This document shows, one piece after another, positions 1 through 64,000 of a DNA stretch of 64,000 nt. A model generated the notes under the pieces. The model did not search any database, had not been told where the DNA came from, and saw only the letters and a program-made list of their open reading frames with translations. The stretch is from Lysobacter spongiicola DSM 21749 (GTDB lineage: Bacteria; Pseudomonadota; Gammaproteobacteria; Xanthomonadales; Xanthomonadaceae), in contig NZ_FUXP01000010.1 in assembly GCF_900167055.1 (NCBI RefSeq), positions 1 through 64,000 on the forward strand, read 5' to 3'. The position numbers were made by a program, and so were the translations under genes. The stretch's first letter is position 1, and every line of letters begins with the position of its first letter.

Positions 1-70
1 TGATAGGCTGGGTGTGTAAGCGCAGCAATGCGTTGAGCTAACCAGTACTAATGATCCGTGTGGCTTGACC
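1..70 (+). rRNA. rrl: 23S ribosomal RNA, 3' end (partial)
   Basis: The first 70 bases match the conserved 3' end of gammaproteobacterial 23S rRNA: a GGCTGGGTGTGTAAGCGCAG block, then GAGCTAACCAGTACTAAT and a closing GGCTTGACC. The 5' part lies outside the window. The end at about base 70 is set by similarity to other 23S ends and could be off by a few bases. 5S rRNA follows on the same strand, so this is the distal end of an rRNA operon. Confidence 0.95.
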
Positions 71-158
71 ATATAACCTCAAGTGGCCTTGGACTCGACG
101 ATACGTCGACGACATTCCAGACCATATGCAACAACGATCGCTACGTCCCAACTTATGA

Positions 159-182
159 GAGTCCGCGCCGCAGGCGCGACTC
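159..182 (+). other. Hairpin in the 23S-5S spacer
   Basis: GAGTC at 159-163 pairs with GACTC at 178-182, and GCGCC (165-169) pairs with GGCGC (173-177) around a GCA loop, leaving C164 bulged. It sits in the 120-base spacer just before 5S rRNA and is a plausible processing stem. There is no tRNA in this spacer. The folding is read by eye. Confidence 0.5.
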
Positions 183-190
183 CAACAGCT

Positions 191-308
191 TGCTCAGTGA
201 ACATAGCTGTGTGGAACCACCCGATCCCATCCCGAACTCGGAAGTGAAACGCACATGCGCCGATGGTAGTGTGGTTCAAACCATGCAAGAGTAGGTCATC
301 GCTGAGCA
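191..308 (+). rRNA. rrf: 5S ribosomal RNA
   Basis: The core carries the conserved blocks ACCACCCGATCCCATCCCGA, ACTCGGAAGTGAAACGC and GCGCCGATGGTAGTGTGG, followed by AGAGTAGGTCATCG. The ends were set by the terminal helix, in which TGCTCAG near 191 pairs with CTGAGCA ending at 308. This gives about 118 nt, the usual 5S length. The termini may be off by one or two bases. Confidence 0.95.
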
Positions 309-316
309 TTTACACC

Positions 317-349
317 AAAGGCCGGTCCCCAGAAGGGACCGGCCTTTTT
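317..349 (+). terminator. Intrinsic terminator of the rRNA operon
   Basis: A perfect 13-bp stem (AAAGGCCGGTCCC with GGGACCGGCCTTT) closes a five-base loop and runs into a T tract just after 5S rRNA. This is a textbook Rho-independent terminator. Confidence 0.93.
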
Positions 350-431
350 CTTTTGCCTTTTTTGGCCTCTTGGGCCCGGCGACGGTGCCGGCTGCTGGGT
401 GGATCGCCCGCGGCGGGAGAGTGAGCGGGCT

Positions 432-454
432 CCGCCCGGGTGCGCTCCGGGCGG
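432..454 (-). other. Hairpin downstream of rpiA
   Basis: CCGCCCGG at 432-439 pairs perfectly with CCGGGCGG at 447-454 around a seven-base loop, about 15 bases beyond the rpiA stop codon. It lacks a U tract, so it may be a transcript-end stabiliser or weak terminator. The rest of 350-468 shows no gene. Confidence 0.4.
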
Positions 455-468
455 CGGTACCGCGACAG

Positions 469-1131
469 CTAGAGTGTGCGGGGCGGCTCACCACCTACGA
501 TGACGACGTCGGCAGGTCGGCGAGCGAACAGCCCGACCGCAACCACACCCGGGATCTGGTTGAGCGCCGCCTCGAGCCCCACCGGGTCGACGATGGACAG
601 GCCATGCACATCGATGATGGCGTTCCCGTTGTCGGTGAGCACTCCCTTCTCATTCGATCCCTGGCGCCAGACCGGCTGCCCTCCCGTCATTGCCACGATC
701 TCGCGCGCGACCAGGCTGCGGGCCATGGGAATGACTTCGACCGGAAGCGGAAAACGGCCCAGCACATCGACCTGTTTGGCTGGGTCGATGATGCAGATGA
801 AGCGCTCACTCGCCTCGGCGATGATCTTCTCGCGGGTCAGTGCGGCGCCGCCACCCTTGATCAAGCGCTTGTGCGGGTCGCATTCATCTGCTCCGTCCAC
901 GTACAACGAAAGCGGCCCGGTGAAGTTGAGATCGAGGATCTCGATGCCGTGCGCTCGCAGGCGTTCGCTGCTCTGCTCCGAACTGGAAACGGCTCCCTTG
1001 ATCCTCCCGGGATTGCGACCCAGCGCGTCGATGAAGTAGGCGACGGTAGAGCCGGTGCCGACCCCCAGCACCATCCCTTCTTCTACGTATTCGATGGCGG
1101 CTTCGGCCGCGAGGCGCTTTGCTTCGGACAT
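469..1131 (-). CDS. rpiA: Ribose-5-phosphate isomerase A
   Basis: This cytosolic enzyme of the non-oxidative pentose phosphate pathway interconverts ribose 5-phosphate and ribulose 5-phosphate. The 220-residue length is normal for RpiA. The phosphate-binding GVGTGST segment is at residues 23-29. The residues matching the E. coli catalytic set are all present: D79 and D82 in DGADE, K92 in KGGG, and E101. The ATG start at 1131 is 3 bases past the stop of the EVE-domain gene, so the two are almost certainly cotranscribed as the tail of the 6S RNA-fau-EVE-rpiA unit. Transketolase, which uses the same sugar phosphates, is encoded near 47.5 kb. Confidence 0.96.
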
Positions 1132-1134
1132 GGT

Positions 1135-1605
1135 CTACTCGAGGGAAAGGAGGAATGAGTACTGGTCTGCGGAAACGGGAAACACCGACAAGCGGTTGCC
1201 CCTGCGAATGAGCGCGAACTCCTCGCCGAGCCGCTCCGCCTGCTGTTTGATTTCTTCCAGGCGGATCGTGCGCGACAGCTTCCGCTCGAAGGCGATATCC
1301 ACGAGGTGCCATCGGGGCTCTTCGCGGGAAGCCTTCGGGTCGTAGTAGTCGGACTTGCGGTCGAACTGTGTCTCGTCCGGATAAGCCCCGCTGGCCACGG
1401 TGGCGGTTCCGACGATGCCGGGCACCTTGGTATTGGAGTGGTAGAACAACACCTTGTCGCCGATCTTCATGCCGTCGCGCATGAAGTTGCGGGCCTGGTA
1501 GTTGCGCACGCCGTTCCACGGCTCGGTGCCGACACGCTCGAGGTCGTCGATGGAGAATGCGTCGGGCTCGGACTTCATCAGCCAGTATCGGCGCCGCTTG
1601 CTCAT
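1135..1605 (-). CDS. EVE domain protein (putative modified-base/RNA binding)
   Basis: This is a small single-domain protein of 156 residues. It begins with the family signature YWLMKSEPDAFS (residues 7-18), followed by WNGVRNYQARNFMRD and a GDKVLFYHS strand, all typical of EVE/thymocyte nuclear protein 1 relatives. EVE domains share the PUA/YTH-like fold and are thought to recognise modified bases, but no catalytic activity is expected and the ligand here is unknown. The ATG at 1605 overlaps the fau stop by one base (TGATG), indicating translational coupling. A TTG one codon upstream is a less likely start. Confidence 0.88.
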   Translation of the reverse strand: MSKRRRYWLMKSEPDAFSIDDLERVGTEPWNGVRNYQARNFMRDGMKIGDKVLFYHSNTKVPGIVGTATVASGAYPDETQFDRKSDYYDPKASREEPRWHLVDIAFERKLSRTIRLEEIKQQAERLGEEFALIRRGNRLSVFPVSADQYSFLLSLE

Positions 1606-2207
1606 CAATCAGGTGTCCTGCGGGGAAACGTGTGGGTCGCGCCCTCGGTGCAGACCGCATCGACGTCCACGTCCCATGGTTCGGGGGCGATGGCATCGAC
1701 CTGTTGCGCAGCGAACGCGGCGCCGACAAGGAACGGCGGCGGCGCGCCGGCCTGCCGGAATGCGAAGCTGCGATCGTACCAACCTCCGCCCATGCCGAGG
1801 CGATGGCCCTGGAGGTCGAACCCGACCAGCGGCATCACCACGAGCGCCATCGCCGACGGTGGCAGCAGTTCGCCGGGAGACACGTCGGGCTCGGGTATCC
1901 CGTAGCGGTTACTGGCGAGCTTGTCGCCGGGACGCCACGGCGCGAATGACAATGTGTCGCCGGTCAGGACGGGAAGGCAGTAGACGCTGCCCGGGGGGAG
2001 CCCTAGCTGCCACGCGTGCAATGCGATCTCGCCGTCGAGCGCCCAGTAACCCGCAACGGGGCCGGGGGGAACGTCGAAAGGAAGCGAGAGCAGCCTGCGT
2101 GCAAGGGACTGGGCGGCCGCGATACGCGCGGGAGGCGCGATGCCTTGGCGGCGCTCTCGGAGCGCGTCACGAAGAGGCGCACGTGCGATGCGCGAACCGG
2201 TCGTCAT
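1605..2207 (-). CDS. fau: 5-formyltetrahydrofolate cyclo-ligase
   Basis: It converts 5-formyltetrahydrofolate to 5,10-methenyltetrahydrofolate with ATP, a salvage step in folate metabolism. The C-terminal half has the family's ATP/phosphate motif GMGGGWYDR, preceded by VVMPLVGFD, and the length (200 residues from the ATG at 2207) is normal. A GTG nine codons upstream at 2234 is an alternative start: a GGAGGA that could serve it at 2252-2247 lies inside the 6S RNA 3' arm. Position directly after 6S RNA is the classic zapA-ssrS-fau arrangement of gammaproteobacteria, and fau is probably expressed by read-through of the 6S transcript. It overlaps the EVE gene by one base. Confidence 0.93.
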   Translation of the reverse strand: MTTGSRIARAPLRDALRERRQGIAPPARIAAAQSLARRLLSLPFDVPPGPVAGYWALDGEIALHAWQLGLPPGSVYCLPVLTGDTLSFAPWRPGDKLASNRYGIPEPDVSPGELLPPSAMALVVMPLVGFDLQGHRLGMGGGWYDRSFAFRQAGAPPPFLVGAAFAAQQVDAIAPEPWDVDVDAVCTEGATHTFPRRTPD

Positions 2208-2242
2208 GCTGCGGGGGGCCGGGGAAACCGGCACACAAAAGA

Positions 2243-2431
2243 AAGTCCTCCGCCGATGGCGATGCGCGCGAAACGACCTTGAACCCGAGGTTCAAGTGGG
2301 GACGCCTGGAGGCCGTCGGGCTTCCCGCTACCAGGGCGGACCTGCACTCCGGGCTTCCGTTGCGCCCCCGCGGTCGCAATTAAGGGACAAGGCGAATGTT
2401 TGCGCACGCCGTCGTCCACAGCAGAGGACGT
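2243..2431 (-). ncRNA. ssrS: 6S RNA (RNA polymerase regulator)
   Basis: 6S RNA binds sigma70-RNA polymerase and mimics an open promoter. Three things identify it. First, it lies between zapA and fau, its conserved location. Second, it has the characteristic 3' side hairpin ACTTGAACCTCGGGTTCAAG (minus strand, around 2276-2296). Third, the ends close in a long stem: GTCCTCTGCTG on the 5' side (2429-2419) pairs with CGGCGGAGGAC on the 3' side (2255-2245), including G-U pairs. The purine/GC-rich central part would form the bubble. The 5' end is placed seven bases after a TATACT -10 element. The 3' end is approximate. Confidence 0.87.
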
Positions 2432-2437
2432 GCGGTG

Positions 2438-2443
2438 AGTATA
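2438..2443 (-). promoter_or_regulatory. -10 element of the 6S RNA promoter
   Basis: TATACT on the minus strand lies seven bases before the predicted 6S RNA 5' end. No good -35 match is seen 17-18 bases upstream. Confidence 0.6.
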
Positions 2444-2496
2444 GCGCGCGGCCGGGGCACGCGATGCGCCATTCGTCGGCAGTGGTACGGAGATGT

Positions 2497-2796
2497 TCAG
2501 CGCTCGGGGAGTTCGAGTCGGTCGAGCTTCCGGTGCAGGTCGTCGAGGGTGCGTTCGAGCTCGCTGGAGCGGCCTTCGCCCTCATCCTTCAGTTGCTGCA
2601 GTTCGTGGGCGAAATTGAGTGCGGCCAGCACCGCAACCCGGTCCAGCGCGGCCATGCGGTTGCTGCCGCGGATCTCCCGCATCTTCCCGTCCAGCAGGCG
2701 TGCGGCCGCGAGCAGGCTCTCGCGCTCCTCCGGCTCGCAGCCGACGGTGTACTCACGGTCGAGCAGGCGGATGGTGACCGGTTGGGTGGGGCTCAC
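2497..2796 (-). CDS. zapA: Cell division protein ZapA
   Basis: ZapA is a cytosolic protein that bundles FtsZ protofilaments at the division ring. The 99-residue product has the ZapA layout: an N-terminal segment with VTIRLLDREYTVGCEPEE (about residues 7-24), a helix with LLDGKMREIRG, the conserved DRVAVLAALNFAHEL, and a C-terminal coiled coil. The start is a GTG at 2796 that overlaps the stop of the upstream coiled-coil gene by four bases (GTGA), so the two are translationally coupled. 6S RNA follows downstream on the same strand. Confidence 0.95.
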   Translation of the reverse strand: MSPTQPVTIRLLDREYTVGCEPEERESLLAAARLLDGKMREIRGSNRMAALDRVAVLAALNFAHELQQLKDEGEGRSSELERTLDDLHRKLDRLELPER

Positions 2797-3014
2797 GTGT
2801 GCTGCTCCAGCGACTTCAGCCGCGCGATCATGGCCTCGACCCGGGTTCGGGCCTGCTCGTTCTTGGTCAGCAGCGCGGCGCGCTCGGCCGCCAGTTGCTC
2901 CTGCTGCTGGCGAAGGCTCCGGTTCTCTTCCTGCAGACGTCGCATGCGATCGGCGAGTTCATCGACGCGGTCGACCAGCAGTTGCATACGAGCGAGCAGT
3001 TCGGCGCGTTCCAT
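2793..3014 (-). CDS. Small ZapB-like coiled-coil protein (TIGR02449 type)
   Basis: This 73-residue protein is almost entirely a heptad-rich coiled coil, with leucines spaced through LLVDRVDELADRMRRLQEEN and the remainder Gln/Glu/Arg rich. Small proteins like this directly upstream of zapA are widespread in gammaproteobacteria and are thought to be division-ring accessory factors similar to ZapB. That role is inferred from position and structure. The ATG at 3014 is preceded by an in-frame GTG at 3017. It lies 29 bases downstream of the large sensor gene on the same strand and overlaps zapA by four bases. Confidence 0.85.
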   Translation of the reverse strand: MERAELLARMQLLVDRVDELADRMRRLQEENRSLRQQQEQLAAERAALLTKNEQARTRVEAMIARLKSLEQHT

Positions 3015-3045
3015 CACGGCACGATAGGCAGCGGCCGGGGGGCGG

Positions 3046-6000
3046 TCAAGAAGCAGGTGTGGATGTCATGCGGGTGGCCGCCCCGGCGGAGAGGAGGTCG
3101 TCGTGCCGAGCGTGCTCCAGCAGGAACGCGAGGCAGTCCTGCTCCGACATCGGGCGCGCGAGCCAGAACCCCTGGATCTCGTCGCAGCGGTGGTCGCGGA
3201 GGAAGCGCACCTGGTCCTCGGTTTCGACGCCTTCGGCGATCACCGACAAGCCGAGCGAGTGGGCCATCTTGATGATGGTGCTGGTGATGGCGGCATCGTC
3301 CGGGTCGTGGCTGAGGTCGTCGACGAATTCCTTGTCGATCTTGATCGAGGTGATCGGCAAGCGCTTGAGGTATGAAAGCGACGAATAACCCGTGCCGAAG
3401 TCGTCCACCGCCAGCCCCACCCCGAGCGACCGGAAGGCCTGAAGCTTGGCGGCGTTCTGTTCGGGATTGGCCATCAATACGCTCTCGGTCAGCTCCAGCT
3501 CGAGGTGCTCGGGGGGCAGACCGGTCTGTTCCAGTACCCGCGCCACGACCGTCGGCAGGTCGCCGCGCAGCAACTGCAGTGCCGACACGTTGACCGCCAT
3601 GCATACGCCGCTGACCCCGAGCGCGCGCCAGCGGCCGAGCGTGGCGCAGGCCTGCTGCAGCACCCACTCCCCGATTTCGAGGATGAGGCCGTTCTCCTCG
3701 GCCAGCGGGATGAACTGCGACGGCAGGATGTCGCCCAGTTCGGGACTGTGCCAACGCAGCAGTGCCTCCACGCCGGTGACGTCGCCGTTGGAAAGCGACT
3801 GCTGTGGCTGGAACACGAGGGACAGTTCGCCACGGTCGAGCACTTTGCGCAGGGCCGCCGAGAGCGTGGCCCTGCGGCGGATGTCGATGTCCATGCTCGG
3901 CTCGTACACCATGAAAGTGCGCCGACCCATGGCCTTGGCCTGGTACATCGCCGTGTCGGCATGCTTGAGCAGGTCGGACGGGATACGCGCGTGGTCGGGA
4001 TACAGGCTGATGCCGATCGAGGGCGAGATCACCACGTCCGTCTGTTCATCCAGTTGCAAAGGCGTTTCGAACGCAGCGATGAGGTCGGCCGCGACCGCCT
4101 CCGCCTGCAGGGCGTCGTGCAGATCCTCCAGCACTACGGTGAACTCGTCCCCGCCCAGCCGGGCGACGGTATGGCTTGCGCCCACCGTCTGCTGCAGGCG
4201 GCGCGCGGCGGCCCCGAGGATGCGATCGCCGGCGGCGTGGCCCAGCGAATCGTTGATGTCCTTGAACCGGTCCAGGTCAAGGAACAGCACGGCGATCTTC
4301 CTGCGTCCCGCCCGTGCCCGCACTATCGAGCGCGACAGGCGCTCGGACAGCAGCGTGCGGTTGGGCAGGCTGGTGAGCGGGTCGTAGTTGGCCAGGTAGC
4401 GCAACTCCTGTTCCGCGCGCTTCTGCTCGGTGATGTCGGTCAGCACCGCGACGTAGTGACCACGTCCGCCGTGCATGTCCGAGACGGCGCCCGCCTGCAG
4501 CCAGCACAGGAATTCCTCGCCGTCGCGCCGCTGCTGCCAGACCTCGCCGGACCAGCGGCCGTCGCGCTGCAGGGCATCGCGGATGCTGCTGTAGAAACCC
4601 GCATGGTGCTGGTGGCCGTCGAGCAGGCTGGTCGAGTGCCCCAGGACATCCGACGCGGCGTAACCGGTCATCCGGGTGAAAGCGGGGTTGACCGAGACGA
4701 ACCGGAACTGGTCGTCGAACACGGCGACGGCCTCGGCCATGCTGCGCAGCACCTCGCTCGAGATCCGGCGCTCCCGCTCGGCGCTGCGGTTGGCGGTGAT
4801 GTCGCGGGCAGTGCCGGCCACGCGTACGGCTCTCCCATCGGAGCTCCTCTCCACTACGCGTCCTCGCGCCCTGACCCAGTGCCAGTCGGCGCCTTCGCCG
4901 CCTCCGCGGGTGCGGTGTTCGGACAGGAACAGCGCCACCTCGCCCCGCAGGTGCCTGACCATCGCCTCACGCACCTGTTCCCGGTCTTCGGGGTGGATCG
5001 ACTCGTCGCCGCTGACCACGGTGCCGACGGAGATGTCGGGGCGTGCACTGGAGGTGTCGGACACCTGCATGCGCTGGATCTCGCGCGTTCGCAGGTCGTA
5101 GTCCCAGAACTGCTCCCCTGAAGCCCACAGCGCAAGCTTCAGGCGCTCTTCGCGTTCTCGGATCTGCCGGAACCAGCCTTGCTCGCGATCCCTGCGCTGG
5201 CGCCACTGCCATGCCAGCCAGGCCAGCCACGCCAGTAGCGCCAGCAGGGTTGCCGCGATCGTGGCCGGGTGCCGCCATAGCGGCGGTGCGATATCGACCG
5301 GGACCCTGAGTTCGGCGCCGGTCCAGCTACCGGCCCGGTCGCTTGCCTGCGCGCGCAGGACATAGCTGCCGGGAGGGAGCCGGGTGTAGGTGATGTCGCC
5401 CTGGGGCCCGTTGTCGATCCAGCCCTTGTCGAAGCCTTCCAGCCGATAGCGGTAGAGGATGCTGGCCGCGGGCGCGAAGTCCAGTGCACCGACGCGCAGG
5501 CGGAGAATGTCGGCACCGTCGGGCACCGTGAGCGGGCCGCCTTGCCAGCGCACGCCGGCGTCCACCGCGGCATCGGCACCTGCACGCGCACTGAGCAACT
5601 GCAGGGGCGGCACGTAGGCCGGATCCTGCATGCGTGCCGGATGAAAGAGGTTCAGGCCCCTGACGCCGCCGAACGCGATCGATCCATCGGACAGTGGCGC
5701 CACTGCACCACCGTTGAACTCGAGGTCCTGCAGTCCGTCGGCCAGGCCATACCGGCGGACGGCTCCGGTACCGGTGTCGAGGCGCAGGACGCCGATGTCG
5801 GTGGCCAGCCACAGCTTGCTGCTGCCGGGGAGGTCGTCGCCGGCGATGGCGTAGACCGCCGGGGGCAGGTCGAAATCCAAGGCATCGGGCAGGGGTTGCA
5901 GGAATTGGACGCTGCCGTCCGGTTGCTCGGAAACGCGGTTCAGGCCCGAATGGGTGCCCACCCAGATGCGGCCTTCTTCGTCCTCGTGCAGTGCGCGGAC

Positions 6001-7662
6001 GAGGGACCCGGCCAGCCCATGCGGCGTGCCGGGTCCGGCGCTGAAGTGGCGCAGCCTGCCGGTGGCGGGGTCGAGCAGATCCAGTCCGTCGCCCGTGCCG
6101 ATCCAGATCCTTCCCCGCCGATCCTCCAGCAGCGCGTGCACGTTCGGGTGGGACAGGTAGGCCGGGTTGCCCGGGGCATGGGCGTAATGGACGACACGCC
6201 GGCTCCTGCGCTGGTACTGCACCATGCCCTGGCCGGAGGTGCCGAGCCAGAGATCGCCGGACCGGGCGACCAGGAGCGTGCGGAAGGCGGCCCCGGTCAG
6301 GGCGCCCAGCTGGATCCGCTCGCTGGTTCCCTCCAGCGCCGGGTCCGCCCTGAACAGGCCTTCGGTGGTCGCCAGCCATAGCCGGCCGTGCCCTGCATCG
6401 GCAATCGCCGTGACCTGGCGGGCGCTGCCATCCCGGCGCGCGGGCAGGCGGTCGCTCCAGTCGTCGAAGGCGTCCTTGGACACGTCGTAGCGCAACAGGC
6501 GGGCGTCGTCGGTGCCGAGCCATAGCGCGCCGTCCACACCTTCGTGGATCGCCCTCAAACTGTTGCCGGCCGCATGGTGTGCCTGCTGCCCGCGGGCCAG
6601 GTCGAGCACGTAGCGGAAGGGCGTGCCCGATGGGTCGACCACCGATACCCCGCGATACTGACCTCCGACCCAGAGGATGCCGCCGGCGTCCAGCATCAGG
6701 CTGCTGATGTGATCCTCCGGCAGTGAAGCGGGCACGGCCGGGTTGTCGCGGATGCGCGTGGCGCTTCCGTCGGTGGGGTCGAAACGCACCAGGCCGCTGC
6801 CATAGGTCGACAACCAGAGGCTGCCGTCCGGCGCCTGCACCAGTTGGCGCACGTCGGATCCACCGGCACGATCGCCGCCGGCATCCAGTGGCCATTGCTT
6901 GACCAGCAGGCCGTCGCCGTCGAGCCGGAACAGGCCATCGCGACGGCCCACCCACAGGGCGCCGTCGCGGTCGACCAGCAACGACTGGTTGACGGACGGT
7001 CCCCCCACCAGGCGTGCGCGACTGCCGTCAACGCGGAACAGCCCGGCCGCGGATGCGAACCAGATCGTGCCGTCGGCGTCGGCCAGCAACTGCTGGAAAG
7101 GCGAGCTCATTCGCCGGCTGTCGAGCTCGAGTACCCGCTCGCGCCGTCCCGTTGCCGGGTCGAACAGGTCCAGGCCCTCCATGCTGCCGACCCACACGCG
7201 TCCGTTGCGCGGCAGCAGCGACATCACCTGCCGGCCGGGATCGCCGCTTCCGGCATCGGGTGGCATGAAGCGTTCGATCCGGCCGGTGTCGAGGTCCAAC
7301 CGCGACACGAACCGCGAGTGCGTCCCGATCCACAGCGCGTCGTCGCCTTCCAGTGCCAGGGCCGTCACGACATTGTCCGGCAGGCTGGATGGGTCCCGCG
7401 GGTCGTGCCGGTGTGGCAGGTAGCGCTGGCCGTCGTAGCGGTGCAGGCCACCCTGGGTGGCGATCCATACGAAGCCGCGCCGGTCCTGCACCATCGCGGT
7501 GACGGAATTCTGGGCCAGCCCCCTTTCACTCCCGATCGGCGCGAAGTAGTAATCGCGCACCTCGGCGATTGCGGTGACAGGCGCCGCCAACCACAGCATT
7601 GCCGTGGCCACCAGCGCGAGCGCGCGTGCCTTGGGCTTCAGGAACGGGCAGTGGGAACGCAC
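3046..7662 (-). CDS. Periplasmic propeller sensor with PAS, GGDEF and EAL domains
   Basis: This is a 1538-residue hybrid c-di-GMP enzyme. From the proposed GTG start at 7662 there is a cleavable-looking signal segment ending in VTAIA (about residues 1-33). Next come many two-component-regulator propeller repeats (WIATQGGLHRYDG, WIGTHS, WVGSMEGLDLFD and similar, to about 660), a Y_Y_Y domain (about 735-790), one membrane helix (about 800-821), two PAS modules, GGDEF (motif at 1170-1174) and EAL (motif at 1299-1301). GGDEF is intact but lacks an upstream RxxD inhibitory site. The EAL domain has its catalytic set (EAL, NVSA, ELTES, DDFGTG, KIDKEF, AEGVE), so phosphodiesterase activity is likely, perhaps with GTP-stimulated or cyclase activity. 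The ligand is unknown. An ATG at 7746 is an alternative start. Confidence 0.9.
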   Translation of the reverse strand: MRSHCPFLKPKARALALVATAMLWLAAPVTAIAEVRDYYFAPIGSERGLAQNSVTAMVQDRRGFVWIATQGGLHRYDGQRYLPHRHDPRDPSSLPDNVVTALALEGDDALWIGTHSRFVSRLDLDTGRIERFMPPDAGSGDPGRQVMSLLPRNGRVWVGSMEGLDLFDPATGRRERVLELDSRRMSSPFQQLLADADGTIWFASAAGLFRVDGSRARLVGGPSVNQSLLVDRDGALWVGRRDGLFRLDGDGLLVKQWPLDAGGDRAGGSDVRQLVQAPDGSLWLSTYGSGLVRFDPTDGSATRIRDNPAVPASLPEDHISSLMLDAGGILWVGGQYRGVSVVDPSGTPFRYVLDLARGQQAHHAAGNSLRAIHEGVDGALWLGTDDARLLRYDVSKDAFDDWSDRLPARRDGSARQVTAIADAGHGRLWLATTEGLFRADPALEGTSERIQLGALTGAAFRTLLVARSGDLWLGTSGQGMVQYQRRSRRVVHYAHAPGNPAYLSHPNVHALLEDRRGRIWIGTGDGLDLLDPATGRLRHFSAGPGTPHGLAGSLVRALHEDEEGRIWVGTHSGLNRVSEQPDGSVQFLQPLPDALDFDLPPAVYAIAGDDLPGSSKLWLATDIGVLRLDTGTGAVRRYGLADGLQDLEFNGGAVAPLSDGSIAFGGVRGLNLFHPARMQDPAYVPPLQLLSARAGADAAVDAGVRWQGGPLTVPDGADILRLRVGALDFAPAASILYRYRLEGFDKGWIDNGPQGDITYTRLPPGSYVLRAQASDRAGSWTGAELRVPVDIAPPLWRHPATIAATLLALLAWLAWLAWQWRQRRDREQGWFRQIREREERLKLALWASGEQFWDYDLRTREIQRMQVSDTSSARPDISVGTVVSGDESIHPEDREQVREAMVRHLRGEVALFLSEHRTRGGGEGADWHWVRARGRVVERSSDGRAVRVAGTARDITANRSAERERRISSEVLRSMAEAVAVFDDQFRFVSVNPAFTRMTGYAASDVLGHSTSLLDGHQHHAGFYSSIRDALQRDGRWSGEVWQQRRDGEEFLCWLQAGAVSDMHGGRGHYVAVLTDITEQKRAEQELRYLANYDPLTSLPNRTLLSERLSRSIVRARAGRRKIAVLFLDLDRFKDINDSLGHAAGDRILGAAARRLQQTVGASHTVARLGGDEFTVVLEDLHDALQAEAVAADLIAAFETPLQLDEQTDVVISPSIGISLYPDHARIPSDLLKHADTAMYQAKAMGRRTFMVYEPSMDIDIRRRATLSAALRKVLDRGELSLVFQPQQSLSNGDVTGVEALLRWHSPELGDILPSQFIPLAEENGLILEIGEWVLQQACATLGRWRALGVSGVCMAVNVSALQLLRGDLPTVVARVLEQTGLPPEHLELELTESVLMANPEQNAAKLQAFRSLGVGLAVDDFGTGYSSLSYLKRLPITSIKIDKEFVDDLSHDPDDAAITSTIIKMAHSLGLSVIAEGVETEDQVRFLRDHRCDEIQGFWLARPMSEQDCLAFLLEHARHDDLLSAGAATRMTSTPAS

Positions 7663-7749
7663 GTCATCGCAGTTCCGGGCGTGGCAGCGCGCAGTGTAGG
7701 CAGGGTGAAGGCGCCGCAACAAGCGCGCCGGGTGCAGCGGCACCATTGC

Positions 7750-7755
7750 TAGACT
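7750..7755 (+). promoter_or_regulatory. Candidate -10 element for ygfB-pepP
   Basis: TAGACT lies 28 bases before the ygfB start. No convincing -35 is seen. It is a short match, so confidence is modest. Confidence 0.35.
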
Positions 7756-7783
7756 GCAGGGCCCTGATTCCACGGTAGCCGAC

Positions 7784-8338
7784 GTGTCGCACAACCCCTC
7801 CAACCTGCCAAGCCTGCCCGATGTCGATAAGGAGATGCGCGAGCTCGGGCTCGCCACCCCGGCCCCGGAGTTGCATGGCGCTCTCTGCGGCTGGCTCGCC
7901 GGTGGCGGTGAGTCTTCCGATGCCTGGCTGTCGAGGGTATTGGTCGACGAACAATTGGCGGGCGCGGCCAGCGGTGGCGCCCTCGAGGCGCTGCGCAGGA
8001 CCAGCGAGTCGCAACTGGAGGATCGCAGCTTCGATTTCGCCCTGCTGCTGCCGGACGCGGATGCCGCCATCGAGGTCCGCAGTGGTGCCCTGTTCGATTG
8101 GTGCAGGGGGTTCCTGGGCGGATTCGGCCTGGCCGCCGGCGACAGGGCGAAGTTGTCGGACGAGGGCAGCGAAGCGCTGGAGGACATCGCCCGGCTTGCT
8201 GCCGCCCAGCCGCAGGAAGAAGGCGACGAGGAGGATGAAGAAGCTTTGGTCGAGATCGAGGAGTTCGTGCGCGTGGCGGTGCTGTTGCTGCATGGTGACT
8301 GCGTACTGGCCGCCCGCCACCGGCAGAGGCTGAACTGA
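7784..8338 (+). CDS. ygfB: UPF0149 family protein YgfB
   Basis: This is an acidic 184-residue all-helical protein of the YgfB/YecA (UPF0149) family. Recognisable segments are the early LHGALCGWLAGG (about residues 29-40), the central LFDWCRGFLGGFGLA and the C-terminal EEFVRVAVLLLH, with an acidic EEGDEEDEE stretch before it. In Pseudomonas a YgfB homologue modulates ampicillin-resistance gene expression; whether that holds here is unknown. The start codon is GTG. It sits one base ahead of pepP, as in E. coli, where ygfB is divergent from zapA. In this genome the large sensor gene lies between the two. Confidence 0.9.
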   Translation: MSHNPSNLPSLPDVDKEMRELGLATPAPELHGALCGWLAGGGESSDAWLSRVLVDEQLAGAASGGALEALRRTSESQLEDRSFDFALLLPDADAAIEVRSGALFDWCRGFLGGFGLAAGDRAKLSDEGSEALEDIARLAAAQPQEEGDEEDEEALVEIEEFVRVAVLLLHGDCVLAARHRQRLN

Positions 8339-8339
8339 C

Positions 8340-9677
8340 GTGGCGCGTCCGCTGGAGATGCCGGCCAAGGCCTATGCGCGTCGTCGCCGGCAGTTGATGA
8401 AGATGGCCGGCGAGGATGCGATCCTGGTGCTGCCTGCGGCGCTGGAACGGATCCGCAACCGCGACACCCACTACCCTTACCGGCAGGATTCCGACCTGCT
8501 CTACCTCACCGGCTTCCCCGAACCGGAGGCCGTGCTGGTGCTCGTGCCGGGACGGGCGCATGGCGAGACGCTGCTGTTCTGCCGCGAGCGTGACCGTGAC
8601 CGCGAAGGCTGGGACGGCCCGCGGTTCGGCCCCGAGGGTGCGGTGGAGGCGTTCGGCCTGGACGACGCCTATCCGATCACCGACCTGGACGACATCCTGC
8701 CGGGGCTGCTTGAAGGGCGGTCGCGGGTGTACTACCACTTCGGCCGCGATGCCGAGTTCGACCTCAAGCTGATCGGCTGGGTCAATCGCGTGCGCGCCAT
8801 GATGAAGATGGGCAACAAGCCCCCGCACGAGTTCCTGGAGCTCGGCCACCTGCTCGATGAGTTGCGCCTGTTCAAGGACCGCGACGAGCTGCGGATGATG
8901 CAGCGCGCCGCCGACATCACGGTGGCCGCTCACCAGGCCGCCATGGCCTCCGTGCGTCCCGGCATGCAGGAGTACGAGCTGCAGGCGGACCTGGAGCGGG
9001 TGTTCCGTGCCAGCGATGCGGTGCCGGCCTACGGCAGCATCGTCGGTTCGGGCGCGAACGCGTGCGTGCTGCATTACGTGGCCAACAATGGCCCGGTGCG
9101 CGACGGCGACCTGGTGCTGGTGGATGCCGGCGCCGAGTACCGCGGTTACGCCGCCGACATCACCCGGACCTTTCCGGCCAACGGGCGGTTTGGAAAGGAG
9201 CAGCGGATCCTGCACGACCTGGTCGGGCGCGCGCACGCCGCGGCACTGGAGCAGGCCCGGCCGGGCGTTGCCTACGAGGCCGGCCACCTTGCCGCGGTGG
9301 AAGTGTTGACCGAGGGGCTGCTGCAACTGGGGCTGCTGAAGGGCAAGGCGTCGAAACACATCGCCGAAGGCACGTACCGGCGCTTCTATCCGCACAAGAC
9401 CGGCCACTGGATCGGGGTCGACGTGCACGATGTCGGCGACTACCGGATCGATGGTGAGTCACGCCTGCTGGAGCCCGGCATGGTGTTCACCATCGAACCG
9501 GGGCTGTACATACGGCCGGATGACACCACGGTCGCGGCGAAATGGCGGGGTATCGGGATCCGCACCGAAGACGACGTACTGGTGACCCGCGACGGCCACA
9601 AGGTGTTGACCGACAAGCTGGCCCGTAGCGCCGACGAAATCGAGGACCACATGGAGCGGGTGCGCAGCGGCCGGTAG
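8340..9677 (+). CDS. pepP: Xaa-Pro aminopeptidase (PepP)
   Basis: This is a cytosolic metallopeptidase that removes the N-terminal residue preceding proline. The 445 residues comprise the N-terminal aminopeptidase P domain (RRRQLMKMAGEDAILVLPAA, PYRQDSDLLYLTGF) and the M24 pita-bread domain. The five dinuclear metal ligands are recognisable: Asp in VDAGAEY, Asp in ADITRTF, His in GHWIGVDVHD, Glu in TIEPGLY and Glu in RTEDDVL. Translation starts at a GTG one base after the ygfB stop. The ubiH gene that usually follows pepP in enterobacteria is absent. Confidence 0.96.
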   Translation: MARPLEMPAKAYARRRRQLMKMAGEDAILVLPAALERIRNRDTHYPYRQDSDLLYLTGFPEPEAVLVLVPGRAHGETLLFCRERDRDREGWDGPRFGPEGAVEAFGLDDAYPITDLDDILPGLLEGRSRVYYHFGRDAEFDLKLIGWVNRVRAMMKMGNKPPHEFLELGHLLDELRLFKDRDELRMMQRAADITVAAHQAAMASVRPGMQEYELQADLERVFRASDAVPAYGSIVGSGANACVLHYVANNGPVRDGDLVLVDAGAEYRGYAADITRTFPANGRFGKEQRILHDLVGRAHAAALEQARPGVAYEAGHLAAVEVLTEGLLQLGLLKGKASKHIAEGTYRRFYPHKTGHWIGVDVHDVGDYRIDGESRLLEPGMVFTIEPGLYIRPDDTTVAAKWRGIGIRTEDDVLVTRDGHKVLTDKLARSADEIEDHMERVRSGR

Positions 9678-9706
9678 GCGAGGTTCGCTGCGCCGTCGGC
9701 CCAAGC

Positions 9707-9740
9707 GGGCCCCGCACTCGCGTCACCGCGCGCGGGGCCC
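9707..9740. terminator. GC-rich hairpin between convergent pepP and pepQ
   Basis: GGGCCCCGC (9707-9715) pairs perfectly with GCGGGGCCC (9732-9740) between the two convergent genes. It has no T tract, so it is terminator-like only, possibly acting on both strands. Confidence 0.45.
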
Positions 9741-9755
9741 ATTGCGTGCCGGCAA

Positions 9756-11084
9756 CTAGTCCAGGCTGGCGAAGCCGTCCCGGGTGAGGTTGATCGGATC
9801 CCCATCGGTGCATACCACGTCATCCTCGACCCGGATGCCGCCATAGGGCCGCAGTGCGTCCACCTTGTCCCAGTTCACCGCCCCGGCGTGCTCCCCGCTG
9901 CGCAGCTCTTCCATCAGCAGGTCGGCGAAATAGATCCCGGGCTCGATCGTCACCACCGCACCGGGTTCGAGCACCCGGGTCAGGCGCAGGTACGGATGGC
10001 CGTCCGGGGGCTCGATCCTCCCGCCCCGGTCGGACTCCAGGAATCCGCCGACATCGTGGACCTGCAGGCCGATGTAATGGCCGATGCCGTGCGGGAAGAA
10101 CTTCGCGCTGACGCCTGTCTCCAGCGCCGACTCGGGCGACATGTCGAGCACGCCGGAATCACGGAGGATGGTGGCCATCTCCAGGTGTGCGTCCAGGTGG
10201 ATCTGCCGGTAGTCGACGCCTGCGCGGACCTTGTCGCACAGCCGTTGCTCCGCCGCCTCCACCGCATTGACCATCGACTGGAACTCGCTGTCGCGGTCGC
10301 TCGCGTAGGTGCGGGTGATGTCGCACGCGTAGCCTGCATGGCTGGCACCGGCATCGATCAGGAAGCTGCGCACTTCCGCCGGCGGCACCCGGTCGCGTTC
10401 GGTGTAGTGCAGCACCGCGCCGTGCTCGTTGAGCGCGACGATGTTGCCGTAGGGCAGCTCGTTGGCGTCCTGCCGCGCCGCCTGGCAGTAGGCCAGGTGG
10501 ATGCCGAATTCGCTGGCGCCGGCACGGAACGCACGCTCCGCTGCCCGGTGGGCGCGCACGCCGCGATCGGTGGCCCGACGCATCATCTCGATCTCGTATG
10601 GCGTCTTGATGGTGCGCTGGTGATCCAGGTAGTCGATGACGGCATCGGGGTTGTTCGGCGTATAACCCTCCAGCGCGCCATGGCTTTCGCCGACGATGGC
10701 GCAGCGTTCGGGACGGGCCGGGAGATGCTGCCGGGCTTCCCCGGCGGTGCGGATCACCACCACGTCGAACGCATCCACCCAATAGCCGGCCGGCGCCTGC
10801 GGCACCACGTGCCAGTAATCGAACGGCTGCAGGTAGATCAGCTTCGGCTTCTCGCCGGGGGTATGGACCACCCAACTGCCGGGATTGCGCGTCAGCGGCA
10901 CCCACGCCTTGAACTGCGGGTTGACGGCGTAGGGATAATCGCGGTCGTCGAAGACCTGGTAGTGCACGTTGCCGCTGGGAATGACAAGGTGGTCGAAACC
11001 GCCGCGCTCGAGCGCCTGCGTCGCGCGCCGTTGCAACTCGTCCACGTGTCGGGGATATAGGATGGAGATATCGGGGCCTGCCAT
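9756..11084 (-). CDS. pepQ: Xaa-Pro dipeptidase (prolidase, PepQ)
   Basis: It hydrolyses dipeptides with C-terminal proline in the cytosol. The product is 442 residues from the ATG at 11084, which has a GAGGT ribosome site; sequence upstream of it does not resemble the family. The bacterial prolidase pattern is present: DDRDYPYAVNPQFKAWVPLT near the N-terminus, then the M24 metal ligands in IDAGASH, CDITRTY, HGIGHYIGLQVHDVG, TIEPGIY and RVEDDV. It is convergent with pepP, a paralogue of the same fold, and is divergent from a GGDEF/EAL gene with only 23 bases between the start codons. Confidence 0.95.
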   Translation of the reverse strand: MAGPDISILYPRHVDELQRRATQALERGGFDHLVIPSGNVHYQVFDDRDYPYAVNPQFKAWVPLTRNPGSWVVHTPGEKPKLIYLQPFDYWHVVPQAPAGYWVDAFDVVVIRTAGEARQHLPARPERCAIVGESHGALEGYTPNNPDAVIDYLDHQRTIKTPYEIEMMRRATDRGVRAHRAAERAFRAGASEFGIHLAYCQAARQDANELPYGNIVALNEHGAVLHYTERDRVPPAEVRSFLIDAGASHAGYACDITRTYASDRDSEFQSMVNAVEAAEQRLCDKVRAGVDYRQIHLDAHLEMATILRDSGVLDMSPESALETGVSAKFFPHGIGHYIGLQVHDVGGFLESDRGGRIEPPDGHPYLRLTRVLEPGAVVTIEPGIYFADLLMEELRSGEHAGAVNWDKVDALRPYGGIRVEDDVVCTDGDPINLTRDGFASLD

Positions 11085-11107
11085 CGGGACCTCTACTGGG
11101 GGCGTCA

Positions 11108-13768
11108 ATGGATTCTGACGGATTCTCGCAAGCACCGCAGCCGGGTCGGGTAGAGGCCGACGTCTCGCCCCTTGGGGTCCGGCCCTGGGTCTGGGCACTG
11201 GCTGCGCTGTTGTGCGCGATCCTGGCATCGTTCCTTTTTGCTGGCCTGCAACAGCGCAATGCCGAGCAGGTCGCCCGGCAGAACCTCGAGGCCCTGGGGT
11301 CCGCGACCGCCAAGGCGATTGCCGACCAGCTGGAGATGGCGGAACTGGTGGCCCGCTCGGTCCAGGCGACTTTCCTCGCCTCCGAAGAGGTCGATGCAGG
11401 GGAATTCGAGATCGTCTATGCGAGCCTGAGGCCGAGGGACCGGTTCTCCAGCCTGCAGGCCCTCGCCTATGCCGAGCGCCGACCGGCCGCCGGCGTCAAC
11501 GAGTGGCGCACGACACTGGTGCAGCCGGTCGAAGGCAATGCGAGGCTGTTCGGCCTGGATGTGGCGGCGCAACCGGAGAACCTGCAGGCTCTGCTGGCTT
11601 CGCGCGACACCGACAGCGCGGTCCTGTCGCCGCCCTTCGCCCTGGTGCAGGGGCCCGGCGCGAGCGGTCGCAGCGATGGGGTCGCACTGAGGCTTCCGAT
11701 CTATACATCGGGTCCGCCGCCGCGGACGGTGGAGGAGCGCCGGGCGCGCATGGCGGGATCACTGGCGATCTCGTTCCGGCCGGCTCCGATGATCGCCGGG
11801 GTGTTGCCCACGGATGCCCATCCGGAAATGCGCGTCAGCGTCACCGACGTCACCGGGGGCGGGAGCTTCGTCCTGTACGACACACACGCCGGCAGCGTGC
11901 CCGCGGGGATGCAGACGGGCATCTCGCGCGACTTCACCCATGGTGGCCGTACGTGGCGGGTATCGCTGCAGCCGACGGGTGCGGCGATGGCGCCGGACTG
12001 GTCGGACTCCAGCTTCTGGCCGGGGCTGGTGGCCAGCGTCCTGTTGGCATTGCTGGTGTGGTCGGTGCTGACGTCGCGGCGACGCGCGCTGGAGATCGCA
12101 GTACGGATGAGCCGCTCGTATCGGGAGAGCGAGGAACGGTTCCGTGCGCTCAACGAGCTCCTTCCCGCGCTGGTTCTGTTGGCGCGGGATGGTGATGGCG
12201 CGATCACCTACGCCAACCAGGCGGCACGGTTGAAGCTCGGCGAGGACAGCCGCGAGGGGGATCTCTACGCGCTGTTCGACGATGCCGCCATCGGGAGGCG
12301 CCTGCGCGACCCCGGCCTGCAATCCACCACCGTGGAGGCACGGCTGCACGGTGCCGGCGGGGAGCGGTTCTGGTCCAATGCCTCGGTCGCCAGGGTCGTG
12401 GTGGAAGGCCAGCCCATGCTGTTGATGGTTGCCACCGACATTTCCGAGCAGCGACAGCTCACCGAGATGCTGGGCTACCAGGCCAGTCACGATGCACTCA
12501 CCGAGCTGCTGAACAGGCACGAGTTCGAACGCCGGGTCAAGCAGGTGCTGGCGAGCGGGGAGGGCGCCCGCGGCGCCGCCCTGCTGTATCTCGACATGGA
12601 CCAGTTCAAGCTGGTCAACGATACCTCCGGGCACATCGCCGGTGACCAGTTGCTGGTCCAGCTGGCGGGCATCCTGCGCGAACAGGTCAACGAGCAGGAG
12701 GTGCTGCTGGCGCGGCTGGGTGGAGACGAATTCGGCATCCTCGCGCTCGACACCGGTGGAGAGGATGCCGCGCGGCGCCTGGCCGAGCGCCTGCGCGCGT
12801 ACATCGATGGTTACGTGTTCGTGTGGGGCGAGCGCAGCTATGTCGTCAGCGCCAGCATCGGCGGCGTCATGCTGGACGGGTCCGACACCACCTTCCGGGA
12901 CCTGCTCGCGCACGCCGACACCGCGTGCTACATGGCCAAGGAGGGGGGACGGAACCGGATCCACTTCTATTCCGCGAGCGACGACCAGACCGCCCGCCGC
13001 TACAGCGAGATGGAATGGGCGAACCGGCTGAAGTCGGCGGTCGCCGAGCAGCGGCTGCTGCTGGAGTACCAGGAGGTCTGGCCACTCAACGGGAAGCCGG
13101 GCCAGGCGCCCTATGTCGAGCTGCTGCTCCGCCTGCGCGACGAAGACGGGCACCTGGTCCTGCCGGGTGCCTTCATGCCGGCGGCGGAGCGCTACGGGTT
13201 GATGCCGATGATCGATCGCTGGGTCATCGAAACGGCATTGTCGAACTTCGACAACCTCCACCCGAGCGGCGCCGCATTGCCGCTGGCGACCATCAACCTT
13301 TCCGGCGCCAGCATCGAGGATGCCTCCCTGGCGGACCGGATCCTGGAGCTGCTGGCGGAACACCGGGTCGATCCGCGCCGGGTGTGCTTCGAGATCACCG
13401 AGACCGTGGCGGTGCGCAACTTCTCGCAGGTCCGCAGCTTCATCGGCCGCCTGCGGGAAGCGGGCTGCAGGCTGGCCCTCGACGACTTCGGCGCGGGCAT
13501 GTCGTCGTTCGGGTACCTGAAGAACCTCCAGGTCGACATCATCAAGATCGATGGCAGCTTCATCCACGACATGCTGGGCGACCCCATGAGCCTGGCCATC
13601 GTGCGCGCCGTTGCCGATATCGGCCATCAGCGGGGACTCCAGGTGGTCGCCGAATGGGTATCGAGCGAGGAGATCCGCCAGGCGCTGGTCGAGATCGGCG
13701 TGGACTATGCGCAGGGGTTCTTCCTGCACCGCCCGGAGCCGGTGCCGTTCCTCCGGGAGCGCCGCTGA
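11108..13768 (+). CDS. CHASE-like sensor with PAS, GGDEF and variant EAL domains
   Basis: This is an 886-residue inner-membrane c-di-GMP protein. A first helix (about residues 26-45) and a second (about 302-322) flank a periplasmic region with the CHASE pattern (LQALAYAERRPA, then LRLPIYTS). A PAS domain (about 335-455), GGDEF (motif at 538-542) and EAL domain follow. GGDEF is intact, with no RxxD inhibitory site. In the EAL domain the signature is ELL (671-673), while the rest of the active site is largely kept: NLSG, FEITET, LDDFGAG, IIKIDGSF, VVAEW, YAQGF. It may be a cyclase, a phosphodiesterase or both. It converges on the PilZ/DUF1631 pair. Confidence 0.88.
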   Translation: MDSDGFSQAPQPGRVEADVSPLGVRPWVWALAALLCAILASFLFAGLQQRNAEQVARQNLEALGSATAKAIADQLEMAELVARSVQATFLASEEVDAGEFEIVYASLRPRDRFSSLQALAYAERRPAAGVNEWRTTLVQPVEGNARLFGLDVAAQPENLQALLASRDTDSAVLSPPFALVQGPGASGRSDGVALRLPIYTSGPPPRTVEERRARMAGSLAISFRPAPMIAGVLPTDAHPEMRVSVTDVTGGGSFVLYDTHAGSVPAGMQTGISRDFTHGGRTWRVSLQPTGAAMAPDWSDSSFWPGLVASVLLALLVWSVLTSRRRALEIAVRMSRSYRESEERFRALNELLPALVLLARDGDGAITYANQAARLKLGEDSREGDLYALFDDAAIGRRLRDPGLQSTTVEARLHGAGGERFWSNASVARVVVEGQPMLLMVATDISEQRQLTEMLGYQASHDALTELLNRHEFERRVKQVLASGEGARGAALLYLDMDQFKLVNDTSGHIAGDQLLVQLAGILREQVNEQEVLLARLGGDEFGILALDTGGEDAARRLAERLRAYIDGYVFVWGERSYVVSASIGGVMLDGSDTTFRDLLAHADTACYMAKEGGRNRIHFYSASDDQTARRYSEMEWANRLKSAVAEQRLLLEYQEVWPLNGKPGQAPYVELLLRLRDEDGHLVLPGAFMPAAERYGLMPMIDRWVIETALSNFDNLHPSGAALPLATINLSGASIEDASLADRILELLAEHRVDPRRVCFEITETVAVRNFSQVRSFIGRLREAGCRLALDDFGAGMSSFGYLKNLQVDIIKIDGSFIHDMLGDPMSLAIVRAVADIGHQRGLQVVAEWVSSEEIRQALVEIGVDYAQGFFLHRPEPVPFLRERR

Positions 13769-13795
13769 CTGCCGGGATCCCGGGGAGCGCCGTGC

Positions 13796-14149
13796 TTACT
13801 GTGCAGCCGGTACCAGGGTATCGAGCCAGTGCCGCAGTGGCTGCGCATGCCCGTCCAGTACCTTGATGAAGCGGAATCCCGCCCACCACTGGCCGGAGGC
13901 GCCGGCCGATTCCTGCCAGAGCAGGTGGGCGCCAACCTCGATCGGCTGCTCATGGTCGAAACCATCGCCCACCTCCAGCCGGAACTGGTAGAGCGCATCG
14001 TCCACCAGCGGCCTGTTCGCCATCAGCAGCATTCCGGTTTCGGAGACATTGCCCAGTTGCCCGACCACCTCGTCGGTCATGGTGTCCACCACCTTGACCG
14101 TATCGGGGACGTCGTAACGCCGGGCGTGCCGGTATTCGTCGTATTTCAT
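13796..14149 (-). CDS. PilZ domain protein (c-di-GMP binding)
   Basis: This is a 117-residue stand-alone PilZ domain. The c-di-GMP-binding signature is present: RHARR (RxxxR) near residue 8 and NVSETG ((D/N)xSxxG) about 30 residues later, followed by the beta-barrel strands ending in QWWAGFRFIKV. It is therefore likely to bind the nucleotide and to act as an effector, but its target is unknown. The ATG at 14149 overlaps the stop of the DUF1631 gene by four bases (ATGA), so the two are translationally coupled. In-frame codons upstream of 14149 run into DUF1631 and do not resemble PilZ. Confidence 0.92.
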   Translation of the reverse strand: MKYDEYRHARRYDVPDTVKVVDTMTDEVVGQLGNVSETGMLLMANRPLVDDALYQFRLEVGDGFDHEQPIEVGAHLLWQESAGASGQWWAGFRFIKVLDGHAQPLRHWLDTLVPAAQ

Positions 14150-16341
14150 GCTTGGCCCCCCGGACGGCCCTTGCGGCCGGAAAGGTTGCGCAGGGAGGAG
14201 AGCGCCGACTGCCACGCTCGGTCGACCAGGCCTGCGCGATCGGTGGTCAGGACCCGTGCACGGCCCGCCGACACCTGCCGGGCCACCTGGTCGAGGTCAT
14301 GGCGGCCGTGGCCCTCTTCGACACGCTGCCCGCGCTGGTTCACGAACAGCGCGTGCCCGGTGCGGGGACTGAACCAGGCCAGGCGTTGGCGGAGGATCGT
14401 GCCGTCGGGCTGGTCGAATTCGAACCAGGTGCCGAACGGCAGCGTGCACAGGTGCTGGTAGCACTCCTGCTCCTTGGGCGAACGCGGCGCAACCGGTGCA
14501 TCGCCGGAAGCCGCGGCCGGCGCGGCACCCAGTCGCGCCCGGCCCTTGAGCTTCATCGCCAGCTCGGTGCGGGAGGCGGGGTCGTCGCTTTCGTCGATGC
14601 CGCCGGTCAATGCGCGCACCACCGCTTCGGCATCCTCTCCGCTGTAGCCCACCGGCCCCAGCGCCTGCCGGATCCGTGCCCGCAGCCCGTCCGGCGCGGG
14701 TGCGCCGTGGACCGCCGACTGGACGATGTGGTGGGTGGCCTCGACGTGCGCGTTCCATTCCGGCGACTCGTTGCCGTGGCGGAGCAGGACCAGCGTCAGT
14801 GCATCCGTCCACGGTTGTTCGAGCAGGGTGCGGATGAACCGCGGCACGCTCGCGTCCCCGGTCGCGACGTCCACCGCTTCCACTGCCGCCTGACGCGCCA
14901 GTTCCAGCTTCTCGCGGCCGCGCGCGCCCTCGACCTGGCGGCGCTCACTGACTTCCGCACGGCGCGCCATCCGCTGCAGGTGTTGCTGCAGCTTGTGGTG
15001 GGCGGTCTCGAACACCCTGGCGTCGCCGTCGTAGTGGCTGACGACTTCTTCGACCGTATCCTTGAGCTGGGCGGTCAGCTGCGGATCGGAATCCTCGCCG
15101 GTGGCCCAGTTGCTGCCGGCCTCGGCCACTGCGCTGAGCAACTGGCGCGCCGGATGCTGCTGGCGGACGAAGAAGGTCTGGTCCTGCAGCGCCGCCCGCA
15201 ACACCGGCACCTGCAGGCGGTCGACCAGCTCGGTCGCAGGACCCTGGTCCCCAAGCTCCTGGCGCATGCCGCTGTGCAGCAACCCCAGCAGCTCGAAGGT
15301 GTCTTCGTCCTCCGGTGACAGCGTGGTCGCCTGCCCGGACTGCAACCTCGCCTGCACCAGCAGTGCCTGGCGGATCTCCGGCAGGCGTGGTGGCGTCGCC
15401 TTCTCGCGTACCCGCGCCTGCATGGCGCCGAGCGCCGCATCGACATCGCCCGATGGCAGGGTGACACGTGGCGTGGCGGTATCGGTGGGCGCCGGCTGCC
15501 GGCCCGACTCCGCACGACGCTCCGCCAGCAGCTCCTTGAGCAGGGCCAGCATTCCCACGTCGTCCGCGGCCGAGCCGCCGCCGGGGGACTGGCTTCCCGG
15601 CCAACTGGTGAAGGGTGCGGTCGAGGCGGGAGCGGATGCCGTGGACGCGTCGCCAGTGTCTTCCCCGGTTTCCGCCCGTGGCCGTGCGGTGGCGGCTTCC
15701 ACCGGACGGCGGCGCTTGCGCAGGGGGACGTAGGTCAGGCCGGGCAGCACGTGGGCGCCAGCCAGCAGGGCGTTCATGGATTCGACCAGTGCCGCGTAAT
15801 CGGGCGCGAACTGGCTTTCGAACAGGCGGTAGAGCTTCAGGCGCGTGTCCAGGTTCAGCTCCAGCGCCGTCGCGGCGTCGGAGAGCAGCTGACCCAGCCG
15901 CCAGGGACCGACGGGCAGGGACTCGCCGTCGAATGCCGGCGCCCCGGCCATCACGCCAAACCGCTGTCCCAGCAGGAGCAGGGGCAGCCGGGCGCTTCCG
16001 GCGTGGCGTTCGGCGATCGACCGCAACACCGCGTCTTCGCTGATCTCCGTATCGTCGACCAGCCGCAGACCCTCCATCGAAAAGCTGGGGGCACCCGGGC
16101 GGGGCCGGGAAGAGGGGGTGCGGATGTTGCACAGGCCGTCGGCCAGCCGGCGCAGGAAGATCGAGATGAACTCCTCGTGGTGGTTTTCCAGCTTGCGCAG
16201 CGCTTCCATGTGCCCCGCCTGCAGTGTCGGATTGCGGGCGAACTGCGCCTGGTGCAGCAGGTCCTGCTCGAGGGTGACCAGCAAGCGCGGCAGCTCCCGC
16301 CGGAACTCGGCCGTGAGCAGGGTCATCAGCCGCCCGAGCAA
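14146..16341 (-). CDS. DUF1631 family protein
   Basis: This is a 731-residue protein of the DUF1631 family, largely helical with a disordered Ala/Thr/Ser-rich section (about residues 215-265). The N-terminal region has RELPRLLVTLEQDLLHQAQ and a later segment DTRLKLYRLFESQFAPDYAAL. The C-terminal 100 residues (FGTWFEFDQPDGTILRQRL, then LAWFSPRTGHALFVNQRGQ) are a PilZ-like barrel without an RxxxR motif. The function is unknown; the family often accompanies c-di-GMP genes. The start at 16341 is TTG. The reading frame stays open upstream and an AUC at 16407, eight bases after a strong AGAGAGG, may be the true start (753 residues). Confidence 0.85.
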   Translation of the reverse strand: MLGRLMTLLTAEFRRELPRLLVTLEQDLLHQAQFARNPTLQAGHMEALRKLENHHEEFISIFLRRLADGLCNIRTPSSRPRPGAPSFSMEGLRLVDDTEISEDAVLRSIAERHAGSARLPLLLLGQRFGVMAGAPAFDGESLPVGPWRLGQLLSDAATALELNLDTRLKLYRLFESQFAPDYAALVESMNALLAGAHVLPGLTYVPLRKRRRPVEAATARPRAETGEDTGDASTASAPASTAPFTSWPGSQSPGGGSAADDVGMLALLKELLAERRAESGRQPAPTDTATPRVTLPSGDVDAALGAMQARVREKATPPRLPEIRQALLVQARLQSGQATTLSPEDEDTFELLGLLHSGMRQELGDQGPATELVDRLQVPVLRAALQDQTFFVRQQHPARQLLSAVAEAGSNWATGEDSDPQLTAQLKDTVEEVVSHYDGDARVFETAHHKLQQHLQRMARRAEVSERRQVEGARGREKLELARQAAVEAVDVATGDASVPRFIRTLLEQPWTDALTLVLLRHGNESPEWNAHVEATHHIVQSAVHGAPAPDGLRARIRQALGPVGYSGEDAEAVVRALTGGIDESDDPASRTELAMKLKGRARLGAAPAAASGDAPVAPRSPKEQECYQHLCTLPFGTWFEFDQPDGTILRQRLAWFSPRTGHALFVNQRGQRVEEGHGRHDLDQVARQVSAGRARVLTTDRAGLVDRAWQSALSSLRNLSGRKGRPGGQA

Positions 16342-16610
16342 CTGCCTGACCCGGGGTGGCAGGGCTTTGGCGGCGGCAGTGGAGGGAAGTGCGGCGGTCG
16401 GATCGATGGTGGCTGCCTCTCTGTTCGCAACGGGCGCAAGGGCCCGATCAGGAAGTCGAAACCGCGTTGGAGCCTATTCATCCGGGTGTGATGGCCGCGC
16501 GACTCGATGGCCCTATCGGCCGACACGAGGCGTTCTTGAGGCCTTTGTACACTTTTGTGACGATGCCTGCGCAGCAAGCCGCGAAGGGCGGCCGGCGAGG
16601 TGCGGGCGGC
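16342..16610. other. Gap between the hemW 3' end and DUF1631
   Basis: Apart from the possible N-terminal extension of DUF1631 to 16407, I see no gene here. A small palindrome-like TTTGTACACTTT near 16542-16553 may belong to the DUF1631 promoter, but no convincing -35/-10 pair is seen. Confidence 0.4.
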
Positions 16611-17765
16611 TCAGTCCGCCAGGAACAGGCTCACGACGTCATTGGTGAAACGCCGGCCCGATTCGGTGGGAACCACGCGCCCGGCGTCCCGGACCAGCCA
16701 CCCGTTGTCCACCGCAGCCTGGAGTTGCGGCTCGATGTCCGCCGCCGCGATACCGGTGCGCGCCTCGAAGGAGGCCAGGGTGAATCCCCCGACCAGGCGC
16801 AGCGCGTTGAGCATGAACTCGAACGGACGGCGCTCCGGCTCCACCCGTTCGTCTCCACCAATCACCGCTTCGCCGCCCGCAGCGGCCATGTACCGTGCCG
16901 GGTGCTTGAGCTTCCAGCGGCGCAGCACGCTCTGGTCGTGGCCCATCGTGATCTTGCCGTGGGCGCCGGCACCGATGCCGAGATAGTCGCCGTAGGTCCA
17001 GTAGTTGAGGTTGTGCGCGCACTCGCGTCCGGGCCGCGCGTAGGCGCTGACCTCGTATTGCCTGTAGCCCGCGTCGGCGAGCATCGCCTGGCAGTGCTCC
17101 TGCATGTCCCAGCCCGCGTCCTCGCCGGGAATGCCTGCCGGCGGCCGCGCGGCGAACACCGTATTGGGCTCCAGTGTCAGTTGGTAGTGGCTGATGTGCG
17201 CCGGCTGCAGCGCGAACGCCCGCTCAAGGTCCGTGGCGGCCATGGCCAAGTCCTGCCCGGGCAGGGCATACATCAGGTCCAGGTTGATGTTGTCGAAGCC
17301 CGCATCCTGCGCCAGCTTCACCGCCCGTTCGGCTTCGGCACTGTCATGGATGCGGCCGAGCCGCTGCAGGCAACCGTCGTCGAAACTCTGGACTCCGAAG
17401 CTGAGGCGGTTGATGCCGGCCGCGAGGTAGGACTCGAACCGGCCATGTTCGGCCGTGCCGGGATTGGCTTCGAGGGTGATCTCGCAGCCGGGGGCGAAGC
17501 GCAGCCGCGAGCTTGCGCCCTGCAGGAAACGCTCGAGGCTGGCCGCCGGCATCAGGCTGGGCGTGCCACCGCCGAAGAACACGCTTTGCACGGTCCGGCC
17601 CCAGACCAGCGGCAGGTCGGAGTCCAGGTCGGCCAGCAGGGCGTCGACGTAGGCCTCGAACGGCGGTTCGCCGCGCTGTTCGTGCGAGTTGAAGTCGCAG
17701 TAGGGGCATTTGCGCACGCACCACGGCACGTGCACGTAAAGCGACAGTGGCGGCGGTGCGAGCAT
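16611..17765 (-). CDS. hemW: Radical SAM heme chaperone HemW
   Basis: HemW is a cytosolic radical SAM protein that delivers heme; it was long annotated as oxygen-independent coproporphyrinogen III oxidase. The 384-residue product has the 4Fe-4S motif at C16, C20 and C23. The residue after the next Asp is Phe (CDF), whereas true HemN has a fourth cysteine there, which favours HemW. Further family blocks are FFGGGTPSLM, EANPGT, RLSFGVQSF and LNYWTYGDYLGIGAGAHG. The ATG at 17765 overlaps the rdgB stop by one base (TGATG), so rdgB and hemW are coupled, as in many gammaproteobacteria. Confidence 0.94.
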   Translation of the reverse strand: MLAPPPLSLYVHVPWCVRKCPYCDFNSHEQRGEPPFEAYVDALLADLDSDLPLVWGRTVQSVFFGGGTPSLMPAASLERFLQGASSRLRFAPGCEITLEANPGTAEHGRFESYLAAGINRLSFGVQSFDDGCLQRLGRIHDSAEAERAVKLAQDAGFDNINLDLMYALPGQDLAMAATDLERAFALQPAHISHYQLTLEPNTVFAARPPAGIPGEDAGWDMQEHCQAMLADAGYRQYEVSAYARPGRECAHNLNYWTYGDYLGIGAGAHGKITMGHDQSVLRRWKLKHPARYMAAAGGEAVIGGDERVEPERRPFEFMLNALRLVGGFTLASFEARTGIAAADIEPQLQAAVDNGWLVRDAGRVVPTESGRRFTNDVVSLFLAD

Positions 17766-18361
17766 CAGGCCGACAGGCGCTCGCGCAGCAGGGCGAGCGC
17801 TTGGCCGCGGTGGCTGATCCGGATCTTGGTGGCTGGATCGAGTTCGGCGGCGGTCAGGCCGGTGTCGGGATCGAGGAACAGCGGGTCGTACCCGAAACCA
17901 CCCTCCCCGCGACGCTCCCGCAGGACCCGGCCGTGCCATTCGCCCTGGGCGATCAGCGGGCGCGGGTCCCTCGGGTGGCGCAGCAGGACCAGCGTGCAAT
18001 GGAAATGGGCGCCGCGGGCCGGGTCCGGCACCGCTTCAAGGGCGGCGAGCAGCTTGTCGATATTGCGCTGCGCATCCGATGGCTCGCCCGCGTACCGGGC
18101 CGAGTACAGGCCCGGGGCGCCATCGAGCGCGTCCACGCAGAGGCCGGAATCATCGGCGAGTGCAGGCAGCCCCGTGGCCGTGGCGGCGTGGCGTGCCTTC
18201 AACAGCGCATTTTCGACGAAGGTCAGGCCGGTCTCTTCGATGTCCCCTACGCCCAGTTCGCCCTGGGCGATGAATTCCAACCCTGCATCGCCCAGCAGCC
18301 GGTTGAACTCGGCCAGCTTGCCCGCGTTTCCACTGGCGACGACGATGCGGGTGCGGCTCAT
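17765..18361 (-). CDS. rdgB: dITP/XTP pyrophosphatase RdgB
   Basis: It hydrolyses non-canonical purine triphosphates (dITP, XTP) to monophosphates, keeping damaged bases out of DNA and RNA. The 198-residue length is standard. The family motifs are all visible: [13 protein letters not shown] near the N-terminus, [45 protein letters not shown] and the C-terminal [11 protein letters not shown]. It is the middle gene of rph-rdgB-hemW, starting 10 bases after the rph stop and overlapping hemW by one base. Confidence 0.96.
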
Positions 18362-18371
18362 CGGGGCCCGC

Positions 18372-19127
18372 TCAACCCGCCAGGGCGGCGCGCTGGATGT
18401 CGACCAGCTCGGCCACGCCGCGTTCGGCGAGTGCGGTCATCGCTGCCAGCTCTTCGGCGCGGAAGGAATGCCCCTCGGCCGTGCCCTGCAGTTCAATGAA
18501 GCCGCCGCCGTCGTTCATGACGACGTTCATGTCGGTGTCGCAGTCGCTGTCCTCGGCGTAGTCCAGGTCCAGCACCGGCACGCCGCGATAGATGCCGACG
18601 GACACTGCCGCGACGGCGCCGAACACCGGGGTGCGTCCGCCCTTGGGCTTGATCTCGCCGCGCGCCACCAGCCAGTTGATGGCGTCGACCAGTGCCACGT
18701 ACGCACCGGTGATCGCGGCCGTGCGGGTACCGCCGTCCGCCTGCAGCACGTCGCAATCGAGGGTGATGGTGCGCTCGCCGAGCATCTTCCGGTCCACGCA
18801 GGCGCGCAGGGAGCGGCCGATCAGGCGCTGGATCTCCAGCGTGCGTCCGCCCTGCTTGCCGCGCGCGGCCTCACGGTCGTTGCGGGTGTTGGTGGCGCGC
18901 GGCAGCATGCCGTACTCGGCGGTCACCCAGCCCTCGCCCTTGCCGCGCAGGAAGCCCGGCACGCGGTTCTCGACGCTCGCGGTGCACAGCACCCGGGTGT
19001 CGCCGAAGCTGATCAGTACCGATCCTTCGGCGTGACGGGTGAAGTTGCGTTCGATGCGGACCTCGCGCAGTTGCGCGGGCGTGCGGCCGCTGGGCCGCGA
19101 AAAATCGGACGTGCCGGCGGCAGGCAT
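18372..19127 (-). CDS. rph: Ribonuclease PH
   Basis: This phosphorolytic 3'-5' exoribonuclease trims tRNA 3' ends. The 251-residue product (from the ATG at 19127) shows the RNase PH pattern: [40 protein letters not shown], the phosphate-site block [15 protein letters not shown], and the [20 protein letters not shown] segment with the conserved DADGG-like turn. An in-frame TTG at 19133 is a less likely start. It is divergent from yicC with about 80 bases between the starts, so promoters for both directions must lie there. Confidence 0.97.
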
Positions 19128-19207
19128 GGGCAAATTACCGTCAAATGGGCCGGCGAGTTTACCATCCGCCCCTGGCCGGCTCTTCTTTGCCGGCGCTGGA
19201 ACTGACC

Positions 19208-20080
19208 ATGATCCGCAGCATGACCGCCTTCGCCAACGGCGAACGCGCGACCGAATGGGGCACGCTCGGCTGCGAGCTGCGTTCGGTCAACCATCGTTTC
19301 CTCGAGATCGGCATGCGCCTGCACGATGACCTGCGCGCGCTGGAGCCGGTACTGCGCGAGCGGGTGGCGTCCCGCATCGGGCGGGGCAAGCTGGACCTGA
19401 CCCTGCGCCTGCGCGCGCCGGAAGCCGGTGGCGGCCTGCACGCGAACCCGACCCGACTGCGGGAGTTGAGTGAGCTGGCGATCGACCTGTCCGCACGGTT
19501 CCCGGGCCTGCAGACCGAGTTCACGCAACTGCTGCAGTTCCCCGGCGTATTGCAGGCGCCCGCCACGGATGCGGCCGCGCTGCAGGCCGAAGCGGTGGCA
19601 CTGCTGGACGAGGTGGTCGATGCCTTCATCGAATCGCGCGAGCGCGAGGGCGCCAAGCTGGCCGCGGCCATCAGTGAGCGCATCGACGGCATTTCGCGCA
19701 TCGCCGCCGACGTCCGTTTGATGATGCCGGCGATCCGCACCGGCCAGCGCACCAAGCTCGAGGCGCGCCTGTCGGATCTCGGGCAGGCGGCGGGCGGCGG
19801 CATCGAGCCGGGGCGCCTGGAGCAGGAGCTGGTGATGTGGCTGCAGAAGCTCGACGTGGACGAGGAGCTGGATCGCCTCGACGCGCATGTCGACGAAGCC
19901 CGGCGGGTGCTGAAGCTGCGCGAGGCGGTCGGCCGCCGACTGGATTTCCTGCTGCAGGAGTTCAACCGCGAGGCCAATACCCTGGGCTCGAAGTCCGTCG
20001 ACGCCCGCAGCTCCGCCGCCGCGGTGGAGCTGAAGGTGCTGATCGACCAGGTCCGCGAACAGGTCCAGAACATCGAATGA
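19208..20080 (+). CDS. yicC: YicC family endoribonuclease
   Basis: This is a 290-residue protein of the YicC/YloC family, recently recognised as an endoribonuclease that affects sRNA stability. The N-terminal block [12 protein letters not shown] with later [19 protein letters not shown] is diagnostic, and the C-terminal block [19 protein letters not shown] is the strongest family signature. The ATG at 19208 is preferred, because in-frame sequence upstream (from 19145) is unlike the family. It overlaps gmk by four bases (ATGA). The yicC-gmk-rpoZ-spoT order is conserved among related bacteria. Confidence 0.95.
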
Positions 20081-20694
20081 GCATGCGAGGCACTCTCTTC
20101 ATCGTCGCAGCGCCGTCCGGTGCCGGGAAATCCAGCATCGTCAACGCGGTGCTGGCCCGCGACCCGAACATCGCCCTGTCGATCTCGTTCACCTCGCGTG
20201 CGCCGCGGCCGGGTGAAAGGCACGCCGAGCATTACCACTTCGTCGACGAGGCCACCTTCCAGGGCATGGTTGACAATGGCGACTTCTTCGAACACGCCCG
20301 CGTCCACGGCGACCTGAAGGGCACCGCCCGGCAATCGGTCGAGCCGCAGCTGGCCTCCGGCAAGGACGTGTTGCTGGAGATCGACTGGCAAGGCGCTCGC
20401 CAGGTCCGGTCCAAGGTGCCGGGGGCGGTGAGCGTATTCATCCTGCCGCCGTCGCGCGCGGCGCTGGAGGAGCGCATGCGCGCCCGCGGCCAGGACAGTG
20501 AGGCCGTCATGGCGCAACGGCTGGCGGCCGCGCGCGAAGAGATGTCCCACTACGGCGAGTTCGACTACGTCATCGTCAACGAGCACTTCGCCGTCGCCGT
20601 CGACGAGATGTGCTCGGTTTTCACTGCCAGCCGGCTGCGGCGCGAGGCCCAAGTGGCCCGGCACGGCCGGCTGATCACCGCGTTGCTCGCGTAA
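20077..20694 (+). CDS. gmk: Guanylate kinase
   Basis: It phosphorylates GMP to GDP with ATP, and so feeds GTP, (p)ppGpp and c-di-GMP pools. The 205-residue product has the P-loop APSGAGKS (residues 12-19), SFTSRAPRPGE for GMP binding, YHFVDEATFQ, DFFEHARVHGD, and the GKDVLLEIDWQGA strand. The start is the ATG at 20077, which overlaps the yicC stop; an in-frame ATG two codons later is also possible. Translation is coupled to yicC. spoT, which consumes GTP/GDP, lies 560 bases downstream. Confidence 0.96.
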   Translation: MSMRGTLFIVAAPSGAGKSSIVNAVLARDPNIALSISFTSRAPRPGERHAEHYHFVDEATFQGMVDNGDFFEHARVHGDLKGTARQSVEPQLASGKDVLLEIDWQGARQVRSKVPGAVSVFILPPSRAALEERMRARGQDSEAVMAQRLAAAREEMSHYGEFDYVIVNEHFAVAVDEMCSVFTASRLRREAQVARHGRLITALLA

Positions 20695-20717
20695 CTGTTT
20701 GATTGGCAAGACGATAC

Positions 20718-20747
20718 TTGCGCGTGGAGCGTGGCCTCGGCTACACT
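20718..20747 (+). promoter_or_regulatory. Predicted sigma70 promoter of rpoZ
   Basis: TTGCGC (20718-20723) and TACACT (20742-20747) are separated by 18 bases, about 50 bases before the rpoZ start. The rpmE2 promoter at 28.5 kb has the same -35 and spacing. Confidence 0.6.
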
Positions 20748-20796
20748 CCCGTCCCCTTTGTGTACCCATTGACGGCTCACCGCCGCCAGGAGCCCC

Positions 20797-21096
20797 ATGG
20801 CCCGCATCACCGTAGAAGATTGCCTGGAAGTGGTCGATAACCGCTTCGAACTCGTCATGATGGCCGCAAAGCGCGCCCGCCAGCTCGCCACCGGCGTCGA
20901 GTCGCAGCTGGACAACAGCGAAGCCAACGACAAGCCGACCGTGCTCGCCCTGCGCGAGATCGCCGCGCGCCAGGTGAACGCCGAGTACATCGACGAGGTC
21001 GAGAAGTCCGAGCGCGAGCGCAAGGAGCGCGAGGCCCTGGAATGGGCCGCCGCCGAAGTGGTGGCCGACGACGACCTGGCCAAGGGCGAAGACTGA
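20797..21096 (+). CDS. rpoZ: RNA polymerase omega subunit
   Basis: The small omega subunit helps fold and attach beta' to RNA polymerase and forms one ppGpp site. The 99 residues start with [20 protein letters not shown] and continue with RARQL and the [14 protein letters not shown] block, which is the omega signature, and end in an acidic tail. It has its own predicted promoter and a strong terminator immediately downstream, so it may be transcribed separately from spoT, although gene order is that of the gmk-rpoZ-spoT unit. Confidence 0.97.
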
Positions 21097-21134
21097 GCCC
21101 CGCCGCGGGGCCCCGGGCCCTGCATCGTCCCCTG

Positions 21135-21164
21135 CGACCCCGCCTAGCGCGGGGTCGTTCGTTT
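21135..21164 (+). terminator. Intrinsic terminator after rpoZ
   Basis: CGACCCCGC (21135-21143) pairs with GCGGGGTCG (21149-21157) and is followed by TTCGTTT. The imperfect T tract suggests partial read-through into spoT. Confidence 0.7.
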
Positions 21165-21252
21165 CCGGCAGGCGTGGCGCGGCGTCGCAGCCGCTGCCGC
21201 GCCCATCCGCCTCTCATTGCGCCGTGCATCGGCGGACGCGTAGATTGCTCCA

Positions 21253-23433
21253 ATGAACACCTCCGGCCCCGTTTGTAGCCGCAATGTGCTGCCTGCCGTC
21301 GACATGGCGCGGCTGCCGGACTACATGCACGAGTTCGAGGAAGCCACGGACTACCTGTCCGGGGATCAGCGGGGCCTGCTTCGCCGGGCCTGGGCGATCG
21401 GCGCGGCGGCCCATGCCGGCCAGACCCGCAAGTCGGGCGAGCCCTACATCACCCACCCGGTGGCGGTGGCCCAGGTGCTGGCCGAACAGGGGCTCGACGT
21501 CGAGACCCTGCTGGCGGCGATTCTGCACGACACCATCGAAGACACCCCGCTCACCCGCGAGTGCATCGCCGCCGAATTCGGGGAGACGGTGGCGGAACTG
21601 GTCGATGGCGTCACCAAGCTCGACAAGCTGCACTTCCGCGACCGCCAGGAGGCCGCCGCGGAAAGCTTCCGCAAGATGCTGCTGGCGATGTCGCGCGACC
21701 TGCGCGTAATTCTGATCAAGCTCGCCGACCGGTTGCACAACATGCGCACCCTCGGCGCAAAGAACGCCGAGTCGCGCAGGCGCATCGCCCGGGAGACGCT
21801 GGAGATCTACGCGCCGATCGCACAGCGGCTCGGCATGAACCTGGTCAAGGCCGAGCTGCAGGACCTGGGCTTCCGCGCGCTGCACCCCTGGCGCCACGCG
21901 GTGATCGAAAAACGCATCCGGTCCCAGCCGGTGGTCCGGCGCGAGGCGCTCGTCCAGATCGAGGCCAACCTGGCCCAGCGGCTGGCCAAGGACAAGCTGC
22001 AGCACCGCTTGATCAGCCGGGTGAAGTCGCCCTGGAGCATCTATTCGAAGATGCGCGCCGAGCACAAGAGCTTCAACCGGGTGATGGACGTGTTCGGTTT
22101 CCGGATCGTGCTGCGCTCGGTCACCGATTGCTACCACGCGCTGGGCGTGGTGCACGCCACCTACAAGCCACTGGACGCGCGATTCCGCGATTTCATCGCG
22201 ATCCCGAAGGCTAACGGGTACCAGTCGCTGCACACGGTGCTGTTCGGCCCGTACGGCTCGCCCGTCGAGGTGCAGCTGCGCACCGAGGAGATGGACCTGA
22301 TCGCCGAGCGCGGCATCGCCGCCCACTGGTCCTACAAGGACGGGGGCGAGGGGCCCAACAGCGCCCAGACACGCGCGCACTCGTGGATCACCGGGCTGGT
22401 GGAATCGCAACACGCCACCGGCTCGTCGCTGGAGTTCCTCGAGAACGTCAAGGTCGACCTGTTCCCCGATGAGGTCTACCTGTTCAGCCCCAAGGGGGAC
22501 ATCCTTTCCCTGCCACGCAACGCCTCCGCACTCGACTTCGCCTATGCGGTGCATACCGACGTCGGCAACCAGGCGGTCGCCGCGCGGGTGGACGACAAGC
22601 TGGTGCCCCTGCGTACGCGCCTGGCCAACGGGCAACGCGTGGAGATCATCACCGCCAAGTCGTCCGTTCCCAAGCCGCAATGGCTCGAGTTCGTGGTCTC
22701 CGGGAAGGCGCGGACCGCGATCCGCCAGCAGCTCAAGCAGATCGAACACGAGGATGCGGTGCAACTGGGGCACCGGATGCTGGACCGCGCGCTGGAGGCA
22801 CGGGACAGCTCGCTGGAGCGGGTGCCGGCACCGCGGATGGAGAGCTACCTGCAGGAGCACCGGTATCCGCGGCTGGAGGCCCTGCTCGCCGACATCGCCC
22901 TGGGCAACCGCATGCCGGCCCAGGTGGCGCTGGTGCTGTCGGGAACGAGTGCCAGCGTATCCCCGGCCAGTTCCGACGGCCTGCCGCTGTCCCGGGACAA
23001 GATCCTCATCAACGGCAGCGAGCGCGGCGTCATCAGCTTCGCGCACTGCTGCCTGCCGGTGCCGGGCGACGACATCATGGGCTACCACACCGCCGGCAAG
23101 GGCATCGTGGTGCACCGCATGGATTGCCCGAACCTGGTGGACTACCGCAAGTCGCCCGAGCGCTGGGTGCCGATCGGCTGGGACCGCAAGGTGCGGGGCG
23201 ACTTCGGCGCCGCCCTGCGCATCGAGGTGGACAACCGGCCGGGCGCGCTGGCCCGCGTGGCGGCGGCGATCGCCGAGGCCGAGTCCAACATCGACAAGGT
23301 CGAATACCTCGAACGCGACACCAACGTGGCGGTGCTGCGCTTCGGTATCGAGGTTGGCGATCGCAGGCACCTGGCGGCGGTGATCCGCAAGGTGCGAAAA
23401 CTCGGCGTGGTGCTGGGCATCCAGCGCATCTGA
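21253..23433 (+). CDS. spoT: Bifunctional (p)ppGpp synthase/hydrolase SpoT
   Basis: SpoT makes and degrades the alarmone (p)ppGpp. The 726 residues contain, in order, the HD hydrolase domain (intact HD at residues 92-93 in LHDTIEDT, then KLADRLHNMRTL), the synthetase domain (VFGFRIVL, KANGYQSLHTVLFGP, VEVQLRTEEMD), the TGS domain (VYLFSPKGDILSLP), the helical and zinc-finger-like region (FAHCCLPVPGDDIMGY) and a C-terminal ACT domain (ALRIEVDNRPGALARVA). The hydrolase HD pair shows this is a SpoT/Rel-type bifunctional enzyme and not RelA. It begins 156 bases after rpoZ. Confidence 0.96.
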   Translation: MNTSGPVCSRNVLPAVDMARLPDYMHEFEEATDYLSGDQRGLLRRAWAIGAAAHAGQTRKSGEPYITHPVAVAQVLAEQGLDVETLLAAILHDTIEDTPLTRECIAAEFGETVAELVDGVTKLDKLHFRDRQEAAAESFRKMLLAMSRDLRVILIKLADRLHNMRTLGAKNAESRRRIARETLEIYAPIAQRLGMNLVKAELQDLGFRALHPWRHAVIEKRIRSQPVVRREALVQIEANLAQRLAKDKLQHRLISRVKSPWSIYSKMRAEHKSFNRVMDVFGFRIVLRSVTDCYHALGVVHATYKPLDARFRDFIAIPKANGYQSLHTVLFGPYGSPVEVQLRTEEMDLIAERGIAAHWSYKDGGEGPNSAQTRAHSWITGLVESQHATGSSLEFLENVKVDLFPDEVYLFSPKGDILSLPRNASALDFAYAVHTDVGNQAVAARVDDKLVPLRTRLANGQRVEIITAKSSVPKPQWLEFVVSGKARTAIRQQLKQIEHEDAVQLGHRMLDRALEARDSSLERVPAPRMESYLQEHRYPRLEALLADIALGNRMPAQVALVLSGTSASVSPASSDGLPLSRDKILINGSERGVISFAHCCLPVPGDDIMGYHTAGKGIVVHRMDCPNLVDYRKSPERWVPIGWDRKVRGDFGAALRIEVDNRPGALARVAAAIAEAESNIDKVEYLERDTNVAVLRFGIEVGDRRHLAAVIRKVRKLGVVLGIQRI

Positions 23434-23450
23434 GCGGACGTGGCATGGAA

Positions 23451-23471
23451 CGGCGTGCATGCCGCTCCTAC
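23451..23471 (-). repeat. Single REP-like element (degenerate)
   Basis: Read on the minus strand this is GTAGGAGCGGCATGCACGCCG: a GTAG start followed by a small hairpin (CGGC with GCCG), the layout of xanthomonad and pseudomonad REP elements. It is one copy only and sits between spoT and ridA, overlapping the likely ridA -10 element TACAAT (23469-23474). Confidence 0.45.
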
Positions 23472-23503
23472 AATGCGGGCTGGCCTCCCACGACGGAATC
23501 CCC

Positions 23504-23887
23504 ATGTCCCGCACCCCCATCCAGACCGAGCATGCCCCCGCCGCCATCGGCCCGTACTCCCAGGCCGTCCGCATGGGCGGCACGGTGTTCCTGTCGGGCC
23601 AGATTCCGCTCGATCCGGCAACCGGCGAACTGGTCACCGGCGACACCAGTGCCCAGGCGCGTCGCGCTTTCGACAACCTCAAGGCCGTGTGCGAAGCCGC
23701 CGGCGGCACGCTCGACCAGGTGGCAAGGCTGGGTCTCTACGTCACCGACCTGGGCGATTTCGCCGCGGTCAACAGCGTGATGGCCGAGTACTTCTCGAGC
23801 CCCTATCCGGCGCGTTCGACCATCGAGGTGTCCGCACTTCCCAAGGGTGCGGCTTTCGAGGTCGACGCGATCCTGGTCGTTGGCTAG
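23504..23887 (+). CDS. ridA: RidA family 2-iminobutanoate/2-iminopropanoate deaminase
   Basis: RidA proteins hydrolyse reactive enamine/imine intermediates made by PLP enzymes such as threonine dehydratase. The 127-residue product has the YjgF/RidA pattern: APAAIGPYSQAV near the N-terminus, VFLSGQIPLDP, the catalytic-site block with ALPKGAAFEVDAI, and the conserved Arg in PYPARSTIEV. The ATG at 23504 fits the family; upstream in-frame codons do not. ridA lies between spoT and recG here, and its stop overlaps the proposed recG start. Confidence 0.95.
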   Translation: MSRTPIQTEHAPAAIGPYSQAVRMGGTVFLSGQIPLDPATGELVTGDTSAQARRAFDNLKAVCEAAGGTLDQVARLGLYVTDLGDFAAVNSVMAEYFSSPYPARSTIEVSALPKGAAFEVDAILVVG

Positions 23888-26021
23888 ACGCAGCCCGCTT
23901 CCCGCCCCCGCATTCTCGGCGGTGGGCGACGCCCCGCTGACCACGCTTTCCGGCTGCGGGCCCAAGGTGGCGGCCAAGCTGTCCGAGCGCGGCCTGTCCT
24001 GCCTGCAGGACCTGTGGCTGCAACTGCCGCGTCGATACGAGGACCGCACCCGGATCACCCCGATCGCAATGCTGCAGCCAGGGGTCGCGGCGCAGGTCGA
24101 AGGCCGGGTGGAGGCGGTCGAGCGTGGCTTCCGCTACCGGCCGGTCCTGCGGGTCGCCATCGGAGACGAGTCCCGCGGCACGCTCGTGCTGCGGTTCTTC
24201 CATTTCCGCGCCGCCCAGGCCGCCCAGTTCGTGCCCGGCACCCGGCTGCGCTGTTACGGCACGCCGCGCTCTGGCCAGAACGGGCTGGAGATGGTCCACC
24301 CCAGCTACCGGATGCTGGGGGAGGTGGATGAGGATCTTGGCGACCTGCTCGATCCGGTCTACCCCGCGATCGAAGGTGTTGGTCCCGCGACGCTGCGCCG
24401 CATGATCGGCCAAGCCTTGGACCGGTTGCCCCCGGACGATGCACTCGAGCTGTTACCCGCGCCGATGCTCGAGCCGCTCGGCCTGCCCCCGCTGCGCCAG
24501 GCCCTGCTTACCGTGCACCGTCCGCCGCGGGATGCCGATCTGGCCGCCTTGTTGGCCGGCATCCACCCGGCCCAGCGCCGGCTTGCGCTGGAGGAGTTGC
24601 TGGCCCATCACCTGAGCCTGCGACGGCAGCGCATCGCACAACAGGCCCACGCCGCCGCGCCACTTTGCGACGACCGGCTGGTCCACGAGTTGCTGCGGCA
24701 ACTGCCGTTCGCATTGACGTCGGCGCAACAGCGGGTATTCGGGGAAATCCGCGTGGACCTGGCGCGGCCTTCGCCCATGTTGCGGCTGGTCCAGGGCGAC
24801 GTGGGGAGCGGCAAGACCGTGGTCGCCGCACTGGCCGCGATGCTGGCCGTGGCCGCCGGCAAGCAGGCCGCGCTGATGGCGCCGACCGAGCTGCTCGCCG
24901 AGCAGCACCTTGCCAATCTTGCGGGCTGGCTGGCGCCGCTCGGAGTGCGGGTCGCGTGGCTGGCGGGCAAGGTCACCGGCCGCGCCCGGACCAGAGCGCT
25001 CGCCGAGGTCGCCTCCGGCGAGGCGCAGCTCGTGGTGGGCACCCACGCTTTGATGCAGGAGGGTGTGGCCTTCCACGACCTGGCACTGGCGATCATCGAC
25101 GAACAGCACCGATTCGGCGTCCACCAGCGGCTGGCCTTGCGGGAGAAGGGCAGGGCCGGTGCGAGCGCGGCCGTGCCCCACCAGCTGGTCATGACCGCGA
25201 CGCCCATTCCCAGGACGCTGGCGATGTCGGCCTATGCCGATCTCGACGTGTCGGCGATCGACGAGCTGCCGCCGGGCCGCACGCCGGTGCAGACGGTCGC
25301 ACTGAGCGCGGAGCGGCGGCCGGAACTGGTCGAGCGGATCCGGGCGGCCTGCGCCGAGGGCCGGCAGGCCTATTGGGTCTGTACCCTCATCGAGGAGCCG
25401 GGCGAGGACACCGGGGCCGGCGCAGCGATGAAGGTCGAGGCCCAGGCCGCCGAAACCACGTTCGAATCACTGTCGAACCAACTTCCGGAGCTCAGCGTCG
25501 GCCTGGTGCATGGACGCATGAAGCCCGCGGAGAAGCAGGCGACGATGGCGGCGTTCAAGGCAGGTGCCATCGACCTGCTGGTGGCGACGACGGTCATCGA
25601 GGTCGGGGTGGACGTGCCCAATGCTTCGCTGATGATCATCGAGAACGCCGAGCGCCTCGGTCTGGCCCAGTTGCACCAGTTGCGTGGGCGGGTGGGGCGG
25701 GGCAGTGCCGTATCCAGTTGCGTGCTGCTGTACCGCTCGCCCCTGTCGCAGGTGGCGCGCGAACGCCTGCAGACGATGCGCGAGACCAACGATGGCTTCC
25801 TGATTGCCGAGCGCGACCTGTCCCTGCGCGGGCCCGGCGAGCTGCTGGGCACCCGCCAGACCGGTGTCGCCGAATTCCGCCTGGCCGATCTCGCACGCGA
25901 TGCCGACCTGTTGCCGCAGGTGCACGACATGGCCGAGCGTCTGCTGTGCACGGATCCGGCCGTCGCCGATCGCCTCGTGCAGCGCTGGGTCGGCGGCGCG
26001 GTGCGTTTCGCCGGGGCTTGA
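23880..26021 (+). CDS. recG: ATP-dependent DNA helicase RecG
   Basis: RecG remodels stalled replication forks and branched DNA. The 713 residues comprise the N-terminal wedge/OB domain (LSGCGPKVAAKLSERGL, then LPRRYEDRT) and the two helicase domains: Walker A GDVGSGKT, TELLAEQH, the DEQH box in IIDEQHRFGVHQR, TATPIPRTL, GLVHGRMKP, ATTVIEVGVDVPNA and the QLRGRVGRG motif VI. No ATG fits the N-terminus; the best start is a TTG at 23880 that overlaps the ridA stop codon by eight bases, which would couple the genes. An alternative start further upstream would overlap ridA more. Confidence 0.93.
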   Translation: MARRSPLPAPAFSAVGDAPLTTLSGCGPKVAAKLSERGLSCLQDLWLQLPRRYEDRTRITPIAMLQPGVAAQVEGRVEAVERGFRYRPVLRVAIGDESRGTLVLRFFHFRAAQAAQFVPGTRLRCYGTPRSGQNGLEMVHPSYRMLGEVDEDLGDLLDPVYPAIEGVGPATLRRMIGQALDRLPPDDALELLPAPMLEPLGLPPLRQALLTVHRPPRDADLAALLAGIHPAQRRLALEELLAHHLSLRRQRIAQQAHAAAPLCDDRLVHELLRQLPFALTSAQQRVFGEIRVDLARPSPMLRLVQGDVGSGKTVVAALAAMLAVAAGKQAALMAPTELLAEQHLANLAGWLAPLGVRVAWLAGKVTGRARTRALAEVASGEAQLVVGTHALMQEGVAFHDLALAIIDEQHRFGVHQRLALREKGRAGASAAVPHQLVMTATPIPRTLAMSAYADLDVSAIDELPPGRTPVQTVALSAERRPELVERIRAACAEGRQAYWVCTLIEEPGEDTGAGAAMKVEAQAAETTFESLSNQLPELSVGLVHGRMKPAEKQATMAAFKAGAIDLLVATTVIEVGVDVPNASLMIIENAERLGLAQLHQLRGRVGRGSAVSSCVLLYRSPLSQVARERLQTMRETNDGFLIAERDLSLRGPGELLGTRQTGVAEFRLADLARDADLLPQVHDMAERLLCTDPAVADRLVQRWVGGAVRFAGA

Positions 26022-26088
26022 GCGGGGCGGACCGTCGACCGGGACCGCTGCGGCTATGCTCTGGATCTGATCCACACGGAGCTTGCAC

Positions 26089-27492
26089 ATGCGGCGCCAT
26101 CTGAATGTCCCGGTCGCTTTCCTCCTTGCCCTGCCGCTGGTCGCCTGGGGGGCGCCTGTCGAGGTGCCGCAGGCTTCCCAGCCGCTGCTGAAAGAGATCG
26201 GCACGGCACCTTCGGCGGAGCGGATCGAAGCGGACATCCGCACCCTGGTCGGGTTCGGTACCCGCCACACCCTGTCGGAGACGGAGTCGTCCACCCGCGG
26301 CATAGGCGCCGCGCGGCGCTGGATCAAGACCGAGTTCGAGCGCATCTCCGCCGAGTGCGGTGGATGCCTTGAAGTGCGCTATGTGTCGGACGTGGTGTCC
26401 GGGGAGACCCGCGTGCCGGACCCGGTCGAGATCACCAGCGTGATCGCGATCCAGCGCGGCACCGACGACCCCGATCGCGTGGTGATGATGAGTGGCGACA
26501 TCGACTCGCGTGTCTCCGACGTCATGGACGCGACGTCCGATTCGCCCGGCGCCAATGACAACGCCTCCGGCGTCGCCGGCACGCTGGAGGCGGCCCGGGT
26601 GCTGTCCCGGCACCGCTTCGGAGGCACCATCGTCTACGCCGCCCTGGCCGGTGAGGAGCAGGGGCTCTTCGGCGGCAAGATCCTGGCCGGGCACGCCCAG
26701 CAGGAAGGGTGGCGGCTGGAGGCGGTGCTCAACAACGACATGATCGGCAACATCGCCGGTATCAACGGCGTGGTCGACAACACCACCGCCAGGGTGTTCG
26801 CCGAAGGCACGAGATTCACCGAGACGCCCGAGGAGGCACGGGCACGCCGCTTCACCGGCGGCGAGGTCGATTCACCTTCGCGCAACCTGGCGCGGTACAT
26901 CGACCGCATGGCCGACCGCTACGTGCCCAACCTCGACGTGATGATGATCTACAGGCTCGACCGCTTCGGGCGCGGCGGGCACCACCGCCCGTTCAACGAC
27001 ATCGGCGCGCCGGCGGTACGCATCATGGAAACCAACGAGCACTACGACCGCCAGCACCAGGACCTGCGCACCGAGGATGGCATCGTCTATGGCGACACCA
27101 TCGATGGCGTCGACTTCGATTACGCCGCCAAGCTCACCGCCCTCAATGCCGTGACGCTCGCCGGGCTGGCCAGCGCGCCACCACCACCGGCGGATGTCGG
27201 GATCTCAGGCGCGGTGACCGCCGATACCACGCTCAAGTGGCAGCGCCCCACCGGCAGCCAGGCGCGCGGGCTGGCCGGCTACCGCATCTACTGGCGCCTG
27301 ACCACGGAGCCGCAGTGGTCCCGCAGCATCTACGTCGGGGATGTCGACGAATACACGCTTGAGAACGTGGTGATCGACAACTATTTCTTCGGCGTGGCGG
27401 CGGTCGGCCACGATGGCGCGGAGAGCCCGGTGGTGTTCCCGGGCGCGGCCGGCAGCTTCGGCGGCTACGATGCGGGTCCGTCTACACCTTGA
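26089..27492 (+). CDS. Secreted M28-family metallopeptidase
   Basis: This is a predicted exported aminopeptidase of 467 residues, with a signal peptide (about residues 1-21, ending VAWGA), an M28 catalytic domain (to about 370) and a C-terminal fibronectin-III-like module (LAGYRIYWRLT, then FGVAAVGHDG). M28 zinc-site blocks are visible: GANDNASGV, ALAGEEQGLFG and NNDMIGN. The segment where M28 enzymes have the first ligand His reads SGDIDS, with Asp137 in its place. The ATG at 26089 has a GGAG seven bases upstream; a TTG at 26083 is less likely. It is followed seven bases later by a nucleoside hydrolase gene, so the two probably share a transcript. Confidence 0.88.
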   Translation: MRRHLNVPVAFLLALPLVAWGAPVEVPQASQPLLKEIGTAPSAERIEADIRTLVGFGTRHTLSETESSTRGIGAARRWIKTEFERISAECGGCLEVRYVSDVVSGETRVPDPVEITSVIAIQRGTDDPDRVVMMSGDIDSRVSDVMDATSDSPGANDNASGVAGTLEAARVLSRHRFGGTIVYAALAGEEQGLFGGKILAGHAQQEGWRLEAVLNNDMIGNIAGINGVVDNTTARVFAEGTRFTETPEEARARRFTGGEVDSPSRNLARYIDRMADRYVPNLDVMMIYRLDRFGRGGHHRPFNDIGAPAVRIMETNEHYDRQHQDLRTEDGIVYGDTIDGVDFDYAAKLTALNAVTLAGLASAPPPPADVGISGAVTADTTLKWQRPTGSQARGLAGYRIYWRLTTEPQWSRSIYVGDVDEYTLENVVIDNYFFGVAAVGHDGAESPVVFPGAAGSFGGYDAGPSTP

Positions 27493-27499
27493 TGACCCG

Positions 27500-28438
27500 A
27501 TGACTGCAACCAGGATCCCCTTGCTGATCGACACCGACCCCGGCGTCGACGATGCCCTCGCGCTGTTGATGGCTTTCAACGACCCCCGTCACGAGGTCGT
27601 CGGACTGACCGTGGCCGCCGGCAATGTCGGCCTCCACCACACCCTCGCCAATGCGCTCAAGTTGTGCGAAGTGGCGGGCGTGGAGGTGCCGGTGTTTCCC
27701 GGCTGCACGACGCCGCTGCTGCATGCGGCCGAGGATGCCGGCTACGTCCACGGCAACGATGGCTTTGGCGACACCGGATACACCCCCAGTGGGCGTAACG
27801 CCGAGGACGAGCACGCCGCACTCGCCATCCTGCGGCTCTCGCACCAGCACGCGGGGCGGCTCCTGCTCGTCGCGCTGGGGCCGCTCACCAACGTCGCGCT
27901 GGCGCTGAAGCTCGACCCGACCCTGCCCGAGCGCGTCGCGCGCCTGGTCGTCATGGGCGGGGCGGTCAACGGGCGCGGCAATACCAGTGCCGTGGCCGAG
28001 TTCAACATCGGCTTCGATCCCGAGGCGGCCCACATCGTCTTCGAGGCTTTCGGGCGATTCGACCTCGCCGACTGGGAGGCGACGCTCGCGCACGGGCTGT
28101 CGCACCACGACGTCGACCGGTGGCTGGCCTGCGGTTCGCCGCGCGCCCGGTTCTACGACAGCATCTCCGCGAAGACGCGGCAGTGGGCGGGCGATACCCG
28201 GGGGGATCGCTGGCATTCGGCCGATGCCCTGGCGATGGCCTATGCACTGGAACCCGATGGTGCGACGGAGGTGGCCGAGCGGCCGGTCGCGGTCGAGCTT
28301 TCCGGATCGCTCGCGCGCGGCGCCACGATCGTCGACTGGCAACGCCGCGAGGGCAGGCCCGACAATGCCCGCATCCTGCTGCGCTACGACCAGGAGCGGT
28401 TCCAGCGCCTGGTTGCCGATGCCCTCGCGGCGCAATAA
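27500..28438 (+). CDS. Inosine/uridine-preferring nucleoside hydrolase
   Basis: This protein cleaves ribonucleosides to base and ribose in nucleoside salvage. The 312-residue product opens with the family's calcium-binding motif, DTDPGVDDALAL (residues 9-20), and has HGNDGFGDTG, LLLVALGPLTNVA, VVMGGAVNGRGNTSAVAEFN and FNIGFDPEAA, which are the standard IU-NH blocks. Which nucleoside it prefers cannot be read from the sequence. It follows the M28 peptidase gene by seven bases. Confidence 0.92.
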   Translation: MTATRIPLLIDTDPGVDDALALLMAFNDPRHEVVGLTVAAGNVGLHHTLANALKLCEVAGVEVPVFPGCTTPLLHAAEDAGYVHGNDGFGDTGYTPSGRNAEDEHAALAILRLSHQHAGRLLLVALGPLTNVALALKLDPTLPERVARLVVMGGAVNGRGNTSAVAEFNIGFDPEAAHIVFEAFGRFDLADWEATLAHGLSHHDVDRWLACGSPRARFYDSISAKTRQWAGDTRGDRWHSADALAMAYALEPDGATEVAERPVAVELSGSLARGATIVDWQRREGRPDNARILLRYDQERFQRLVADALAAQ

Positions 28439-28480
28439 ATGTGGCGAGGAAGGGGCACTGGCTGGAGATGTAATCCGGGC

Positions 28481-28510
28481 TTGCGCGGTCGCCAGGACGG
28501 CCGCTATACT
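28481..28510 (+). promoter_or_regulatory. Predicted sigma70 promoter of rpmE2
   Basis: TTGCGC (28481-28486) and TATACT (28505-28510) with an 18-base spacer lie 35 bases ahead of the rpmE2 start. Confidence 0.65.
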
Positions 28511-28544
28511 AGCGCGCTTCCCTCCGCATAATTGGTGAGTGCCA

Positions 28545-28796
28545 ATGAAAGCCGGCATCCATCCCGAATACCGCGAAGTCGTGTTCCAGGACGTGACCAG
28601 CGACTTCCAGTTCCTGACCCGCTCGACCCTTGCTGATTCCAAGAACAAGGAGACGGTGAAGTGGGAAGACGGTAACGAGTATCCGCTGATCAAGATCGAC
28701 ATCTCGTCGGCTTCGCACCCGTTCTACACGGGCAAGCACAAGATCATGGATACCGGTGGCCGCGTGGACAAGTTCCGCAAGCGCTACGCCAAGTAA
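28545..28796 (+). CDS. rpmE2: Type B 50S ribosomal protein L31
   Basis: This 83-residue protein is the type B form of L31. It has the signatures [21 protein letters not shown] and [11 protein letters not shown], and it lacks the zinc-binding CxxC of type A L31. In other bacteria this zinc-free paralogue replaces L31 when zinc is scarce; here it has a strong constitutive-looking promoter and I saw no obvious Zur box. The ATG at 28545 follows a GGTGAG ribosome site; an in-frame GTG at 28539 is less likely. Confidence 0.95.
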
Positions 28797-28834
28797 TCCA
28801 ACCGGTGGCGGCCTGGCCGCTCCCGGAAGTGAAG

Positions 28835-28862
28835 ACGGCTGCCGGAAGGCGGCCGTTTTTGC
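28835..28862 (+). terminator. Intrinsic terminator after rpmE2
   Basis: ACGGCTGCC (28835-28843) pairs with GGCGGCCGT (28848-28856, one G-U pair) around a GGAA loop, followed by TTTTTG. Confidence 0.85.
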
Positions 28863-29037
28863 GTTTTCCGCGCCCCCGTCGGGGCGTCGACCCTGCCCCC
28901 ATGGCCGTTCCCACGGAACGCAGCGTCCGGCGACCATACGGGGGCGTTGTGCGATAATCGCGGTATCGCGCCCGCCGCGATTCCCGTTCCCCCCTCCGTG
29001 TCGCGCATGCCGCGGCACGCGACATGAGGAGTGCTAC

Positions 29038-30342
29038 GTGTCCGATTCCCAGAACCCCGGCCTCTCCCAGGCCACCCTGTCCGCCGGTTCCAGCAGTGTC
29101 GAGCTGCCCGTGCACCAGCCCACCCTGGGCGCGCCGTGCATCGACATCGGCAAGCTGCCCAAGGCGACCGGGTGCTTCACCTATGATCCCGGCTTCACCG
29201 CCACGGCGAGCTGCAAGTCGGCGATCACCTACATCGACGGCGAAGAGGGCGTCCTGCTGTATCGGGGCTACCCGATCGAGCAACTGGCGGAGAAGTCCAG
29301 CTTCCTCGAAGTGGCGTCGCTGCTGATCAACGGCGAGTTGCCGACCAAGTCCGAGTTCGCCTCGTTCGAGCACGAGGTGACGCATCACACGATGATGCAC
29401 GAAGCCTTCAAGAGCTTCCTTGGTGGCTTCCGCCACGACGCCCACCCGATGGCGATGCTGGTCGGCATGCTCGGCTCGATGGCGAGCTTCTACCACAACG
29501 ACCTCGACCTCGAGGATCCCGAGCAGCGGCGCCTTGCGGCGGTCCGCCTGATCGCCAAGGTCCCGACCATCGCGGCCGCCTGCTACCGCCACTCCATTGG
29601 CTGGCCGCTGCGCTACCCGCGCAACAACCTCGACTACACCACGCGCTTCCTGCACATGCTGTACGAAGTGCCGAGCGAGCCGCTGGAACTGAATCCGGTC
29701 GCGGCCAAGGCGATGGACCTGCTGTTCATCCTGCACGCCGACCATGAGCAGAACGCCTCCACCTCCACCGTCAGGCTGGTCGGTTCCACCGGGGCCAACC
29801 CCTACGTGTGCGTCGCCTCCGGCGTCGCGGCGCTGTGGGGTCCGGCACATGGCGGCGCCAACGAGGCCGTGCTCAAGATGCTCAACCAGATCGGCCGTCC
29901 GGAGAACGTGCAGTCGGCGATCGACAAGGCCAAGGACAAGGAGTCCGGCTTCCGCCTGATGGGCTTCGGCCATCGCGTCTACAAGAACTACGACCCGCGT
30001 GCGGCGCTGGTGCGGAAGATGACCCACGAGGTCCTGGGCCAGCTCGGCGTCAACGACCCGCTGCTGGACGTGGCGATGAAGCTCGAGGAAGCGGCGCTGA
30101 AGGACGACTACTTCGTGCAGCGCAAGTTGTACCCGAACGTCGACTTCTACTCCGGCATCATCTACAAGGCGCTCGGCATTCCGGTGGAGATGTTCACCGT
30201 CATGTTCGCCATCGCCCGTACCGCGGGCTGGGTCGCGCACTGGCTGGAGCAGCAGGACGATCCGGAGAACAAGATCGGCCGGCCGCGGCAGGTCTACACC
30301 GGGCCGGCCAACCGCGACTACGTCTCGATGGACCAGCGATAG
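29038..30342 (+). CDS. gltA: Citrate synthase (type II)
   Basis: It condenses acetyl-CoA and oxaloacetate to citrate, the entry step of the TCA cycle. The 434-residue product shows the catalytic triad contexts: His in [16 protein letters not shown], His in [14 protein letters not shown] and Asp in [23 protein letters not shown] and [15 protein letters not shown] are conserved N-terminal blocks. The start is a GTG at 29038 with a GAGGAG ribosome site six bases upstream; longer in-frame extensions are unlike the family. A GATAAT -10-like hexamer lies at 28953-28958. It converges on the 30.4 kb gene with a shared hairpin between them. Confidence 0.97.
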
Positions 30343-30367
30343 TCCCGGCAATCGCAATAGACATGGC

Positions 30368-30402
30368 CAGAACGCCCCGCCTCCGAGCGGGGCGTTCTGC
30401 TT
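30368..30402. terminator. Bidirectional hairpin terminator after gltA
   Basis: CAGAACGCCCCGC (30368-30380) pairs with GCGGGGCGTTCTG (30387-30399) around a six-base loop between convergent genes. On the plus strand it is followed by CTTTC. Confidence 0.75.
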
Positions 30403-31095
30403 TCAGTCGTTCTCGCCGGGATCGGCATCGGGAGATCCGGCGGACAGCAGCTCCTTCAGGCGCGATGTCGAGGCGCGGCGCATCGGCCGCTCGTCGATGG
30501 TCGACAGCGGCGCCTGCCGTAGCTGGGCCGTGGGCAGCACCGTCAATTCAAACGGCAGGTCATCGGCGACCAGCGACCAGGTCGGGAATTCCGAGCTGCG
30601 TTGGGCGTCCAGCCTCAATCGACGGGCGCCTGCCTCGGCCGGTATCCCGTGCTGTTCCAGATGGCGCGCCACGGCGTCGGGATCGTCGCTGTGCAGGTGC
30701 AGTGCCACGACACTGTGGGTATCCGCCGTGCCTTCCAGCACCGCTCCGACCAGCCGCGGATTGAACGGCTGGAAGAACTCCATTGCTGCCAGTGCGGCTT
30801 CGCGCCGGAGCCCAAGCTCATTGGCGGCGTCTGGCTGGAACAGGCGCTGGTGCTCGCGCAGCGCCTGCTCGACCTCGAAGTTCTGGGGTAGCAGGGCCAG
30901 GTCCCGTACGCCCAGGCGCTGTGCCGCCTTCACCTTCGCCTGGTGGTAGTCGCGGAAGCCGCCCTCGGCCATCAACCGCGCTGCCACCTGGGCGATGCGC
31001 AGGCGACGCTGCTCGCCACGGGGACCGAGCTTGCCGGCCTTGGGCGACGAAGAACCGCGCGGCGGGCGGGCGGGCTTGCGAACGTGGCGTGGCAT
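30403..31095 (-). CDS. Conserved hypothetical protein, nucleotidyltransferase-like C-terminus
   Basis: This is a 230-residue protein with a basic N-terminal tail. It has a helical domain containing VAARLMAEGGFRDYHQAKVKAAQRLG and LLPQNFEVEQALREHQRLF. The C-terminal half (RLVGAVLEGTADTHS, then VVALHLHSDDPDAVARHLEQ, ending in APLSTIDERPMRRAS) resembles the divergent nucleotidyltransferase-like fold. I recall this family as a conserved proteobacterial unknown that is sometimes misnamed after UDP-N-acetylmuramate-alanine ligase. I see none of the ligase's ATP-binding motifs. No function is assigned. It lies downstream of mrcA on the same strand with an 80-base gap. Confidence 0.75.
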   Translation of the reverse strand: MPRHVRKPARPPRGSSSPKAGKLGPRGEQRRLRIAQVAARLMAEGGFRDYHQAKVKAAQRLGVRDLALLPQNFEVEQALREHQRLFQPDAANELGLRREAALAAMEFFQPFNPRLVGAVLEGTADTHSVVALHLHSDDPDAVARHLEQHGIPAEAGARRLRLDAQRSSEFPTWSLVADDLPFELTVLPTAQLRQAPLSTIDERPMRRASTSRLKELLSAGSPDADPGEND

Positions 31096-31175
31096 GGTGG
31101 CTCCGGGGCTGGCACCGCGGCGACAACAGGGCGAGGGCGATCAGGCGACCGCCCGCTGCCACGAAGCTAGCACGA

Positions 31176-33692
31176 TCAGAAGATGTCGAAAGTCTCCTCG
31201 GCGGCATCCGCGTCGAACGTGCTGTCGTATTCCGAGTGCGCCTGCATGCGCTCGAGATCCTCGACCTTGAGCCATTCCCGGATGCCGCCACTGCCGCCCG
31301 GCAGGAGCGTGCCATTGGCCGCGACCGACACTTCGACCATGCCGTCCGGCGGCGTGTTCGCGGTCACCGGACGATCCTCCAGCGCGACCCGCATGTAGTT
31401 GATCCAGATCGGCAGTGCGGCGCGGCCACCGTATTCGCCGCGGCCGAGTGACTGGAAATCGTCGCGGCCGACCCAGACGGTGGTCACCAGCCCGCCGCCG
31501 AAGCCGGAGAACCAGGCGTCACGGTAGTCGTTGGTCGAGCCGGTCTTGCCCCCGACGTCCTCGCGCTCGAGCTTGCGGGCCTGGGCGCCGGTGCCGCGCT
31601 GTACCACGTCGCGAAGCATCGATACCACCTGGTAGGCAATGCGCGAGTCGATGGCCCGCGGTGCCTTGACCATGTCTTCCGGCGGCTGGGCCGCGGGCGC
31701 CTCGGGTTCTTCCGATGCCGCGGGTTCGGCAGGTCGCGGTGCCTGCGCTGGACCGAGATCGAAGCCTCCGACCAGGCGGTCGCTGCGGGGAGCCGCGGTA
31801 CTGCGGCCTGATCCGCCACATTGCGGACAGGCGGTCGGCGGGTTCTCCTCGAAGATCACGGCACCGTCGCGGTCGCGTACTTCGGCGATCAGCCACGGAT
31901 CGATCCGGAACCCTCCATTGGCGAAGACGGCATAGCCCCGGGCCACGGACATCGGCGTCAGCGAGGGGGTACCAAGCGACATCGAAAGATTGGGCGGAAG
32001 ATTGGCTTCCTCGAATCCGAAGTGGCTGATGTACTTGCGGGCGTAATCGACCCCGATGGCGTCGAGCAGCCGGACCGAGACCAGGTTGCGCGACTGGACC
32101 AGGGCCTCGCGCAGGCGCATCGGGCCGGCGAAGTTGCCGGTGCTGTTCTGTGGCCGCCAGGTGTGGCCGCGGCGATCCTGGAAGACCACGGGGGCGTCCA
32201 GCACGATCGAGGCGGGATTGAAGCCGCGCTCGAACGCCGCCGCATACAGGAACGGCTTGAAGCTGGAGCCGGGCTGCCTGCGTGCCTGGGTGGCGCGGTT
32301 GAACTTGCTTCCGGCGAAGCTGAAGCCACCGGCCAGGGCCCGCAGTGCGCCCGTGTCGGCCTCCATGGATACCAGCGCGGTCTGCGCCCGCGGGATCTGG
32401 GTCAACCTGTAACCGGGTGCGTCGGCATCCTCTTCACCAGTCGCTTCGTCTTCCGGCCCGGGCTCAGGGCGGAAGACGCGAACGAGGTCGCCGCGCTCGA
32501 CGAGCTTGCCCGGCGCGCGTCCACCCCATCCGTCGTCCTTGCCCAGCACCACCTCGCGGCCACTGGGCAGGACCACCGTCGCCGAAGCATCCGAAGTGGA
32601 TCGCACGATGGCCGGCAGCATGTTGGACTGCACCGGGACCGTCCGGAGGCGGGCGCGGATGGTTTCGACATCCTCGTCGGCGGCGAGCTCGAACTGCTGC
32701 TCGACGCCATGCCAGCCATGGCGCCGGTCGTACTCGACCAGGCCATCGCGGATCGACTGGTTGGCGGCCCGCTGCATCTCCGGGTCGATGGTGGTGGTGA
32801 CGCGGTAACCCTTGGTCAGCGCTTCCGCGCCGAAGCGTTCGACCATCTGCTGCCGCACCATTTCCGCGACGTGGGGCGCGTACAGCTGGAGCGGCGGTTC
32901 GTGCGGGGCCGCATGCATCGGCGTTGCCTGTGCCCGCGCCATCTCGTCCTGGCTGATGAAGCCCAGCTCCGCCATCCGCTGCAGGATGTAGTCGCGGCGG
33001 ATCCTGGCACGCTCGGGGTTGCTCAGTGGGTTGCCGCTGGACGGGAACTTGGGGATGCCGGCCAGCGAGGCCATCTCGTCCAGGTCGAGTTCGTCCAGCT
33101 TCTTGCCATAGTAGAACTCCGCGGCCGCGCCCACGCCGTAGGCGCGATTGCCGAAGAACCCCTTGTTGAGGTACAGCTCGAAGATCTCGTCCTTGCTGAG
33201 CTCGCGCTCCATCCGCAGTGCCAGCAACATCTCGGCGAGCTTGCGCGTGTAGCTGTACTCCGAACTCAGGAAGAACTGCCGCGCCACCTGCTGGGTGATG
33301 GTGGAGCCGCCGGCGACCCGCTCCTGGTCACTGGTGAGCAGGAGCCAGATGGCGCGGGACACGCCGCGGTAGTCGACGCCGTGGTGGTCGTAGAAGCGCG
33401 CATCCTCGATGGCGATGAACGCCTGCTTGAGCCGCTCCGGCACCTCGTCGATGTCCACGGGATAGCGGCGGGTCTCGCCGAAGACCGCGATCAACCGGCC
33501 GTCGCGCGAGTGCACGTACATCGGCTCCTGCAGCTCGATGTCGCGCAGCGTCTGCACATCCGGCAACTGGGGCGCGACGAGGTAGTAGACAGTGCCGAGC
33601 GCGATCACGCCCAGCAGGGCGAGGCCGGCCAGGGCGAACAGCGACCAGCGCAGGAAGCGTCGAAAACGGGGGGGCATCAAGCGGTTCCGCAT
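31176..33692 (-). CDS. mrcA: Penicillin-binding protein 1A
   Basis: This bifunctional peptidoglycan synthase has an inner-membrane anchor (about residues 17-35), a GT51 transglycosylase domain ([31 protein letters not shown]), an OB-like insert, and a transpeptidase domain with SSFK (catalytic Ser), SRN and KTGS motifs. The length, 838 residues, is normal for PBP1A. An insertion between the SxN and KTG boxes holds a CPQC motif (C622, C625) and an Ala/Pro/Glu-rich stretch. The ATG at 33692 is proposed; a downstream ATG at 33677 is also possible. It is divergent from pilM, as in pseudomonads and xanthomonads. Confidence 0.95.
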
Positions 33693-33712
33693 TGCGAGTG
33701 TCGTGGCGGTGG

Positions 33713-33718
33713 AGTATA
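33713..33718 (-). promoter_or_regulatory. -10 element for mrcA
   Basis: TATACT on the minus strand lies 20 bases before the mrcA start. No clear -35 is seen upstream. Confidence 0.5.
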
Positions 33719-33754
33719 GAGGAGCCGGGGATGGCACCGGAGCCACGAGCGTGA

Positions 33755-34962
<1,208 letters not shown>

Positions 34963-34963
<1 letters not shown>

Positions 34964-35730
34964 TGGCGCGGATCAATCTCCTTCCGTGGCGCGCGGAGCG
35001 CCGCAAGCAGCGGCAGAAGGAAGCGATGGTGATGCTGGGGCTCTCCGCCCTGGGCGCCGTGCTGCTGTCGGTCCTGATCATCTTCTTCTACAACGCCCAG
35101 ATCGACGGCCAGAACGAGCGCAACGCGTACCTGACCGCGCAGATCGAAGAGGTCAAGAAGCAGAACGTCGAGATCGACGAGCTCGATGAGAAGAAGGCCC
35201 GCCTGCTGGCGCGCAAGGAAGTCATCGAGCGCCTGCAGGCCAATCGCTCGCAGATGGTCCACCTGTTCGACTCGTTGGTGCGCACGATTCCCGATGGCGT
35301 GGTGCTCACCTCGATCAAGCAGGACAGCGAGACCCTCAGCCTCGAGGGGCGTTCACAGTCCAACGCCCGCGTCAGTACCTACCTGCGCAATCTCGAGGGC
35401 TCGGGCTGGATGAGCCGACCGGAGCTGTCGATCATCGAGGCCAAGGGCGACGACAAGGGATTGCCCTACGAGTTCAGGCTGACGGTCAAGCTCGCCAATC
35501 CCAACGCGCCCATCGACGAGGACGGCGACGGTATTCCCGATACCGTGCCCGCACCCGCCGAGGCGGTGACCACGCCGGTCGCCGTCGGTGAAGAAGCCGC
35601 CGCCGGGGCCGCCGATGCCGCGGCACCCGTCGATCCGGCAGATGCCGCCGATCCCGCGCCGACTGTCGTTGAAGATGCCGAGGCCGGGGAAGAACCCGTT
35701 GCCGCGCCTGCCGCAGGAGCCGCCTCGTGA
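34963..35730 (+). CDS. pilN: Type IV pilus assembly protein PilN
   Basis: PilN is a bitopic inner-membrane protein. The conserved N-terminus, ARINLLPWRAERRK (residues 2-15), binds PilM; one membrane helix follows (about 22-44) and then a coiled coil and a ferredoxin-like periplasmic core. The protein is 255 residues, longer than usual because of a C-terminal tail of about 70 residues (from 185). That tail begins with a calcium-binding-type DEDGDGIPD (D185, D187, D189, D193) and continues with Ala/Pro/Glu/Val-rich low-complexity sequence. It overlaps pilM by one base and pilO by four bases. Confidence 0.94.
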
Positions 35731-36386
35731 GCCAGAAGAAGATCAATCTCAAAGAACTCGACTTCAACAACATCGGTGGATGGCCGCAGCAGGCCAAGAT
35801 CGGCCTGTACGTGATCGTCGCCGCACTGATCCTGTTCCTGAGCTGGTGGCTGCTGGTACGCGACAAGCTCGACACGCTGGCCAGCCTGGAGCGCACCGAG
35901 GTCGAGCTGCGGGAGGAGTTCGAGACGGAGCAGGGCAAGGCCTCGAACTTGGAGCCGCTCAAGCTGCAACTGGCGCAGATGGAACAGCAACTGCAGCAGA
36001 TGCTGCGCCAGCTGCCCAGCAAGACCGAGATGCCGGACCTGATCGTGGACATTTCGCAGACCGCGTTGGCCACCGGGATCAGCAACGAGCTGTTCCAGCC
36101 GGGCCCGGAGGAGCCGAAGGAGTTCTACGCCGAGAAGCCGATCGCCCTGCGCATGGTGGGCAGCTACCACCAGTTTGGTGCTTTCGTCAGCGGCGTGGCC
36201 TCGCTGCCGCGCGTGGTGATCATGACCATGCACGACATTTCCCTGAAGCCGCGCGGCGAAGGGACCAGCATCACGGCGAACTCCGCGCTTGAACTGGCGG
36301 GTACGGTCAAGACCTACCGCTACCTCGACGAAGACGAAATGGCCGAGCAGGCCGCCCAGGCCGAAGCCGCCGGGGAGGGGACCTGA
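35727..36386 (+). CDS. pilO: Type IV pilus assembly protein PilO
   Basis: PilO is a bitopic inner-membrane protein that dimerises with PilN and links the motor to PilP/PilQ. The 219-residue product has a short cytosolic start (INLKELDFNNIGGWPQQAK), a membrane helix (about residues 27-46), a coiled coil and a periplasmic domain with SYHQFGAFVSGVASLPRVV, the PilO signature. It starts with GTG at 35727, overlapping the pilN stop by four bases (GTGA). The C-terminal 20 residues are acidic and Ala-rich, like the PilN tail. Confidence 0.94.
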   Translation: MSQKKINLKELDFNNIGGWPQQAKIGLYVIVAALILFLSWWLLVRDKLDTLASLERTEVELREEFETEQGKASNLEPLKLQLAQMEQQLQQMLRQLPSKTEMPDLIVDISQTALATGISNELFQPGPEEPKEFYAEKPIALRMVGSYHQFGAFVSGVASLPRVVIMTMHDISLKPRGEGTSITANSALELAGTVKTYRYLDEDEMAEQAAQAEAAGEGT

Positions 36387-36387
36387 C

Positions 36388-36939
36388 ATGCGGAACCTGA
36401 TTTCCAAGCCGGTTTCCGGCCGGCGACTGCTGATGGCCGGGCTGGCCCTGCTGGTACTGGCCGGCTGCACGCGCGGTGTGACCAGTACCTACGATGACGC
36501 CCCGAACCTGGAAGACTGGGTGGCCGAGGTGAAGGCGCAACCCGCGCCGCCATTGCCGCCCTTGCCGGTGATGCAGCAGTTCGAGACCTTCGAATACGCT
36601 GCGCAGGGCATGCGGGATCCTTTCAGCACGGCCTTTACCGACCGCAACGCCGGTAGTGGCCCGCGTCCCGATTCCGATCGGCGCAAGCAGACCCTCGAGC
36701 AGTTCCCGCTGGACAGTCTCGACATGGTGGGCACGCTGGGCGAGGGTAGCGCGACCGTGGCATTGGTAATGGCGCCGGACAAGGTGACCTATCGGGTACG
36801 ACCCGGTGCGTACATGGGGCAGAACGATGGTCGGGTGACCTCGGTGACCCAGGACCGCATCGAGTTGGTGGAACTGGTTCCGGACGGCGCCGGGGGCTGG
36901 CTTGAACGCCCGGCCACCGTCGCGCTGGAAGATCAATAA
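36388..36939 (+). CDS. pilP: Type IV pilus lipoprotein PilP
   Basis: PilP is a lipoprotein that bridges PilNO and the PilQ secretin. The 183-residue product has a lipoprotein signal with LAGC just before the mature Cys (about residue 27). A proline-rich linker (PAPPLPPLPVM) and the C-terminal beta-sandwich follow (LDSLDMVGTLGE, YRVRPGAYMGQNDGRV). The ATG at 36388 starts one base after the pilO stop. Confidence 0.94.
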   Translation: MRNLISKPVSGRRLLMAGLALLVLAGCTRGVTSTYDDAPNLEDWVAEVKAQPAPPLPPLPVMQQFETFEYAAQGMRDPFSTAFTDRNAGSGPRPDSDRRKQTLEQFPLDSLDMVGTLGEGSATVALVMAPDKVTYRVRPGAYMGQNDGRVTSVTQDRIELVELVPDGAGGWLERPATVALEDQ

Positions 36940-36957
36940 GGATTGGGGGATAGCACG

Positions 36958-38898
36958 ATGACCGTATTCAAAGCCACACGAGAGCGGCCTGCCCGGCGCC
37001 CCATGACTGCCGCAAAGGCTGCCCGGGGCGCAGGCTACGGGTTGGTGCTTGGCGCGCTGGCCGCCTTCACCGCCGTGCACGCGGCTCCGCTGCCTGCGAC
37101 TGGGCCGACCTCGGTCCTGGTGGGCCAGGCTGCGCTGGCATCCGACCCCGCCAAGCAGGTGCCGGGTGGCGTTTCCGTCGCGAACATCGACTTCAAGCGC
37201 GGCGACGGCGGCTCCGGCCGCCTGGTGCTGCGATTCGACGGCAACGGCGCAAGCCCGGATCTCCGGAACCAGGGAGGGCAGGTCGTCATCGACGTGGCCA
37301 ACGCCCAATTGCCGGCGACCTTGCAACGCTCCATCGACGTGTCCGACTTCGCCACGCCGGTCGACCGCATCGAGCCACGCAGCAGCGGTGGTGGCACCAC
37401 GGTGGTGCTGCAGACCGACGGCAACTTCGAGTCGATGGCCTACCAGACCGGCAACGAATACATCGTCGAGATCGTGCCGCGTGCCGCGGCCGTCGCATCG
37501 ACGGCGAGCAACACCGGGACGGGTGTGGGCGCGACGACCTCGGTCTCGAGCAGCACCGATACCCCGCGCTACGGCGGCCGGCCGGTGACCTTCAACTTCC
37601 AGGACGTGCCGGTCCGCACGGTGCTGCAGCTGATCGCCGAGGAATCCAACCTCAACGTCGTCGCCGCCGATACCGTCCAGGGCAACGTGACCCTGCGGCT
37701 GGTCAACGTGCCGTGGGACCAGGCGCTCGACATCGTCTTGCAGGCCAAGGGACTGGACAAGCGTCGCAATGGCAACGTTGTCTGGATCGCGCCCCAGGCG
37801 GAGATCGCCCAGTACGAGCAGGACCGCGAGGACGCGCGCATCGCGATGTCGAACCGCGTGGAGCTGACCACCGAGTACATCCAGATCAACTACCACAACG
37901 CCACCCAGATCTATGAAGCCCTGACCGAGGCCAAGGGCGTCGGTGGCTCCGGCGGTGGCGGTGGCGGTTCGGGCGGTGGCTCCGGCAACGACGGTGACAC
38001 CGGTTTTCTTTCGCCGCGTGGACGCCTGGTGGCGGACGAGCGCACCAATACCCTCATGATCAGCGACACCCCGAAGAAGGTCGCCGAAATGAAGGAGCTG
38101 ATCGCGGTGATCGACCGTCCGGTCGACCAGGTCGTGATCGAGGCGCGGGTGGTGGTGGCTACCGAGAGCTTCATGCGTGAACTCGGTGCCCGGTTCGGCA
38201 TCAGCGGCACCCGGGACAACGTCGGCTTCAGCGGCGATCTCGAGCAGAACATCGACAACCTCAACGACCGTACCCAGATCACCCGCGGGCTGATGACCGA
38301 TCTTGCGGTCAGCAATCCCGCCGGCGCAGTCGCACTTTCGATCCTCAATGCCGGCTACCTGCTCGATGTCGAGCTGTCGGCCATGCAGGAGCAGGGTCGT
38401 GGCGAGGTGATCTCCAACCCGCGCATCGTGACCAGCAACCAGCGCGAGGCCATCATCAAGCAGGGTCAGGAAGTCGGCTACGTGACCATCCAGCCGGCCA
38501 CCGCCGGCGGCGTGGCCACCCCCAGCGTCCAGTTCAAGGAAGTGGTGCTGGAGATGCAGGTCACCCCGACGATCACCAACGATGGCCGCGTGTTCCTCAA
38601 TCTCAACGTGAAGAAGGACGAGATCGAGGGCTTCATCGATACCTCCATCGGTGACGTGCCGCAGATCAGCACCCGCCAGGTCAACACCGCGGTTCTGGTC
38701 GAAGATGGTCAGACTGTCGTGGTCGGCGGCGTCTACGAGTTCCGCGAGCGTGACGACGTGGCCAAGGTGCCGTTCCTCGGCGACATCCCGTTCCTCGGCA
38801 ACCTGTTCAAGCGCAAGGGGCGCACGCAGGAAAAGGCGGAACTCCTGATCTTCGTTACCCCGAAGGTCCTGGAAGTCGCCCAGCGCAACCATCGCTGA
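36958..38898 (+). CDS. pilQ: Type IV pilus secretin PilQ
   Basis: PilQ is the outer-membrane secretin through which the pilus passes. The 646 residues contain a signal peptide (with a long positively charged start, ending near VHAA), an AMIN-like domain (about residues 60-165), the secretin N0/N1 domains (FNFQDVPVRTVLQLIAEES onward), a glycine/serine-rich linker (about 328-344) and the secretin core with ELSAMQEQGRGEVISNPRI and VPFLGDIPFLGNLFK. The ATG at 36958 follows GGGGG with an eight-base spacing and is preferred to a TTG at 36943. A terminator follows. Confidence 0.96.
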   Translation: MTVFKATRERPARRPMTAAKAARGAGYGLVLGALAAFTAVHAAPLPATGPTSVLVGQAALASDPAKQVPGGVSVANIDFKRGDGGSGRLVLRFDGNGASPDLRNQGGQVVIDVANAQLPATLQRSIDVSDFATPVDRIEPRSSGGGTTVVLQTDGNFESMAYQTGNEYIVEIVPRAAAVASTASNTGTGVGATTSVSSSTDTPRYGGRPVTFNFQDVPVRTVLQLIAEESNLNVVAADTVQGNVTLRLVNVPWDQALDIVLQAKGLDKRRNGNVVWIAPQAEIAQYEQDREDARIAMSNRVELTTEYIQINYHNATQIYEALTEAKGVGGSGGGGGGSGGGSGNDGDTGFLSPRGRLVADERTNTLMISDTPKKVAEMKELIAVIDRPVDQVVIEARVVVATESFMRELGARFGISGTRDNVGFSGDLEQNIDNLNDRTQITRGLMTDLAVSNPAGAVALSILNAGYLLDVELSAMQEQGRGEVISNPRIVTSNQREAIIKQGQEVGYVTIQPATAGGVATPSVQFKEVVLEMQVTPTITNDGRVFLNLNVKKDEIEGFIDTSIGDVPQISTRQVNTAVLVEDGQTVVVGGVYEFRERDDVAKVPFLGDIPFLGNLFKRKGRTQEKAELLIFVTPKVLEVAQRNHR

Positions 38899-38921
38899 TC
38901 CGGACACCGCATGATCTTCGC

Positions 38922-38949
38922 AAACGGGGCCCTCGGGCCCCGTTTTTGT
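38922..38949 (+). terminator. Intrinsic terminator after pilQ
   Basis: AAACGGGGCCC (38922-38932) pairs with GGGCCCCGTTT (38935-38945) with a minimal loop and runs into TTTTTGTT. It ends the pil operon. Confidence 0.9.
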
Positions 38950-39048
38950 TGGCATGCGACAAATGCGCGGGAACCCCGCGTGAACATTCCGGTCGAACCC
39001 GATACGGCATCATGGGCCGCCGAGCTCTCGACAACCCAAGAGGACAGG

Positions 39049-40074
39049 ATGGACCACACCCACAGCACGCATGTCGCCATGCCCGCGGCGGATGAGAGGG
39101 AGTCGGCGCGGCTGCACGATGTCTTCAAGGCATTGCGTGACGCGTTGTCGTCCGAGATCGTCGGCCAAGCGGCGCTGGTCGAGCGTCTCCTGATCGCCCT
39201 GCTTGCCGATGGGCACCTCCTGGTGGAAGGCGCCCCGGGACTGGCCAAGACCACGGCGGTGCGGGCGCTGGCGGCGCGCCTGGAAGCGGACTTCGCCCGC
39301 GTGCAGTTCACCCCGGACCTACTGCCCGCCGACCTCACCGGCACCGAGGTCTGGCGTCCCCAGGATGGCCGCTTCGAGTTCCAGCCCGGACCGGTGTTCC
39401 ATCCGATCCTGCTGGCCGACGAGATCAACCGGGCCCCGGCCAAGGTGCAGTCGGCCCTGCTGGAGGCCATGGGGGAGCGGCAGGTGACCGTCGGCCGTGC
39501 GACCTACCCGCTGCCGCCGTTGTTCCTGGTCATGGCCACGCAGAATCCGATCGAGCAGGAAGGCACCTTCCCGCTGCCGGAGGCCCAGCTGGACCGCTTC
39601 CTGATGCACGTGCGCATCGGCTATCCGGACGCCGGCGCCGAGGTGGAGATCCTGAGGCTGGCGCGCGAGCGTGCGCGGGAAGTACTGCGGCCCCATGAAA
39701 CCGAACAGCAACGGATTCCCCAGGCCGACGTGTTCGCGGCACGCGAGGCGGTGCTGGACTTGCATGTCGCCCCCGCCGTCGAGCGCTACCTGGTCGAGCT
39801 GGTGCTCGCCTCGAGGAACGCGTCGCGCTACGACGAGGCGCTGGGCCGTCGGATCGAGTGGGGCGCGAGCCCGCGCGGATCCATCGCGCTCGAACGCTGC
39901 GCGCGCGCGCACGCCTGGCTGGCGGGTCGTGACTTCGTTACGCCGGACGACGTGCGTGCGATCGCTCCGGAGGTGCTTCGCCACCGCGTGTTGCCGAGTT
40001 ACGAGGCCACGGCTGAAGGGTGGGATGGCGACCGGCTCGTCGCGGAGCTGCTGGCCAAGGTGCCGCTGCCATGA
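39049..40074 (+). CDS. MoxR family AAA+ ATPase
   Basis: This is a cytosolic AAA+ ATPase of the MoxR/RavA type, 341 residues from the ATG at 39049 (after AAGAGGACAGG). The Walker A motif EGAPGLAKTT is at about residues 60-69, Walker B is LLADEINRAP, and sensor 1 is MATQNPIEQEG. The ATPase probably acts as a chaperone for the partner VWA proteins that follow, a common MoxR arrangement. The downstream order (DUF58, DUF4381, two VWA proteins, BatD) is the Bat aerotolerance-type cluster. The substrate in this organism is unknown. Confidence 0.93.
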   Translation: MDHTHSTHVAMPAADERESARLHDVFKALRDALSSEIVGQAALVERLLIALLADGHLLVEGAPGLAKTTAVRALAARLEADFARVQFTPDLLPADLTGTEVWRPQDGRFEFQPGPVFHPILLADEINRAPAKVQSALLEAMGERQVTVGRATYPLPPLFLVMATQNPIEQEGTFPLPEAQLDRFLMHVRIGYPDAGAEVEILRLARERAREVLRPHETEQQRIPQADVFAAREAVLDLHVAPAVERYLVELVLASRNASRYDEALGRRIEWGASPRGSIALERCARAHAWLAGRDFVTPDDVRAIAPEVLRHRVLPSYEATAEGWDGDRLVAELLAKVPLP

Positions 40075-40107
40075 GGCTGTCCTCCATTTCCCGCGGTGCC
40101 CCGACCG

Positions 40108-41004
40108 ATGTCTGAGGGCATCGCGCCCACTCTCCCGGAGTTGCTGGCGCTACGGGCGGTGGCCACCGGCAGGCGCGGGGCCCGGCTCGGGCGGCATGGC
40201 CCGTCGGGACAGGCGCTGTCGCCCCTGCGGGGGCGGGGCATGGAGTACGCGGAGTCGAGGGAGTATGTCGCCGGAGACGACGCCCGGCACATCGACTGGC
40301 GACTGACCGCGCGCACCGGCAACGCGCACACCAAGCTGTACCAGGCGGAGCGGGAGCGGTTGACGCTGGTGGTGGCCGACACCGCCCCATCGATGTACTT
40401 CGGGACCCGGGTGCGGTTCAAATCGGTCCAGGCGGCAAGGGCGGGAGCGGTGGCCGCGTGGGCGGCAGCGCGCGATGGCGACCGCATCGCCGCGTTACGT
40501 GGCAGCTCCCGTGAAAAGCCGGTCAGCCCGGCAGGTGGAGCCCGTGGCGCCTTGCGCGTACTTGACGCGCTCGTGCGCTGGTATCGCACCGCACCGGAAG
40601 CTGATGAGGGGCTGGGGGTGGCGCTCGACCACGCCCAGCGACTGCTGCGTCCCGGCTCCCGGCTGGTCGTGCTCGCCGACGCCTTGGCGACTGCCGATAT
40701 CCCGGGCCGCCGCTGGTCGTCGCTTGCCCGCCATCATGAGGTCGTGGTCCTCCTGGTGACCGACCCGCTCGAACTGTCGCCGCCACACGACACCGTCGCC
40801 TTCCGCAGCGGCGGAGAGCGGGTGGAGCTCGATCTCGGGAGCCGCACCCAGCGCGAGCGCTGGAACCGGCAATTCCGCCAGCCGGGGGACGAAGCCATCG
40901 CATCGTTGGCCGCCTGTGGCGTGCGGGCGGACCGGTTGCTGACCGACGCCGCCAGCGAATCCTGGCTGCCCTTGCTGGGCCGCGCCCGGCCCATGGTGGC
41001 GTGA
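40108..41004 (+). CDS. DUF58 domain protein
   Basis: This is a 298-residue DUF58 protein, a usual partner of MoxR ATPases. It has the family hallmark DDARHIDWRLTARTGNAHTK (about residues 55-74), with TLVVADTAPSMYFG as a VWA-like strand and loop after it. Unlike many DUF58 proteins it has no membrane helices at the N-terminus. The ATG at 40108 is 33 bases after the MoxR stop. The role is unknown; it is probably part of the MoxR-VWA complex. Confidence 0.9.
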   Translation: MSEGIAPTLPELLALRAVATGRRGARLGRHGPSGQALSPLRGRGMEYAESREYVAGDDARHIDWRLTARTGNAHTKLYQAERERLTLVVADTAPSMYFGTRVRFKSVQAARAGAVAAWAAARDGDRIAALRGSSREKPVSPAGGARGALRVLDALVRWYRTAPEADEGLGVALDHAQRLLRPGSRLVVLADALATADIPGRRWSSLARHHEVVVLLVTDPLELSPPHDTVAFRSGGERVELDLGSRTQRERWNRQFRQPGDEAIASLAACGVRADRLLTDAASESWLPLLGRARPMVA

Positions 41005-41459
41005 TGCAGGCCCCGTTGGCGCTGCGTGACATCCACCAACCGCCGGCGCCGCCCTGGTGGCCACCCGCGCCCGGTTGGTGGATGCTGCTCCTGCTGCTGG
41101 TCCTGGCCTCGTTGGCGTGGGGCTGGTGGAGCCGGCGCCGCCGTCTCAGGCGCGCACGGCTCGCCGCCCTGTTCGACGAGACGGTTGCGCAGGCCGCCAC
41201 TCCGGCCGAAGAGGTGGCGCTGCTGTCCGAGCTCCTGCGTCGTGCCGCGCGCACGCGTGATCCGGGTGCCGACCGCTTGCAGGGGGATGACTGGCTGGCA
41301 TTCCTCGATGGGCCTGGCGGCAAGCAGCAGGGGCCGGTGTTCTCGACCGGAGCAGGCCGGCTGCTTTTGGAAGGAGGTTGGCGCCGCAACGTCGAACCGT
41401 CGGAAGTGCAGGCCCTGCGGCCGCTGGCACGGGAACGTTTCCTGCGATGGATGCGTTGA
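41004..41459 (+). CDS. DUF4381 family membrane protein
   Basis: This is a 151-residue small inner-membrane protein. It opens with LALRDIHQPPAPPWWPPAPG, a Pro/Trp-rich motif typical of DUF4381, followed by one membrane helix (about residues 27-44), an RRRRLRRARL stop-transfer stretch and a helical cytosolic tail. It is always found between DUF58 and VWA genes in such clusters. The ATG overlaps the DUF58 stop by one base (TGATG). Confidence 0.88.
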   Translation: MQAPLALRDIHQPPAPPWWPPAPGWWMLLLLLVLASLAWGWWSRRRRLRRARLAALFDETVAQAATPAEEVALLSELLRRAARTRDPGADRLQGDDWLAFLDGPGGKQQGPVFSTGAGRLLLEGGWRRNVEPSEVQALRPLARERFLRWMR

Positions 41460-41461
41460 CG

Positions 41462-42487
41462 ATGAACGCTACCTTCGCGGATACGGCGGCCTCGATCATG
41501 CCCGCCTGGCTGGATGGTTTCGCCTGGCCCTGGGCGCTGCTGTTGCTCCCCTTGCCCCTGCTGTTTCGATGGCTGCTGCCTGCCCGTCGCCATGGCTCCG
41601 CCTTGCGGGTGCCGTATGAAACCCGGCTTCGCGCCGTAGCCGAGGAAGGCAAGGGACTGGGCGGCCGGCGGATTCCGTGGCTGTTGTGGCTTGCATGGTT
41701 GCTGCTCTGCGTGGCGGCGGCGCGGCCACAGCAGGCCGGCGAGGCGATCCAGCCTCCACTGGCGGGGCGGGAGCTGATGCTGGCGCTGGACCTCTCGGGC
41801 AGCATGAGCGAGCCGGACATGCAGCTCGGCGGCCGACTGGTTGACCGGCTGACGGCGGCGAAGGCGGTGCTGGCGGATTTCCTCGACCGCCGCACCGGTG
41901 ACCGCATCGGCCTGGTGGTGTTCGGTCGGCAGGCGTACGTGCTCGCGCCGCTGACGCTCGACCATGAAACCGTGCGCCAGCAACTGGCCGACAGCGTGGT
42001 GGGCATCGCGGGACAGGAAACGGCCATCGGCGATGCGGTGGGGCTGGCCGTGAAGCGGCTGCGCAGCCAGGAGGGGGGGCAGAAGGTACTCGTGCTGCTG
42101 ACCGACGGCGTCAACACCGCCGGGCTTCTGGAACCTGCCAAGGCGGCCGAGCTCGCCGCCGACGAGGGCATCCGGGTCCACACCATCGCCTTCGGTGGCG
42201 AAGGATCTCTCTCGTTGTTCGGATTCCAGCTCCCGATGGCCGGTGCGGGCGACGAGATCGACGAGGAAACGCTCCAGCAGATGGCGGACATCACCGGAGG
42301 GCGATTCTTCCGCGCGCGCGACGCCGGGGAGCTTGCCGGCATCTATGCGGAGATCGACCGGCTGGAACCGATCGAACGACCGGGACAATCGATAAGACCG
42401 ATGATCGAGCGTTACTCTTGGCCGCTTGCGGCGGCGTTGCTCGCCGGTCTGCTGGCTGTCGCGCGAACCGGCAGGAGGCGCCGATGA
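41462..42487 (+). CDS. VWA domain membrane protein (BatA-like)
   Basis: This is a 341-residue inner-membrane protein with a von Willebrand factor A domain. There are membrane helices near residues 15-36 and 63-80, the VWA domain with a full MIDAS motif DLSGS (residues 110-114) and TDGVNTAG, and a C-terminal membrane helix (about 317-332). The intact metal-ion-dependent adhesion site suggests it binds a partner or substrate through a divalent metal. It overlaps the next VWA gene by four bases (ATGA). Confidence 0.9.
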   Translation: MNATFADTAASIMPAWLDGFAWPWALLLLPLPLLFRWLLPARRHGSALRVPYETRLRAVAEEGKGLGGRRIPWLLWLAWLLLCVAAARPQQAGEAIQPPLAGRELMLALDLSGSMSEPDMQLGGRLVDRLTAAKAVLADFLDRRTGDRIGLVVFGRQAYVLAPLTLDHETVRQQLADSVVGIAGQETAIGDAVGLAVKRLRSQEGGQKVLVLLTDGVNTAGLLEPAKAAELAADEGIRVHTIAFGGEGSLSLFGFQLPMAGAGDEIDEETLQQMADITGGRFFRARDAGELAGIYAEIDRLEPIERPGQSIRPMIERYSWPLAAALLAGLLAVARTGRRRR

Positions 42488-44301
42488 GCGTGCTCGCACT
42501 GCCCCTTCAGTTCGTGCGGCCGGAGTGGCTGTGGGCTTTGCTCGCGCTACCGGTGCTGGCGTGGTGGCTGTTGCGCCGCGAGCGCCGCGACGACCCGTGG
42601 CGCGACGCAGTCGATCCGCACCTGCTTGCGCACCTCGTCGACCGCGGCCGCAGCCGGGGCATGGCCTTCGCACTGGGGGGCGCGCTGGCCTACCTGTTGG
42701 CGGTGGTGGCACTCGCCGGGCCGGGCTGGAGACAGGTCGAACAGCCGCTCCGGCAGGATGCGGTGCCGCTGGTCGTCGCCCTCGACCTCTCCAGCCATGT
42801 GCTGGCCGGAGATCTTCCGCCCTCCCGGCTGGCCCACGCCCGCGCCAAGCTCTCGGCATTGCTGGAGCATCGCCAGGGCGGACAGGTGGGGCTCGTGGCC
42901 TGGGCCGGGGAAGCCTTCACCGTGGCCCCGCTGACCGCGGACCCCGCCAACGTCGCGGTGTTCCTCGACGCACTGCACCCGGCGATCATGCCGGTGGACG
43001 GCCAGCAGCCGGACCAGGCCATCGAGTGGTCGGTGCGCCTGCTGCACCAGGCGGGATTCGATCGCGGCCAGGTGCTGCTGGTCACCAACGATGCGGACGC
43101 GCGCGCTGTCGAGGCGGCACGCCAGGCCGCTGCGGACGGCTTCGAAGTGTCCCTCCTGGGGTTGGGTTCCGAGGCGGGGGCCACGCATGCCCGACCGGAT
43201 GGCACCCAGGCCACCACCCGCCTGGAAACCGGCCGCTTGAGAGACGTGGCGGCTGCCGGCAATGGCGACTTCGCGCCATTGGCTGCCGACATGTCGGACC
43301 TCCGGGCCCTGGGCGTGCTGGATCCACAGACTTCGGGTGTCGCTGCGAAATCCCGGGACGGCGCCGGGGCCGGTCTTGCCTGGCAGGACGAGGGCTACTG
43401 GCTTCTGTTCCCGCTGATGGTGCTGGTCCTGTTCGGATTCCGGCGCGGCGCCGCGGTCGGGATCCTGTTGCTGGTGCCGTGGTTCCCGGCGGCGGAGCTG
43501 CACGCGGCGGAGCTGTGGAAGCGGCCGGACCAGGTGCAGCACCAACGCATGGCGGAAGCGGCCGAAGCCTATCGTGCGGAAGAGTACGACCGCGCCATCG
43601 GACTGTACGGCCAGGTCGAGGGGCCGGTGGCCGACTACAACCGCGGCAACGCGCTGGCCCGTGCCGGCGACTATGCCGGGGCCATCGAGGCCTATGACGA
43701 AGCATTGCGGCAGCGGCCCGGGATGGAGGATGCGGTTGCCAACAGGCAGGCGGTCGAGGCAGCCATGCGCAAGCAGGAATCCGAAGCATCGGAGGACGGG
43801 CAGGGCGAGGGCGGGCCCGGCGAGCCGGGACAGCCCGGGCAGCCTGACGCCGGGCAGCAGGAAGGCGAGTCGGGAGACCCGGATTCCGCGGGGCAGGGCG
43901 AACAGGGCAGTGCGGAGGCCGAAGGCGATCCGTCAGGCGAAGGTGGTGACCAGCAGCCTCCGGACGCGCGGCCGCCTGCTGGAGACGAGCAGGAACCGGC
44001 CGAGGACGCCGGGAATGGGGGCGGATCCACGCCTGCCGACCCGCAGGAGCAGCAGGAGGCGGACGAGGCCCAGCGCCAGCGCATGCAGCAGGCACTGGAG
44101 AATGCCCGTGCGGACGGACAGAGCGAGACGGAAGAGGCTGCGCAGGCGGTGCCATCGAACGAAACCCCGGAGCAGCGGGAGCGACGGCTCGCCAACGAGG
44201 CATGGCTCCGCCGGGTGCCCGATGACCCGGGCGGGCTGTTGCGGGAGAAGTTCCGTATCGAATACGAGCGCCGGCGCATGGGCGGCGGGTGGGAGGAATG
44301 A
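42484..44301 (+). CDS. VWA-TPR membrane protein (BatB/BatC-like fusion)
   Basis: This 605-residue protein joins a VWA part to a TPR part. The first about 330 residues have two N-terminal helices and a VWA domain whose MIDAS reads DLSSH (101-105), so the third MIDAS residue is His and not Ser. Further hydrophobic segments (about residues 305-340) are followed by a TPR-like section (EAAEAYRAEEYDRAIGLYGQ, then NRGNALARAGDYAGAIEAYDEA). A long disordered Gln/Gly/Glu/Pro-rich tail follows. In other species these are separate batB and batC genes. The tail ends in a conserved LREKFRIEYERRR motif. Confidence 0.9.
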   Translation: MSVLALPLQFVRPEWLWALLALPVLAWWLLRRERRDDPWRDAVDPHLLAHLVDRGRSRGMAFALGGALAYLLAVVALAGPGWRQVEQPLRQDAVPLVVALDLSSHVLAGDLPPSRLAHARAKLSALLEHRQGGQVGLVAWAGEAFTVAPLTADPANVAVFLDALHPAIMPVDGQQPDQAIEWSVRLLHQAGFDRGQVLLVTNDADARAVEAARQAAADGFEVSLLGLGSEAGATHARPDGTQATTRLETGRLRDVAAAGNGDFAPLAADMSDLRALGVLDPQTSGVAAKSRDGAGAGLAWQDEGYWLLFPLMVLVLFGFRRGAAVGILLLVPWFPAAELHAAELWKRPDQVQHQRMAEAAEAYRAEEYDRAIGLYGQVEGPVADYNRGNALARAGDYAGAIEAYDEALRQRPGMEDAVANRQAVEAAMRKQESEASEDGQGEGGPGEPGQPGQPDAGQQEGESGDPDSAGQGEQGSAEAEGDPSGEGGDQQPPDARPPAGDEQEPAEDAGNGGGSTPADPQEQQEADEAQRQRMQQALENARADGQSETEEAAQAVPSNETPEQRERRLANEAWLRRVPDDPGGLLREKFRIEYERRRMGGGWEE

Positions 44302-44306
44302 GCACG

Positions 44307-45980
44307 ATGTCGCGAAAGTCCCTGCAGGTGGTCCTGCTGGTGTTGCTGTCGCTGTGGTGCATCGCGGCGGCCGCACAGCCGAGGGCCTGGCTGGATCGGG
44401 ATCGCATCGCCGCTGGTGAAACCGTCACCTTGAACATCCTGGCCGAAGGCGGTGGCGCCCCCGACTACGCTCCACTCCAGGCCGACTTCGAGCTCAGTGG
44501 ACGCACCAGCCGCCGCCAGGTTGAAATGAACAACGGCGAGGTGACCATCCGGACATTGCATGCCGTGGCATTGCGCCCCCGCCAGGACGGGGTAGTGACC
44601 GTCCCGGCCCTGCAGGTCGGGCGCGAGCGCACCCAGCCGCTTTCGCTGGTGGTTGCTCCGGCGAGCGCCAACACCCCGACGCGGGCGGGCGACGACGTGT
44701 TCCTCGAGAGCGAGGCCGACGACTCCGACCCGTACGTGCAGCAGGCGGTGGGCTGGGTGGTGCGGCTGTACTCGGCGGTTCCGCTGGTGTCGGGGAGCCT
44801 GGACCAGCCGTCACCCGATGGCGCCAGCCTGCGGCAGGTCGGCGACGACGCGCAGTTCGCGCGCGATATCCAGGGGCGGCGTTACACCGTCATCGAGCGC
44901 CGCTACCAGCTGATCCCCGAGTCCAGCGGGCCGCTCAGCATTCCGGGCGCGAAGTTCCAGGGTCGCGGGGCCGCGGGGTTCTTCGACGATTTCCTCGGGC
45001 GCAGCGGTTCCCTGTCCGCCCAGGCCCCCGCGCGGACGCTGGACGTGCGACCGGTGCCCGCCGACGCCCCCCAACCCTGGCTGCCCCTGCACGACCTGCA
45101 GTTGCGCTACGCCGCGACCCCAGGGGATCTGCAGGCGGGCAGTGCCGCCACCGTCACCGTCGAGCTGGCGGCGGACGGTGCCAGTGCGGCGCAGTTGCCG
45201 GAGCTGCGCCTGCCACCGATCGATGGCGTGCAGGTGTTCGCCGAGCCGGTCCAGGCCGACGAGCGTTTCGTCGATGGCCGGCCCCGGGTGACGTTGACGC
45301 GGGCATTCTCGCTGGTGCCGGCTGGAGCGGGTGAGGTGACGCTGCCCGGGCTGGAGATCGAGTGGTGGGACGTGGCTGCCGGCGCCGTCCGGACAGCCCG
45401 GCTGCCGGCGCTGGACCTGGCGGTCGGCGCCGGAAGTGGCGCCGCCACGCTGCCGCCGCTCGCAACGCCTGCGCCAATGCCGCCGGTAGGTGCGACGGCA
45501 TCCGGCGGCACCTCGATTGCCACGGACCCCGGTGCCGGATGGCTCGACTGGAGCAACAACCGCGTGTGGATCATTGCAACCGTCGTGTTCGCGCTGCTGT
45601 GGTTGTTGACCCTGGCGTGGGCCATGCACCGCCCCGACCCCAGTCCCGGGCTTGGAAAGCAGGACGCGGCGCCGGAAACAGTCGCCCCTGCGGATCGGGG
45701 AGGACTGGTCCGTGCACTGGACGTAGGCACCCTGTCGGATGTGGCCCATGCCCTGTGCGCGATGGCCCGGCCGCCGGTTGCCAACGTCGACCAGTTGCGG
45801 GACCGGCTGGCGGATCGCGCCCAGGTCGAAGCGGTCGATGCCATGGAGCGCGCGCGCTGGGGTGATGGCGACGGTGTGCAGGCGCGATCGCTCCTGCGCA
45901 GCGCCTTCGCCAACGGGCCGCGCTGGAAGGCCGAGCCGGCCCCGGCCGACGCCGGTCCCTTGCCCCCCCTGTATCCGTGA
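44307..45980 (+). CDS. BatD family protein
   Basis: BatD is an exported/inner-membrane protein with beta-sandwich repeats and a C-terminal membrane helix. The 557 residues start with a signal peptide, and the mature part begins near QPRAWLDRDRIAAGETV. Immunoglobulin-like repeats follow (for example LRPRQDGVVTVPALQVG and RAFSLVPAGAGEVTLPGLEI), then the helix WIIATVVFALLWLLTLAWAM and a cytosolic tail. The start is uncertain: the ATG at 44307 has GGAGG ten bases upstream, whereas the ATG at 44298 overlaps the previous stop but is too close to that site. It closes the MoxR/Bat cluster. Confidence 0.88.
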   Translation: MSRKSLQVVLLVLLSLWCIAAAAQPRAWLDRDRIAAGETVTLNILAEGGGAPDYAPLQADFELSGRTSRRQVEMNNGEVTIRTLHAVALRPRQDGVVTVPALQVGRERTQPLSLVVAPASANTPTRAGDDVFLESEADDSDPYVQQAVGWVVRLYSAVPLVSGSLDQPSPDGASLRQVGDDAQFARDIQGRRYTVIERRYQLIPESSGPLSIPGAKFQGRGAAGFFDDFLGRSGSLSAQAPARTLDVRPVPADAPQPWLPLHDLQLRYAATPGDLQAGSAATVTVELAADGASAAQLPELRLPPIDGVQVFAEPVQADERFVDGRPRVTLTRAFSLVPAGAGEVTLPGLEIEWWDVAAGAVRTARLPALDLAVGAGSGAATLPPLATPAPMPPVGATASGGTSIATDPGAGWLDWSNNRVWIIATVVFALLWLLTLAWAMHRPDPSPGLGKQDAAPETVAPADRGGLVRALDVGTLSDVAHALCAMARPPVANVDQLRDRLADRAQVEAVDAMERARWGDGDGVQARSLLRSAFANGPRWKAEPAPADAGPLPPLYP

Positions 45981-46049
45981 GCCCGGCGGCGTGCGTCGGG
46001 TCCCGGCGCGCGTTTGCTAAGCTCGCCGCCGACCTCGGGGAATGAATCA

Positions 46050-47372
46050 ATGACGGCTTACGACAGCACGGACGGGACCAGGACCGGCCTGGCATTGCAC
46101 ACGCGGATGCTGATCGGCTTCGCCGTGGGCGTGGTCGCCGGTCTTGCCGCGAACATGCTGGTCGGCGAAGCCGCCTGGCTGGATGTGCTGGTGACCTACG
46201 TCGCCGACCCCATAGGTCAGTTGTTCCTGCGCCTGCTCTTCATGGTGGTGATACCGCTGGTGTTCTCGGCGCTGGTGCTGGGCGTGGTGGAGATCGGCGA
46301 TCCGCGCTCGCTGGGCCGCATCGGCGGCAAGACCCTGCTCTGGATCCTGGTGGTCACGGCGATGGCGGTGACGATCGGCCTGGTGCTGGTCAACCTGCTC
46401 CAGCCGGGGCAGGGCCTGCCCCCCGATATCGCCCAGACGCTGCTGTCCGAGTCGTCCGCCCGCGCCACCGAGATCGCCGGCGGCCGGGAAGCCGTTTCCG
46501 GCATCGACGTCCTGCTCAACATCGTGCCGCGCAACCCGGTGGCCGCCGCCACCGACGGCGACCTGATCGCGGTGATGTTCTTCGCGCTGATGTTCGGCAT
46601 CGCCGCGACCGTCCTCCAGTCCGAAGGCACCAAGACCTTCGTCGGTACCGTGCAGGGCATCTACGACATCTGCCTGAAGATCATCGGCTGGGTCATCGAA
46701 CTGGCGCCCTACGCCGTCGCCGCCCTGCTGTTCTCCATCACGGCCCAGCTCGGCCTGGACGTGCTGGTGCAACTGGCGCGCTTTGTCGGGACGGTCCTGC
46801 TTGCGCTGGCGATCCACTTCTTCGTCGTGTTCCCGACGCTGCTGTGGGTCTTCGGCGGGATGTCGCCGATGCGCTTCTTCCGGGGCGCCCAGCCGGCGCT
46901 GCTCACCGCGTTCTCCACCTCGTCCTCCAGCGCGACCCTGCCGACCACCCTGAAGGTGTCGGTGGAGGAGCTGGGTGTGCCGCGGCGGGTGGCCCGTTTC
47001 GTGTGCACGCTGGGCGCGACCGCCAACATGAACGGCACGGCGCTGTTCGAGGGCATCACGGTGCTGTTCCTCGCGCAGTTCTTCGGGGTCGAGCTCGGGC
47101 TGCTGCAGCAGGGGCTGATCCTGGTGATGTGCATCCTGGGGTCGGTCGGCGCCGCCGGCGTTCCGGGTGGCTCGCTCCCGGTGATCGCGATGATCCTGGT
47201 GATGTTCGGGATCCCGCCGGAAGGCATCGGCCTGATCCTGGGCGTGGATCGCTTCCTCGACATGTGCCGGACGGTGGTGAACGTGGGCGGCGACATGGCC
47301 GGGTCGGTGGTGATCGGCCGCAGCGAGGAAGGGGCGGGCGCGGCGCCAGTCGCGCCCAGGACGGACGCGTAG
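46050..47372 (+). CDS. Dicarboxylate/amino acid:cation symporter (DAACS family)
   Basis: This is a 440-residue secondary transporter of the GltP/DctA family that imports dicarboxylates or acidic amino acids with protons or sodium. There are about eight membrane helices, the serine-rich re-entrant loop [10 protein letters not shown] (about residues 288-297), the NMNGT motif and the GVPGGSLPV segment in the second hairpin. The actual substrate cannot be read off. The ATG at 46050 is preceded by GGGG. A TAAGCT -10-like element lies near 46017. It is monocistronic, with a hairpin before tkt. Confidence 0.93.
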
Positions 47373-47393
47373 CCAAAACGCTGCCTTGCCGCT

Positions 47394-47420
47394 GCCCCGA
47401 CGGTCCTCGGCCGTCGGGGC
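47394..47420 (+). terminator. Hairpin between the symporter and tkt
   Basis: GCCCCGACGG (47394-47403) pairs with CCGTCGGGGC (47411-47420) around a seven-base loop. It lacks a T tract, so it is a weak terminator or mRNA-end stem. Confidence 0.5.
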
Positions 47421-47475
47421 GACACGGCCGCGGCGGGATGGGACAATGGGTGCTGATTCCACGCCAGCGCAGCCC

Positions 47476-49467
47476 ATGCCCACGCCGACCCGCCGCGACC
47501 TCGCCAACGCCATCCGTTTCCTTGCCATCGACGCCGTGCAGGCGGCCAACTCCGGCCACCCGGGCATGCCGATGGGCATGGCCGACATCGCCGAGGTGCT
47601 GTGGAACGACTACCTGAGCCACAACCCGGCCAACCCGGGCTGGTTCAACCGCGACCGGTTCATCCTCTCAAACGGCCACGGCTCGATGCTGCAGTACGCA
47701 CTGCTGCACCTGTCCGGCTACAACCTGTCGATCGACGACCTGAAGAACTTCCGCCAGCTCGAGTCCAAGACCCCGGGCCACCCGGAGAACTTCATGACCC
47801 CTGGCGTGGAGACCACCACCGGCCCGCTGGGGCAGGGCTTCGCCAACGCCGTCGGCATGGCGCTGGCAGAAAAGCTGCTGGCGCAGCGCTTCAACCGTCC
47901 GGGGCACGAGGTGGTCGACCACCGCACGTGGGTGTTCATGGGCGACGGCTGCCTGATGGAAGGCATCTCGCACGAGGCCGCGTCACTGGCCGGCACCTGG
48001 GGCCTGAACAAGCTGGTCGCGTTCTGGGACGACAACCACATCAGCATCGACGGCAACGTCGCCGGCTGGTTCACCGATGACACGCCGGCACGTTTCGAAG
48101 CCTACGGCTGGAACGTGGTGCGCGGCGTCGATGGCCACGACAGCGATGCGATCAAGGCGGCGATCGAGCAGGCGATTGCCTGCAACGACAAGCCGACCCT
48201 GGTCTGCTGCCGGACCACGATCGGCTATGGCTCGCCGAACAAGGCCGGCAAGGAATCCAGCCACGGCGCGCCGCTGGGCCTGGAGGAGATCACCGCCTGC
48301 CGGACCGGCCTGTGCTGGGACCACGAACCGTTCCACATCCCGCAGGAGGTCTACGACGGCTGGCGGGTCGGCGATGCCGGCGCGGCCCGCGAGGACGAGT
48401 GGAAGCGCGCATTCGACGCGTATGCCGCCGCGTTCCCGGAGGAGGCCGCCGAACTGGTGCGGCGGGCGCAGGGCCAGCTGCCAGAAGGCTTCTCCGCTGC
48501 CGCCGATGCGTACATCGCCAAACTGCAGGCCGATGGCCCGACGGTGGCTTCGCGCAAGGCATCGCAGATGGCGATCGAGGCCTTCGCGCCGTTGCTGCCG
48601 GAGCTGGTGGGCGGTTCCGCCGACCTCGCGCACTCCAACCTGACGCTGTGGAGCGGCAGCAAGTCGGTGACCCTGGAGGACCGCGACGCCAACTACATCT
48701 ATTACGGCGTGCGCGAATTCGCGATGACCGCGATCGGCAACGGGCTCAGCCTGCACGGCGGGTTCGTGCCGTACGACGCGACCTTCCTGGTGTTCAGCGA
48801 CTACGCCCGCAACGCCGTGCGCATGAGCGCGCTGATGGGCGCGCATGCCATCCACGTCTACACCCACGACTCCATCGGTCTGGGCGAGGACGGTCCGACC
48901 CACCAGCCGATCGAGCACATGGCCAGCCTGCGCTACATCCCGCACAACGACGTCTGGCGTCCCTGCGATGCCGTCGAGTCGGCGGTGTCGTGGAAGGCCG
49001 CGATCGAACGCCGCGACGGGCCGAGCTGCCTGGTCTTCTCGCGCCAGAACCTCGACCACCAGCAGCGCAGCGATGCGCAAGTCGCGGATATCGCGCGTGG
49101 TGGCTACGTGCTGAAGGACTCGAAGGGTGAGCCCGAGACCATCCTGATCGCGACCGGCTCGGAAGTCGGTCTCGCCATGCAGGCGGCCGCGGCACTGGGT
49201 GACAACGTTCGCGTGGTCTCCATGCCTTCGACCGATGTCTTTGACCGTCAGCCCGCCGACTATCGCGATTCGGTGCTGCCCAGGGCTTGCCGCAAGCGGG
49301 TGGCGATCGAAGCCGGTGTTTCGGACTTCTGGCGCAAGTACGTCGGGTTGGACGGCGTCGTGGTGGGCATCGATACCTTCGGTGCATCGGCCCCCGCTGG
49401 CAAGCTGTTCCCGCACTTCGGGTTTACGGTCGAACGCGTCGTCGAGGCGGCGAGCGCGCTCGGTTGA
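47476..49467 (+). CDS. tkt: Transketolase
   Basis: This thiamine diphosphate enzyme of the pentose phosphate pathway moves two-carbon units between sugar phosphates. Its 663 residues match E. coli TktA in length. The N-terminal catalytic His region SGHPGMPMG, the ThDP-binding block [18 protein letters not shown] with the acidic WDDN, and [18 protein letters not shown] in the pyrimidine domain are clear, followed by [10 protein letters not shown] and a C-terminal TGSEVGLA. The ATG at 47476 fits the family start. A GACAAT -10-like element lies at 47442-47447. Confidence 0.97.
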
Positions 49468-49507
49468 CGGAAACTCTGACGGCTGGCGCTGCAGGGAGGC
49501 AGTGGAT

Positions 49508-50080
49508 ATGCGACCTGCGCACGCGTCACCGGACCCGGTGAGTCGGCTTCTGCTTCGCATTGTGCTGGGGGCGATGCTGGCGCTCGCCTCGACAGCGTGC
49601 TCCACCCGGGCGGTGCGGACCGATGTCGATTACGCCATGGTGCTGCCGCCGTTCGCTGAGCGGACCCGGCTACAGCAGGACGATGTCTTCCTGATGGCGG
49701 CGCCCATCGAAAGTCCCCTCCCGCTATTTCCCGGCGACGTTGATCCACACGAATTGGCGGGGGCGGTGAGCGTGTGCATCGAGCTGGTGGTGGACGAGCA
49801 TGGCGAGGTGTCATCGATTGAACCCCTCGACATCGGTTCTTCGTGCACCGACGTTTCGGGTTATCCAGGGAGCAGCTTCCTCCGGGAAGTGACGGGTGCA
49901 GTTGCCCGGTGGTCCTTCATCGCTGCAGCGATCTGCACCCCTGCTGAAAACGATGGGGAAGATTGCGAGTCTCCGGAGGCCATGGTGCGGGCGATTCCGG
50001 TGAAGCTGTCCTACATGTTTGCATTCACCCGGGATGGCGAGGTCGGCGGCGTAACCTCGCCCCGGAGTGTCATGCGATGA
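49508..50080 (+). CDS. Putative lipoprotein with a TonB-C-like domain
   Basis: This is a 190-residue protein with a hydrophobic signal (residues 13-30) and a cysteine at residue 31 in LASTAC, a lipoprotein-like but not perfect lipobox. The C-terminal half (VSVCIELVVDEHGEVSSIE, then FLREVTGAVARWSF) has the beta-alpha-beta layout and the closing RWSF of TonB C-terminal/energy-transducer-like domains. An AGGGAGG ribosome site lies eight bases before the ATG. It lies 40 bases after tkt and 34 bases before the ABC ATPase gene on the same strand, so it may belong with that operon. No function is known. Confidence 0.75.
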   Translation: MRPAHASPDPVSRLLLRIVLGAMLALASTACSTRAVRTDVDYAMVLPPFAERTRLQQDDVFLMAAPIESPLPLFPGDVDPHELAGAVSVCIELVVDEHGEVSSIEPLDIGSSCTDVSGYPGSSFLREVTGAVARWSFIAAAICTPAENDGEDCESPEAMVRAIPVKLSYMFAFTRDGEVGGVTSPRSVMR

Positions 50081-50114
50081 TCGAGGGTGGGGCTGAGGTA
50101 TCAGGGGACGGGGC

Positions 50115-50789
50115 TTGATCGAACTGCAGCAGGTGCGCCGCACCTACCGGATGAGCGGACAAGCGCTACACGCGCTCGATGGCGTGGATCTGAGTATCGG
50201 AGCGGGGGAGTTCGTGGCGATCACCGGGCCGTCCGGCTCGGGCAAGTCAAGCCTGCTCAATATTCTGGGTTGCCTGGACCGGCCCGACAGCGGTCGTTAC
50301 CTGATCGAGGGCGAGGACGTCGCCGGTTTCGACGATGAGGCGACCAGCGACATCCGCAACCGCCGGATCGGCTTCGTGTTCCAGAGTTTCCACCTGCTGC
50401 CGCGCCTGAGCGTGCTGGAGAACGTACTGCTGCCGCTGCGCTTCCACCGCGACCCGCCGGCGTCGGCGCACGAGCATGCGCGCGAACTGCTGCAGCGGGT
50501 CGGCTTGGCCGACCGCAGCAGCCACCGTCCCAATGAACTGTCTGGCGGACAGGTGCAGCGTGCCGCGATCGCCCGGGCGCTGCTGCTCAGGCCGGCGCTG
50601 CTGCTGGCCGACGAGCCGACCGGCAACCTCGATTCGCGCAGCGCGGCGGACGTGCTGGGCTTGCTCGACGAAGTGCATCGCAGCGGTCAGACGGTGGTGC
50701 TAGTAACGCACGACAACGACGTCGCCGCCCGCGCCCTGCGCGGCATCCGCCTGCGCGATGGTCGGATCGAACAAGATGTCGCGCACTGA
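50115..50789 (+). CDS. ABC transporter ATP-binding protein (MacB/LolD type)
   Basis: This is a 224-residue stand-alone nucleotide-binding subunit. Walker A is GPSGSGKSS (about residues 36-44), the Q loop is FVFQSFHLLP, the signature is LSGGQVQRAAIARAL, Walker B is LLLADEPTGNLDS and the switch His is in LVTHDND. This is the MacB/LolD/FtsE subgroup that drives mechanotransmission-type permeases. The start is a TTG at 50115 following GGGGACGGGG. The adaptor gene starts inside its 3' end. Confidence 0.93.
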   Translation: MIELQQVRRTYRMSGQALHALDGVDLSIGAGEFVAITGPSGSGKSSLLNILGCLDRPDSGRYLIEGEDVAGFDDEATSDIRNRRIGFVFQSFHLLPRLSVLENVLLPLRFHRDPPASAHEHARELLQRVGLADRSSHRPNELSGGQVQRAAIARALLLRPALLLADEPTGNLDSRSAADVLGLLDEVHRSGQTVVLVTHDNDVAARALRGIRLRDGRIEQDVAH

Positions 50790-51735
50790 CCTGCGCGCCG
50801 GCGTCATGGTGCTCGGCCTGCTGCTGGCGCCGGCCGCGGGCGCGGTGGTGCTGACCGGTGAGGTGCAGGCGGTCGACGCGCAGCCGATCTACACCCCGCA
50901 AGCGAACTCTTCGCCGGTCGTGCTGCGGTACTTCGTGCCGGAGGGCGCCCGGGTGGAGCCCGGTGACGTGGTGCTGCGGGTCGATCCGGGCGGTTCCGCC
51001 GGACAGATCCGCGACCTCGAGGCCCAGATCGAGCAGGCGCGGGTGCGGATGGACAAGGAGCTGGCCGGGCTGCGGGTCGAGGTGGTCGATGCCGAGCTGG
51101 CGCTGGTGGACGCCGACGCGGCGCGTGAGGTTGCCGCGATCGATGCCGGGATTCCGGCCGGGCTGATCGCAGCGCTCGATCACGACCGCTACCAGGGCGA
51201 GCTCGACCGGACCAGCCGCGAGTACGCGCTCAAGCAGAAGGAGCTGGCGGCCGCACTCGCCGCGATAGGCCGCCGGCAGCAGGACGGGACCCTGGAGATC
51301 GACAAGCTGGTCGCCCAGCGTGACTACCACGCCGCGCGGGTGCGGATGTCCGAGGTGCGTGCCGAGCAGGCGGGCGTGGTGGTGCATGGCTTCAACAACA
51401 ACTGGATCGGCGGCCGCATCGACGAGGGCAGCTCCACCCTGCCGGGCAGCAAGGCCGGCGAGGTGGTCAGCGGGGGTGCCATGCGCGTTCGAGCGTGGGC
51501 GCTGGAGCCGGACCGCCGCGGGCTCATGGTCGGGCAGGCGGTGGGGCTCGCCTTCGATGCACTGCCGGGGCGGCTGACGCCCGGCCGCATCAGCGCGATT
51601 GCCGGCGTCCCCGAGGACAGGCCAGAGTGGGGCGAAGGGCGTTACTTCACCATCGACATTGAAATCCCGGCACAAGGCGAGCTCAAGCTGCTGCCGGGGA
51701 TGAGCGTAAGAGTCGATGCCGGAGCGGTGCCATGA
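50776..51735 (+). CDS. Periplasmic adaptor 1 of the ABC exporter (HlyD-like)
   Basis: This is a 319-residue exported adaptor. The signal peptide ends near APAAGA; then come a first lipoyl-like half (LRYFVPEGARVEPGDVVLRVD), a helical region (about residues 80-175), the second half with EQAGVVVHGFNNNWIGG (about 196-212) and a beta-barrel end with DIEIPAQGELKLLPGMSVRV. The ATG at 50776 gives a 14-base overlap with the ATPase gene; the ATG at 50758 is an alternative. It shares a Trp-centred turn with the two following adaptors. Confidence 0.88.
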   Translation: MSRTDLRAGVMVLGLLLAPAAGAVVLTGEVQAVDAQPIYTPQANSSPVVLRYFVPEGARVEPGDVVLRVDPGGSAGQIRDLEAQIEQARVRMDKELAGLRVEVVDAELALVDADAAREVAAIDAGIPAGLIAALDHDRYQGELDRTSREYALKQKELAAALAAIGRRQQDGTLEIDKLVAQRDYHAARVRMSEVRAEQAGVVVHGFNNNWIGGRIDEGSSTLPGSKAGEVVSGGAMRVRAWALEPDRRGLMVGQAVGLAFDALPGRLTPGRISAIAGVPEDRPEWGEGRYFTIDIEIPAQGELKLLPGMSVRVDAGAVP

Positions 51736-52715
51736 AGCGGGTACACGTGGCCGCCATAGTGCTGCTGGCGATGTGTGCGTCGCCGGTGGTTGCAGCGGTG
51801 CTGTCGATCGATGGCGAGGTCTATGCGGGCGAATCCAAAGCCCTCATGCCGCCGAGCATCGATGGTGTGTGGATGCTCAACATCACCCGGATCGCGCCGG
51901 ACGGATCGCCGGTGAAGGTGGGCGAGGTCGTGCTCGGCTTCGACGGCAATAGCCTGATGCAGGATTTGAACTCGAAGAACAGCAAGTTGGGCGAGAAGCA
52001 GCGCGAGCTGGAAACACTGCTGCTCGACCTCGCCGAGCGAGAGCGTACCGAACGCCTGGCGACCGCGGAGGCGCGCGCGGACGTCGACAAGGCCCGGCGC
52101 AAGACAGGGCAGCCGCAGGCGCTGATCCCTGGCACCGAATATCGGAAATTGATCATTGCCCGGGAAAGAGCCGAGCGGCGACTGTCGTTGGCGGAGGAGC
52201 GCGAGCGGCTCTCCGCCGAGCAGCGCCGGCAGGAGCGACGGCTGGTCGAGGCCGAGATCGCGCAATTGCAGGGCGAGGTCGCACATCTGCAGGACGCGCT
52301 GGCATCGCTCGAGGTGAAGGCGCCGCGCGAGGGGCTGATGATGCACAAGAGCAGCTGGAGCGGTGACAAGTTCGATGTGGGGTCGCAGGTGTTCCGCGGC
52401 CAGGCGGTCGCAGAGATCCCCGATACCGGGACCCTGGCGGTGCGCGGCGATCTACCCGAACGCGACCTGTCGCGCGTCCGCATCGGCATGCCGGTGCGGG
52501 TGGTGGTCGAAGGCGGCGCCGGCATTGCGGTTGCCGGTCGTATCGAGGCGGTTGGCCGGGCGGTGCGCAGCAAATCGCGAGTGCAGCCGGTGCCGGTGCT
52601 GGACCTGGAAATCGCGCTGGGCGACGCGGCCGACCTGCTGAAGCCAGGGCAATCGGTGCGGGTGGAGGTGCAAGTGGCCGACGAACAGGCGCGATCGGCG
52701 GGAGCGCCGCGGTGA
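51732..52715 (+). CDS. Periplasmic adaptor 2 of the ABC exporter (HlyD-like)
   Basis: This is a 327-residue exported adaptor paralogous to the previous one. The signal peptide ends near SPVVAA; a strand region (VWMLNITRIAPDGSPVKVGEVVL) leads into a long coiled coil (about residues 75-195, with ERAERRLSLAEERERLSAEQ), the lipoyl turn REGLMMHKSSWSGDKFDVG and a barrel domain with LKPGQSVRVEVQVAD. Its ATG overlaps the stop of adaptor 1 by four bases (ATGA), and adaptor 3 starts in its stop. Confidence 0.88.
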   Translation: MKRVHVAAIVLLAMCASPVVAAVLSIDGEVYAGESKALMPPSIDGVWMLNITRIAPDGSPVKVGEVVLGFDGNSLMQDLNSKNSKLGEKQRELETLLLDLAERERTERLATAEARADVDKARRKTGQPQALIPGTEYRKLIIARERAERRLSLAEERERLSAEQRRQERRLVEAEIAQLQGEVAHLQDALASLEVKAPREGLMMHKSSWSGDKFDVGSQVFRGQAVAEIPDTGTLAVRGDLPERDLSRVRIGMPVRVVVEGGAGIAVAGRIEAVGRAVRSKSRVQPVPVLDLEIALGDAADLLKPGQSVRVEVQVADEQARSAGAPR

Positions 52716-54022
52716 TTCCGGCCAGGACAGGGCGACTGGTCGTCTGCCTGCTGTTGGCGCTTGCCGCTGCCATGCTCGCCGGCTGCGGCGACGACGTCGC
52801 GCCACCGACGGTGGAGACGGTCACGCGCGTGCCGCTGGTGCTGGACGTCATCGGCGAGGGCCCGCTGCAGTCGGCCAAGGCCACCCCGCTGCTGGTGCCG
52901 GGCCAGGGCTGGGCGCAACGGCAGCTGGTCTGGATGCGGGACGAGGGCAGCCGGGTGGAGGAGGGCGAGGTGCTGGCACGCTTCAGCACCGAACGCGGCG
53001 AGCTCGACCTGGCCGAGGCGCGGGTGGATCTGGAGCGCAATGCCCTGGCGCGCGCGGCCAAGCAGGCCGAGCTCACGACCGGCCAGGGCCGGGTGGCGGT
53101 CGACCTGTCCAAGGTCGCGATGGACCTGTCGATCGCCGAGCGCTACGCCGGCGCCGACCTGTCCACGATGGCCCGCAACGACGTACTCGACGCCATCCAG
53201 GACGTCGACTACCTCGGTGCCAAGCGCGACACCCTGCGCTGGAAGCAGGGCCAGTCCAGCGAGCGGGGCGCCGCCGAACTCGCGGTGCTCGATGCCCAGC
53301 GGGCGACGGTGGCGATCGAGGCCGAGCGCAGCCGCAAGGACCTCGAGGCGCTGGAGCTGCGCGCCCCGCACGCCGGGGTGATGATGCTCACCGCCGACTG
53401 GAGCGGCGAGAAGCCGACCATCGGCAGCAGCCTGCGGCCAGGCTCCGAACTCGGCCGCCTGCCCGACACGAGCACGCTGGAAGTCGAGCTGGCGATGCCG
53501 CAGATCCAGGCGCAGGGCGTCGCCGTCGGCAATATGGTCGAGCTGTCGCCGGTCGGCCGCCCCGGGCAGCAGGTGACCAGCACCATCAGCTGGGTGGCCA
53601 GCGCGGCCAAGGTCATGAGCCGCAACAGCCCGGTGAAGTACCTGACGATGAAGGCGACGGTGCCGGCCGAAGCCGCCCGCAAGCACGGCTGGGTTCCCGG
53701 TCAGAAGCTGCGCGCGCGGGTGGTGCTGTTCGAGGGTCAGGCGATGAGCGTGGCCAACATCGCGCTGCGCAGCGAAGCAGGAAGGCACTACGTGCAGGTC
53801 CGCGGCGGCGAAGGCTTCGCGCGCCGCCAGGTGGAAATCGGCGTGCGCGGTAGCGCCCGCTCCCAAGTGCTGGAGGGGTTGTCACCGGGCGACGAGGTGC
53901 TGCTGGTCGACGGCGGCACGGCCGCCGATGCGATCGGCGCGATAGATCCGGAGGCCTCGCCAGGAACTGATCCGGCCGGTGGCAACAACAACAGCGATGA
54001 CAGCAAGGAGCCGGGGTCGTGA
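52712..54022 (+). CDS. Periplasmic adaptor 3 of the ABC exporter, lipoprotein
   Basis: This is the largest of the three adaptors (436 residues) and carries a lipoprotein signal, LAGC at about residues 22-25, so it should be anchored by lipid to a membrane. It has a lipoyl half (QLVWMRDEGSRVEEGEVLARF), a helical hairpin (about residues 100-210), the matching turn GVMMLTADWSGEKPTIG, and a MacA-like barrel and membrane-proximal part (GWVPGQKLRARVVLFEG, then VLEGLSPGDEVLLVDGG). The GTG start overlaps adaptor 2 by four bases. Confidence 0.9.
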   Translation: MIPARTGRLVVCLLLALAAAMLAGCGDDVAPPTVETVTRVPLVLDVIGEGPLQSAKATPLLVPGQGWAQRQLVWMRDEGSRVEEGEVLARFSTERGELDLAEARVDLERNALARAAKQAELTTGQGRVAVDLSKVAMDLSIAERYAGADLSTMARNDVLDAIQDVDYLGAKRDTLRWKQGQSSERGAAELAVLDAQRATVAIEAERSRKDLEALELRAPHAGVMMLTADWSGEKPTIGSSLRPGSELGRLPDTSTLEVELAMPQIQAQGVAVGNMVELSPVGRPGQQVTSTISWVASAAKVMSRNSPVKYLTMKATVPAEAARKHGWVPGQKLRARVVLFEGQAMSVANIALRSEAGRHYVQVRGGEGFARRQVEIGVRGSARSQVLEGLSPGDEVLLVDGGTAADAIGAIDPEASPGTDPAGGNNNSDDSKEPGS

Positions 54023-55269
54023 ATCGATGGCTGCACGCATTGCCGCCGATCTGGCGCGAGGCGATCGAGGAGTTGTGGCGCCGTCGCCTGCGCACCGGTT
54101 TGACCCTGCTCGGGCTGATCTTCGGCGTCGGCGCGATCGTGGCGATGCAGGCAGTCGGTGAAGGCAGCCGGCGCGAGGCGCTACGGATGGTCGAGAGCCT
54201 CGGCCTGCACAACCTGATCGTGGAGACCGTCCACCAGGACGAGGACACCCGCAAGGAAAACCGCGAACGCAGCCTCGGCCTCAGCGTCGCCGACGGTCGG
54301 GCCGCGCTGGCGGTGGTACCGGGCGCCGAGGCCTATGCGGTCGAGAAGGAGGTCCGCACCCACTCGGTCTTCAGCGACAGCGGCCGCAGCGATGCGCGGG
54401 CCAGTGGTGTCAGTGACGGCTTCTTTCAGCTGTCGTCGCTGCAGGTTGGTGCCGGCCGTGCGCTGAACGACGACGACGCCGCGGCGCTATCGCCCGTTGC
54501 CGTGCTTGGCAGCCAGGCCGCGGCCGACCTGTTCCCGGCCGGCGATGCGGTCGGCCGACACGTCAAAGTCAACCACGTCTGGCTCGAGGTGGTCGGCGTG
54601 CTCGCCGACCGCGATCTGGGCGAGGCGAAGTTCGAGGGGATGCAACTGGGGCTGGAGAGCAACCGGATCTACGTGCCGTTGCCCAGCGCCCGCGCACGCT
54701 TTCGTTTCGAGCCGCTGGAGGACGAGGTCGACCGGGTGCTGCTGAAACTGGCCGACCCGGGACAACTGATGGCGGGCGCGCGGGTGTTCGCGGCAGTGCT
54801 CGACCAGCGCCACGCCGGCGCCGGCGATTACCGGCTGGTGGTGCCGCAGCAATTGTTCCGCCAGCATCAACAGACGCAGCGGATTTTCCGGGTGGTGATG
54901 GGCGCGATTGCGGGTGTCAGCCTGTTGGTCGGTGGCATCGGCATCATGAACATCATGCTCGCCAACGTGCTGGAGCGGCGGCGTGAGATCGGCCTGCTGC
55001 GCGCGCTGGGAGCGCGCCAGCACGACGTCATCGCCCAGTTCCTTCGCGAGGCGGCGGTGATCTGCGTCGCCGGCGCACTACTCGGCCTACTGTTCGGGGT
55101 GCTGCTGGCCTATTCGATCGCGCTGTTCGCTGACTGGCAGGTGGCTTGGGCACCCATGCCGATCGTGCTGTCGGTCGCCTTCTGTGCACTGGTCGGGCTC
55201 GGCTTCGGCGTGTATCCGGCGCGGCAGGCGGCGCGGCTGAACCCGATCGCCGCACTCCGCCACGATTAG
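54019..55269 (+). CDS. ABC transporter permease (MacB/FtsX type)
   Basis: This is a 416-residue permease of the type VII (mechanotransmission) ABC family. The first helix (about residues 26-44, with TGLTLLGLIFGVGAIVAM) is followed by a periplasmic MacB_PCD-like domain (about 45-290). The C-terminal FtsX domain has three helices and the conserved block GGIGIMNIMLANVLERRREIGLLRALGA. It has no ATPase domain; the separate ATPase at 50115 supplies it. It starts with a GTG overlapping adaptor 3 by four bases. The gap 55270-55419 holds no gene that I can see. Confidence 0.93.
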   Translation: MNRWLHALPPIWREAIEELWRRRLRTGLTLLGLIFGVGAIVAMQAVGEGSRREALRMVESLGLHNLIVETVHQDEDTRKENRERSLGLSVADGRAALAVVPGAEAYAVEKEVRTHSVFSDSGRSDARASGVSDGFFQLSSLQVGAGRALNDDDAAALSPVAVLGSQAAADLFPAGDAVGRHVKVNHVWLEVVGVLADRDLGEAKFEGMQLGLESNRIYVPLPSARARFRFEPLEDEVDRVLLKLADPGQLMAGARVFAAVLDQRHAGAGDYRLVVPQQLFRQHQQTQRIFRVVMGAIAGVSLLVGGIGIMNIMLANVLERRREIGLLRALGARQHDVIAQFLREAAVICVAGALLGLLFGVLLAYSIALFADWQVAWAPMPIVLSVAFCALVGLGFGVYPARQAARLNPIAALRHD

Positions 55270-55419
55270 GCCTGATCTCTCAGTCGGCCGTATCCTTCCT
55301 GCCGCCCAACTGCCGGGTGATATTCGCCAAGTCAAACCGAACCTATCCCCGTGTCCTCACGAATAACCGAGTCAGGTCGAGATGGGCCATTGCACAGGTC
55401 TTCGCTCCTCAGACCGCCG

Positions 55420-57354
55420 CTACTCCCGGGTCTCGCGCAATGCCAGCGCGAGCAACCGGGCCTGCAGCCGTTCTGCCAGGCCCTTCGGTTGTTGCAGGTC
55501 CATGCGGACGAGCAGCTCGGAAGGAGCTGCCTCCCGGTACACCAGCGCCCGCACGATGGTCGTCAGCTTTCCGCTCCGCCCCGCAGTGGCGGACTGCAGC
55601 CAGGCCAAGGCCGCGACCAGTCGTTCTTCTTCCCGGGTGAAATCGCTACCCAGCGGGTAATCGGGCAGGGTGCCGTCGCGGCGCAGGGGGGCGAGCGCTT
55701 CGCGCAACCGTTGTGGGGTATTCAATGCCGTGGTCGCGACCATGCTCTTGCCTTGCGGCACCTTCCCGGCGGCTTTGGCCTCCTCCAGCAGCGGCTGCTG
55801 GAAACGCGCGTCGCAGATGCGCAGCATCTCCGTAACGCAGTCCGCATCGCGCTTTCCGCGCAGGTCGGCGACGCCGTATTCGGTGATGTAGATATCGCGC
55901 AGGTGGCGCGGAATGGTGGCGTGCCCGTAGTTCCAGAGGATGTTGGAGGTGATGTGGCCGGCGCTTTCGCGCGTGGCCCGCAGCATCAGCACCGAGCGTG
56001 CGCCGGGTAGCGCGTGCGCCATCGCGACGAAGTTGTACTGGCCGCCGACCCCGGAGACCACCCGACCGTCCTCCAGCGCATCCGATACGGCGGCGCCCAG
56101 GGCGGTCGCCATCATGCAACTGTTGAAGAAGCGTGCGTCGCGGCGTTGCAGCCGCTCCAGACGTTCATTGCCGCCGTACAGTTCGTTGACCGAACTGACG
56201 CGGCGCATGTCGATCGCGCGCCGGGTGTCTTCGTCGAGGTTGCGCAGCCAGTCGTAGAACTCGGGCGAGCCGAGGTAGAAGGCGCCATGCAGGAACTGGC
56301 CTTCGCGCTCGAGGCGAGCGTGGTCCGTTTCATCCGCGCTGCCATCGGCCAGGCGCTGCATGGCCGCTTCGTCCTCGAGCACCTTGCGCCGGATCACCCC
56401 CACCTGGACCAGGCGCCGGAAGCCTTCGTTGAGCATCTCGCTGCAGCCGTACAGGCCCTCCGCGAACGGCGCCAGCGACGGGTCGCCGGCCGCGGGCGAT
56501 CCCAATGCGTGGAGCACGCGGTGGTAGGCATCGTTGTGGACTTGGCGCAGCGCGAGCGCGTGGCACAGAGCGTCTGCCAACGCTCCGATCCCGATCTGCA
56601 GGGTACCGCCGTCCGCCACCAGCGTGCTGGCATGGAAGCCGATGGCATAGTCGACAGCCGCCACCGGCTGGCGGGGGAGCGCAAAGAGCCTGGGGTGGGG
56701 GCCCGGGGGCGCCACCACGGCATCGAAGAAGCCCGGATCGACCGCCGCGGTGCCGTCCAGCCACGGCAACTGCGGATCGATTTCGGCGACGAGCAGTGGC
56801 CTCGGGCGCCCGCTCGCGACGATCGCATCGATCGCGTCGAAGGTGAGGTCGGTATTGCACGACAGTGATAGCCGGTTCCCTCCCGGCTCGCGCGCGACCC
56901 GCTGTACGATCAAGCCGACCCCGCGATCGGCCAGGGCCCGGGCGACGTGGGTGTAGTTCAGGCTGGCGTAGTCCTGCTGCGCCTGTGGAACGCCGAGCAA
57001 GGCGCCGGACTGGAGGTAGAACTCCTCCACCCGGATGTGGCGCGGCAAGGTGCCGCGCTTGAGCGCGGGGACGTACTCGAGCCGCGGGAAGTCATCGCCA
57101 AAGTGTCGGGCCAGGAATGGCCCCAGCAGGCGCGCCGCCAGGCCCTTGCCGGCGGCGGGGGGATCCAGCGACAGCGCCGTATAGAGCGTGAGCGGCCTTG
57201 AAGCATCCGCGGCGATCCGGCGGAACAGGGCGTTCAACAGCAGGTGCGGTTTGCCCAGGCCCAGCGGCGCCGCGACGTGCAGTTCGCCCCCGTAGCGCGC
57301 CAGGATGAAGTCGACGGCTTCGTCGATGGTTGCAAGCATTACGGGTCCGGCCAT
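55420..57354 (-). CDS. Acetyl-CoA hydrolase/CoA-transferase family protein
   Basis: This is a 644-residue protein of the acetyl-CoA hydrolase/4-hydroxybutyrate CoA-transferase family. The N-terminal half has AAPLGLGKPHLLLNALFRR and SCNTDLTFDAIDAI; the C-terminal hydrolase/transferase domain has SGVGGQYNFVAMAHALPG and ITEYGVADLRGKRDAD, the best signature. It is likely to move CoA between acyl groups or hydrolyse acetyl-CoA, but the substrate is not evident. A GATAAT hexamer ends six bases before the ATG at 57354, so the transcript might be leaderless. An ATG at 57339 is the alternative start. Confidence 0.85.
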   Translation of the reverse strand: MAGPVMLATIDEAVDFILARYGGELHVAAPLGLGKPHLLLNALFRRIAADASRPLTLYTALSLDPPAAGKGLAARLLGPFLARHFGDDFPRLEYVPALKRGTLPRHIRVEEFYLQSGALLGVPQAQQDYASLNYTHVARALADRGVGLIVQRVAREPGGNRLSLSCNTDLTFDAIDAIVASGRPRPLLVAEIDPQLPWLDGTAAVDPGFFDAVVAPPGPHPRLFALPRQPVAAVDYAIGFHASTLVADGGTLQIGIGALADALCHALALRQVHNDAYHRVLHALGSPAAGDPSLAPFAEGLYGCSEMLNEGFRRLVQVGVIRRKVLEDEAAMQRLADGSADETDHARLEREGQFLHGAFYLGSPEFYDWLRNLDEDTRRAIDMRRVSSVNELYGGNERLERLQRRDARFFNSCMMATALGAAVSDALEDGRVVSGVGGQYNFVAMAHALPGARSVLMLRATRESAGHITSNILWNYGHATIPRHLRDIYITEYGVADLRGKRDADCVTEMLRICDARFQQPLLEEAKAAGKVPQGKSMVATTALNTPQRLREALAPLRRDGTLPDYPLGSDFTREEERLVAALAWLQSATAGRSGKLTTIVRALVYREAAPSELLVRMDLQQPKGLAERLQARLLALALRETRE

Positions 57355-57395
57355 TCCCCGATTATCGCACCGCCCTGCGGGCGACCTGCGGCGGC

Positions 57396-58640
57396 TCAGC
57401 GGTTCTGCGGCTCCAGCGAGGCCACGAAATCGGCGGCAGGCTGCGGCCTGCGGATGTGGTAGCCCTGTGCCCGGTCGCACCCCATGCGGGTGAGCAGTTC
57501 GAGGGTGGTGGCGTCCTCGACGCCCTCGGCGACCACGTGCATCTGCAGGTGGTGCCCCAGGTCGATCATCGACCGGACCAGTTGCACCGATCGCGCATCG
57601 CTCTGCATGTCCATCACGAAGCTGCGGTCGATCTTGAGCTCGGTGGCCGGGAACTGCTTCAGGTAGGCGAGGGAGGAATAGCCGGACCCGAAGTCGTCGA
57701 TCGAGATGCCGAAACCGCGGTCGCGCAGGCTGGTGAGCAGCCGCAGGCTGAGCGCAGGGTCCTCCATCAGCGCGTTCTCCGTCACTTCCAGCGTCACGGC
57801 TTCCGGCGAGGCATCCCAGACGTCGAGGGCGGAAGCGATCTGCACGGCGATGTCGCGCTCGGCGAACATCCGCGGCGACAGGTTCACCGACAGGTTCATG
57901 TCGGGCACCTGCCTGCGCGCCCGCGCGAGGTGGCGCAGGCTCGCGTTGAGGTTCCAGCGGGTGAGGTCGGAGATCAGGCCGGTGTCCTCGGCCAGGCCAA
58001 TGAAGTTGTCGGGTGAGACCTGCCCCAGTTGCGGGTCATGCCAGCGCGACAGGGCCTCGGCGCCGGTGAGGCGGTGCTGGCGCAGGTCCAGGATCGGCTG
58101 CAGGTAGACCTCGAGCTGGTTGCCGGTGATCGCGTCGCGCAGCAGTTCGTATGGGACCAGTACCGGTTCGTTCTCGGCCGAATAGACGACACTGCGTTCG
58201 GTGTGGCGGGCGGCCTCGCCGTACGCGAGTTCGGCCCGGCGCAGCAGCGATTCGGCATCCACTCCGTGTTCCGGACTGATGCTGATGCCGACCGCCACCG
58301 ACGCAAGCGCGGCCCGGTGCCCCAGTTGCAGGGGGGCCTCGAATGCCCGCACCACGCGACTGCCGGCCAGTGCGGCGTGGTTGCGGCCGCGCAGGCAGGG
58401 CAGGAGAACCGCGAACTCGTCTTCGCTGATCCGGTGGATCTCGTCGGAGGGGCGCAGGGCCTCGCGCATCGCCTCGCATGCGGCCGACGACACGGCATCG
58501 CCTGCGGCAAAACCGTACACCAGGCGGAACTCCCGCAGGCGTTGCAGCCGGACCAGCATTACGCCAATCGTCCGGCCCTCTTCGCAGGGATTCGCTTCCA
58601 GCAACTCATCCAGCCGGGTCGCCAACGTGCCGCGGTTCAC
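57396..58640 (-). CDS. EAL domain phosphodiesterase with degenerate GGDEF
   Basis: This 414-residue cytosolic protein has an N-terminal GGDEF-like domain whose motif is SEDEF (residues 72-76), so no cyclase activity is expected, and an EAL domain with a complete active site: EAL (195-197), SVNLSP, EVTENAL, IDDFGSG, KIDRSF, AEGVED and RAQGY. It should degrade c-di-GMP to pGpG, perhaps with the degenerate domain binding GTP as an activator. The start is a GTG at 58640, overlapping the HD-GYP stop by four bases, so the two phosphodiesterase-type genes are translationally coupled. Confidence 0.92.
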   Translation of the reverse strand: MNRGTLATRLDELLEANPCEEGRTIGVMLVRLQRLREFRLVYGFAAGDAVSSAACEAMREALRPSDEIHRISEDEFAVLLPCLRGRNHAALAGSRVVRAFEAPLQLGHRAALASVAVGISISPEHGVDAESLLRRAELAYGEAARHTERSVVYSAENEPVLVPYELLRDAITGNQLEVYLQPILDLRQHRLTGAEALSRWHDPQLGQVSPDNFIGLAEDTGLISDLTRWNLNASLRHLARARRQVPDMNLSVNLSPRMFAERDIAVQIASALDVWDASPEAVTLEVTENALMEDPALSLRLLTSLRDRGFGISIDDFGSGYSSLAYLKQFPATELKIDRSFVMDMQSDARSVQLVRSMIDLGHHLQMHVVAEGVEDATTLELLTRMGCDRAQGYHIRRPQPAADFVASLEPQNR

Positions 58641-59866
58641 AGGTACAGCTCCGCCGGGTCCAGCCCGTGCGCGCCGATCGGCAGGGGTTTGGTGATGTTG
58701 ATCTGCTTCGACAGGGGCAGTCCCTCGACCTGCGCCATCAGGTCCAGTGACACGAACGGGTCCCGGAGCACCTTCTTGGCATCGGTCAGCACCATGACCC
58801 GTGGCCGCAGGCGCCGCGCGGGATTCTGGGTCATCACCACCGCGACCTCACCCGTGCTCAGTTCGACCAGCGAACCGGTCGGGTAGACGCCGAGGCAGCC
58901 GATGAACTGCTCGACGAGCTCGCCCTGGTAGAGGACGTCGCGCTGCTGGTAGATCTGCTGGAGGGCGTCGTGGCGCGCCATGGCGGGCGCGTGCGGGCGC
59001 TGGCTGGTCATCGCGTCGAAACTGTCGATGATCGCCGCCATCCGTCCGTAGAGCGGGATCATCGTACCCATCAGCTGGTCGGGGTAGCCCGAGCCGTCCC
59101 AGCGCTCATGGTGGGTCCGCACGACTTCCATCGCTTCGGCCGCGTACTCCTGGGAGCCGTCGAGGATTCGCGCCCCGAGCTCGACATGGCTGCGCGCCCG
59201 GAGCATGCCTTCGCGGTCCAGCGGGCCGGGATGGCACAGCAGCGATTCCGGCAGGCGGGTCTTGCCGATGTCCAGCAACAGCCCCCCGCTGGCCAGCCCC
59301 ACCAGCAGCTCCGCAGGCAGGCCGAGGTGGCGACCGAAGGCGGCGAGCAGGGCGCTGCAGTTGATGGCATGGCTGTAGGCGTAGCCGTCGAGCTTCTGCA
59401 GCGCGTTCACCCAGAACATCGTGTCGGCGTTGCGCAGCACGCTCTGCACCACCGGCACCACGGCTTCCCGAACTTCGGCGATGGACAGCTTTCCGCCATC
59501 GCGCACGTCGTCGAGGATGCGCGAGGTCAGCCGGGCGGCATCGTCCATGGCCCTTCGCGCGGCCGGGAGCTCTTCGTCGAAGGTGGCGGTGTCGACGTGG
59601 CGCACGCTGCCCAGCAGCTTCTGCGCCTGCGTGGAAGGGCTTTCCGCCGGCCGTCCGCGGGGCTTGGCGTCGGCAGGGCCCAGGCCGCGCTCGAGGTCGA
59701 TCCAGACCAGGTGGCAGTTCTCGCGCAACCAGGTCAGTTGCTCCCCCGAGTGGACCAGGAAACCCTGCAGCGAGAACGGCGCGCCTTCCCAAGGCCGGTC
59801 CAGCCGGCACACGTACATGCCCGGGGTCAGCTGGTCGACGCGAATCTCGTGTTCTTCAAGTCCCAT
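58637..59866 (-). CDS. HD-GYP domain protein with a degenerate HD motif
   Basis: This 409-residue protein has an N-terminal DUF3391-like domain (IRVDQLTPGMYVCRLDRPW) and an HD-GYP domain. HD-GYP enzymes degrade c-di-GMP to GMP using a metal centre. Here the GYP motif is intact (HHERWDGSGYPD), but the HD pair reads L198-D199 in LLLDIGK where the family has HDIGK; other ligand contexts (YSHAIN, SHVELG, DSFDAMTS) remain. Activity may be lost or altered. The ATG at 59866 has GAGG six bases upstream; a TATGCT -10-like element lies at 59888-59893. Confidence 0.88.
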   Translation of the reverse strand: MGLEEHEIRVDQLTPGMYVCRLDRPWEGAPFSLQGFLVHSGEQLTWLRENCHLVWIDLERGLGPADAKPRGRPAESPSTQAQKLLGSVRHVDTATFDEELPAARRAMDDAARLTSRILDDVRDGGKLSIAEVREAVVPVVQSVLRNADTMFWVNALQKLDGYAYSHAINCSALLAAFGRHLGLPAELLVGLASGGLLLDIGKTRLPESLLCHPGPLDREGMLRARSHVELGARILDGSQEYAAEAMEVVRTHHERWDGSGYPDQLMGTMIPLYGRMAAIIDSFDAMTSQRPHAPAMARHDALQQIYQQRDVLYQGELVEQFIGCLGVYPTGSLVELSTGEVAVVMTQNPARRLRPRVMVLTDAKKVLRDPFVSLDLMAQVEGLPLSKQINITKPLPIGAHGLDPAELYL

Positions 59867-59933
59867 CAGCGGCCTCGGCTCCAAAGCAGCATACCGGTAG
59901 CCGGTGACGGGCCATAGATGCCGATCTGTCGGT

Positions 59934-61247
59934 TCACGCTACGGCCTCCTGCGATTCGCACACCACGCGGTCGCGGCCCCGCGCCTTGGCGAGGTAGAGC
60001 AGCCGGTCCGCTTCGGTGACCAGGGCGTGCAGGTCGCCATCGCCGCGGTGGCAGACGCCGATGCTGATGGTCAGTTGCAGGGTGTGGTTCCGTAGCGGGA
60101 TCCGCAATGCGGCTATGGCCTGGCGAAGGCGCTCGAAGCCCGTTTCGGCCTCCTCGGCGGACAGGCCGGGCGCGAGCAGGCAGAACTCCTCTCCGCCGAA
60201 ACGCGCCGCCACGTCGTTCGGCCGGGCATGGGCGGCAATGGTGGCCGCGACGGCGCGAAGTGCTTCATCGCCGGCCTCGTGGCCGTGGGTGTCATTGACG
60301 TGCTTGAAGTGGTCGACGTCCAGCATTGCCATTGCCACGGCCCCCTTGTCCTCCCGCAGCATCCGCTCCGCCCTGTCGAGGAAGTGTCGGCGGTTCGGCA
60401 GGCCGGTCAGGTAGTCTTTTGTCGCGAGGTCCTGCAGCGTGCCGATGAGCTCGAGGTTGTCGATGTTCTGGGATATCCGGCAGAAGAACTCCTCCCGCGA
60501 GAAGGGCTTTTCGAGGAAGTCGTTGGCACCGTTCTTGAGGAAACGCGCGACGCTGGACGGATCGGCCGAAGACGAAGTGCCGATGATCGAGAGGGTGCCC
60601 CGGGGGTGCGTGCGGCGCGCCTGGCGGATGAAGCCGATGCCGCCCGCGTCGCCTTCGGCCTCGAGGTCCTGGTCGAGGATGACCAGCCGGATCGCGGGAT
60701 CCTCCTCCAGGGCAAGCAGGCCGCTCGCCGCATCATCGGCCTGCAGCACCCTGAAGCCGTACAGCTTCAACTGGGCGGCGATGCGCGCGCGGGCCGACAG
60801 GGAGTGGTCGACCACCATGGCGGTGATGGTGCGGTTGCGATGCAGCCTGCGGACCAGCCACACGAGGTAGTCGATGGTGCCCGGGGCTTCCTTCAGGACG
60901 TAGTCGATGATCGGCAGGTCCGCCATGCTCGAGCGGATGGCCTCGTCGTAGACGCCGGTGGCCACGACCATAGGGATGCCTGCACGGGCCAGGGTATCGG
61001 TGATCAGCTCCGCACCCGCGTCCGGGAGCACCAGCCCGGTGAGCGCCAGGAAGTAGTCATCGTCCTCGGCCAGGCGTTGCTGCGCTTCCCGCAGCGAGGC
61101 CGCGATGACCACCCCGATCCCGAGTTGCTCGCGCAGTTCCGCTGCCAGCAGGGCCGCGTAGGAACGGGAGTTCTCGATCAGCAGTACGCGACCGTCGGCA
61201 GGCGCGATGGTCGGCTGGAAGCGGATCGCAAGCGGGTCGGGAGTCAT
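59934..61247 (-). CDS. Dual-receiver response regulator with GGDEF domain
   Basis: This 437-residue diguanylate cyclase carries two tandem receiver domains. The first (about residues 17-135) has LTGLVLPD where a phosphorylated Asp is expected (G71), so it is probably not phosphorylated. The second (about 145-265) keeps Asp192 in VILDQDL and the Lys in FLEKPF. The GGDEF domain has an intact GGEEF (351-355) and an RxxD inhibitory site in RPNDVAARFGG, so it should make c-di-GMP and be product-inhibited. The layout resembles WspR/PleD-like regulators. It is upstream of the HD-GYP gene on the same strand with a 67-base gap. Confidence 0.92.
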   Translation of the reverse strand: MTPDPLAIRFQPTIAPADGRVLLIENSRSYAALLAAELREQLGIGVVIAASLREAQQRLAEDDDYFLALTGLVLPDAGAELITDTLARAGIPMVVATGVYDEAIRSSMADLPIIDYVLKEAPGTIDYLVWLVRRLHRNRTITAMVVDHSLSARARIAAQLKLYGFRVLQADDAASGLLALEEDPAIRLVILDQDLEAEGDAGGIGFIRQARRTHPRGTLSIIGTSSSADPSSVARFLKNGANDFLEKPFSREEFFCRISQNIDNLELIGTLQDLATKDYLTGLPNRRHFLDRAERMLREDKGAVAMAMLDVDHFKHVNDTHGHEAGDEALRAVAATIAAHARPNDVAARFGGEEFCLLAPGLSAEEAETGFERLRQAIAALRIPLRNHTLQLTISIGVCHRGDGDLHALVTEADRLLYLAKARGRDRVVCESQEAVA

Positions 61248-61322
61248 GCGGGCGGGACAGGCCGGGCGGAGGGAGCATCCGTCGTATCGGCAGGAACGCG
61301 CCCGTCTTGAGCGGCCGGTCGC

Positions 61323-61371
61323 TTGACAGCTTCGATTACAGGTGTAACCTGGAGATGAAACTACAGGTGTA
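61323..61371 (+). promoter_or_regulatory. Promoter with twin BlaI-type operators
   Basis: A perfect TTGACA (61323-61328) and TAACCT (61345-61350) form a promoter with a 16-base spacer. Two identical dyads TACAGGTGTA occupy 61337-61346 and 61362-61371, 25 bases centre to centre, about 2.5 DNA turns on the same face. TACA/TGTA half-sites are typical of BlaI/MecI repressor operators. The first covers the spacer and edge of the -10, and the second ends three bases before the start codon, with AGGTG inside it serving as the ribosome site. Autorepression is therefore likely. Confidence 0.8.
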
Positions 61372-61374
61372 AAC

Positions 61375-61746
61375 ATGCAGATCAGTGAAGCCGAATCCGT
61401 CGTGATGCAGGTCTTGTGGACCCGGAGCCCGATGTCCGCCGAGGAGGTGGTCGCCGCGCTGGAAGGCGAGCGCGAATGGCAAGCCGCCACCATCAAGACC
61501 CTGCTCGGCCGGCTGCTGAACAAGGGGGCGATCCAGGCCGAGCGGCAGGGACGGCGCTACCTGTACTCGCCCGTCCTGGAGCGCAGTCAATGGATGCTGG
61601 GTGAGAGCGAGGGCCTGCTGCAGCGGCTGTTCGACGGCCGCGTGGCGCCGCTGGTCGCGCACTTCAGTTCGCACCGGAAGCTGAGCCGGGCGGATGTCGC
61701 CGAGCTGCGCAGGCTGGTCGAGGAGCTCGACGATGGACGCGAGTGA
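61375..61746 (+). CDS. BlaI/MecI family transcriptional repressor
   Basis: This is a 123-residue repressor with the penicillinase-repressor winged helix: QISEAESVVMQVLWTRSPMSA (split here by reading), then EWQAATIKTLLGRLLNKGAI and RRYLYSPV. In BlaI/MecI systems the repressor is cleaved when the neighbouring membrane peptidase is activated. The C-terminal helices that include the dimer and cleavage region (HRKLSRADVAELRRLV) are present. It sits at twin operators and overlaps the M56 peptidase gene by 14 bases. Confidence 0.93.
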   Translation: MQISEAESVVMQVLWTRSPMSAEEVVAALEGEREWQAATIKTLLGRLLNKGAIQAERQGRRYLYSPVLERSQWMLGESEGLLQRLFDGRVAPLVAHFSSHRKLSRADVAELRRLVEELDDGRE

Positions 61747-63043
61747 GCTGCTGGGAGTCCTGGTTGAGCTGACCCTCTCGTCGAGCGCGGCGCTCGCGCT
61801 GGTGATGCTGGCGCGACGCCCGCTCCGGGCCGCGTTCGGTGCCGGCGTGGCTTACCTGTCATGGCTGCTGGTACCGGTCGCGATGCTGGCGGTGCTGCTG
61901 CCGGCGGCGACGGTGGAGGTGGGTTCGCTGGCGGTGGTGCCCGATGTCAGGCAGCAGGCGCTCGCCAGCGTCGGAGCTACCGGCGATGACGGGTTGCTGA
62001 CCATCGCGCTTCTGGCCGGTTGGGCTGCCGGGATGCTGGCGACGATGTGTGCCTTTGCGGCGCTGCAGCGGCGGTTCCGACGGGGCCTCGGCCGGCTGCA
62101 GCCGCTCGCGCCGGGCGTAGTGAAGGCCGAGGCCTGTCGTGGCTTGCCAGCCGCCATCGGCCTGTGGCGGCCACTCATCGTGTTTCCGGCGGACTTCCAG
62201 GAGCGCTACAGCGCGGAACAACTGGAACTGCTGCGGCAGCACGAGCGCATCCACCTGGCACGCGGCGACCTGCAGGCCAACGCGCTGGTGGCGCTGCTCA
62301 GGTGCCTGTTCTGGTTCAACCCGCTGGTCCACCTCGGTTCGCGCTGCTTCCGGCAGGACCAGGAGATGTCCTGCGACCTGCGCGTACTTGCCGGACAACC
62401 GGCTTCGCGTCGCGCCTATGGCGAGGCGATGTTGAAGACCCAACTGGCGGCGCAGCCGCTGCCGGTGGGATGTCACTGGGGCCATGGCCACCCGATGAAG
62501 GAGAGACTCGAGATGCTCAGGAAACCTGCTCCAAAGCGGTATCGCTGGATCGGAGGCAGCGCGGTGGTCTGTGCGCTGTCGCTGTCCATGGGCTACGCGG
62601 CGTGGGCGGCCCAGCCGCCCGTCGGTGGCGGGGGCGCAACCATCGGGCTGGACGCCCCGTCGAAGCCGCCTGCACCCCCGGCTCCGCCCACACCCCCGGT
62701 ACCCCGTGCTCCCGCGGACATGCCCGCACCACCGACGCCAGCGGCACCACCCGCGCCGCCACCACCGTATCCCGGTGCTCCGCCGGCCTATCCGGAGAGT
62801 GCGTACCAGGCCGGTATCGAAGGCCGGGTGGTGCTGGTGGTGGACATCCAGCCCGATGGCAAGCCGGGACGGGTGGTGGTGGAGAGTGCGACGCCGGAGG
62901 GTGTGTTCGAACAGACCGCGCTCGATGCCGCTTCACGCTGGCGCTTCAATCCGCCGATGGAGGACGGCAAGGCGGTTCCGGGGCGGGTGCGGGTGCCGGT
63001 GGATTTCCGGATTCCGCCCGGCCAGGAAGCGAAGCAGGACTGA
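61733..63043 (+). CDS. M56 family (BlaR1-type) membrane metallopeptidase with TonB-like C-terminus
   Basis: This 436-residue integral membrane protein has an N-terminal set of helices, the M56 zinc motif HERIH (H170, E171, H174) and the later FNPLVHLGSRCFRQDQEMSCD block typical of BlaR1/MecR1. It has no penicillin-binding sensor domain. After the last helix (about residues 285-300) there is a proline-rich linker (about 310-355, many PAP/PPP units) and a TonB C-terminal domain (about 357-430, with GRVVLVVDIQPDGKPG and ALDAASRWRFNP). It probably releases BlaI repression in response to an envelope signal. The ATG at 61733 overlaps the repressor gene. Confidence 0.9.
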   Translation: MDASELLGVLVELTLSSSAALALVMLARRPLRAAFGAGVAYLSWLLVPVAMLAVLLPAATVEVGSLAVVPDVRQQALASVGATGDDGLLTIALLAGWAAGMLATMCAFAALQRRFRRGLGRLQPLAPGVVKAEACRGLPAAIGLWRPLIVFPADFQERYSAEQLELLRQHERIHLARGDLQANALVALLRCLFWFNPLVHLGSRCFRQDQEMSCDLRVLAGQPASRRAYGEAMLKTQLAAQPLPVGCHWGHGHPMKERLEMLRKPAPKRYRWIGGSAVVCALSLSMGYAAWAAQPPVGGGGATIGLDAPSKPPAPPAPPTPPVPRAPADMPAPPTPAAPPAPPPPYPGAPPAYPESAYQAGIEGRVVLVVDIQPDGKPGRVVVESATPEGVFEQTALDAASRWRFNPPMEDGKAVPGRVRVPVDFRIPPGQEAKQD

Positions 63044-63070
63044 CTTCCCCGAATGGGGCCGGACGGGCGA

Positions 63071-63880
63071 TCAGCCCTGCGGGTCGTCCGCCTGTGCCCC
63101 CAGCGCCTGGTTCAGCACCTCGGCCAGGTGGCTCCCTCCGCGGCGCAGTTGCGCCTGGGCGACAGGTAGCCAGGTCGTGACGTAGTCGCCGTCGATCCGT
63201 GGCCCGGCCGGGTAGAAGCCCGGCTCGAGCACAACCCGGCACGATGCCTCGGCCCAGGCCGCCGGACCCTCCCCGGCAGAGACCGCCAGCGGCATGTCCT
63301 GCAGGCGCGACATCCAGGCGTCGTCGTCGAGGCCTGCCGTGTTGAGCAGCCCGCTGTCCCACAGGCGGTGCAGGTTGCTGCCGTCGCCGTCCAGGTTCAC
63401 CTGGAAGGTATTGCCGCCCTTGTCGTGGGCATGCCCGGCGTGGAGCGGCTGGTGGACATCGCCGACGAAGTGCACCACGAACTTCAGGGCCTGGCGCCGC
63501 TCCGCCGCGGGGCGTGAGGTGTCGGCGAGGATCCCGGTCTGCTGGCGGATCGCTTCCACCACGCAATCGTCCTGCGGGCAATCACGGGCAGTGTCGTAGC
63601 TGCAGTCGTGCTCGCCGATGTTCACGTAGTGCCACTTGGTGCTGCGCCGTCCCAGGTCGGGATCGTGCTCGCGCAACTGGTCGGCCCAGTTGGCGATGCC
63701 GTGCAGGGTCGGGTCGGATTCTCCGGCCAGCAGTTGCCGCACCTGCGCGCGCGCGGCGGGATCGAGTTCGGTCCAGGCCAGGCGGGCGACGAGGCGGTGG
63801 CCCTGCGGCCCCCATGCGGAGGCGACGGAAGGGACCAGCAGGAGGGCGGCCAACACGGGCCGCATCATTGGACGTGACAT
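63071..63880 (-). CDS. S1/P1 nuclease (secreted)
   Basis: This is a secreted zinc-dependent nuclease that degrades single-stranded nucleic acids, 269 residues. The signal peptide ends at ASA, leaving Trp as the mature N-terminus (WGPQGHRLVA), and this residue is a zinc ligand in the family. Other ligand contexts are HGIANWADQL, WHYVNI, HFVGDVHQPLH and LHRLWDSG, so the trinuclear zinc site looks complete. It converges on the M56 gene with 27 bases between the stops. Either Met at 63880 or one of the next Met codons may be the start. Confidence 0.93.
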   Translation of the reverse strand: MSRPMMRPVLAALLLVPSVASAWGPQGHRLVARLAWTELDPAARAQVRQLLAGESDPTLHGIANWADQLREHDPDLGRRSTKWHYVNIGEHDCSYDTARDCPQDDCVVEAIRQQTGILADTSRPAAERRQALKFVVHFVGDVHQPLHAGHAHDKGGNTFQVNLDGDGSNLHRLWDSGLLNTAGLDDDAWMSRLQDMPLAVSAGEGPAAWAEASCRVVLEPGFYPAGPRIDGDYVTTWLPVAQAQLRRGGSHLAEVLNQALGAQADDPQG

Positions 63881-63924
63881 GCCCGGCAGGATAGCCGGGC
63901 AATGTCGTCGCCGTCAGTAGCGGC

Positions 63925-64000
63925 TCAGAGCTGGAACACGTAGGCCAGGCCGTAGACCATCGGGTCGATGTTGGCGGTGCCGATCGCGGCGCCATTCAGC
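63925..64000 (-). CDS. OmpW-like outer membrane protein (3' end, partial)
   Basis: The window ends in an open frame on the minus strand that closes with TGA at 63927-63925. The last 24 residues read as a closing beta strand with NIDPMVYGLAYVFQL at the C-terminus, like OmpW family porins, though the final residue is Leu and not the usual Phe. The rest lies beyond the window. Confidence 0.6.
   Translation of the reverse strand, partial: LNGAAIGTANIDPMVYGLAYVFQL

Follow-up and report, generated by a model that had tools for sequence, protein, structure and literature searches.

RESULTS

The stretch of DNA analysed here, referred to below as the window, comprises 64,000 nucleotides of contig NZ_FUXP01000010.1 of Lysobacter spongiicola DSM 21749, and all coordinates are positions within it. 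Its forward strand carries a stand-alone ATPase gene of the MacB/LolD type (50115..50789; TTG start, 224 aa; assigned by translation, Pfam, and NCBIfam), followed by three adaptor genes and a gene for a MacB/FtsX-type permease without an ATPase domain (54019..55269; GTG start, 416 aa). The first adaptor, A1 (50776..51735; 319 aa), is an exported protein with a lipoyl domain, a beta-barrel, and a 126-residue hairpin; the second, A2 (51732..52715; 327 aa), is exported and shares this architecture, and both lack a membrane-proximal domain. The third, A3 (52712..54022; GTG start, 436 aa), is a MacA-like lipoprotein that possesses one. All junctions overlap, by 14 bases at ATPase/A1 and by 4 bases at A1/A2 (ATGA), A2/A3 (GTGA), and A3/permease (GTGA). 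Re-reading of the coordinates thus bore out the overlaps listed in the first-pass annotation, and the translations and Pfam bore out its gene content of one ATPase, two exported adaptors, one lipoprotein adaptor, and an FtsX-type permease.

Pfam placed ABC_tran in the ATPase, MacB_PCD and FtsX in the permease, and HlyD_3/HlyD_D23 in A1, A2, and A3, with only HlyD_3 above the cut-off for A1; NCBIfam and Pfam concurred that the ATPase is MacB/LolD-like, that the adaptors are all HlyD-type, and that the permease is of the MacB_PCD/FtsX type. The adaptors are pairwise homologous (BLASTP E 7e-14, 3e-15, and 7e-12), and each consists of a hairpin-split barrel-sandwich/lipoyl domain followed by a beta-barrel, as the HlyD/MFP family is defined. 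Judged by eye, A3 bears the lipobox LAGC, and the signal peptides of A1 and A2 are plain. Assignment to a darobactin-type exporter was rejected, as the ATPase scored 211 bits with the DarD model, for which the cut-off is 375, and scored higher with the MacB and LolD models. A promoter and terminator scan of the operon returned nothing above chance. The neighbours in the window encode a BatD-like protein, a symporter, a transketolase, an acetyl-CoA hydrolase-type protein, c-di-GMP genes, and an M56 peptidase; they provided no hint of a substrate, and the flanks vary among genomes, among the matches listed.

The adaptor number was compared with that of the other exporters of the same genome. Four further MacB_PCD loci (contigs C11, C14, C15, and C28) have a nearby adaptor match, exactly one each, and the remaining two (contigs C8 and C16) have none nearby. 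With four of four adaptor-bearing loci carrying a single adaptor, this control agrees with the earlier premise that one adaptor is usual.

Conservation of the gene order was then surveyed in related genomes. A strong relative of A2 (at least 39% identity) occurs in 27 of 149 genomes of the family, L. spongiicola included. The complete operon, identically ordered, was found in 25 of the 26 others, the 26th (G014) being split across two contigs, and the ATPase is the first gene in all 25 complete loci. Five further genomes of the genus in this sample gave weak matches only, and the operon is patchy within the genus. A scan of named genomes recovered 44 loci, spanning Lysobacter, Luteimonas, Pseudoxanthomonas, Thermomonas, Stenotrophomonas nitritireducens, Silanimonas, Arenimonas, Chiayiivirga, Aquimonas, several MAGs, one Duganella, and two Acidobacteria records; 41 contain all five genes, and of the other three, one is a short contig and the two from Acidobacteria lack the ATPase. 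Because the named and unnamed sets of Lysobacteraceae share members, they are not independent. Among the 41 complete named loci, an overlapping start is present at ATPase/A1 in every case, and a start giving a 4-base overlap is available at A1/A2 in 34 (a further six being fused), at A2/A3 in 39, and at A3/permease in 40.

Sampling at wider taxonomic ranks gave matches in 55 of 151 genomes of the order, in 11 of 195 of the family of Duganella, and in 6 of 299 of the phylum sample, two of these from other families of the class and each with three adjacent matches. A class sample of 369 genomes (E 1e-15, at most six candidates scored per genome) returned the set in the window's genome only. In Acidobacteriota, at least 69 of 149 genomes matched at E 1e-15. 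Of 48 Acidobacteriota loci (47 fetched plus L104), 43, which by hand count come from 37 genomes, have exactly three adaptors ahead of one permease, as do all eight full Burkholderiales loci. Of the five others, L176, L180, and L195 show three adaptors and end short of the permease, L203 is cut internally, and L201 has just one adaptor, which is A2-like, and no match to a permease. The ATPase gene mostly does not adjoin A1 in Acidobacteriota. Every uncut permease-bearing locus among the strong-A2 loci fetched has three adaptors, a regularity conditional on the A2-like match by which the loci were chosen. The search for the same gene order in other genomes that the first-pass annotation had proposed therefore succeeded in 25 of 26 family genomes and 41 of 44 named loci, and the opposite of its refuting case emerged: relatives bearing A2 normally carry three adaptors rather than one. 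The conserved family, named, Acidobacteriota, and Burkholderiales loci rule out A1 and A2 as unrelated insertions into a one-adaptor operon. Common in the window's order and in Acidobacteriota (at least 37 of the 149 sampled genomes), the module is not a single-strain curiosity.

A1 and A2 are recurrently encoded in one reading frame, in 6 of 25 family, 6 of 41 named, 8 of 43 Acidobacteriota, and all 8 full Burkholderiales loci, as well as in two Burkholderiales loci truncated by contig ends. HlyD_3 is matched twice by Pfam in the Duganella fusion, and a short linker replaces the A2 signal peptide in the Lysobacteraceae fusions. Fused operons occupy five separate clades of a quick tree of 92 operons, whose starred branches require four or more changes of state; gain and loss are indistinguishable on this tree. 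These natural fusions fix the copy ratio for two of the three adaptors. No A2-A3 fusion was found in the 43 Acidobacteriota and 8 Burkholderiales loci, and no A2-A3, ATPase-A1, or A3-permease fusion in the 41 complete named loci. An apparent A2-A3 fusion mark in L105 reflected two models matching one gene. An A2-A3 fusion may be incompatible with the lipidation of A3, and the restriction of fusions to A1 and A2 is no proof of contact between them, because the A3 N-terminus must perhaps stay free for the lipid.

The hairpin, taken as the stretch between both lipoyl halves, is almost always 125 or 126 residues long in the A1, A2, and A3 proteins of 93 operons; the three hairpins are identical in length in 79 operons and at most two residues apart in 90. 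In 12 other adaptors the hairpin spans 67 to 127 residues, in a 13th (L214) the alignments disagree (62 or 129), and two single-adaptor sister loci have hairpins of 161 residues. Conservation is higher at the hairpin tips than along the arms, though hardly so for Acidobacteriota A2 (2.37 versus 2.43 bits). The first-pass annotation had described a Trp-centred lipoyl turn in each adaptor; all three are in place in the window, but the residue is not universal among relatives, being present in 35, 34, and 41 of 41 Lysobacteraceae A1, A2, and A3 proteins, in only 15 of 43 Acidobacteriota A1 proteins, and replaced by F in 8 of 9 Burkholderiales A2 proteins.

The adaptors differ in how they end. In Proteobacteria, A1 and A2 stop at the barrel, A3 alone retains a membrane-proximal domain at its C-terminus, like that of MacA, and a membrane anchor has mostly been lost, from A1 and A2 only. 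In the 41 Lysobacteraceae loci, a lipobox is present in 37 A3 proteins, and 33 A1 and 29 A2 proteins look plainly exported, with six further A2 proteins fused. Most Acidobacteriota A1 and A2 proteins have about 60-70 additional C-terminal residues, the size of a membrane-proximal domain, and given these extensions the division of labour suggested between A1/A2 and A3 is not universal. Single-chain AlphaFold models of a native A1-A2 fusion (L094; pLDDT 85, pTM 0.72) predicted a complete adaptor in each half, the hairpin helices measuring 51+59 and 53+59 residues, and A3 (pLDDT 87) was modelled with helices of 53+58 residues plus an additional C-terminal strand domain. In Foldseek searches, the L094 model was closest to EmrA, followed by MacA and others, and the A3 model was closest to MacA in MacAB-TolC. 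The predicted folds are therefore homologous, opposite to the non-homologous folds that the earlier reading had named as a refutation.

In a careful tree, one branch (100/100) separated 72 operon adaptors from 13 further adaptors, of which 10 come from the L. spongiicola genome and three are E. coli MacA, AcrA, and EmrA. Within a main group, A1, A2, and A3 each form one clade (99/97, 99/98, and 100/99), each containing Acidobacteriota, Burkholderiales, and Lysobacteraceae rows, and the sampled rows show no exchange between positions; A1 and A2 are sisters there (97/82, only 67 in the quick tree). Since each main-group position is its own clade across phyla, recent local duplication is ruled out, and the earlier description of the adaptors as diverged duplicates holds insofar as they are homologous paralogues, but the duplication is ancient. 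In a smaller, basal group, sampled with six operons, the 18 adaptors form one clade (96/89) that itself splits into A1, A2, and A3 (100/99, 100/98, and 96/83). Its sister pair differs by tree (A2+A3, 93/84; A1+A3, 88 in the quick tree) and is unsure, and the branching order within trios is unstable between trees. A single A1, A2, or A3 clade over all operons was rejected (AU p 0.027, 0.040, and 0.018), as it was with the six basal operons included (AU p 0.006, 0.018, and 0.004); these results are model-dependent, and gene conversion among the basal operons could produce the same signal. Three single-adaptor loci (L261, L267, and L268), each with one related permease, are sister to all three-adaptor rows (quick-tree support 99 for the joint clade and 96 for the three-adaptor rows). 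From the AU tests and this sister position, one adaptor probably became three on two separate occasions.

DISCUSSION

Our analysis suggests, with moderate confidence and by analogy with MacAB, that the operon encodes a tripartite ABC exporter whose periplasmic tube would be built from three obligatory, non-interchangeable adaptors, with two A1-A2-A3 sets per permease dimer. Joint assembly is favoured over alternative adaptors because all uncut permease-bearing loci among the strong-A2 loci fetched carry three adaptors, the adaptors fall into position-specific clades, A1 and A2 are repeatedly fused, the hairpins are equal, and, in Proteobacteria, the membrane-proximal domain and mostly the anchor were lost from A1 and A2 only. 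In the proposed arrangement, the permease would be a homodimer, like MacB, and three adaptors per protomer would then give a ring of six around it (2:2:2), in which each protomer would hold one A1-A2-A3 set and the ring would share the two-fold symmetry of the permease. A3 would dock on the permease, and A1 and A2 would complete the tube wall and bear specialised hairpin tips for an outer-membrane factor encoded elsewhere in the genome. ATP-driven movement of the permease, a mechanism assumed from MacB, would push the periplasmic substrate through the tube.

A different geometry, a ring of three A1-A2 dimers resembling TriA-TriB with A3 as a separate accessory adaptor, appears unlikely. The sister relationship of A1 and A2 in the main group (weaker in the quick tree), their repeated fusion, and their shared lack of a membrane-proximal domain in Proteobacteria would fit it. 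However, the A3 hairpin is as long as those of A1 and A2, A3 alone bears the membrane-proximal domain in Proteobacteria, other sister pairs were obtained in the basal group, and a three-fold ring would mismatch a dimeric permease. Equally improbable, in our view, is a ring in which partly exchangeable paralogues would mix in no set order or proportion, or a ring with some other number of subunits; equal hairpins and homologous folds would permit this, but position-specific clades, the absence of exchange between positions in the sampled main-group rows, translational coupling, and the fusions argue for a fixed 1:1 ratio.

Paralogues frequently divide by condition, and the three adaptors might on that account serve one permease alternately, by condition or substrate. 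The first-pass annotation had left this reading beside that of a hetero-trimeric ring; the latter's joint assembly is the part now favoured, and alternative use is opposed by the clades, fusions, and hairpins. Chains in which A1 and A2 are fused, the absence of both anchor and membrane-proximal domain from the window's A1 and A2, the single overlapping operon, and the finding of three adaptors wherever a fetched strong-A2 locus is uncut and includes a permease make it very unlikely. Least probable of all is a role for A1 and A2 outside the tube as soluble helpers of substrate loading or regulation, which would suit their plain exported look in most Lysobacteraceae loci but not their full hairpin of A3's length or, in Proteobacteria, tips more conserved than the hairpin arms.

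The proposed tube of three adaptors has a close counterpart in MacAB-TolC, whose stoichiometry is given as MacA6MacB2TolC3 in the available text of PMC5985334. The MacB_PCD and FtsX domains of the permease and the predicted MacA-like fold of A3 are shared with that system, and a hexamer-on-dimer geometry is assumed here from its stoichiometry. The differences are substantial: the ATPase is a separate gene (50115..50789) instead of being fused to the permease as in MacB, three paralogous adaptor genes replace one gene whose product forms a homo-hexamer, A3 is a lipoprotein with A1 and A2 mostly plain exported proteins, the hairpin has 126 residues versus 95, and the RLS motif, as defined in the accessible part of PMC3391258, is missing. 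In MacAB-TolC, a two-fold ABC motor and six adaptors meet a three-fold outer channel, and with all six adaptors coming from the same gene, differences between positions are hard to study. Three distinct, co-inherited adaptors would give each ring position its own gene, so that position roles become separable by gene.

Other known systems share single traits with the operon. Both TriA and TriB are required for efflux by the TriABC RND transporter of Pseudomonas, as described in the portions available of PMC4338810 and PMC13328181. TriABC-OpmH thus resembles the present case in that different adaptors serve one transporter (PMC4338810), whereas it combines an RND trimer with two adaptors (two per RND protomer, TriAB), as against a MacB/FtsX-type ABC permease with three here. 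DSY0927 of Desulfitobacterium, a natural fusion of two different MFPs for an ABC-type transporter according to the available sections of PMC4338810 and PMC4446572, is comparable to the A1-A2 fusions, but it comes from a Gram-positive organism, its N-terminal half lacks a coiled coil, and the consulted text of PMC4338810 mentions no third adaptor. EmrA, the top Foldseek match of the A1-A2 model, has a long hairpin and lacks a membrane-proximal domain, according to the available text of PMC4158417, but it is the single adaptor of an MFS pump. Among the literature matches listed, which were often off-topic and came from a search with preprints and most subscription papers outside its scope, none described a three-adaptor ABC pump. 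A tripartite ABC exporter with a MacB-type permease is already known, and three co-inherited adaptors are, as far as searched, new.

A more general rule can be put forward tentatively, as a quite possible though still doubtful proposal: adaptor variety would be set by geometry, namely by a ring of six divided by the number of transporter protomers, so that RND trimers could use two different adaptors and ABC dimers three. Under this rule, three adaptors would have arisen twice from a single-adaptor ancestor, each time as a two-fold hetero-hexamer keyed to the permease dimer, which would remove the symmetry mismatch of MacAB.

With regard to the outer-membrane partner of the proposed tube, a strict RLS tip motif (RxxxLxxxxxxS at the hairpin tip, with S or T allowed) was found in none of 93 A1, none of 93 A2, and 5 of 93 A3 proteins, compared with 6 of 13 other adaptors, and docking to a TolC-like channel lacks motif support because the motif is absent or nearly so. 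The window operon contains no outer-membrane factor, as the first-pass annotation had correctly remarked; OEP-family genes exist elsewhere in the L. spongiicola genome (11 domain matches). In the Acidobacteria locus L104, Pfam identified a run of three HlyD-type adaptors and a MacB_PCD/FtsX permease, with an OEP outer-membrane gene at its end. Our outer-membrane model was built from this very gene, so that its match in L104 is a self-match, and the OEP assignment by Pfam is separate from it.

Genes flanking the exporter operon and variant layouts

In the Acidobacteria record L104, the genes for the three mutually homologous HlyD/MacA-type adaptors (A1, A2, and A3) and the MacB/FtsX-type permease are followed directly on their 3' side by an OEP outer-membrane gene, the whole arrangement spanning positions 2263-8936 of that locus. 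These genes may constitute a full export operon except for the ATPase. Three other Acidobacteriota loci (L162, L167, and L171) each displayed one weak adaptor match and two permeases close to the three-adaptor, one-permease operon, a natural contrast between adaptor/permease layouts. Only in L083, a Chiayiivirga MAG, was an A3 start near the A2 stop absent (1 of the 41 named loci showing all five genes). An element with inverted arms of 74 bases each, 82% complementary, is placed between A2 and A3 in this locus (6982-7610).

In the window, a small putative lipoprotein gene (49508-50080, + strand) ends 34 bases before the ATPase start, and a Pfam search of its product returned no match. Of the 27 fetched family (Lysobacteraceae) loci, 3 (L037, L051, and L057) carry weak relatives (28-35%) upstream of their ATPase gene. 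Further along the window, a single protein combines a BlaR1-type M56 peptidase with a TonB C-terminal domain (61694-63043, + strand). In L037, a syntenic relative, penicillinase-repressor and M56-TonB_C genes (13306-15697) lie immediately 3' of the exporter operon.
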